From positions 1-34,323 of the forward strand of contig JANTGH010000022.1 of the NCBI GenBank assembly GCA_024763055.1: DNA of 34,323 nt, given 5' to 3'. The position numbers and the translations under genes were made by a program. This document shows positions 1-34,323 of this stretch, piece by piece (position 1 is the stretch's first letter; every line of letters starts with the position of its first letter). Below the pieces are notes generated by a model. That model did no database searches. It saw only the letters and a list, made by a program, of their open reading frames with translations, and was not told the origin of the DNA. Origin of the DNA: Desulfobulbaceae bacterium (GTDB taxonomy: Bacteria; Desulfobacterota; Desulfobulbia; Desulfobulbales; Desulfobulbaceae).

Positions 1-97
1 AGTGTTCTGTGGCGGGTCTTAACTATACATGTAGTATGTTGAGAATCGCCACAGGACACACGACGCAGTAGATCGAAGTTTTTACGACGCCATCAAA
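1..97. repeat. Left terminal inverted repeat (97 bp)
   Basis: The first 97 bases recur exactly, as the reverse complement, in the last 97 bases of the window. The element is itself structured. Bases 2-14 pair with 47-59 (GTGTTCTGTGGCG against CGCCACAGGACAC, one mismatch), around a loop containing the palindrome TACATGTA. It ends in a TTTACGACGCCATCA-type REP arm. No transposase lies beside it. It could be a dispersed multicopy palindromic element at which the assembly broke, or genuine flanking repeats of the locus. Confidence 0.9.
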
Positions 98-112
98 TGA
101 TGGTTTCGTAAA
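81..112. repeat. REP-like hairpin
   Basis: TTTACGACGCCATCA, then AA, then TGATGGTTTCGTAAA forms a 15-bp stem with two mismatches. Its left arm lies inside the terminal repeat. It resembles extragenic palindromes common between genes in deltaproteobacteria (recalled from general knowledge, not searched). Confidence 0.6.
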
Positions 113-149
113 AAATCACGACTTGCTTCAAGATAGCTAAGCATAACAT

Positions 150-171
150 TCGCGGCTAAAGCCGCTCCTAC
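150..171. repeat. REP-like palindrome (GCGGCT-AA-AGCCGC family)
   Basis: TCGCGGCTAAAGCCGCTCCTAC contains the perfect palindrome GCGGCT-AA-AGCCGC. A closely related sequence is present as both arms of a larger inverted repeat at about 9544-9609. It resembles the REP elements that are mobilised by RAYT (TnpA-REP) transposases in proteobacteria. No such transposase is in this window. It lies just upstream of psd. Confidence 0.6.
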
Positions 172-221
172 CTTGAGTTGCAGGCAAGGCCCTCCTTAGT
201 AAAAATGCACAACGATACTCC

Positions 222-875
222 ATGAAACAACAACATATTCCCCTTGCCCGGGAAGGGTATCCCTTTATTGCCCTGTCCGGATTCATCACCTTCATCCTGG
301 CCCTGACCGGACCGGTCGCGCTTGCGTTCGCCGGCTTGGTCATCACATTATTTGTCGTCTATTTTTTTCGTGATCCATCACGAATACCCCCGGACAATCC
401 TGAGGCTATTCTGTCCCCTGCCGACGGCAGGGTTATCCTGATCAAAGAGATCGATGACGAACGATTTCTCAAAAAAAAGGCGTTGAAAATCTCGATCTTT
501 ATGAATGTGTTCAACGTGCATGTCAACCGCATCCCCCTGACAGGTACTGTGGAGGATATCTCTTTTAAACCCGGCAGGTTCTATTCCGCCGACAAGGACA
601 AGGCCGCCCTGCACAACGAATACAGTGCCGTCACCCTGACAACAACGGCTGGCATCCGCTATTGCGTGGTTCAGGTTGCCGGACTGATTGCCCGCCGGAT
701 TGTCTGCCGGGCGGAAAAGGGTGATACCATAAAATCCGGTGAGCGGTATGGACTTATTCGTTTCGGATCCCGCCTTGACCTATACCTGCCCCCCGGCACC
801 CGAACCAACGTTCAGCTTCGCGATAAGGTCAGGGCAGGGGAAACCATTCTTGCGTACCTCAAAGACAGGGCCTAA
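222..875 (+). CDS. psd: Phosphatidylserine decarboxylase proenzyme (short type)
   Basis: Decarboxylates phosphatidylserine to phosphatidylethanolamine at the inner membrane, the last step of bacterial PE synthesis. The 217-residue length fits the short Psd subgroup rather than the roughly 300-residue E. coli type. An N-terminal hydrophobic hairpin (about residues 15-48) is followed by the family motif FNVHVNRIP. The C-terminal RFGSRLDLY contains the Gly182-Ser183 pair where Psd proenzymes self-cleave to create the pyruvoyl cofactor. The ATG at 222 has no convincing Shine-Dalgarno sequence, but no better in-frame start is visible. The pathway partner pssA follows 273 bases downstream on the same strand. 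Identification is confident. Confidence 0.95.
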   Translation: MKQQHIPLAREGYPFIALSGFITFILALTGPVALAFAGLVITLFVVYFFRDPSRIPPDNPEAILSPADGRVILIKEIDDERFLKKKALKISIFMNVFNVHVNRIPLTGTVEDISFKPGRFYSADKDKAALHNEYSAVTLTTTAGIRYCVVQVAGLIARRIVCRAEKGDTIKSGERYGLIRFGSRLDLYLPPGTRTNVQLRDKVRAGETILAYLKDRA

Positions 876-915
876 ATTGCCCGATTGCATTTTTACCCGC
901 TTTCCTGGTATAGTG

Positions 916-950
916 CATCATGATGGACTTGTAAAAAGTCCAAGATGATG
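916..950. repeat. Extragenic hairpin in the psd-pssA gap
   Basis: TGGACTT-GTAAA-AAGTCCA forms a perfect 7-bp stem, extended by imperfect CATCAT/ATGATG arms. No T-run follows, so it is not a canonical intrinsic terminator. The core (GATGGACTTGTAAAAAGTCC) resembles the GATGGCGTCGTAAAAA core at the window ends and probably belongs to a related extragenic repeat family. It could also stabilise the psd mRNA 3' end. Confidence 0.5.
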
Positions 951-1045
951 TTAGCTGAAAACGTAAAACAATACGTTAACAGCTTAACACCGTTGGTTTC
1001 GTGTCTTTTTAATAAACCGGCAATCATAACAGACTCATAAAAAAT

Positions 1046-1075
1046 CTGAAACGGCATTATTCTGTGACGTATAAT
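1046..1075 (+). promoter_or_regulatory. Candidate sigma70 promoter for pssA
   Basis: A perfect -10 hexamer TATAAT at 1070-1075 is preceded, with an 18-bp spacer, by CTGAAA (4 of 6 matches to TTGACA). It lies about 75 bases before the pssA start. The prediction rests on consensus matching alone. Confidence 0.35.
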
Positions 1076-1148
1076 CGACGTGTTATAACGTTTCATCAGG
1101 GCAACTTTTTAAACAATACGCGACGCCCCACAACACAGGAATAAAAAT

Positions 1149-1904
1149 ATGGGAACACCAACTTCAAATAAATTTTATCCGCTCCCCTGCCTGCTGACCT
1201 GTACCAGCCTGTTCAGCGGATTTTACTCCATCGTTGCCTCCATTAACGGCCACTTCTATCCGGCAGCCATTGCCATTCTCGTTGCGGCTGTCTTTGACGG
1301 CCTTGACGGACGGGTGGCACGAATGACAGGATCCACTTCTAAATTCGGTATGGAACTTGATTCCCTGTGTGATCTGGTTTCCTTTGGGGTCGCTCCCGCG
1401 CTGCTGGCCTACCTGTGGGCATTGACCCCTTACGGTCGCTACGGATGGCTGGCTGCCTTCCTCTTTGTAGCCACTACCGCCCTTCGTCTCGCCCGTTTCA
1501 ACTCTGCGGCAGATAATGAAAACAAGGGTCACGATTTTGTAGGCCTCCCCTGTCCGGCCGCTGCGGGCATGATCGCAACCGCAGTCATGTTCTGTCGGTT
1601 TCTGGGGGCCGATGAAACAGTCAAGCATATTTCCTTGCTGCTTCTGGTCTACGTCCTCTCATATCTCATGGTTTCCACGCATCGATATTTAAGTTTTAAA
1701 CAAATCAATATTTCACGGGAAAAAAAATTTCAGGTCCTGGTCGGGATGGTACTTCTCCTTATTTTATTAGCCACTGAACCCCCGATAACCTTGTTTATTG
1801 TCTCCTTTATCTATATATTCTCAGGACCATCCATGGCTGTTTACGGTTTCCTGACTCATCAAAGGAAAAAGCTGCCCGCAAAAAACAAGTCTGAAAAAGC
1901 GTGA
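1149..1904 (+). CDS. pssA: CDP-diacylglycerol--serine O-phosphatidyltransferase
   Basis: Makes phosphatidylserine from CDP-diacylglycerol and serine at the inner membrane, supplying the substrate of the upstream decarboxylase. The 251-residue protein is almost entirely membrane helices. It carries the CDP-alcohol phosphatidyltransferase signature DG(x)2AR(x)8G(x)3D(x)3D, visible as DGLDGRVAR starting at residue 50, then GMELDSLCD. The ATG is preceded by AGGA at good spacing (CACAGGAATAAAAATATG). This is the integral-membrane PssA type, not the phospholipase-D-like E. coli type. Together with psd it gives a complete PE branch. The C-terminus is short and lysine-rich, as is usual on the cytosolic side. 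Confidence 0.95.
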   Translation: MGTPTSNKFYPLPCLLTCTSLFSGFYSIVASINGHFYPAAIAILVAAVFDGLDGRVARMTGSTSKFGMELDSLCDLVSFGVAPALLAYLWALTPYGRYGWLAAFLFVATTALRLARFNSAADNENKGHDFVGLPCPAAAGMIATAVMFCRFLGADETVKHISLLLLVYVLSYLMVSTHRYLSFKQINISREKKFQVLVGMVLLLILLATEPPITLFIVSFIYIFSGPSMAVYGFLTHQRKKLPAKNKSEKA

Positions 1905-1940
1905 AACCAGCCGGTTTTCATCGTTGTAAAACAGCATACC

Positions 1941-2516
1941 GTGCGCATCACCGGAGGAACAGCCCTCGGCCGAACAATCATCGGTCCCAAACCTGCCCAT
2001 AACACTATTCGACCAACCAGCGACCGTGTTCGTGAGGCAATCTTTAATATACTTGCACCAACAGTTTCCGGAAACACCGTACTTGACCTGTTTGCAGGGA
2101 CCGGCGCTTTTGGCCTGGAGGCTTTAAGCCGTGGAGCGGAATCCGTTGTTTTTGTTGACCGGGACCGTGCCGCACTGGAACTCATTGGCCGCAACCTGCA
2201 GGCCTGTTGTCCAAATGCCGCGACACGCGCGTTTCAACTTGACCTTGCCCGAACTTCAAGTCTTGGCCGTTTGCAAAAGCATTTACCGGAAAATTATAGA
2301 TTTAATCTCGTTTTTCTTGACCCTCCCTATGAAAAAAAACTGGCTGAAAACCTGCTGAAGATGGTAGGATTATCAGGAATTATTGGCGATGAGTCTCTTG
2401 TGATTGTTGAAGAACAACACAACCAGAAACTTCCGGCGACAATCAACCGGCTTACGTTAACAGACAGACGCCGCTATGGCGAAACCGGCCTCTGGTTTTA
2501 TACCGCTTGCTCCTGA
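1941..2516 (+). CDS. rsmD: 16S rRNA (guanine(966)-N2)-methyltransferase
   Basis: Methylates G966 of 16S rRNA in the small subunit, using S-adenosylmethionine. It begins at a GTG and opens with MRITGGTALGR, the typical RsmD N-terminus. It has the SAM-binding loop VLDLFAGTGAFGLEA and the catalytic N-methyltransferase motif DPPY (in VFLDPPYEKK). At 191 residues it is of family length. It lies 36 bases after pssA. Its 3' end abuts coaD, a pairing (rsmD-coaD) that is widespread in bacteria and supports both calls. Confidence 0.95.
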   Translation: MRITGGTALGRTIIGPKPAHNTIRPTSDRVREAIFNILAPTVSGNTVLDLFAGTGAFGLEALSRGAESVVFVDRDRAALELIGRNLQACCPNAATRAFQLDLARTSSLGRLQKHLPENYRFNLVFLDPPYEKKLAENLLKMVGLSGIIGDESLVIVEEQHNQKLPATINRLTLTDRRRYGETGLWFYTACS

Positions 2517-2523
2517 AAAACAA

Positions 2524-3057
2524 ATGCACTGCACCGAGCAAAACATACAAATAAGCTCACCCGACCTGACCACGGCCGTATATCCGGGCACCTTTGACCC
2601 GATCACCAACGGCCATCTTGACATCGTTGAACGTGCGCTTGGCCTCTTTGACCGGATTATCATTGCCGTGGCCGTCAATGCCGGTAAGCAGCCGTTGTTT
2701 TCCCTTGAGGAACGCATCAACCTGATCAGGCAATGTTTCAAACACGCTGACCGGGTTGAGGTTGCCGCCACAGACGGCCTTGTTGTCGATTATGCCGAAC
2801 AAAGGGAAGCTTGCGCCATTGTCCGCGGCCTGCGGGCCGTTTCCGACTTCGACTACGAATTCCAGCTGGCCCTCATGAACAGAAAACTGGCTCGCAGGGT
2901 GGACACGGTTTTTCTCATGACCGGTTTTCGCTGGATTTATATCAGCTCAAGCATTATCAAGGATGCGGCCAAGCATAATGGGAATATCAGTGGTCTGGTT
3001 CCGGTTCATGTACAACAGGCTTTATATAATAAATACCATGCCGACCACAAAGGCTGA
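2524..3057 (+). CDS. coaD: Phosphopantetheine adenylyltransferase
   Basis: Transfers AMP to 4'-phosphopantetheine, the penultimate step of coenzyme A synthesis, in the cytosol. The family hallmarks are AVYPGTFDPITNGHLDI (nucleotidyltransferase T/HxGH motif), VRGLRAVSDFDYEFQ, and YISSSIIKDAA near the C-terminus. The ORF track begins at 2476, which would overlap rsmD by 41 bases and add 16 unusual residues. The ATG at 2524, just after the rsmD stop, is preferred and gives 177 residues. That still leaves about 16 residues before the usual Met-X-X-AVYPGTFDP start. Neither start has a clear Shine-Dalgarno sequence. Function is confident, start less so. Confidence 0.93.
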   Translation: MHCTEQNIQISSPDLTTAVYPGTFDPITNGHLDIVERALGLFDRIIIAVAVNAGKQPLFSLEERINLIRQCFKHADRVEVAATDGLVVDYAEQREACAIVRGLRAVSDFDYEFQLALMNRKLARRVDTVFLMTGFRWIYISSSIIKDAAKHNGNISGLVPVHVQQALYNKYHADHKG

Positions 3058-3481
3058 TTCCGACGCCGGCCGGGATCGTCGTCATTTCTTAGCCCGCTTT
3101 CTGCAATGGACTCTCGGTCTTTTTTCCCTTATTCTTGTCTATCCACTGCTCCGTTTCTTAGGCTATACTGTCAAACCCAAACCGCGTCACATGACCGTTG
3201 CCGCCCCCCTGCCCCTTTCCGGCTATCATACTGAACGGGATTTTATTCTCTTTGCCGGAGACGGCAAACCCTTTGCCGTTTCCCGAACCTGCACCCACCT
3301 GGGCTGCAGGGTCAACTTTCTCGAGGATAAACAGATTATCGAATGTCCCTGTCACCAGAGCAGGTTCAGTCCCCGTGGCAAGGTCCTTTCCGGACCGGCA
3401 AAAAAGAACCTGACAACCCTTGCGGTAGTAACAAAAAAGACAGCCGATGGAGAGGTAAAAGACTATATTGTGACCCTGTGA
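3038..3481 (+). CDS. Rieske [2Fe-2S] iron-sulfur protein of a cytochrome bc/b6f-type complex
   Basis: High-potential electron carrier of a quinol-oxidising membrane complex. It has an N-terminal anchor helix (about residues 22-44, LGLFSLILVYPLLRFLGY). The folded domain contains both cluster motifs: CTHLGC (Cys85, His87, Cys90) and CPCHQSRF (Cys103, Cys105, His106). By family rule Cys85/His87 and Cys103/His106 bind the cluster and Cys90-Cys105 form the disulfide. The track starts at 2963, deep inside coaD. The ATG at 3038 (MPTTKADSD) gives a normal 147-residue protein overlapping coaD by 20 bases. Its TGA shares one base with the next ATG, indicating translational coupling to cytochrome b. Confidence 0.92.
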   Translation: MPTTKADSDAGRDRRHFLARFLQWTLGLFSLILVYPLLRFLGYTVKPKPRHMTVAAPLPLSGYHTERDFILFAGDGKPFAVSRTCTHLGCRVNFLEDKQIIECPCHQSRFSPRGKVLSGPAKKNLTTLAVVTKKTADGEVKDYIVTL

Positions 3482-4332
3482 TGACGGGAATAAAAGAAAA
3501 AATCAGAGAAAAGATCATCCGTAATCGCTGGGGCGGGCAGACACTTGTCAGTCTGTACATATCCGTCCTCTCGGGGATTGTCCTAGCCCTCCAGTACAAC
3601 CCGGCAGAGCCCTTCTATTCCACGGCAACCCTTGAACTTGTTGTTCCCTATGGGGCCTTCTGGAGGGCCCTGCATTACTATTCAAGCCAGGCGTTTTTCC
3701 TGCTGCTTCTCTGTCATCTCGCCGTGATTATCTATCAGAAGGATACTTCCTTTCACCGCATCCCGTGGATCAGGTTGACCGCAAGCGTCCCGGTGGCCAT
3801 CCTCCTGCTGTTCACCGGATATGTCCTGCGCGGTGACGCCACCGGCGAAGCGGCCGGCGCCATTGCAGAACACATCGCCCTGTCCATCCCGATCTTCGGC
3901 AAACCGCTCAACGCCCTGCTCTTTGATATCATGGCCAACGGCATGCTCAAAGTCTATGTCAATCACCTGATCGGCCTGATGGTTTTAGGCGGCATCTGCG
4001 TCTGGCCGCATCTCAGGCGCTATACGGCTTCTTTTCAGCAGCATATTTTTCTTGTTTTTTCCCTCCTGGCCCTCTCCATTGTTTTCCTTACCCCTATGGA
4101 GCCGGACAAGATCGGCCTGACCCATATCACCGGACCATGGTTTTTTTTAGGGCTGCAGGAGTTATTACGTTACATCCCCCCATTCTGGGCCGGGGCCGTG
4201 GTTCCGGCAATGCTGCTCGGCGCCCTGTTCCTGTTGCCAAAGCAGGAACACAAAAGGAGACTCACCCTGTTCTTTATAGTGGCCTGGATGCTGGGATATG
4301 CAATACTGACCTGGATCAGCTACAATAGATAA
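3481..4332 (+). CDS. Cytochrome b (compact b6 plus subunit IV-like fusion)
   Basis: Di-heme membrane subunit that would oxidise (mena)quinol with the adjacent Rieske protein. The real start is the ATG at 3481 overlapping the Rieske stop, not 3343. The 283-residue product has about seven predicted helices. Two His pairs have b6-type spacing: HYYSSQAFFLLLLCH (HX13H) and HLIGLMVLGGICVWPH (HX14H). The C-terminal third has THITGPWFFLGLQELLRY in the place of the usual PEWY quinol-site motif, then two hydrophobic segments, so it looks like b6 and a shortened subunit IV in one chain. No cytochrome c1 or f is encoded next to it. The electron acceptor of the complex is therefore unknown from this window. 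Confidence 0.9.
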   Translation: MTGIKEKIREKIIRNRWGGQTLVSLYISVLSGIVLALQYNPAEPFYSTATLELVVPYGAFWRALHYYSSQAFFLLLLCHLAVIIYQKDTSFHRIPWIRLTASVPVAILLLFTGYVLRGDATGEAAGAIAEHIALSIPIFGKPLNALLFDIMANGMLKVYVNHLIGLMVLGGICVWPHLRRYTASFQQHIFLVFSLLALSIVFLTPMEPDKIGLTHITGPWFFLGLQELLRYIPPFWAGAVVPAMLLGALFLLPKQEHKRRLTLFFIVAWMLGYAILTWISYNR

Positions 4333-4382
4333 AAAGACTGAAAAAAACAGGATCTCCCTCCTCAGGTAACGAATAAAACCCC

Positions 4383-4411
4383 TTGCAAGCGTACGTTTTC
4401 CGAAGTAATAT
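4383..4411 (+). promoter_or_regulatory. Candidate sigma70 promoter for the response-regulator operon
   Basis: TTGCAA, a 17-bp spacer, then TAATAT (4 of 6 matches at each hexamer), about 70 bases before the response-regulator ATG in the 147-base gap after the cytochrome b gene. Weak prediction from consensus alone. Confidence 0.25.
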
Positions 4412-4479
4412 TATCCAAGTTGCTTATTATCAGGTGATTACTTTGGGCAATCAGGCCGTCCACACACAGCCCCTTAACA

Positions 4480-5247
4480 ATGCAAGGGAAAAAAATAAAG
4501 CAGCATTTGTTACCCATGCTTAACAAACAGCCCTACAACATCCTGATTGTCGAAGACGATACCGGTATTGCGGAAATGCTGCGATTTTTTTTTGTATCAC
4601 AGGGGATGACCGCTGCCGTTGCTTCGGATGGAAATCAGGCGCTGGAGATCATCCCGGCATTTCAACCTGATATTATTATTCTCGATATTATACTCCCCTA
4701 TCTTGACGGCCTGTCCGTATTAGGCAGACTACGCGCCAATGCCGTGTCCATCCCGGTAATTCTCCTTACGGAAAAAAAATCTGTTGAAGAAAAACTACAG
4801 GGTTTTGATTTTGGTGCCGATGATTATGTAACAAAACCATTCAGCTTAAGGGAGTTGTTAGCCAGAATTCAAGCAGTTCTGCACCGTAACAAATCATCAA
4901 ACGCGTCGGGTATGAACCGGACAATTACTCTTGAGCCATTGACCATTAACCCGATGCAGCGGGAAGTAACGCTTTCGGACGGAACTGTCCTGCCACTGAC
5001 AAAAACAGAATTTAACCTTTTGTACTTTTTTGCTGAAAAAATCGGTCAGGTGGTGCCCCATTCCGTCATTTTAAAAACCATATTGGGGTATGACCCGGAC
5101 AGCCAGACAAAAGCGCTGGTCATGCATATTGCCAATATCAGAAAAAAATTAAAAACCCAGAACATCACCACGCTGCAGCTTAAGGCTGTGCCTGGGATCG
5201 GTTATAAACTGATTGACGATTCGGTCACTGACAAAAACAGACGATGA
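4480..5247 (+). CDS. OmpR/PhoB-family two-component response regulator
   Basis: Cytosolic transcription factor. The receiver domain (about residues 19-135) shows the acidic pocket VEDD, the phospho-acceptor Asp69 in ILDIILPYLDG and the conserved Lys of DDYVTKPFSLREL. The C-terminal winged helix (about 150-250) has PLTKTEFNLLYFF and GIGYKLID, typical of the Trans_reg_C family. The ATG at 4480 is the track start. An alternative ATG at 4516 would put the start a few residues before the receiver domain. Neither has a good Shine-Dalgarno sequence. It is followed by an exported FecR-type protein and a CHASE2 histidine kinase on the same strand, so it is most likely the partner of that kinase. Candidate targets are the adhesin and export genes beginning at 9818. 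Confidence 0.93.
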   Translation: MQGKKIKQHLLPMLNKQPYNILIVEDDTGIAEMLRFFFVSQGMTAAVASDGNQALEIIPAFQPDIIILDIILPYLDGLSVLGRLRANAVSIPVILLTEKKSVEEKLQGFDFGADDYVTKPFSLRELLARIQAVLHRNKSSNASGMNRTITLEPLTINPMQREVTLSDGTVLPLTKTEFNLLYFFAEKIGQVVPHSVILKTILGYDPDSQTKALVMHIANIRKKLKTQNITTLQLKAVPGIGYKLIDDSVTDKNRR

Positions 5248-5340
5248 ATGGTCTTCTCAGGGGATGACGGTAAAAACGCCTTTTATACATCCATTCCCCT
5301 GTTGTTAGTTTTTTTTATTTTCAGAAACCACACGGACCAA

Positions 5341-7032
5341 ATGGCCATGAAGACAACACATAATACACACTATAGGCAGGTATTTTTTTCCACGCTTATC
5401 CTGACACTAACGTTTCTTTTCCAGGCGGCTCTTTTAATGCCTTCGCAGGCGGAAACTCTGGTTCCGCTTCATGTCCAAAAGGGGACAAATCTGATCCGCA
5501 TTGCCCGACAATACTGCACCAACCCGTCGGACTGGAAAACCATTGCTGCGGTCAACCGCCTAAAAAGCCCATACATCATCTACTCCAGATCCACCATTCA
5601 AGTTCCCCTGTCCATCTTGCGCACCAAGAGCATCTCCGCAAAAGTTGCCTCTATAAGCGGCTCTCCTATTCTTGTCACCGGTGATTCCCAAACCAGGGAG
5701 ATCCGCAAAGGTGACCTTGTTCTGCCGGGCCAGACCGTTGTCACCGAGGACGACGAGTATGTACACCTTATCTACCCCAACAACAAACATACCAGGATCG
5801 GCCCGCAATCAAAGATGCTGCTGGTCTACCTGATGCGGCTTGCCGACGATAATCTCCAAGCGGAATTTTTGTTAAAAAACGGGAGAATTACCCATAAGGT
5901 AAACAAAAAACTTGGCGCAAACGAACATTTCAGAACCAGAACGCCGATGGCCATCACCGGCATTCGTGGCACGGAGTTCCGTATTAAAATAGAGAACCAG
6001 GAAACAAATATCGTTGAAACGCTCAAAGGAAAAGTTGCTCTTTCCGCTGCCGGCAAACAGATCCTGATAAAAAAAGGCGAGGGATCAAAGGTCAAAGAGG
6101 GCCGCCCCCCTGAACCACCCCACGCCCTGCCGCCCAGCCCGAAGCTGCCGCAGATGAGAGATATCTATCGTACCCTGCCGGTAACTTTTGCCGCCCCGGC
6201 ACAAAAAAACATCCAATCCATGCGCCTCAGGGTCACGTCCGACATCAAGGGACTGAACACGCTTGTTGAGCAAAACGCCAAACCTGGACAAAACTTTACC
6301 CTGTCTTCACTGACCGACGGCCACTATTTTCTTTTTTTTACCGGCACGGATAAACAAGGCTTTGAAAGTCTGGCTGCAGGACCCGCCCCCCTGCATATCA
6401 GGACCAATCCGGGAGCACCTATTATCTCCAGCCCGAACAATAACCGTAAAATCTTTGACACCACCGTTACAATTCGCTGGCTGAAATCCGATCAGGCTGA
6501 TCACTACAAGATTCAGCTGGCAACAGATCCCGAATTCACCAAGATAGTTGATGAACAGCAACTGAAAGAAGCCACGTATACCACCGCTGCCCTCAAACCG
6601 GGAAAATATTTCTTCCGTGTTCAATTAGTGACAGGCGACGGCTTTGAAACATTGTTTTCCAGTTCTCTTGCCTGGGAAGTTATGGCCCGGCCGAAATTAG
6701 GCAACCTGAACACCTCGGCCCAAGGTAAGGAAGGCGGCATCACACTTCAATGGCCGGCCATGGCTGATACCGCTGGTTATGCGCTGCAGATCGCAAACGA
6801 CAAGGAATTCACAGATATTATCGTCTCCGAAAACAACCTGACAGAGCCGTCTTATACCATTAATTTTCTTATTGTCTCCGGAGAGTATTACGTCCGGATA
6901 CGCTCTATCACAAAGGATGGACAAAAAAGTCCCTGGACACCGCCGCAAACCATGACTATTGACTCTGATTCTTCATGGATGCCGCATGCCTTTGCCGCTC
7001 TTGGTTTCATTGTCCTGATCCTGATCTTTTAG
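5341..7032 (+). CDS. Exported LysM-FecR-Fn3-like domain protein
   Basis: The track begins at 5248, directly after the regulator stop. A start at the ATG of 5341 (or 5347) places a normal signal peptide at the N-terminus (hydrophobic stretch, then SQAETL) and is preferred, giving 563 residues. After it comes a LysM-like segment (HVQKGTNLIRIARQY, about residues 45-90). A FecR domain follows (IRKGDLVLPGQTVVTEDDEY to TPMAITGIRGTEFRIKI, about 110-255). There are then two or three Fn3-like units with the recurring ATDPEFT/ANDKEFT pattern, and a C-terminal hydrophobic helix. It is probably periplasmic or envelope-anchored. FecR-type proteins are often found beside CHASE2 sensors, as here, so a role in presenting an envelope signal to the kinase is plausible. 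The exact ligand is unknown. Confidence 0.85.
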   Translation: MAMKTTHNTHYRQVFFSTLILTLTFLFQAALLMPSQAETLVPLHVQKGTNLIRIARQYCTNPSDWKTIAAVNRLKSPYIIYSRSTIQVPLSILRTKSISAKVASISGSPILVTGDSQTREIRKGDLVLPGQTVVTEDDEYVHLIYPNNKHTRIGPQSKMLLVYLMRLADDNLQAEFLLKNGRITHKVNKKLGANEHFRTRTPMAITGIRGTEFRIKIENQETNIVETLKGKVALSAAGKQILIKKGEGSKVKEGRPPEPPHALPPSPKLPQMRDIYRTLPVTFAAPAQKNIQSMRLRVTSDIKGLNTLVEQNAKPGQNFTLSSLTDGHYFLFFTGTDKQGFESLAAGPAPLHIRTNPGAPIISSPNNNRKIFDTTVTIRWLKSDQADHYKIQLATDPEFTKIVDEQQLKEATYTTAALKPGKYFFRVQLVTGDGFETLFSSSLAWEVMARPKLGNLNTSAQGKEGGITLQWPAMADTAGYALQIANDKEFTDIIVSENNLTEPSYTINFLIVSGEYYVRIRSITKDGQKSPWTPPQTMTIDSDSSWMPHAFAALGFIVLILIF

Positions 7033-7046
7033 ATTACTGAAAAAAC

Positions 7047-9332
7047 GTGCTGAATCGACTTTCGGCTCTCATTATCGCAACAGTCCTGTTTGGCCTGTTA
7101 TACGTTGGAGGCGTCGTTTCATCACTTTCCAACAAGGCGCTGGACGCCCTGTTTCTGCTACGTGGCCCGGCCCAACCCAGCCAGGAAATTATTATTATCG
7201 GCGTCGATGATGACAGCCTGGCAGCACTGGGTCCCTGGCCCTTTCCCCGAAAATATCATGCCGAACTCCTGGCAAGACTTCAACAGGCAAAAATCATCGG
7301 CTTTGATTTTCTTTTCAGTGAACCAGGCAGTCAGGATTCCATATTTAACAGGGCCATGGAGTCATCCCCGCCCATTGTGCTGGCGTCTGCACGCAACACA
7401 CAACATAAAATCCTGTTTCCGGCGCAAACGCTGAGCAATCGTTTCGGAACAGGACACATCGAAATCATCTTAGGCCGGGACGGAGTCGTTCGTCGAATTG
7501 TCCCGATTCAGCAGACCGGGCAGGGACCGCTCCCGGCCTTTGCCCTTGTTATGGAAAAAGGAGCGGGCATCACCTATCACCCGAAATCTCCTGAAAAATC
7601 GATCCTTATTAATCATTACGGACCTGAGCATTCCTTTTTGTACCTGTCATATCTTGATGTTCTTCAAGGTACAATTCCAAAAGATTTTTTCTCCGATCGT
7701 TTTGTTATTATCGGGGCTGAAGCACTTGGCATCGGTGATGCCCATGTCACCCCATTCACAAAACACAACCAGACACCCGGCATTGAAATTCAGGCTACTA
7801 TCCTCAACAATCTTCTTGATAACAGCTGGCTTAAACCCCTGCAGGTTGTCACCTGGTTTTGTCTTGCAGGAATCGGTATGTTATGCCTGCTTGTCTGGCC
7901 CCGAAAAGCTGAAAAATGGAACCTGATTGTCAATATATCCTTATCGACGTTCTTTCTCTTTATCGCAGCGGCTCTCTTTCAGTTTTCTTTTTTTCTTGAC
8001 CCGGCGCCGGTACTCCTGTTTTTGACGCTCTGCTATCTTGTCCATCTTGTTATTGAACGACTCTGGACAGCCAAAAGAATATATTCGGAAATGACCGAGC
8101 TGGACCACAGGCTGGTAAGCGAACTGCAGCAGGTGTACACAAACATACCGTCCCGGGTTTTCAACCTGCAGCCACCCCCGACCACCGGAGGCGGCGTCAG
8201 AAGACATCTCGTCCACCTGCAGGCCGGTGTCAAAGTTCTGAGCCTGCAGCATCATTTTATTGAAAACCTTCTTAATAAAGAACTGCCTCCTCTTATCCTC
8301 TGGGACAGAGAAAGCGGCATGGTTATTCTTGCAAACGCCATGTTCAATACGTTCTGGAGCGCCTACTTCCCAAAGCAATCCTCCCTGCCGGCCCTTAATC
8401 AATTTATGTCTCTGCTGCAGAAAAATCTGTCTTCTAAAAGCAATGATTCGATTGACCTGGCAACGATATCGGATACAACACCGGCACCGGCCTTTGATAT
8501 CAGTTTATCCGGGGACGGTCAAAAAAAATTCTTCCGCGTCACCATCCATTCGGTTGATGTTGAAAATCTTGAATTTTCAGGTGTCCTTGCTCTGCTTACC
8601 GATGTGACTGAAATCAAGGAGCTGGAACAGATTAAAGATGAACTTGTTTCCGTTGTTTCCCATGAGCTGAAACTACCGCTGACGGTGATTCTCGGCTACG
8701 GGGAAATGCTGTCCGGAAGTCTGAAAAATGAAGAAAAACTCTATGTTGACAAAATGAACGAGCAGGCACGGCGCCTGAACAGGCTTATTGAAAATTTTCT
8801 CGATGTAACCCGGCTGGAACATGGCCGCCGGGAGATCAAACAACTGCCGCTTGACCCGGTTGCCCTGATCGGTGAAGCATCCGAACTCATTCGACAGGTT
8901 GCCGATCAAAAAAATATCACCATCACACAAATCCTTCCATACAAGGCGACACCGCTCATCGGTGATGCCATCCTTCTCCTGCAGGCAATAACAAATCTAT
9001 TAGATAATGCGATTAAATTCAGCCCTGAACAGACGGAAATAACGATTAAACTTGTTGAAGAGCCGAAAAGATTTATTCTCTGTGTTGCCGATGAGGGGCC
9101 GGGTGTTCCTGCCGAATCACGAGATCTTATTTTCAAAAAATTCAACCGGGGTAAACAGGAACCCGGCCGGGAAGGTTTCGGCCTTGGGCTGAACTTTGTC
9201 CAGCAGGTGGTGCAAAAACACGGAGGAAAAATATGGCTTGAGCCGGAAACAGACTCCGGCGCAACCTTTTGCCTTATGCTGCCGAAAAAAACACCCGACC
9301 CGACCATCTCTCAAAACGACATATGTCCATAA
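7047..9332 (+). CDS. CHASE2-domain sensor histidine kinase
   Basis: Inner-membrane kinase of 761 residues from a GTG start. An N-terminal helix leads to an extracytoplasmic CHASE2 domain (about residues 25-275, with IIIIGVDDDSLAALGPWPFPR and TPGIEIQATILNNLL). Three closely spaced helices follow, as is characteristic of CHASE2 proteins, then a PAS-like linker (about 410-525). The dimerisation domain has the phospho-acceptor His539 in VVSHELKLPLT. The ATPase domain has the N-box (NLLDNAIKFS, about 650), DEGPGVP and GFGLGLNFVQQVV. All motifs needed for activity are present. It lies 14 bases after the FecR-type gene and pairs with the upstream response regulator. The stimulus is unknown. Confidence 0.93.
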   Translation: MLNRLSALIIATVLFGLLYVGGVVSSLSNKALDALFLLRGPAQPSQEIIIIGVDDDSLAALGPWPFPRKYHAELLARLQQAKIIGFDFLFSEPGSQDSIFNRAMESSPPIVLASARNTQHKILFPAQTLSNRFGTGHIEIILGRDGVVRRIVPIQQTGQGPLPAFALVMEKGAGITYHPKSPEKSILINHYGPEHSFLYLSYLDVLQGTIPKDFFSDRFVIIGAEALGIGDAHVTPFTKHNQTPGIEIQATILNNLLDNSWLKPLQVVTWFCLAGIGMLCLLVWPRKAEKWNLIVNISLSTFFLFIAAALFQFSFFLDPAPVLLFLTLCYLVHLVIERLWTAKRIYSEMTELDHRLVSELQQVYTNIPSRVFNLQPPPTTGGGVRRHLVHLQAGVKVLSLQHHFIENLLNKELPPLILWDRESGMVILANAMFNTFWSAYFPKQSSLPALNQFMSLLQKNLSSKSNDSIDLATISDTTPAPAFDISLSGDGQKKFFRVTIHSVDVENLEFSGVLALLTDVTEIKELEQIKDELVSVVSHELKLPLTVILGYGEMLSGSLKNEEKLYVDKMNEQARRLNRLIENFLDVTRLEHGRREIKQLPLDPVALIGEASELIRQVADQKNITITQILPYKATPLIGDAILLLQAITNLLDNAIKFSPEQTEITIKLVEEPKRFILCVADEGPGVPAESRDLIFKKFNRGKQEPGREGFGLGLNFVQQVVQKHGGKIWLEPETDSGATFCLMLPKKTPDPTISQNDICP

Positions 9333-9543
9333 TTGCCGGCAAATCACCTGAAAAATTCATTTCCAGTCGATATTTCACCAGCTTACCGAAACTTTACTTG
9401 ACCAGGTAAATACCCTGTGGCATTGTAACCAGACTGATAATCATTTATGTTTTTTTACCAATGTTTTGCAAGCCTACCTACAGACAATCGCCTGGAAAAA
9501 CCTCGAAATGGAGCGGAATAATACTGCGAAAATATTTGTCCGC

Positions 9544-9609
9544 AGGAGCGGCTTCAGCCGAGAATTGTATGCCGGCCATTGCGACCATTTCGCGGCTGAA
9601 GCCGCTCCT
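9544..9609. repeat. REP/BIME-like inverted repeat
   Basis: Perfect 17-bp arms, AGGAGCGGCTTCAGCCG (9544-9560) and CGGCTGAAGCCGCTCCT (9593-9609), are separated by 32 bases. Each arm is itself a short palindrome (CGGCTGAAGCCG type). The right arm closely matches the element at 150-171. Confidence 0.8.
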
Positions 9610-9635
9610 ACATCGGTTCGTAGGCAAAACCGGTC

Positions 9636-9709
9636 TTCGTCATTCCTGCAGTCAGTTGGACGGGAATCCATTATTTCGTCATTCCCGCAGTCTGTTGGGC
9701 GGGAATCCA
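9636..9709. repeat. Direct repeat pair, 35 bp with a 39-bp period
   Basis: TTCGTCATTCC(T/C)GCAG... ending CGGGAATCCA occurs at 9636-9670 and 9675-9709 with three mismatches. Each copy has the GTCATTCCCGC...GCGGGAAT inverted symmetry of a dispersed extragenic repeat. Two copies with a 4-base spacer are not a CRISPR array. Confidence 0.8.
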
Positions 9710-9817
9710 GGCAACATTGTAAAAACCATTGAGCAAACAACAACAATAATGATCACAAACAAAGAAACGATGGCCGGTTTACAGAAAAACAACCTCCTTG
9801 TTAGGGAATGATACGCC

Positions 9818-9898
9818 ATGAAAAAGAAGATTAAACGACATCTCCTTCTCGAACAGCTTGAAGACCGGATCTTCCTCAGCGCAAGCCCCCTTGCCGCT
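9818..9898 (+). other. LEPR-XLL-like N-terminal leader of the giant protein
   Basis: Encodes a basic start (MKKKIKRH) followed by LLLEQLEDRIFLSASP. The family motif is LEPRxLLSA-like; here P and R are replaced by E and D (LEDRIFLSA), with the hydrophobic pair and small residues kept. Such leaders are known only as short conserved N-termini of very large proteins. Their role as a sorting or processing signal is inference. Confidence 0.7.
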
Positions 9899-12800
9899 GT
9901 CGGCCCGGCGGACCATGTTGCGGAATCCGAACCCGTCGACCTGCACGCCCATGACACCCTGGTCCCGGCAACCGAGACACAGCACACTGCCGCGTCGGAT
10001 TCCGGGCATGTTACACCAGCCGGGCAAGAGCAGCCCAAGGCTGCGGAAACGTCGGAATCAACAAATTCCGCTAATAACATGGGAGCGGAGCACGGCAACC
10101 AGAGTAAACCGGATGATGCCGAGGCAATAGACAATGACCATGATAATCAGGCTGATGCCCAGACGGTGGCTGGTAGTGTACAGCAGGCCGACCAGGCGGC
10201 CGTATCCTCTGAAACCCATGGTACACAGGCAACTGACACAGGAACAGCAGATAACGCCGATCAAGCGGTAGGTGGCGTAGATACAACCATCCAAACTGAT
10301 AGTGATACTTCAGCCGGCATTGCAACCGATCAGGTCCGGGATGGTCAAAACGCAGATCATGAAAGCACAACCGCTGCCGGGGAAAACACTCCCCTGAGCG
10401 ATGCTGCGGACCCAACCACGGACCATGTTAATCCAGACGGTACCGATACAATAAATACCACCGATCTGGCTGACGCCGGTACGGATAGAGCTGATAGTGA
10501 AGCTGCTGACAATACGGCAAACAATGAGGTCGCATTGGCCGATGCTGCCGATGCAGTCGCCACCGACGATCAGGCCATTGACCCGATGATCGGCGAGGAT
10601 TTTACCTTTACAACTACTTTTGACAACACCACCGGTTCCGATGTATTCGGTCCCTATATTGACCTGCTGTTAGATGGAGGCCAGGATGGAAGTGATGCCG
10701 CTACTGATGATGGTATCTCTTTTGTCAGCGCCACCTATCTTAATGCCGACGTAGAATCAACGATAATTGACATCACCCAGAATGAGGTGGATAACGGTAT
10801 CACCCACCCCTGGGCAACGGACAACACCGGAGCGCCCTTAATTGTGCACGACATTGATGGTCAGACCTTCCATGTGGGCGACCAGTTTGTCTCCCTGCGC
10901 ATGCCATTCGGCTCCTTTACCCCTGATCAGCCGGCGGCCGAGGTGCAGGTAACCGCGCACATGGGAGTAAACGCCGATGTGGATGTGAATCTTGGAGTGC
11001 ATACAACAACCGGCGCCATGTACGGCCATGATGCTCTTGATAACCCAGCCAGTGATTCCCCACTTCGAGGTGCGGCGAATGGTCTCGCTCAAGAAACTGT
11101 TCACTATAAACCTGAGGTCATCACCTATCGTAAGGACATCATTGTCCCGAATGTTGGAGCCGACTGCCAGGAACAACATGCAGGCACTGATGATATCAGG
11201 CATTTTGCCGATGACGGCTCGCAGATTTTTGAACAGAATCACCAGGAAATCCCCACCGGTCCCAACTTCCCCGCCACCTACGTGGCCACTATTGATGTGG
11301 CCGATGGCCAGGAAGTAACAAACCTGAACCTGACCGAGCATTTACCTGATAACATTGTCTATACCGGCAATGTTACGGTTCAAGTGGGTGGTGTTGCTGT
11401 TGCCCATACCATAAATTTGACAGGGAGCGACCTTGTCATTAGCCTGGACAATAGCGTGACGGGTACAGCCAATGGTGACGACGTCGTCATCACCTATGAC
11501 TTTTATGTCCCGGATCAGACCACCACAGGAACTGATATCCTTAATCCTGCCACAGGTGATGATGGACATATCATCAATGACGGCGAGGTTGGCTACAGCT
11601 GGCAGCCAAACGATGGCAACGATCCGAATGTTGTTGACGCAACCATTGACCCGGAGGTTAATGCCGATGGTCATTTTTCCGACAATCCCAATGTAGACGA
11701 CATCTCTCATGCCCAGTCAATAGCCATTCAGAAAGACCATGCCCTGGATAACGATGCGGGTCATGCCGGTTACACACCCGGTGATCGTGTCCGGTTTACC
11801 CTTGATTTTGAAATTTCCGATTATTTCGGGTTCGGCAATATTGTCATTGATGACCTGTTGGCCGACGGTATGGACCTTCTCGCTGCGGCAGATGGTTTTG
11901 CCCCAACGATTACCATTGCTGAACGTGGCACGGACATTGTCACAAATCATGAACTTACAATTGGTTCGGAACTCGTGACTGGAACAAACGGGACGAACGA
12001 CGAAACCCTGCATTTTGATATTTCCCAGATTATTGGCGGGGATGGTGTCCTTGACGGTGGATACACGGACGGTCATACCGACGGAGCCACCCGGGGTACC
12101 ATCACCTACTGGGCAGAAATTCAACAAAACTATGTCAGCCCTGAAGGCGGCGGGGAAGCTAATGTCGACCAAGGTGACCTGCTGACCGGTGGCGTGACCA
12201 TTGAAGGGGATATATACGATTACCAGGCAAACGCATTGACCGCCAATTCAGAGGCCGACGAATCCTGTGACAGTATCGACATTATAACGGGTTCAGTGGA
12301 CAAGGATATTTATGCCGTAACTAATAGCACCGGCACAACGTATAATCCCGGGGACAACCCACATCTATCACCTGGAGACACAGTCACCTATCGCATACAC
12401 TATGCCATGCCCTTTTCCTCCACAGAGGACTTCAAGCTGACCGACTATCTCCCTTTACCGGTCTTTGATGTGTCAGCATACAGCTGGAGCAATACTGCGG
12501 ATGCAACCATCTATGATGGTACAACCACACCTGCTGCAGGCCACTGGGGATACACGACAAATGACAGCTATCACAATTTAGATACTCCTGATACAGTTTC
12601 AATAGGAGCAGGCAATACAATCATCTTTGATTATGGTGAGTATCATGATGGTGGTGACACCAACGCGGAAATAGAAATAGTATTTACCGTCACCGTTTCT
12701 GATGAGCCTTTTGCCGACGGCATGTTCCTGACCAATCAGGTCCGGGCCACCGAACAGGGTACCCCGCTGGCAGATAACAACACCGATGCCATTGTCCAGA

Positions 12801-15800
12801 TCGTGCTGGATGAACCGGATCTGACCATTGACAAAATTGCCAACCCTGCCTCAGGTATTGACGCAGGTGATACTGTCACCTTTACAGTAACGGTAGAAAA
12901 CACGGGAAACTCCTCTGCTTTTGACACCATTATCAAGGATACCTTACCCGATGGTTTTGATCCGTCGGCAGTGACCTTTACCGTGACCCAGGGAGCAAAT
13001 ACCCTTGTTGCCGGAACTGATTTCAACTGGACAGGTGGTGGTATTGACGGCGATATCAATACAACCGGTGATAATTTCTTTGCAGATCCCGGTACCGATG
13101 GCATTTATGGTACAGCTGATGATGGAAATGATGGCGGCATCGAACTGATAGACGGTACAAACGGCCAGCTTGACCCCAGTGAAACCGTCGTCATCACCTA
13201 CACCCTGACCGCCGCAAATGCTATCGGACCCAACCAGACTCTCACCAACACGGCAACAATAACCAACTTTGCCGGGGCGGAAGGGGCAACTGATCACACC
13301 AGCCAGGATATTTCCGATAATGCCGTCGTCCAGGCAACCAATGTCACTGTGGACAAAAGTATTGCCGATACCAGCCAACCCGACAGCGTCACCAGTGGCA
13401 GCAACGTCACCATAGGCGAGACAGTCACCTATTCTGTGACGATCACCCTGCCGGAAGGTTCGGCAACAAATGTTAGATTTGCTGATGCTATGGATCTAAA
13501 CAGCGGGCTGGAAATTATTTCCCTTGATTCTTTAACAGATTCATCCGGTGGCGACATTCTGTCAAGTCTTGATGGTGGCAACACCACTATTGACGATACC
13601 TTTTTAGCCAATCATGGTTCCATTGCCGGAGACAATCTTTCTTTTTCCATTGATTTTGGTAACCTTGAAAATCAAAACCGTGACAATGCGACAACAGAAA
13701 CAATAACCCTGACCTATACCGCCCTGGTTCGCAACATCTCCCATAATCAAAGCCAGACAGACCTGAACAACACGGCCCGGTGGAACTGGACGGATGGTAA
13801 CGGTACCGACCAATCGGCCAATGATACCGAAACCGTTACCATTGTTGAACCCGACCTGCAGGTAACCAAGACCGCGCCCGCTGGTCTGACGCCCGATGCC
13901 GGGGATACCTTTACCTACACTCTGGTCGTTGGACATGATGGCAGCACAAGCACTTCCGACGCTTTTGACGCGGTTTTAAGCGACCCTATTTTAGCCGGAT
14001 TGACTTATGCCGGAAATCTAACTTCCACCGGTGCAGCCACTGCGAGTCTCGCCTATGATGCAGGAACAAACTCCATTAACGCAACCTGGGACATACTGGC
14101 CCAGGGAACAACCACAACTATAACCTTTGACGTAACCGTGGATGATCCGATCCAGGCCGGCACCGACTTGACAAATACAGCCGGTATTTCCTGGACAAGC
14201 CTGCCGGATGGAGATCCCGGCACAAATGATGTCAACGAACGCACTGGGGACGGTGGTATAAACGATTACACTGCCACCGATACTCTGACCTTGACAGTTG
14301 CCGGAACAATCGACAAACTGGATCCTGTTCCAGCCACCTATACTATCGGCGATGAAGTAACCTATGATATCGTTGTTTCCCTTCCTGAAGGAACGACCGA
14401 TAATCTGGTAGTCACCGATGCCCTGCCTGCGGGAATGGAGTATATAAATTCTCAGGTGGTCCAGGTGGTATCAGGCAATACTTTCAATGGAACGGTTACG
14501 ACAACACCGACTGTTAACGACACAGCGGGTGACGGTAATGACATTACCTGGTCTTTTGGCAATATCACAGTAAACACAGATAACAATACGGCGAACAACA
14601 GCTTTATCGTTCGGGTAACCGCCCTGGTCACCGATATTCCCGGCAATCATGATGATCCGGACGCAGGAGGTCCTGCCCTGGCAGCATCTCTTGTCAATGA
14701 AGCGTCCATGACCTATGATGATCCCGATGGCGGAACTATCTTCACTGATGATCCAACAGATCCTGTAGTTACGGTTATTGAACCCTGGATTGAGACTACA
14801 AAAGATGTAAGGCCGACAACACATGTCGAAGCCGGAGATGTGCTGACCTATACGGTCAACCTGCAAAACGGCGGCAATGCCACAGCTTATGAGGTCAACT
14901 TCAATGATACTCTGGCCCCTGGCACCACATTTGGCTCAGTGCAGACGGCGGAAATAGGGGGGGCAGGCGTTTCTCTTGGAACCACATCCACATCGGGAAG
15001 TGTGATCACTTTTTCAGACGACACCTGGGACCTTGACCCCGGCCAGGTACTGACCCTGACCTACACTGTCAACGTTACCTCGGCCGCCCTGGTGGACGGT
15101 ACGCACACCAATACCGTTGATGCCGATTGGTCAAGCCAGAATGGTACGGACTCCAACGAGCGCGTTTATGATGAGAATGACGGCATCGATTCACCAGTAG
15201 ATGGCGGCGCCAATGGTGACAGAGATGTCGATACCGCTGTCTTTGCCATGGATCCGGTCACCATCGCCAAGAGTGACGGCGGCGTGACCGAGGCAACCAT
15301 CGGCGACACCATCACCTACACCCTGACGATAAACTCTCCCCAGGGCACCATTGATAACTTTGCGGTGGAAGATGTGCTGTCTCAGGGGTTGATATTTAAT
15401 GATGACGCGGTGATCAGCACAGCCAGCGGTTCGTTTTCAACTGAAAATTCTCAAGCACCAACCTTCACCCTTAATGACGGATCTGCAGATGTGACCATCA
15501 CCTGGGACCTCGGCGATACGGTTGTCAGCACCGACGACCCGATACTTATTACCTATACGGCAACAGTAGCCAATGTAAACAGTAATTTCTTAGGTGAAGG
15601 TCTTGGCAATACGGCATCCATTGAATACGACAACGCCCAGGGCGGGCATGAAACTCCAGCTCCGGTGACGGATGGTTTGACTGTGGCTGAACCACAGATC
15701 ACCACAGATAAAACGGTTGTCGATTCCGCAGACACCGGCACCGACGCCTCACCCGGCGAGACCCTGACCTATACCGCCCGATTTACCAATACCGGCGATT

Positions 15801-18800
15801 CCACGGCCTATGAAGTCACGGTTGATGATATCCTGCCGGTAGGCGTAGATTTTGACCCCTCTTCAGCTATAACATTGGTTGGAACTGGGATTCTTAATGC
15901 CGTTGATATCAATGCCAGCTATGATGCCAATGCCCAGACAATTAATTTTACCAACTCAGAGGATGGATGGGATCTTTTAGCAGGTGGCTGGTTTGAGATC
16001 CATTACACAGTCACCGTGATGTCGGCAGGGTTTACAGCAGGCAGTTACACCAACACCGTTGATGCCGACTGGTCCAGCCAGGACGGCACTGATCCCAACG
16101 AACGGGTGTATGATGATTCAGGGAACTCCCCTGTTGACGGTACTCAAGATGAAAATAATGCTGCTTTTAATGTAGTCGCTACTGCCTCCTTGGGCGACAC
16201 GGTCTTTTTTGATGCTGCAGGAGACGGCGGCGCGTTTGATGCTGCTTCCGGAGATGTCGGTATCAGCGGTGTGGATGTTACCATAAGCGCTGACGTTGAT
16301 GGTGACGGTACCCCCGAATTTACACAGACGGTGCGTACCGATGCCGACGGCAATTATCTCTTCACCAACCTCGCTGCCTTTGATAATTATGTCATTTCAG
16401 TTGATCCGGCCACCAGCGGCGGTGCCAATCCCACAGACCTGACCGCATCCGGCTACCACCAGACCTATGATCTGGATGAGGGGACGGTTGCCCTGGACAA
16501 CACAGCAACCAGTATCAGCCTGAGCGCCGGACAAAACCGCACAGATATAGATTTCGGTTATACCGGTCAAAATTCTGTTGGTGATACGGTTTGGTTTGAT
16601 GTGAATGGCAATGGTGGGCAGGATACCGGTGAAGACGGCATCGGTGGTCTGACGGTTACCCTGACCGCAGATATTGACGGTGATAGTGTGGATGAATACA
16701 CAACCACCACAACTACTGATGAAAATGGCCATTACAGTTTTGACCACCTGCCGGCCGGTGACTATGATATAACCGTAACACCGTCTGACGGTTCCACTCC
16801 CACCTATGACCAGGACAGCGGCACTGGATCGCCCGATAACACAACACCCTTTACCCTGGCGGCGGATCAGGATCGTGACGATATCGACTTCGGTATCCAG
16901 GGCACCGGTTCGATCGGCGATTATGTCTGGTATGATGCCAATGCCGACACTAATTCACAAAATGACGGACCCAATGCCGGTCTGGCTGGAGTGACGGTCA
17001 CCCTGTCCGGCGATATCGACGGTGACGGCACCATCGATTATACCACCTCAACAACCACCGCTGCCGACGGTAGTTATCTCTTTGACCACCTGCTTGGCGG
17101 TACCTATACCATAACCGTTGATGACTCTACCCTGCCGGGCGGTTCCTCCAACTGGTCGCAAACTTTTGACCGTGATGAAGGAACGAACCCGCCTGCACTG
17201 GATAACACGGCAACCGACATTGTTCTGGCTCCAGGTCAGAACCGGGATGACGTGGACTTTGGATACACCGGCACCGGTTCCCTTGGCGATACGGTCTGGT
17301 ATGATGCCAACGGCAACGGCGTCCAGGAGGGGACTGAGCTTGGGCTGGCCGGGGTCACTGTCACCATTTCCGCTGACGTGGATGGTGATGGCACAGCTGA
17401 ATACACTCATACCGCCATTACTGATGCCAACGGCAACTATCTTTTTGATCACCTGCCAGCGGCCGACTACACCATTTCTGTCGATACCAATACATTACCA
17501 GCCGGCGCCACGCCGACCTATGATCTGGACAGCGCCACCAGCTCACCGGACTCTACAACCCTCTATACTCTGGCCACCGGTGAACACACCGACCGGGTCG
17601 ATTTCGGCTACACAGGAACCGGCTCTATCGGTGATACGGTCTGGAACGACATTAATGGCGACGGCGTTCAGGATACCAGTGAAAACGGCTTTGGTGGTGT
17701 GACGGTTACCCTGACCGGTGACTTTGACCATGACGGCCAGGCCGATGATACCCTGACCACGACAACGGACGCCGACGGTCATTACTCATTTGACAACCTC
17801 TTTCTTGGCGCATACATGGTGGCCGTTGATCCAGCCACCCTGCCGGCAGGCAACAGCCAGACCCATGATCTTGATGACCCGCATTCCACAACACCAACGA
17901 CTCCCAATACGGCGGCAGTTACTCTGGATGCAGCCAATCCGATCAACAATGATGTGGATTTCGGCTATAACTCCAAGTCCACCATCGGTGATACCATCTG
18001 GTATGATGCCGATAACGACGGCGTTCAGGATCCGGGTGAGCCGGGGTTAGCCGGTGTGACCGTCACCCTGACCGGGGACGTGGATGGTGACGGCAGCCAG
18101 GACACGGTTATCGCTACCACTGATGCCGATGGGCATTATCTCTTTGATCAGCTGCAGGCCGGCGACTATACAATTACAGTGTCCGACCTTCCTGCTGGTA
18201 TGGCCCAGACCGCTGATCCGGATGGAACCAATGATAATACCACCACCCTGACCCTTGGTGGCGGTGAGACCAACCTGGATCAGGATTTCGGCTATACCGG
18301 CACCGGAACCATCGGAGATACCATCTGGAACGATGGCGATGGCGACGGCTCACAGAATAACGGCGAGTCCGGGCTGGCCGGGGTCACCGTCACCCTGAGG
18401 GCTGATCTCAACAACGATGGAATTCTTGACACGGTGACCACAACCACGGATGCAAACGGCAACTATCATTTTGATAACCTGCCTGCCGACGACTACACCA
18501 TCACCGTTGATCCCGCCACCCTTCCGCCGGGCATGAACCAGACCGCTGATCCGGACGGAGGCAATGACAACACCGCAGATGTTACCCTGGCGGCCGGTGA
18601 AACCAACAACGATCAGGATTTCGGCTACCAGCAGACCGGCACCATCGGAGATACCATCTGGTATGATGCCGACGGTGACGGCATTCAGGATCCCGGCGAG
18701 TTAGGCCTGAACGGGGTTACCGTCACTCTGACCGACGGGAGCGGCAACACCGTTGCTACGACAACAACCGCAAGTGACGGCAAGTATCTCTTTGATAATC

Positions 18801-20923
18801 TCACGGCGGGTGACTACACCATCACCCTGACCGGTCTGCCGAACGGCATGACCCAGACCGCAGATCCCGATGGCGGCAATGATAATTCCGCGCAGGTCAC
18901 CATCGGCGGCTCCAGTCCGCTGGTCGACCTGGACCAGGATTTCGGCTATACCGGCACCGGCTCCATCGGCGATACCATCTGGAATGATGCCGACGGCAAT
19001 AGCGCCCAGAATAACGGCGAAACCGGTCTTGCCGGAGTGACCGTCACCCTGAGCGGGGATTTCAACGGCGACGGCGTACCGGACACGGTGACCACCACCA
19101 CCGATGCCAATGGCCAATATCATTTTGAGCGTCTACCGGAAGGCCAATATACCATTACCGTTGACCCGGCCACCCTGCCGCCGGGCATGCAGCAGACCGC
19201 TGACCCGGATGGAGGTAACGACAATACCGCCGACGTCACCCTGCTCGCCGGTGAAACCAATAACGATCAGGATTTCGGCTACCAGCAGTCCGGCACCATC
19301 GGTGATACCATCTGGTATGATGCCGACGGCGACGGAGTCCAGGATCCCGGCGAGCTTGGACTGGCCAATGTCCAGGTCACCCTGGTCGGCGATCTTGACG
19401 GCGACGGCCAGGCCGATGACACTCTGACTACGGTAACCGACGCAAACGGCCATTACCTCTTTGACAAACTGCCCGCAGGAAGCTATGCCATTACCGTTGA
19501 CCCGGCCACCCTGCCCGGTGGCATGGAAGAGACCCATGACCTGGATGGGACAGGGTCAGCCAATACCGCCCAGGTGACCATCGGCGACCATGAGGCCAAT
19601 CTGGATGTTGATTTTGGTTACAAGGGCACCGGTTCCATTGGCGACACCATCTGGTATGACGTGGATAATGACGGCGTCCAGGACCCGGGAGAGGTCGGAA
19701 TTCCAGGAGTCACCGTCACCATTACCGGTGACTTTGACAACGACGGTCAGGCCGATGACAGCATGACCGTCACCACCGGCCCGGACGGAACATACCTGTT
19801 TCCCAACCTGCCGGCCGGTGAGTATGACATCACCATTGATCCGACCACCCTGCCCGGCGGTATGCAGCCTGCCGGCGACCCCGATGGTACCCTGGACAAT
19901 ACCACCCATCTGAGCCTGAACGCCGGTGAGGTCAATCTTGACCAGGATTTCGGTTATACCGGTACCGGCTCCATTGGCGACCAACTCTGGAATGACCGGA
20001 ACGGCAACGGCATTCTTGATCCCGGCGAAGCACCGCTCCCCGGTGTGGAGGTCTGTATAGGCGTGGATCTTGACGGTGACGGCACTCCTGATTTCCGGGC
20101 AACCACGACCACCGGCGCCGACGGCACCTATCTCTTTGACAACCTGCCCGCAGGCGCGCACACGGTCTGCGTCAATCCGGCAACGCTTCCCCCGGGCATC
20201 AGGCCCAGCTTTGATCCGGACGGCACCAATGACAACGCAACCGTTGTCAACCTCGGAGCTGGTGAAAATAATGCAGACATTGATTTTGCCTATGTTTTTC
20301 CGCCGAAACCAGTGCCTCCGGTAACACCGGTTGTACCGCCTGCCCCTGTGCCGCCGGCCCCCGTGCCACCGACTCCCGGGCCCGGTTTTGCCAGTGACCC
20401 GCTGCTGCCTTATCAGCAGTTTGGTGACAAAGAAATCGAAGATATTTTCCTGTATCCATTTGAAGAAATTCCCTGGCAGATACCTGTCCTGCCGGTAACC
20501 CCCATCTACACCGGACACGCGGAGCCGGGAACTACCCTGGAATTTATTCTGTACGACGTAATGGGCAACCAGATCGGCCAGCAGTCCATCATGGCCGATA
20601 CCGCAGGCAACTGGCTGGCCAGTTTTCCCGATACCATCATGTATGACCTGCCCCACCATATGGCAATCACCCAGAACCTATCCTCGTACAATGTAAGTTC
20701 CGCAGGATTCTTTAACATGCGGACCTATTTCAGTCCCAACTTCAGCAGCATGGTCTTTTCCAGCACTGAACTGGATATAGATACAATCTTTGCCTATCTA
20801 CCTTCCACGATACTCAATTCCATGCACGCCGGGAATATGTCGATCTTCAATATCCAATGGAATGACTTTAATGAATATGAATTCTTTGCTCCATCAACAC
20901 AACCGGCTAAGACCGGTCACTGA
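9818..20923 (+). CDS. Giant repetitive surface adhesin-like protein (LEPR-XLL-like, DUF11-like, SdrD-B-like)
   Basis: A single intact ORF of 3701 residues. The start is MKKKIKRHLLLEQLEDRIFL, a variant of the LEPR-XLL N-terminal motif found on very large bacterial surface proteins. It is not a standard Sec signal peptide because no long hydrophobic core is present. Then: an Asp/Ala/Thr-rich acidic linker (about 30-253); DUF11/fimbrial-type beta domains (about 254-2120), the last seven alternating between two types; 12 SdrD-B-like domains of 107-125 residues (about 2123-3491), each with DxDxDG calcium-type loops; a proline-rich linker (about 3494-3525); a Big-type Ig-like unit (GHAEPGTTLEF, about 3563-3620); and an aromatic, Ser-rich tail. 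No LPXTG, PEP-CTERM or RTX repeats were seen. GGGA precedes the ATG. The secretion operon starts 24 bases downstream. A role in cell-surface adhesion or biofilm matrix is inferred. Confidence 0.9.
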   Translation: MKKKIKRHLLLEQLEDRIFLSASPLAAVGPADHVAESEPVDLHAHDTLVPATETQHTAASDSGHVTPAGQEQPKAAETSESTNSANNMGAEHGNQSKPDDAEAIDNDHDNQADAQTVAGSVQQADQAAVSSETHGTQATDTGTADNADQAVGGVDTTIQTDSDTSAGIATDQVRDGQNADHESTTAAGENTPLSDAADPTTDHVNPDGTDTINTTDLADAGTDRADSEAADNTANNEVALADAADAVATDDQAIDPMIGEDFTFTTTFDNTTGSDVFGPYIDLLLDGGQDGSDAATDDGISFVSATYLNADVESTIIDITQNEVDNGITHPWATDNTGAPLIVHDIDGQTFHVGDQFVSLRMPFGSFTPDQPAAEVQVTAHMGVNADVDVNLGVHTTTGAMYGHDALDNPASDSPLRGAANGLAQETVHYKPEVITYRKDIIVPNVGADCQEQHAGTDDIRHFADDGSQIFEQNHQEIPTGPNFPATYVATIDVADGQEVTNLNLTEHLPDNIVYTGNVTVQVGGVAVAHTINLTGSDLVISLDNSVTGTANGDDVVITYDFYVPDQTTTGTDILNPATGDDGHIINDGEVGYSWQPNDGNDPNVVDATIDPEVNADGHFSDNPNVDDISHAQSIAIQKDHALDNDAGHAGYTPGDRVRFTLDFEISDYFGFGNIVIDDLLADGMDLLAAADGFAPTITIAERGTDIVTNHELTIGSELVTGTNGTNDETLHFDISQIIGGDGVLDGGYTDGHTDGATRGTITYWAEIQQNYVSPEGGGEANVDQGDLLTGGVTIEGDIYDYQANALTANSEADESCDSIDIITGSVDKDIYAVTNSTGTTYNPGDNPHLSPGDTVTYRIHYAMPFSSTEDFKLTDYLPLPVFDVSAYSWSNTADATIYDGTTTPAAGHWGYTTNDSYHNLDTPDTVSIGAGNTIIFDYGEYHDGGDTNAEIEIVFTVTVSDEPFADGMFLTNQVRATEQGTPLADNNTDAIVQIVLDEPDLTIDKIANPASGIDAGDTVTFTVTVENTGNSSAFDTIIKDTLPDGFDPSAVTFTVTQGANTLVAGTDFNWTGGGIDGDINTTGDNFFADPGTDGIYGTADDGNDGGIELIDGTNGQLDPSETVVITYTLTAANAIGPNQTLTNTATITNFAGAEGATDHTSQDISDNAVVQATNVTVDKSIADTSQPDSVTSGSNVTIGETVTYSVTITLPEGSATNVRFADAMDLNSGLEIISLDSLTDSSGGDILSSLDGGNTTIDDTFLANHGSIAGDNLSFSIDFGNLENQNRDNATTETITLTYTALVRNISHNQSQTDLNNTARWNWTDGNGTDQSANDTETVTIVEPDLQVTKTAPAGLTPDAGDTFTYTLVVGHDGSTSTSDAFDAVLSDPILAGLTYAGNLTSTGAATASLAYDAGTNSINATWDILAQGTTTTITFDVTVDDPIQAGTDLTNTAGISWTSLPDGDPGTNDVNERTGDGGINDYTATDTLTLTVAGTIDKLDPVPATYTIGDEVTYDIVVSLPEGTTDNLVVTDALPAGMEYINSQVVQVVSGNTFNGTVTTTPTVNDTAGDGNDITWSFGNITVNTDNNTANNSFIVRVTALVTDIPGNHDDPDAGGPALAASLVNEASMTYDDPDGGTIFTDDPTDPVVTVIEPWIETTKDVRPTTHVEAGDVLTYTVNLQNGGNATAYEVNFNDTLAPGTTFGSVQTAEIGGAGVSLGTTSTSGSVITFSDDTWDLDPGQVLTLTYTVNVTSAALVDGTHTNTVDADWSSQNGTDSNERVYDENDGIDSPVDGGANGDRDVDTAVFAMDPVTIAKSDGGVTEATIGDTITYTLTINSPQGTIDNFAVEDVLSQGLIFNDDAVISTASGSFSTENSQAPTFTLNDGSADVTITWDLGDTVVSTDDPILITYTATVANVNSNFLGEGLGNTASIEYDNAQGGHETPAPVTDGLTVAEPQITTDKTVVDSADTGTDASPGETLTYTARFTNTGDSTAYEVTVDDILPVGVDFDPSSAITLVGTGILNAVDINASYDANAQTINFTNSEDGWDLLAGGWFEIHYTVTVMSAGFTAGSYTNTVDADWSSQDGTDPNERVYDDSGNSPVDGTQDENNAAFNVVATASLGDTVFFDAAGDGGAFDAASGDVGISGVDVTISADVDGDGTPEFTQTVRTDADGNYLFTNLAAFDNYVISVDPATSGGANPTDLTASGYHQTYDLDEGTVALDNTATSISLSAGQNRTDIDFGYTGQNSVGDTVWFDVNGNGGQDTGEDGIGGLTVTLTADIDGDSVDEYTTTTTTDENGHYSFDHLPAGDYDITVTPSDGSTPTYDQDSGTGSPDNTTPFTLAADQDRDDIDFGIQGTGSIGDYVWYDANADTNSQNDGPNAGLAGVTVTLSGDIDGDGTIDYTTSTTTAADGSYLFDHLLGGTYTITVDDSTLPGGSSNWSQTFDRDEGTNPPALDNTATDIVLAPGQNRDDVDFGYTGTGSLGDTVWYDANGNGVQEGTELGLAGVTVTISADVDGDGTAEYTHTAITDANGNYLFDHLPAADYTISVDTNTLPAGATPTYDLDSATSSPDSTTLYTLATGEHTDRVDFGYTGTGSIGDTVWNDINGDGVQDTSENGFGGVTVTLTGDFDHDGQADDTLTTTTDADGHYSFDNLFLGAYMVAVDPATLPAGNSQTHDLDDPHSTTPTTPNTAAVTLDAANPINNDVDFGYNSKSTIGDTIWYDADNDGVQDPGEPGLAGVTVTLTGDVDGDGSQDTVIATTDADGHYLFDQLQAGDYTITVSDLPAGMAQTADPDGTNDNTTTLTLGGGETNLDQDFGYTGTGTIGDTIWNDGDGDGSQNNGESGLAGVTVTLRADLNNDGILDTVTTTTDANGNYHFDNLPADDYTITVDPATLPPGMNQTADPDGGNDNTADVTLAAGETNNDQDFGYQQTGTIGDTIWYDADGDGIQDPGELGLNGVTVTLTDGSGNTVATTTTASDGKYLFDNLTAGDYTITLTGLPNGMTQTADPDGGNDNSAQVTIGGSSPLVDLDQDFGYTGTGSIGDTIWNDADGNSAQNNGETGLAGVTVTLSGDFNGDGVPDTVTTTTDANGQYHFERLPEGQYTITVDPATLPPGMQQTADPDGGNDNTADVTLLAGETNNDQDFGYQQSGTIGDTIWYDADGDGVQDPGELGLANVQVTLVGDLDGDGQADDTLTTVTDANGHYLFDKLPAGSYAITVDPATLPGGMEETHDLDGTGSANTAQVTIGDHEANLDVDFGYKGTGSIGDTIWYDVDNDGVQDPGEVGIPGVTVTITGDFDNDGQADDSMTVTTGPDGTYLFPNLPAGEYDITIDPTTLPGGMQPAGDPDGTLDNTTHLSLNAGEVNLDQDFGYTGTGSIGDQLWNDRNGNGILDPGEAPLPGVEVCIGVDLDGDGTPDFRATTTTGADGTYLFDNLPAGAHTVCVNPATLPPGIRPSFDPDGTNDNATVVNLGAGENNADIDFAYVFPPKPVPPVTPVVPPAPVPPAPVPPTPGPGFASDPLLPYQQFGDKEIEDIFLYPFEEIPWQIPVLPVTPIYTGHAEPGTTLEFILYDVMGNQIGQQSIMADTAGNWLASFPDTIMYDLPHHMAITQNLSSYNVSSAGFFNMRTYFSPNFSSMVFSSTELDIDTIFAYLPSTILNSMHAGNMSIFNIQWNDFNEYEFFAPSTQPAKTGH
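10579..16183 (+). repeat. DUF11/fimbrial-type beta-domain array
   Basis: The encoded protein shows about eleven related domains. The last seven (from about 12809) start near 12809, 13335, 13849, 14295, 14770, 15250 and 15690. They alternate between an A type (ENTGNSSAFDTIIKDTLPDG) and a B type (SLPEGTTDNLVVTDALPAG). Many A-type units end in a THTNTVDADWSSQNGTD-like segment. Repeats were recognised by eye, so domain borders are approximate. Confidence 0.75.
16184..20295 (+). repeat. Twelve SdrD-B-like (Cna-B fold) tandem repeats
   Basis: Units begin with [AGNS][ST][ILV]GDxxWxDxxxDGxQ near 16184, 16573, 16909, 17278, 17623, 17980, 18308, 18641, 18962, 19295, 19634 and 19970. Each runs through GLAGVTVTL, a DxDGDG loop, TDANGxYxFDNLPAGxYTITVD and a DQDFGYTGTG linker. 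The first and last units are the most divergent. The last contains two cysteines (VEVCIG, HTVCVN), otherwise rare in this protein. Confidence 0.9.
18308..19369 (+). repeat. 654-nt module duplication inside the SdrD-B array
   Basis: Repeat 7 plus the start of repeat 8 (18308 to about 18715) recurs as repeat 9 plus the start of repeat 10 (18962 to about 19369), at a constant 654-nt offset. The shared DNA includes long near-identical runs around CAGGATTTCGGCTACCAGCA and ACCATCTGGTATGATGCCGA. The second halves of repeats 8 and 10 differ in sequence and length, so later recombination replaced one of them. Confidence 0.8.
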
Positions 20924-20947
20924 TAACACAAGAGAGAAGGAAGAAAC

Positions 20948-22765
20948 ATGAAGAAAAATCTTGGAATACTTGCCTTGACCGCTTTAGGGAGCCTGACGGT
21001 TGTATCACCCGTACTGGCTGATAATGATCAGCCCACGGATTATGAAGTGGCCGTTCAGGCAACCGATGAGAACACTCTTGACTATGAACACATAAAAGAA
21101 AGATTGTTTAAACGATATGTGCCCCTCGTTGAGCGTATGGAGCAGGGTGAGAAAGGATATACTTCCATTTTCTCCGCTTCCTCAGGAGACCCGACCACGA
21201 ACTCTGGAGCTATTCCTGAGAAGTTCACTCCCTGGTGGCAAGCCAAAGTCAATAAAAAAATCAACACCAAGGTGACAAATATCTCCACCGATGTTACTTC
21301 GCTTTTTACCCGGGCCTTGAAACACTCTTCACAGATTCAGGTATTCAGTGATCTGCCGCTCATTCGAGAAACGACTATCCAGGAGGCCGAAGGGCCGTAT
21401 GACTTCAGACTGTTTGCCGAAGGCCGTCTAAGTGATCTCGACGAACCGGTTGGCGATGACCTGAAGACCGGTGGCCCCCTTCGTTATGAGGAAACCTCAA
21501 AAAATCTTGAATACGGAATCCGGAAAAAATTTATCACCGGCACCGAAGTCGAATTAAAACAGAACATCGGTGATATAGATACCAACTCAACGTTTTTCAA
21601 CCCGGAAGATCAGGCCCGCACTGGTACATACCTGACCATCAAACAGCCGCTTCTCAAACGGTTCGGTATTGTCTACAATCGTTCTCCTATTGACCTGGCC
21701 ACCATTGATCACTCCATTGCCGGAGAAGAGCTGCGGCGAAATGTGGAAAGTCATCTGCTTGAGGTCAGCCGTGCTTACTGGGGCCTGTATCTCGAGCGTT
21801 CCCTGTTACTGCAGAAGAAACAGCTTGCCGAGAAAAGTATGAAAATCTTTGAAAAAATGCGGCAGCGTACTTCTGTGGATGTACCTCCCAGCCTGCTGGC
21901 CCGAGCTAAATCATTGGTCAACGCCCATAAACTGGCCGCAATGCAGGCGGAATTTGCCATGCTCAATGCCCAGTCACGAATCCGTGCTCTCGTTAATGAT
22001 CCTGAGCTTACAGGCCAATCCGCCCTTGAGTTAACTACCAGTCAGCTGCCTTCCCACAAGCCCTTTAACGTCAGCTTCGATAATGCCCTCAAGACAACCC
22101 TTGAAAACCGGCCCGAAGTCGCCCAATCCATGAAGCATATCCAATCCGCCTACCTGCGTCTGCAACGCTCTGAAAATGAACTTCGCCCGGACCTGGATCT
22201 CTTCTTCCAGACCTATGTCAAAGGGCTGGAGGGTGATTATGAGTACGGCAACGCTTATTCCAATCAATTTGATGAGGGCGGTCCCAGTTATGTCGGCGGC
22301 CTGCGTTTTGAGTATCCGCTGGGCAACAACGGCGCCGAGGCCCGAAACCTGCGGAAGAAAATTGAAATTCGTCAGCTCCTGCACCAGTTGGATACCACGG
22401 TACAGAATGTTCTGCTTGAAGCGCAGGTTTCCTATCGTGAGCTTGAAAAAAACTATCGTTCCATGGTACAAAGCTACCAGATCATGCTCTCCGACAATGA
22501 AGAGGTCAAAGCCCTGCTGTCGCGGGTTGATTACCTGTTGGCCAACCATGACCCCTATGGAGACGTGTTGTACCGGTTGATGGATGCCGATGAACGGTTG
22601 TCTGATTCCGAAGAGCTGTTTGCAAAAAGTGAACTAACCTATAACTATTCCCTCTATAACCTGTATCGGGCCATGGGTATTCTGGTCTCCAATCAGCAGA
22701 TAGTCTTTGAAAAAGATACCAACGATCAGGATGAACTTCCGGTTATGCATGTTAAAAGGCAATAG
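20948..22765 (+). CDS. TolC-family outer-membrane efflux/secretion channel
   Basis: 605 residues with a clear signal peptide (hydrophobic LGILALTALGSLTVVSPVLA, cut likely after VLA). A roughly 100-residue extra N-terminal section precedes the TolC core. The core shows long amphipathic helices (RNVESHLLEVSRAYWGLYLERSLLLQKKQLAEK; later LHQLDTTVQNVLLEAQVSYRELEKNY) and the family-typical RPEVAQSMKHIQSAYLRLQRSENELRPDLDL. It would form a trimeric outer-membrane exit duct. An AGAAGGAAG Shine-Dalgarno sequence lies just before the ATG. The gene begins 24 bases after the giant protein and overlaps the following adaptor gene, which argues that it serves secretion of that protein. Confidence 0.88.
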   Translation: MKKNLGILALTALGSLTVVSPVLADNDQPTDYEVAVQATDENTLDYEHIKERLFKRYVPLVERMEQGEKGYTSIFSASSGDPTTNSGAIPEKFTPWWQAKVNKKINTKVTNISTDVTSLFTRALKHSSQIQVFSDLPLIRETTIQEAEGPYDFRLFAEGRLSDLDEPVGDDLKTGGPLRYEETSKNLEYGIRKKFITGTEVELKQNIGDIDTNSTFFNPEDQARTGTYLTIKQPLLKRFGIVYNRSPIDLATIDHSIAGEELRRNVESHLLEVSRAYWGLYLERSLLLQKKQLAEKSMKIFEKMRQRTSVDVPPSLLARAKSLVNAHKLAAMQAEFAMLNAQSRIRALVNDPELTGQSALELTTSQLPSHKPFNVSFDNALKTTLENRPEVAQSMKHIQSAYLRLQRSENELRPDLDLFFQTYVKGLEGDYEYGNAYSNQFDEGGPSYVGGLRFEYPLGNNGAEARNLRKKIEIRQLLHQLDTTVQNVLLEAQVSYRELEKNYRSMVQSYQIMLSDNEEVKALLSRVDYLLANHDPYGDVLYRLMDADERLSDSEELFAKSELTYNYSLYNLYRAMGILVSNQQIVFEKDTNDQDELPVMHVKRQ

Positions 22766-23666
22766 CCCCTCCCCTGCCCGCCTGCTTCTCAGGCGGGCAG
22801 GAATTCACTCGTTATCGCTCGCTGTTTTCTTCATTTCAGCTTCGGCTTTTTCCGCTTTTGCGGCTACTTTTGAGACCTTTCTTGAACCGGCGCAGATTGT
22901 TGACATTTCAACGCCTTATCGTGACCGTATTGATGTCATCCATGTCCGGGAAAATGATCACGTCCACAAGGGAACCCTGCTGGCCGAACTTGCCACAGGG
23001 GTGCTTGAAAGTCGACTGGCCCAGGCAAGGGAAACCGCGAAAAACCACGGAGAAATTGACGCGGCCAGAGCCATGGTGTCGATGCGGAAAAACCGGGTTC
23101 AAATGCTTGTTGAGTTGAAAAAATCCGGCAATGCCAGGCCTCAGGAACTGAGTACCGCAAAAACCGAACTGACCATGGCAAAAGCGGATTTACAAAGCGC
23201 CCTTGATCGGCAACGGCTAAAGAAAAGTGAAGCCAAGGTCATTGAAGCGCAGCTGGAAGAAAAAAAGCTGAAAAGTCCCATAGACGGCGTTGTAGTCACC
23301 ATCTATAAACAACAGGCCGAGCTGATCGGTGGTGCTGATACCCAGCCATTGTTGACCATTGCCCAGCTTGATCCGTTGCATGCAGTTTTTCATCTACCGC
23401 CCGAGGCGGCGCACAGTCTGAAAAATAAAAAACAAATCTCCCTCGTAGTGGCGGGACAACAGACAACCGGGAACATAGACTTTATCTCGCCGATTATTGA
23501 CGCGCAGAGCGGCACTATCACCGCGCGCATTATCCTGACCAATACAAATCATACCCTGGACAGCGGCTCCCGCTGCACTCTTGTCCTTAATGATACTCCA
23601 GGAGAACCCTCCCATGACCGAACAGGAACAGAAAACCCAACAGCAGATCAAGGTCCGCTACAATGA
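22749..23666 (+). CDS. HlyD-like periplasmic adaptor protein
   Basis: Soluble periplasmic membrane-fusion protein that would bridge an inner-membrane component to the TolC-like channel. The track starts at 22707. The ATG at 22749 is preferred because it overlaps tolC by only 17 bases and gives a plausible signal peptide (SLSLAVFFISASAFSAFAA). The 305-residue product has a split lipoyl domain (IVDISTPYRDRIDVIHVRENDHVHKG, then KSPIDGVVVTIYKQ) around a roughly 110-residue coiled coil rich in Lys, Glu and Ala. A beta-barrel-like C-terminal part follows. It ends inside the next small gene, overlapping its start by 53 bases. No lipobox or anchor helix beyond the signal peptide is seen. Confidence 0.85.
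   Translation: MLKGNSPSPARLLLRRAGIHSLSLAVFFISASAFSAFAATFETFLEPAQIVDISTPYRDRIDVIHVRENDHVHKGTLLAELATGVLESRLAQARETAKNHGEIDAARAMVSMRKNRVQMLVELKKSGNARPQELSTAKTELTMAKADLQSALDRQRLKKSEAKVIEAQLEEKKLKSPIDGVVVTIYKQQAELIGGADTQPLLTIAQLDPLHAVFHLPPEAAHSLKNKKQISLVVAGQQTTGNIDFISPIIDAQSGTITARIILTNTNHTLDSGSRCTLVLNDTPGEPSHDRTGTENPTADQGPLQ
22774..22800. repeat. Strong hairpin at the tolC-adaptor junction
   Basis: CTGCCCGCCTG-CTTCT-CAGGCGGGCAG is a perfect 11-bp, GC-rich stem with a 5-base loop. It lies 9 bases after the tolC stop and 25-51 bases into the overlapping adaptor gene, in the signal-peptide coding part. No T-run follows, so it is not an intrinsic terminator. It could set expression ratios along the operon mRNA. 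Confidence 0.8.
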
Positions 23667-23919
23667 AACCTCGGCCCTTTTTGCCTCCCAGTTCATTGTC
23701 AACACCAGCGCCGAAGATGTGACGATCAACTTCTCCTCCGGCCCCTTAAGCGACCCGGCGACCGGAGAAACCATCCTGCCGGTCCATACCCGGATGGCCA
23801 TGACCCGGGAAGGGGCGCGGCGGCTGCATGCCGTGTTAACCAATGTCTTGGGCGACCCGGAAAACAAGGGTAAAATTCCCGCCAACGCCCAGGCAAAACT
23901 CCCGGACATCAAGCAATAG
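23614..23919 (+). CDS. Small DUF3467-like protein
   Basis: 101 residues from the ATG at 23614, which follows AGGAGA at good spacing. The longer TTG-start version at 23581 is unlikely. The sequence runs KVRYNETSALFASQFIVNTSAEDVTINF ... RMAMTREGARRLHAVLTNVL. This resembles DUF3467: a beta-rich start with an 'A-x-F-x-V-x-x-S' strand, and a C-terminal 'M-x-x-x-x-A-R-R-L' helix. No signal peptide or membrane helix is seen, so it is probably cytosolic. It overlaps the adaptor gene by 53 bases and is followed 5 bases later by the GAF-HlyD gene, so it is an integral operon member. Function unknown; a chaperone or assembly role for the export system is possible. Confidence 0.7.
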   Translation: MTEQEQKTQQQIKVRYNETSALFASQFIVNTSAEDVTINFSSGPLSDPATGETILPVHTRMAMTREGARRLHAVLTNVLGDPENKGKIPANAQAKLPDIKQ

Positions 23920-23924
23920 CAGCA

Positions 23925-25772
23925 GTGCGGCACACCCCGAACACCGAAGGGGAGACCTTTACGATCTCCGCGCCTGACCTGCGCCAACTGACAGCGCTCT
24001 TCAGCAGCTCAGCTTTTCAGCAGGCTGATCGCCGAACACTTCTGCAACAGTTCCTGCAACAGACTATTGCCCTGATCAATGCTGCCGGCGCAGTCTATTT
24101 TTCCCGGCAGGGGACAAATCTTACACCGGAGATGTCTCTGCTGGCCCGGCAGATGCAAAGCCGGGGTGACGCCCTAAATGATGAGCTGAAAAGCTGCGCC
24201 TTAAATGCGCTTTCCCGAGAAGAAGTCTGCTATAACAGGTTTGGCGGCAGTAGTTCCATGTACTGCATAAGCTGTCCCGTTCCTCTGAACAAAGGCTGTC
24301 TAACGGTACTTCTCGTCACCGACCACGGCTCGCTCTCCCCTTTTATTGTAACTCTGCAGCTGTTAGCGGCGCTGCTTGACCAGTATCTGTTGCAAGAGAA
24401 GACAACAATAAAGAGTAACGCAGATCCCTCGCTCTCTATTCAGTTCCTGCCAACCCTGAGTACTCTATTTTCACTGCCGCCCGGCAAGGAACGTATCCTG
24501 CATCTGAACCAATCGCTGAAACTTTTTACCGGCGCGGATCTTTCCGTGCTTGCCCGTGGAAAAAATGGAAAAAATATTCATATTTCCGCTCTTTCCGATG
24601 TGGCCTCCCTGGACCGACGAACACATCAGATTCGGCTGCTGCAGAAGGGGATCGATGAATGTGTTCTTCGTGGGGTTCCTCTCTGCTGGCCGGAAAGCGA
24701 TGACAAGTCAACCCAGGGCTCGCTGGTCCTTGAAGAAATAGGACGAAACACAGGCGGAGCCCAGGTGATGGCAATCCCGCTTGCCGCCGAAGGAAACGCC
24801 CCGCACGCTGTGCTCCTGTTGACTTGGAAGACACTCGCCGACAGGAGTCAAATACAACAGGCCCTGTCCGGATTTGCTCCGGTGCTCTCCGGTATCCTTC
24901 CCTGCCTTGACAAGGCAAAAGGAAAACAGGGTTCGGACCAAAAACAAATCAAACCCGGTGCGCATTGGACGCTTCAAAATAAGGTCACGACTGCCGTGGC
25001 CGCGTGCCTTGTCCTGCTGCTCTTGCTTCCTGTTCCCTATCGTCTGGCGGCAGAGGCAATTGTTCAGCCCAGGGTCACCCGATTTGTGGTGTCCCGTTAT
25101 GATGGTCTACTCATTGAGGCCAGGGTCCGTCCCGGTGACCGGGTTGAAAAAGGCGACATACTTGCGCGTCTTGACGGTCGGGAAACCGAGGTGAAACTGG
25201 CCTCCCTGCAGGCAGAGATGGACAAGGCAAAAAAATTGTTCGACCAGGCCACGGCATTGGGAAATACGCCTGCCGCCCAGGTCGCGCGCCTCGATATGCT
25301 CCGATATGAACAACAGCTCACCCGTCTCCGCGAACACCGGGACCATCTGACCCTTACAAGTCCGGTGACCGGCATGGTTCTGACCGGTGATCTGCAACGG
25401 GCGGAAGGCAGTCCGGTGAGCCGGGGCCAGACATTATTTGAAGTAGCCCCCCTTGCTCAGATGGAAGTCGAGGTCGCTATCGATGAACAGGATATAGCCC
25501 AGGTTCCAAACAATGCTGTAGTCACCATTCGTTTTGATGCGTATCAGGACCTGTCCTGGAAGAAAAAATTTGAGCGTATTGAACCCAGGGCTCAGATTCG
25601 AAACAATCAAAACGTGTTTGTCGGCATTCTCGAATTTGACAACCCGCAAGGCCGTCTTCATCCCGGAATGCGCGGAACAGCAAAAATCCATGCCGGCACA
25701 AGACTGTTAGGCTGGATCATCTTCCGCAAACCATGGCACACCCTGCTTCGCCTGTTTGACTCCCTGTTGTAA
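23925..25772 (+). CDS. GAF-domain-containing HlyD-family adaptor
   Basis: 615 residues from a GTG, 5 bases after the DUF3467-like gene. The N-terminal half (about 20-335) has no signal peptide and looks like two GAF-type modules: LLQQFLQQTIALINAAGAVYF to LQLLAALLDQYLLQE, and then LHLNQSLKLFTGADLSVLARG to AVLLLTWK. A single membrane helix follows (about 352-372, VAACLVLLLLLPVPYRLA). The periplasmic part is HlyD-like: lipoyl half DGLLIEARVRPGDRVEKGDILARLDG, short coiled coil, second half LTSPVTGMVLTGDLQ, and beta-barrel VEVAIDEQDIAQVPNNAVVTIRF. It ends in GWIIFRKPWHTLLRLF. It therefore appears to be an adaptor carrying a cytosolic sensor or interaction module. The GAF call is by pattern and moderately certain; the HlyD part is confident. 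Confidence 0.83.
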   Translation: MRHTPNTEGETFTISAPDLRQLTALFSSSAFQQADRRTLLQQFLQQTIALINAAGAVYFSRQGTNLTPEMSLLARQMQSRGDALNDELKSCALNALSREEVCYNRFGGSSSMYCISCPVPLNKGCLTVLLVTDHGSLSPFIVTLQLLAALLDQYLLQEKTTIKSNADPSLSIQFLPTLSTLFSLPPGKERILHLNQSLKLFTGADLSVLARGKNGKNIHISALSDVASLDRRTHQIRLLQKGIDECVLRGVPLCWPESDDKSTQGSLVLEEIGRNTGGAQVMAIPLAAEGNAPHAVLLLTWKTLADRSQIQQALSGFAPVLSGILPCLDKAKGKQGSDQKQIKPGAHWTLQNKVTTAVAACLVLLLLLPVPYRLAAEAIVQPRVTRFVVSRYDGLLIEARVRPGDRVEKGDILARLDGRETEVKLASLQAEMDKAKKLFDQATALGNTPAAQVARLDMLRYEQQLTRLREHRDHLTLTSPVTGMVLTGDLQRAEGSPVSRGQTLFEVAPLAQMEVEVAIDEQDIAQVPNNAVVTIRFDAYQDLSWKKKFERIEPRAQIRNNQNVFVGILEFDNPQGRLHPGMRGTAKIHAGTRLLGWIIFRKPWHTLLRLFDSLL

Positions 25773-25777
25773 CGCCC

Positions 25778-27955
25778 ATGAATAACGCAGGATCAACCCA
25801 GATGCCTCGCCTTCGACCAGGACTTCGTTTTACCCCTGTTGGAGAGCATAATCAGGCCCATTACATTGTCGAAGATACCGCCCGCCATGTATATTACCGT
25901 ATCGGCCTGGAAGAATACCTGTTGCTTGCCCATCTAAACCGGTCCTCCTCCCTTGAAGAGCTCCTGCAAAAGGCTGCTGCCACCTCCGATGTGGCGTTAG
26001 CACCTGAGCAGGCGATGACAGTCCTGAAATGGGCTGCAGCAAAACAGTTGCTGCAGACCGATAGTCCCAAAACTCTCAACGCCCTGTTAGGTCAGGAAAA
26101 ACAGCTTCAGGCGATGCGTGCCTTAAATCGAATGAACCTGGTCTCTTTTAAGATACCTCTGGGCAATCCTGATCCGTTACTGCAGAAAATCTCCCCATGG
26201 CTCAGGCCGCTCACCGGTCCCTTCTTCGGTCTGCTCTGGATAGTTGCCGCCTTATTTGCCATGGGCACACTTTTTTCCCACTGGCAGGAATTTCATGCCG
26301 GCAGCACCGGTTTTTTTTCACCGACAAACCTCTTTCTTCTCTGGCTGATCTGGCTTGGCCTGAAAATTTTACACGAGCTGTTCCACGCCCTGGTCTGTTA
26401 CCGTTACGGCGGCAGGGTCCATGAGGCCGGTATACTTTTTATCCTTTTTATGCCGTTTACCTATGTCAATGCCACCTCTTCGTGGAAATTCCCCTCCCGC
26501 TGGCAACGTATCCATGTTGCCATAGCCGGTATGTTCATCGAGCTGGCCGTCGCCTGGACAGCCCTGATCATCTGGGCGAAAAACCCCGACACCACTGCCG
26601 GGCTCATTGCCCATCGCACCGTCATTGTTGCCGGAATCAGTTCACTGCTCTTCAACGCAAATCCCCTGATGCGTTTTGACGGCTATTACATCCTCTCCGA
26701 CCTGGTCGACATTCCCAATCTCTATCAACTGGGCCTGCAAAGCACGAAAGAACTCTGGGCCCGTCTGCTGTTAAACATCAAAGCACCCTCGGTTATCACC
26801 AGCGCTCAACAGGCACACTGGCTGTTTATCCGTATCTACGGCGTATTGGTCTTTCTCTGGCGGATTCTGATTTTTGCATCGCTTGGTTATATGGCCTCCA
26901 AACTTTTCGGCGGCCTGGGCACGCTTATCAGCCTGTTGGCTGTTCTGGTCTGGATATCCTCTCCAATACATGATTTCATCGCCCGCTTACCGGCATACAG
27001 GGAACAGAATCCACAGGTGCTCCGAAATCTGTTGCTGCGCACTTCCATCATGATATGCCTAAGTACGATTCTGTTGGCTACGGTGGGCTGGAAACGGTCG
27101 ATCCGGGCACCGGCAGTGGTGGAATATGAACAGCAATACCGGGTCAAGGCAGGGGCCGGTGGTTTTGTCAGTACAATTCTTGTTAAAGATGGCGACAGGA
27201 TATCGGCAGGACAAAAGCTGATGATCCTGGAAGATCCGGATCGTGTCGCTACACTGCATGTTGCTGAACTTGAGCTTCAACAGACACGGGTTAAAATCAG
27301 GATAGCCTACAACAGGGGACAATTGCCTGCAATGCAGATACTGCGGCAACAGGAGAAGGCATTAATCACAAAGCTCAAACAGCAGCAGGATGAATTCGCG
27401 GCGCTGACCGTTACGGCCCCCGGCAGTGGCACAGTCATTGCCGAGGGCCTTGACCAACTCATGGGAACCTATATGAAGAAGGGGAATGAGATTCTGTGGA
27501 TCGTCAACCCCGAACAAAAACAAATGGTTGCCAGTGTTGCTCAAGATGATATCGACCAGATGCGCGACCTGGTGGGAAAAAATGTTACCATTGACATGCG
27601 TGACAGCGGTCTTGGTCTTTTCACCGGCAGGGTAAAACGCATAACCCCGACAGCCTCAACGGAATTGACGCATCCCGGCCTTGCCGCCAAATACGGGGGG
27701 TCGATTGATGTTCTTCAAAAAACGGTCGGCAGGAAAGACAGCTCCATGCGGGAACAGATCCAGTTTGAATTTTTCGAACCTCGCTTTTCAATGGAAATCA
27801 CCGTGCCCGGAGAATTTGTCCGAAGGCTTTGGTCCGGCCAGCTCGCCTATGTTCTGGCCCGGGGTCCCCGCATCACTCTGCGTCGAAAAATCCATGATAT
27901 ATTTTCCACATGGGTCAGCAACAAGGACAGGGCGGCAGCGATTAAGACCAGATGA
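25778..27955 (+). CDS. PqqD-like, M50 (site-2 protease-like), HlyD-like fusion protein
   Basis: 725 residues. Residues about 8-100 resemble a PqqD-like/RRE winged helix (YIVEDTARHVYYRIGLEEYLLLAHLN ... EELLQKAA). The membrane core carries the M50 zinc motif HELFH (His199, Glu200, His203) and the distal ligand motif NPLMRFDGYY (Asp301), so the protease looks intact. Several more helices lead to one near 412-432. A HlyD-like periplasmic arm follows: YRVKAGAGGFVSTILVKDGDRISAGQKLMILED, a short coiled coil, VTAPGSGTVIAEG and a beta-barrel. It starts 5 bases after the GAF-HlyD gene, and its stop overlaps the ydbH start (ATGA). It is probably the inner-membrane core of the export system. Whether it cleaves the giant protein leader or merely binds it cannot be read from the sequence. 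Confidence 0.85.
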   Translation: MNNAGSTQMPRLRPGLRFTPVGEHNQAHYIVEDTARHVYYRIGLEEYLLLAHLNRSSSLEELLQKAAATSDVALAPEQAMTVLKWAAAKQLLQTDSPKTLNALLGQEKQLQAMRALNRMNLVSFKIPLGNPDPLLQKISPWLRPLTGPFFGLLWIVAALFAMGTLFSHWQEFHAGSTGFFSPTNLFLLWLIWLGLKILHELFHALVCYRYGGRVHEAGILFILFMPFTYVNATSSWKFPSRWQRIHVAIAGMFIELAVAWTALIIWAKNPDTTAGLIAHRTVIVAGISSLLFNANPLMRFDGYYILSDLVDIPNLYQLGLQSTKELWARLLLNIKAPSVITSAQQAHWLFIRIYGVLVFLWRILIFASLGYMASKLFGGLGTLISLLAVLVWISSPIHDFIARLPAYREQNPQVLRNLLLRTSIMICLSTILLATVGWKRSIRAPAVVEYEQQYRVKAGAGGFVSTILVKDGDRISAGQKLMILEDPDRVATLHVAELELQQTRVKIRIAYNRGQLPAMQILRQQEKALITKLKQQQDEFAALTVTAPGSGTVIAEGLDQLMGTYMKKGNEILWIVNPEQKQMVASVAQDDIDQMRDLVGKNVTIDMRDSGLGLFTGRVKRITPTASTELTHPGLAAKYGGSIDVLQKTVGRKDSSMREQIQFEFFEPRFSMEITVPGEFVRRLWSGQLAYVLARGPRITLRRKIHDIFSTWVSNKDRAAAIKTR

Positions 27956-30435
27956 AACGAAAATTGCTTATAGTGGTGCTCGCGCTGCTCATTCTTGTGC
28001 CGACCCTCCTTTTTTTCCGGTTGCAGATCACCACTTTTATTCTTACCAGGGCCCTGATCCACGCCGGTCTAAGCAACATAGAACTTGAGCTTGCGGATCT
28101 GGGCAGCCGAAACATGCATTTAGGTCGGCTCACCTGCGTCCTGCCCGGTTCCGGTGGCAGCATTATTCTTCAAAACGGTGTTCTCGACTGGAACCGATCG
28201 CTCCTGCGTGACAAACAATTAAACACCATCAATATTGATTCTCTTGCTGTTGAGCTTCCCCGAAAAACAAACGCGACATCATCCAGAAAAATATCGATAC
28301 AACAGATAGTTGAAAACATTTCCTCCCAACTGCAAAAGCTTCCCTTCAAAGAACTGCATATTGCCCGGCTCATCATCAACGGCAAGGCTGCCGGTCCCAT
28401 TACCGGTCGAGAGCTCACCCTGGATCTGCACAAAAACGGCAAAAAGATTTTCGCCGGTCTGCTGCTGGTAAAGGAAAAGCTGCGCCTGGCCTTGGACGCT
28501 GCCGACCCAAACCGGTGGCGCTTAGGCGTTGTCGGCCCGATACAGGACGCGCCCTTTCTCAGCGCGGATTTTCATCTCAGTTCCGCGCGGCTTCAAGGGG
28601 AGATAACGGCTGAATTATCACGCCTGAAAACGCTTAATCCATTGCTGAAAACGCCGCTGCCAAAGCTTGCGGGCAAGTTATCAGCAACCGTTGCAGTCTC
28701 ACTGAACAAAAAGAACACGGCTGATATTGAGCTTCACCTGCAGCAACCGGTTTTCGCCGATTGGAGCGCCGCTTCCATCCGACTTGAACTGCATGGACTT
28801 CCGGGTTCCCCGGGACAGGTTCTCCTGGGGCAGCATTCAGGAATGCACATTGTAAACCTGCAAAAAGATACCCTTTCCATTGATGACTTGACCATTGACC
28901 TCGACGGCCGGCTCACCCGGACAAAAGACTTTCTTCAATATGTTTTTGCTGAACAATCAATGATCAGCACCCGGGGAATCAACAGCCCCAAACTGCAGGT
29001 CAGCTCCATCCGGCTGCCCGCAGCCATTGACGCAACAATTACCGGAAACAAAATAACGTTGAAGCTGCCCGCAAAGCAGCAATTTCTTCTCACTGATTTT
29101 CATACCAAAACGCTCTCAATACCAAAGGCACGTCTAACTCCCACACAAGACACAGACATCTCCCTGCTTATCAATAAAGATTTTCCCTGGACTATCGCTC
29201 CCGGACACTGGCAGTGCAACCTTACAGCAGTCCGACGGGACAACATGATACTTGAGCCCGCCCCTATTGACATTGATATGCAACGGCTCGCGGGCAGGGC
29301 GAAAGACTGGCGGATACAAACCAGCATCACCTGCTCTGAGAGTCATCTGAGTGACAAAAACAATGGGCTGACTGTTGAAAACATCTCTATGGAACTGAAA
29401 GGTGGTTTAGAGAAAATCGAAGGAACCGGTTCCTGGTCGCTGCATGGCATTCCCGGCGTTCTGGCCCTGAATTTTTCCCATAATCTGAACACCGGAAAAG
29501 GTAAGGCCGCAATCAACAGCAAGAATCCATTCACCCTGTCAAAGGAGTTGCCGTTGAGCGCAATCCTTGATCGGTGGACCCTGCCCGCCGACCTCACCGG
29601 CGGTCGTCTGCAGCTGCAAAGTACCATCCGCTGGCAGCCCGTGAAAATGAACCTGCAGGTAGAACTTACCGAGGGCGAAGGGCATTTCAAAACAACCCGT
29701 TTTTCAGGTCTTGCAACCCGTCAGAATATCCAGATCCTTCCCGCCATACAATCCCGAAAAACCGGCATTGTCACCATAGATAAAGTGAATGCCGAAATAC
29801 CCATGCAAAACTTCTCGACAATAATTCGCCTGCAACCCTCTTCTCACGGGCCTTTGCCTGAAATTATCCTTAAGGATACGCGGATATCACTCTTTGGCGG
29901 GACAATTTCCGATGATCTTCTCTCCGTAGATCTGCAGAAACCGGAAATTCAAAGCCGGGTAACACTCAACAACATTGATTTACCCGAACTTATCAATCTG
30001 CAGCAGGTCAAGGGACTCAAGGTTTCCGGAAAACTTCATGGCCGTCTTCCCTTTCGCATAGACAAGTCCGGGCTGCACATTGATAACGGCAGGTTGGAAA
30101 ATATGTCGCCTGGAGGAATTATCGAGTATAATCCGCCTGGCAATATCGGGCTGCAACAATCGCCGTTTTCAGAATACGTGCTTAAAGCGTTGGAAGAGTT
30201 CCATTTCGATCTTCTCTCGGCCACGGCCATGTATTCTCCTGATGGAAAATTACAGATGAACCTTCACCTTGAGGGAAAAAGCCCAAAACTTGAAACGAAT
30301 CGACCCGTGCATCTCAACATCAATACTGAACAGAATCTCCTTTCCCTCTTGGAAAGTCTTCGTTATAGTAAATCACTAACCGATGAAATCGATACGAAAG
30401 TTCAACAGCATTTCCAAAACAAGCCATCTCCATAA
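27952..30435 (+). CDS. ydbH: YdbH-family AsmA-like intermembrane lipid transport protein
   Basis: 827 residues anchored in the inner membrane by one N-terminal helix (KLLIVVLALLILVPTLLFF), followed by a long beta-rich periplasmic body. In E. coli YdbH forms, with the lipoprotein YnbE, a bridge that moves phospholipids to the outer membrane. The C-terminal section (LHLEGKSPKLETNRPVHLNINTEQNLLSLLESLRY) is typical of the family. The next two genes are the expected partners in the same order as E. coli, which supports the call. Its ATG overlaps the stop of the M50 fusion gene by four bases, so it is translationally coupled to the export operon. That context is unexpected. Confidence 0.87.
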   Translation: MKRKLLIVVLALLILVPTLLFFRLQITTFILTRALIHAGLSNIELELADLGSRNMHLGRLTCVLPGSGGSIILQNGVLDWNRSLLRDKQLNTINIDSLAVELPRKTNATSSRKISIQQIVENISSQLQKLPFKELHIARLIINGKAAGPITGRELTLDLHKNGKKIFAGLLLVKEKLRLALDAADPNRWRLGVVGPIQDAPFLSADFHLSSARLQGEITAELSRLKTLNPLLKTPLPKLAGKLSATVAVSLNKKNTADIELHLQQPVFADWSAASIRLELHGLPGSPGQVLLGQHSGMHIVNLQKDTLSIDDLTIDLDGRLTRTKDFLQYVFAEQSMISTRGINSPKLQVSSIRLPAAIDATITGNKITLKLPAKQQFLLTDFHTKTLSIPKARLTPTQDTDISLLINKDFPWTIAPGHWQCNLTAVRRDNMILEPAPIDIDMQRLAGRAKDWRIQTSITCSESHLSDKNNGLTVENISMELKGGLEKIEGTGSWSLHGIPGVLALNFSHNLNTGKGKAAINSKNPFTLSKELPLSAILDRWTLPADLTGGRLQLQSTIRWQPVKMNLQVELTEGEGHFKTTRFSGLATRQNIQILPAIQSRKTGIVTIDKVNAEIPMQNFSTIIRLQPSSHGPLPEIILKDTRISLFGGTISDDLLSVDLQKPEIQSRVTLNNIDLPELINLQQVKGLKVSGKLHGRLPFRIDKSGLHIDNGRLENMSPGGIIEYNPPGNIGLQQSPFSEYVLKALEEFHFDLLSATAMYSPDGKLQMNLHLEGKSPKLETNRPVHLNINTEQNLLSLLESLRYSKSLTDEIDTKVQQHFQNKPSP

Positions 30436-30450
30436 CACCGGGAGAACCTT

Positions 30451-30639
30451 ATGAAAAGCATTCTATTCTTTTTCGTTCTATTTTCATTTTCCATAACCGC
30501 CTGCTCGCCAACCGTAAAAGTGGCGCCGCCTGATAAACCAATTACCATCAATCTCAATGTGAAAATTCAGCATGAAATACGAGTGAAGGTGGAAAAAGAA
30601 CTGGACGATGTACTCAGCGAAGACAGCGGACTTTTTTAA
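30451..30639 (+). CDS. ynbE: YnbE-family outer-membrane lipoprotein
   Basis: 62-residue lipoprotein. The signal peptide ends in the lipobox SITAC, so Cys18 should be lipidated. The mature part (PDKPITINLNVKIQHEIRVKVEKELDDVL) matches the short, beta-prone YnbE family, which stacks onto the C-terminal edge of YdbH to extend the lipid bridge to the outer membrane. The ATG follows GGGAGAACCTT, a good Shine-Dalgarno sequence, 15 bases after ydbH. Confidence 0.88.
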   Translation: MKSILFFFVLFSFSITACSPTVKVAPPDKPITINLNVKIQHEIRVKVEKELDDVLSEDSGLF

Positions 30640-30718
30640 TCACGCCGGAACGTGGCAAGGTAAGAATATTGGCAGTAAAAAATAAAACCTGTTTCCTCGA
30701 ATAGTTAAGGTGAATATC

Positions 30719-31039
30719 ATGAAAAAAACGATCCTTTTTCTCCTAACAACGCTGTTTCTCTTCTGCCAGACCGGTTTTGCCCTGGACCTCGGAGCGGCCA
30801 AGGCCCAAGGCCTGGTGGGAGAAACCGTGACCGGCTATCTGGCGCCGGTCAAGGCAACACCGGAGGTACAAAAACTGGTCAACAGCATCAATGCAAAAAG
30901 AAAGGCCATGTATGCAAAGATCGCCAAACGCAATGGGACCAGCCTGCCAGCGGTTGAACAATTAGCCGGAAAAAAAGCCATTGAAAAAACCCCGCCGGGC
31001 CAATTTATCAACTTAGGCAAGGGCTGGCAGAAAAAATAA
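30719..31039 (+). CDS. ydbL: YdbL-family (DUF1318) periplasmic protein
   Basis: 106 residues. The ATG at 30719, nine bases after AAGG, is preferred over the GTG at 30710. A signal peptide (ILFLLTTLFLFCQTGFALD) precedes a small domain with KAQGLVGETVTGYLAPVK and VNAKRKAMYAKIAKRNGTSLPAVEQLAGKKAIEKTPPGQFI (abridged here), the hallmarks of YdbL/DUF1318. In E. coli YdbL helps YdbH-YnbE assemble correctly. It closes the ydbH-ynbE-ydbL set and is the last plus-strand gene before a convergent minus-strand group. Confidence 0.9.
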   Translation: MKKTILFLLTTLFLFCQTGFALDLGAAKAQGLVGETVTGYLAPVKATPEVQKLVNSINAKRKAMYAKIAKRNGTSLPAVEQLAGKKAIEKTPPGQFINLGKGWQKK

Positions 31040-31107
31040 GCGGCTGGACGGCAGAAAATAGATCCGGTGCTTTTTTCAGAAAGAAACAGGCACGAGATTG
31101 GTATGGT

Positions 31108-31134
31108 GTCCCCCGATCTTGGTCCCCCGATCTT
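31108..31134. repeat. Short tandem duplication, 13 bp x 2
   Basis: GTCCCCCGATCTT occurs at 31108-31120 and 31122-31134, in the convergent gap between ydbL and the enoyl-CoA hydratase gene. No function is suggested. No convincing bidirectional terminator was seen in this gap. Confidence 0.7.
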
Positions 31135-31150
31135 CGAAGTCCCGGCCGGA

Positions 31151-31942
31151 TTACCTGCCGCGAAAATGTGCTTGTCGTTTGCTCAGAAATGCCTTTGTCC
31201 CTTCCCGGAAATCCTCGCTTGAGGCAACCAGACCAAAACAGTCCGCCCCCAGTCTCGTGGATTCCTCCATTGACAGATCAAGACCCCGCTGCATGGCCTC
31301 CCAGGTCAGGTTTACCGCCACAGATGAATTCCGCAAAATTTCTTTCAACAGGGCCTCGCCCTCTTCCGTCAGATTTTGCGGGTCAACCACCCGGTGAATC
31401 AGGCCCATTTGCAATGCCTTTTCCGCGGTTACCTGCTTTCCCGTAAGAAGCATTTCCGCGGCCCGGCTTTTCCCGATGAGCCGCGGCAGCCTGGTGGTTC
31501 CTCCCCAACCGGCAACAGCACCGATACGAACTTCAGGGTGGCCAAGCCTTGCTGAATGGACGGCAATCCTGAACATGCAGGATTCGGCAAGTTCAAGGCC
31601 GCCTCCCAAGGCAAAGCCATTAATCAGGGCAACGGAGATCTTTGATAAATTCTCAATGCGCCGGGTCACCGAAATGGCCAGCCGCGCCAATTCCCTGACC
31701 TGCAGCGGGCTGGATGTATTGAGGTATTTGATGTCTGCACCGGCCGAGAAGGCCCTGTCACCGGCGCCGGAAATGACAACAGCCCGGATATCAAGATTAT
31801 CTGCTATATTCTCCAGTTCTTTTTTCAGGGCCAGAAGTAATGGCCTGTCAAGAGCGTTAAGAACGTCCGGACGGTTCAGGGTAAGAAAAGCGATGTTTTC
31901 TTTCTGCCGGCAAAGAAGAGGGGGATGGGAAGAATCAGGCAT
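31151..31942 (-). CDS. Enoyl-CoA hydratase/isomerase family protein
   Basis: Crotonase-fold enzyme of 263 residues acting on acyl-CoA thioesters, probably in fatty- or aromatic-acid degradation or a related pathway. The oxyanion-hole motifs are AFSAGADIKYL and NGFALGGGLELA. The two acidic residues used for hydration by true enoyl-CoA hydratases appear conserved: Glu in GGGLELA and Glu in LGHPEVRIGAVAGWGGTTRL. It is therefore likely an active hydratase rather than a divergent member. AAGGAG lies 10 bases before the ATG. The substrate cannot be told from sequence. Divergence from neighbours in function suggests it is not part of the upstream operons. Confidence 0.9.
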   Translation of the reverse strand: MPDSSHPPLLCRQKENIAFLTLNRPDVLNALDRPLLLALKKELENIADNLDIRAVVISGAGDRAFSAGADIKYLNTSSPLQVRELARLAISVTRRIENLSKISVALINGFALGGGLELAESCMFRIAVHSARLGHPEVRIGAVAGWGGTTRLPRLIGKSRAAEMLLTGKQVTAEKALQMGLIHRVVDPQNLTEEGEALLKEILRNSSVAVNLTWEAMQRGLDLSMEESTRLGADCFGLVASSEDFREGTKAFLSKRQAHFRGR

Positions 31943-31992
31943 GGGAAAGTCACTCCTTGATGTTTATGGTGATCTTTGGAGCAGTCGGCGGG

Positions 31993-32328
31993 TTACGTTG
32001 TAGCGGTATAACGATCAGGCTCGTTGAAGAACGTGATATCAGCATACCCCGCATGGATTTTGCCGGAATGCTTTACCCCGGCGGGGATATAGTATCGGTC
32101 CCCCTTGGTGAAACAGTGGTTTTCACCATCAATGGTCAGTTCAATCTTCCCTGCCAGAACTATTCCCATTTGAGCGGCATGGGTATGTTCCGGCAGGATG
32201 ACGTCTTTTTCAAACTGCATGAACAGTATCTGATGGGTGTCGGCTTGTGAGAGGTAGGCCGTAACCCCTTCCAGCCCGATATCAGCAACCGGTAAATCTG
32301 TTACCGCTTCAGGAAAAAATGTTTTCAT
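31993..32328 (-). CDS. Small cupin-domain protein
   Basis: 111 residues from the ATG at 32328; the track starts at a GTG five codons earlier. A single cupin beta-barrel is indicated by LPEHTHAAQMGIVLAGKIELTIDG (motif 1) and YYIPAGVKHSGKIHAGYADI (motif 2). The first motif keeps the two metal-binding histidines, but the usual glutamate position holds Gln, and a motif-2 histidine is present. It may bind a metal with altered ligands, or act as a sensor or stabilising cupin. It lies 50 bases upstream of the enoyl-CoA hydratase start on the same strand. Function unknown. Confidence 0.85.
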   Translation of the reverse strand: MKTFFPEAVTDLPVADIGLEGVTAYLSQADTHQILFMQFEKDVILPEHTHAAQMGIVLAGKIELTIDGENHCFTKGDRYYIPAGVKHSGKIHAGYADITFFNEPDRYTATT

Positions 32329-32440
32329 CCCACCGCTGCCCACAACCAGCTAAAAAACCATAGAAAGTTTCTTTTGCAAGGATTCTTATACGATACGACA
32401 GCCAGATTCTTTTCTTCTCCATCCACACAGCCGCCCGTTT

Positions 32441-33037
32441 TTAAAGAAGTTTTTTCACAAGCCGTCTAATTTTTCTTCTGTGTCTGTCCGGTAACGCCCG
32501 GTGAGGGTCCTTGGCAATCAGACCAATAAACAGGGTGCCGACAACATCCGCGCCTATGACTGCGGAGGTCATTTTGAGCTGTTTGTGGGTTCCATACATA
32601 AGGCGTCCCAGGATTCCAGGGGCCGCGCACGAGGAAACCAGGATCGATCTTTTCCGTGCCGCCTTTGCTTTTCTGTATGCGGGGGAATTCTTCTCCCATG
32701 GCCAATAGGCGTAAACAATCAGCCGTTCCATAAAACGTTTAAAAAGGGCAGTGGCCGAGCCGAAGTTGGTGGGAGCGGCAAGAATATAGCCGTCTGCCCG
32801 CTCGATCCTGTTGATTAATTCTTCCATCCCATCCCGCAGCACACATGCACCGGGTGCTTCACCCGCCCGCTGCGTACACTCCCGGCAGTTCAGACAAAAC
32901 TCGATAACCTGTTTTCGCAGCAGCACGACTTCAACTTCCGCCCCGGCTGCTTCCACGGCCTGAGCTATTTCCTCAACTGCCTGATCAGTGATGCCATTTT
33001 CGCGATAAGAACCGTTGATGGCAAGTATCTTTCCCAT
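32441..33037 (-). CDS. Flavodoxin-family, iron-sulfur flavoprotein-like oxidoreductase
   Basis: 198 residues with a flavodoxin-like fold. An FMN-phosphate loop occurs at the N-terminus (ILAINGSYRENGITD), with a PTNFGSATALFKRFMERL region that contacts the flavin. A compact cysteine cluster CLNCRECTQ plus a later Cys (CX2CX2CX10C) resembles the Fe-S binding motif of archaeal/bacterial iron-sulfur flavoproteins. It would be a cytosolic NAD(P)H- or ferredoxin-linked reductase, common in anaerobes. The ATG has no strong Shine-Dalgarno sequence. It lies 48 bases after the HEAT-repeat lipoprotein gene and could be co-transcribed with it. Confidence 0.85.
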   Translation of the reverse strand: MGKILAINGSYRENGITDQAVEEIAQAVEAAGAEVEVVLLRKQVIEFCLNCRECTQRAGEAPGACVLRDGMEELINRIERADGYILAAPTNFGSATALFKRFMERLIVYAYWPWEKNSPAYRKAKAARKRSILVSSCAAPGILGRLMYGTHKQLKMTSAVIGADVVGTLFIGLIAKDPHRALPDRHRRKIRRLVKKLL

Positions 33038-33085
33038 AATATTAGTTCAGTTAGCATTCAACATATCACTCAGATACACAGTCTG

Positions 33086-34066
33086 CTATTGGACAGAATC
33101 AAGATAATGCTCTACCACAAACTTGAAACCATACTCATCATTATACTGCGGGTCCTGGCGAGCCTTTTCCAAAAATTGTATTGCCTCGGGTGTGCCCAGG
33201 TCACCAATTGATTTAAGAGCCATAAATCGATCTATGTCATTAAATTCAGCATATTTTTCTTTCAGGAAATCTAAAGTATCTTCCCTGCCTATCATCCCGA
33301 AGGCGGATAGAGCACATGCCCTGATAAGGGTGTCATTATTTTCTGTGAATGGCTTGAGGTAATCAATTGCTTTTGGATTATTTGACTGTCCAAGCTCTAA
33401 AACCGTTAAATAAGCATTTGGCGCTGATGAGCCGACTTTATGTTCAGCATTTGCATTCAATTCACTGAGCTGGGTGTCGTTCATATGATAATGAAGTGCA
33501 AGACGATTTACTTTGGCGGCTATACCTTTAATCAAGATGGCTGCCGGCATATCAAAACAAGGAACCTGAACCTCATCCATTGACCAAACCGGTGTTTTAC
33601 CATAAACAAAAAAAGATCTGACCGGCTCATTTGAATTGGCATCTTTAATAGTCCCGGAGAAAAAATGATACGCAATATACGGGTGAAAAGCTGATGTTCT
33701 TGAATTTACTATCTGATATTTCGTTACTGTCAATATGGCATCAGCAGAATCTTTTTGTTTGTCATCTGTTGTAAATTTCACTGCAATATCATGTGATGCA
33801 AATTCTTTTTCCAACGCCTGCGCCAGCCAGGAAACAGGGTCATCCACATTACCAATTTTTAAATCAATACCCGCCAACCCTGTCATGCCCTTAATGAATC
33901 TCTTGTCTTGTCGATTATCGTAAACATAAACAAGATGCTGTTTATTTGTATTGTTTTCGTATCGGGCAATGGAGCTCATCGGTGGGTTAAGATTGTATTT
34001 CAGGGAACATCCCGTAAGGACAAATCCAATTAAAAAAATAATTGGTAACTTCATTAACTGTCTCAT
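33086..34066 (-). CDS. HEAT-repeat-containing lipoprotein
   Basis: 326 residues. A short signal peptide (MKLPIIFLIGFVLTGCS) has the lipobox LTGC, so it is probably a membrane-anchored lipoprotein. The middle part (about 40-200) is a mixed alpha/beta domain resembling YajG-type lipoprotein beta sheets (LTVTKYQIVNSRTSAF), but I cannot name it. The C-terminal 110 residues look like HEAT-like helical repeats (NDTLIRACALSAFGMIGRED, IDRFMALKSIGDLGTPEAIQFL). AAAAAAGGAG precedes the MRQL start. The gene is visibly richer in A/T than the rest of the window, which may reflect horizontal acquisition. Function unknown. Confidence 0.8.
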   Translation of the reverse strand: MRQLMKLPIIFLIGFVLTGCSLKYNLNPPMSSIARYENNTNKQHLVYVYDNRQDKRFIKGMTGLAGIDLKIGNVDDPVSWLAQALEKEFASHDIAVKFTTDDKQKDSADAILTVTKYQIVNSRTSAFHPYIAYHFFSGTIKDANSNEPVRSFFVYGKTPVWSMDEVQVPCFDMPAAILIKGIAAKVNRLALHYHMNDTQLSELNANAEHKVGSSAPNAYLTVLELGQSNNPKAIDYLKPFTENNDTLIRACALSAFGMIGREDTLDFLKEKYAEFNDIDRFMALKSIGDLGTPEAIQFLEKARQDPQYNDEYGFKFVVEHYLDSVQ

Positions 34067-34226
34067 CTTTTGACTCCTTTTTTGATCTGTATCTATTGGG
34101 TTTTTCCCATCTAACTAATAAAAATCCACCCCCCAAAGAAGGTGATATTGAGTTAAGCCCAAAGGGATTTTGTTTATTGATAGGCGATGAATACCGATCA
34201 AGAAACCTTCCGTCAAGCAATTCAAG

Positions 34227-34323
34227 TTTGATGGCGTCGTAAAAACTTCGATCTACTGCGTCGTGTGTCCTGTGGCGATTCTCAACATACTACATGTATA
34301 GTTAAGACCCGCCACAGAACACT
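34227..34323. repeat. Right terminal inverted repeat (97 bp)
   Basis: Exact reverse complement of bases 1-97. It includes the REP-type arm TTTGATGGCGTCGTAAAAAC and the GTG...CAC palindrome at the outer end. The homology stops precisely at base 34227, where the sequences diverge into unrelated DNA. Confidence 0.9.

Follow-up and report, generated by a model that had tools for sequence, protein, structure and literature searches.

A protein that joins a PqqD-type domain, an M50 protease domain and a HlyD-type adaptor domain is found almost only together with a single short N-terminal tag borne by giant proteins. Seen over hundreds of genomes, this association suggests that some of the largest bacterial proteins are exported by a route addressed through that tag. 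The reading is built on computed results: the fold of the N-terminal domain, a conserved leader, near-exclusive co-occurrence of leader and fusion, matched classes of both, intact protease residues and the make-up of the gene cassette. Our fullest version of it is a tentative one. It would be a distinct multi-phylum secretion system, in which an RRE on a protease-adaptor fusion may address giants of up to about 19,000 codons by a portable leader that is then clipped, with TolC as the conduit, no ABC transporter, often a SecA-like drive, and two leader codes (LLSAD and FDGA) served by two matched reader clades. For the export of proteins of many thousand residues that lack a normal signal peptide, the analysis offers a candidate for the exporter, a putative domain that reads the cargo and a portable tag that would act as its address. 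If the reading is true, RiPP leader recognition has been reused as a secretion address, and an export route not assigned before can be traced by the fusion and its leader in genomes of several phyla.

The window cassette and its giant protein

The window, by which we mean the whole stretch of 34,323 nucleotides analyzed, holds the following features, all on the forward strand.

9818..20923, +, giant protein of 3,701 aa with DUF11 and SdrD_B repeats, proposed cargo
9848..9883, +, LEPR-type leader LEQLEDRIFLSA, giant residues 11-22 (NF012209 match)
20948..22765, +, TolC-like outer-membrane channel (Pfam OEP, 6.5e-17)
22707..23666 (from the first listed start codon; the real start is probably further in), +, HlyD-type periplasmic adaptor encoded by a separate HlyD gene (Pfam HlyD_D23, 2.8e-13)
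23614..23919, +, DUF3467 small protein, between the two HlyD genes (PF11950, 28.1 bits, cut-off 25)
23925..25772, +, GAF-HlyD, the second HlyD protein, with an N-terminal part of ~350 aa (Pfam HlyD_D23, 3e-19)
25778..27955, +, PqqD-M50-HlyD fusion of 725 aa, proposed receptor at the inner membrane, protease and exporter adaptor (Pfam Peptidase_M50, HlyD_D23, HlyD_3)
25799..26056, +, PqqD/RRE-type domain of the fusion, residues 8-93, proposed leader reader (AF2 fold, PDB profile, Foldseek, HHalign)
26372..26386, +, HExxH zinc motif HELFH of the fusion, residues 199-203 (conserved in paired relatives)
27092..27658, +, HlyD-type adaptor domain of the fusion, residues 439-627 (Pfam PF16576 (HlyD_D23), E=2.8e-14)

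The giant starts MKKKIKRHLLLEQLEDRIFLSAS, and the leader within it reads as a variant form of LEPR-XLL, a motif modelled in NCBIfam (NF012209). It scored 15.0 bits in hmmscan of the whole protein and 21.9 bits in the genome scan, the cut-off being 17. By its N-terminal motif the window giant is a probable member of the motif family of the LEPR-XLL proteins (NF012209, LEPR-8K). For that family we found only passing mentions in the literature and no assigned exporter, NF012209 being a motif model. We gathered 55 distinct leaders by a motif profile, which biases the following counts upward: all have E(+1) and R(+3), 53 have L(0), position -3 is nearly always hydrophobic, and E at -2, S or D at +7 and A at +8 occur in 45, 51 and 47 leaders, respectively. 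The claim in the preliminary description that the giant begins with a conserved short leader is borne out.

Open frames with LEPR leaders reach 12,000-19,427 codons, each uninterrupted (G390:C115, G316:C40, G343:C1 and others). The genome of the window contains a second system, split by assembly over two contigs. On one (C264), a second LEPR giant has as its neighbors a HlyD gene and the tail end of a SecA-like gene (locus L040); on the other (C258), a GAF-HlyD gene precedes the first part of another PqqD-M50 fusion, of the SWYRVA type (locus L041).

In having HlyD-type adaptors and a TolC-type channel beside a giant repeat protein, the window cassette resembles type 1 secretion. Unlike type 1 secretion, it has a giant with an N-terminal leader, and no ABC transporter was found among its genes or in the other cassettes annotated. 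The families listed for the giant of the window include no RTX repeat family. The N-terminal part of the GAF-HlyD protein is GAF-like in relatives, one of which (at L035) gives a weak match to GAF_2.

Domains of the fusion protein

The fusion is built of an N-terminal domain (N-domain), followed by the M50 part and then the HlyD part. We collected its relatives from 15 of the 297 genomes of the window's phylum and from the best 80 of at least 591 matches on named genome contigs; among the matches listed, the nearest relative is from a Desulfobulbaceae MAG (69% identity). By itself, the N-domain of the window protein has no Pfam or NCBIfam match and is too divergent for the PF05402 PqqD model. 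Among the N-domains of 83 relatives, however, PF05402 matches 32 (best 2.5e-9), the TIGR03859 PqqD model 15 and the daptide protease model NF041824 11. A profile of these 83 rows matched the PqqD structures 3g2b (8e-5) and 5sxy (0.0076) when compared with the PDB; its match to the lasso-peptide RRE TfuB1 (6jx3, 0.14) was below significance. RRE-Finder calls an RRE where the profile comparison with PqqD 5SXY or 3G2B reaches a probability of at least 80% (PMC7470986). The N-domain family exceeds this value, HHalign giving 94.8% against a profile of chains 3g2b, 5sxy and 6jx3 in a pairwise comparison rather than a database HHpred search.

The AlphaFold2 model of the N-domain has strands at residues 16-23, 26-33 and 38-43 and helices at 44-51, 59-69 and 76-88, with a core pLDDT of ~90 or more. 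This three-stranded sheet followed by three helices is the winged helix of the PqqD/RRE fold. Foldseek with the full-length fusion model returned HlyD/MacA-type matches only, and the N-domain was then modelled separately. Its best matches in the PDB were TbiB1 with the TbiA leader (5v1u/5v1v) and TfuB1 with its leader (6jx3), at TM-scores by target length of 0.66-0.72, probabilities of 0.99-1.00 and E-values of 0.01-0.14. Given the profile matches of the relatives, the predicted fold and the Foldseek matches, the N-domain (residues ~8-95) is almost certainly of the RRE (PqqD) type. The preliminary description had proposed a PqqD-like winged helix at 25800-26080 (fusion residues ~8-101) and comparison with RRE models as the check on it; profile, HHalign and structural comparisons agree on that assignment. 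The N-domain shares with PqqD and the lasso RREs TbiB1 and TfuB1 the beta3-alpha3 winged helix, by profile as well as by structure. Unlike discrete RREs, it is joined to a membrane protease-adaptor, and the window copy alone falls below Pfam and NCBIfam detection.

The M50 part has the HExxH motif and the distal Asp in NPxxxxDG of M50 site-2 proteases. H199, E200 and D301 are kept in all 75 paired relatives and H203 in 74 of them, and the HExxH motif is invariant in A1. D301, within NPLMRFDGYY, is a candidate third zinc ligand. Residues 23-391 of the fusion match the daptide_HExxH model NF041824 (E=1.3e-42, 146.3 bits), under its curated cut-off of 300. Foldseek matches for the HlyD part are MacA/MexA/AcrA. 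In the full-length AlphaFold model, several helices lie between residues ~148 and 435 and an HlyD-type fold follows, an arrangement that would fit a predicted topology with the reader in the cytoplasm and the adaptor in the periplasm. A single M50-HlyD protein without the PqqD-like N-domain was observed (L037, G281), in a genome without a LEPR match.

Co-occurrence and matched classes of fusion and leader

Of 297 genomes sampled from the phylum of the window, 15 have the fusion and 11 a strict LEPR match (E<=0.007), nine having both (p=6e-12). When the LEPR threshold is relaxed to E<=0.02, nine of the 18 LEPR genomes have the fusion (p=5e-9). An independent sample of 399 Pseudomonadota genomes gave a similar picture: 90 have the fusion, 42 a LEPR match and 41 both (p=1.7e-29). 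Pairing of fusion and leader is seen in the phylum of the window as well as in Pseudomonadota, Planctomycetota and Verrucomicrobiota, and each large clade of the fusion tree shows it. A LEPR match with no detected fusion is rare (genomes G541, G082 and G135).

The remaining 49 Pseudomonadota fusion genomes had no LEPR match. We opened six of their loci, and at four of these a giant lies no more than a few kb from the fusion and starts with a variant leader, LEPRxMFDGA. A profile of this variant matches 42 of the 49 genomes versus none of 31 genomes without a fusion; four of its five seeds came from those 49 genomes, and the independent count is 38 of 45. The notion that these genomes have no leader was rejected, their apparent lack of one being mostly an artefact of the NF012209 model, which misses LEPRxMFDGA at the cut-off used. 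This second leader type goes with a deep clade of fusions and is found in many Pseudomonadota genomes (examples at L174, L176, L177 and L179).

Only part of the cargo is encoded next to its presumed exporter. A fusion gene lies within 20 kb of 25 of the 55 LEPR frames; one frame of 12,249 codons is 610 kb away from the fusion on the same contig (G348), and in two Thiotrichales genomes (G300 and G313) LEPR giants and fusion are on different contigs. Distant or other-contig cargo is what a portable address tag would look like. We consider it very likely that leader and fusion act in one pathway.

Leaders and fusions also fall into corresponding types. We compared 75 same-contig pairs, using a contig fragment to assign the leader of one (L023/G105). 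Leaders of the form LEPRxLLS[AG][DE] accompany SWYRVA-type fusions, LEPRxMFDGA leaders the deep clade, and LE[DE]RxxL/F/Y[SD]A leaders the window and planctomycete-type fusions. In each of four genomes (G316, G472, G335 and G633), both types of fusion are present, and each adjoins its own leader type.

Proposed reading of the leader and relation to known systems

The leader-reader idea has a precedent in daptides, where an RRE-site-2 protease (MpaP) occurs with the leader ELExMEAP (PMC10036551). RRE-dependent processing by its partner MpaB was lost when the leader carried the substitution L(-7)A or M(-4)A, and according to the authors MpaP removes the leader in an RRE-dependent manner (PMC10036551). 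Similarly to MpaP/DapP (NF041824), the fusion has an N-terminal RRE on an M50 protease with HExxH, and the two are collinear over fusion residues 23-391. The Phi-E-x-Phi-E spine of the daptide leader recurs in the LEPR leader, whereas LEPRxMFDGA leaders are without its Phi-E half. Unlike the daptide protease, the fusion has an added HlyD domain and a giant repeat protein as its cargo. The annotated genes of the window cassette (giant, TolC, HlyD, DUF3467, GAF-HlyD and YdbH) include no peptide-modifying enzymes, and daptide-type short Thr-ending precursors, decarboxylase, aminotransferase and methyltransferase are absent among them.

We infer the following scheme for binding, cleavage, export route and energy source. 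The N-domain would bind the LEPR-type leader of the giant in the cytoplasm and dock the cargo on the fusion. The M50 part, by its residues an intact intramembrane zinc protease, might then clip the leader, as MpaP is said to do in daptides; we regard cleavage of the leader by this part as about even. The HlyD part of the fusion, together with the separate HlyD and GAF-HlyD proteins, would connect the TolC-type channel with the inner membrane. Export would be powered by a dedicated SecA-like ATPase where one is encoded and by housekeeping SecA/SecYEG elsewhere.

Co-occurrence, matched classes and the daptide precedent count in favor of the RRE-type domain as the reader, and this is the probable reading; the reader-leader link is supported indirectly. 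Distances between leaders correlate with those between N-domains (0.69), M50 domains (0.69) and HlyD domains (0.61). The partial correlation is 0.24 for the N-domain given M50 and 0.245 for M50 given the N-domain, and 0.40 for the N-domain given HlyD versus 0.04 for HlyD given the N-domain. These values argue that the reading part is the N-domain, the protease domain or both, and not HlyD. We rejected the proposition that co-evolution singles out the N-domain as the reader, since N-domain and M50 track the leader equally. The column that tracks the leader best in the whole protein, column 85 (r=0.665, the next being 0.579), lies in helix 3 of the N-domain. Phe at this column is paired with D-type leaders (26 of 26) and Gln with S-type leaders (27 of 32). 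Strand 3 and helix 3 form the leader-binding face of RREs. The pattern at column 85 is confounded with clade, and as a site of leader specificity the column is no more than a lead.

The equal tracking by the M50 domain is also what might be expected if another component read the leader, namely the SecA-like ATPase, SecYEG or GAF-HlyD, with the PqqD-like domain a structural or regulatory element that the protease has inherited. Among 97 fusion loci, GAF-HlyD is encoded at 87, HlyD at 64, a SecA-like ATPase at 53 (for example L025:12777-14816, L026:5989-7992, L050:4284-6224 and L091:12087-14075) and DUF3467 at 14, so that two of the alternative readers are common. The SecA-like proteins are ~640-720 aa long and match the SecA_DEAD, preprotein cross-linking and P-loop domains, with no match to the remaining SecA domains. 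LEPR giants nevertheless stand beside fusions at loci without a SecA-like gene (the window, L023, L030, L031, L046, L052, L055 and L066), and in the daptide precedent it is the RRE that is described as the leader reader (PMC10036551). We consider a reader other than the fusion unlikely.

Less probable still is that LEPR represents an unusual Sec-type signal, the giant leaving through SecYEG and the site-2 protease cutting a membrane remnant with no contact between RRE and leader. Basic residues do precede the motif in the window giant, the protease motif is intact and SecA-like genes recur in cassettes. Against this, the motif is acidic and interrupted, with no uninterrupted hydrophobic core and with its E and R invariant over the 55 leaders. 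Moreover, an ordinary Sec signal needs no dedicated fusion, whereas nearly every Pseudomonadota LEPR genome has one. Finally, shared inheritance of a large adhesin island would account for genes that are often adjacent and for related species inheriting both, yet it is very improbable as the source of the co-occurrence, because the pairing recurs over four phyla and every large fusion clade, cargo is often on other contigs or hundreds of kb off, and two fusion clades keep two matched leader types inside single genomes.

The daptide precedent makes the RRE-type domain more likely as the leader reader and the idea itself less novel. The preliminary description had taken the pairing of RiPP-type recognition with giant-adhesin secretion to be undescribed. 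Daptide systems already provide an example of an RRE joined to a site-2 protease; of an RRE-protease-HlyD protein tied to leader-bearing giants we found no description. Our literature searches, with most subscription journals outside them, returned no description of PqqD with M50 and HlyD, of PqqD with a site-2 protease, or of SecA with HlyD and a giant. As far as searched, what is new is an RRE-protease in a TolC/HlyD exporter for giants, in which a SecA-like ATPase is frequent and the examined cassettes show no ABC transporter. Two known kinds of system, the daptide-type RRE-protease and the HlyD/TolC exporter, are thus combined in a way for which we found no description.

Further genes lie beside or within the cassettes. 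Directly 3' of the fusion in the window (27952-31039) are YdbH-like, YnbE-like and DUF1318 (YdbL-like) genes, YdbH being an intermembrane phospholipid transport protein according to Pfam. Just upstream of the giant (4480-9332), a response regulator, a FecR/LysM/fn3 protein and a CHASE2 histidine kinase are encoded, which may regulate it. TolC-type channels are frequent at fusion loci, and in Oceanospirillum a SapC-family gene (PF07277, 1.3e-73) is located between the giant and TolC (L112:3489-4241).
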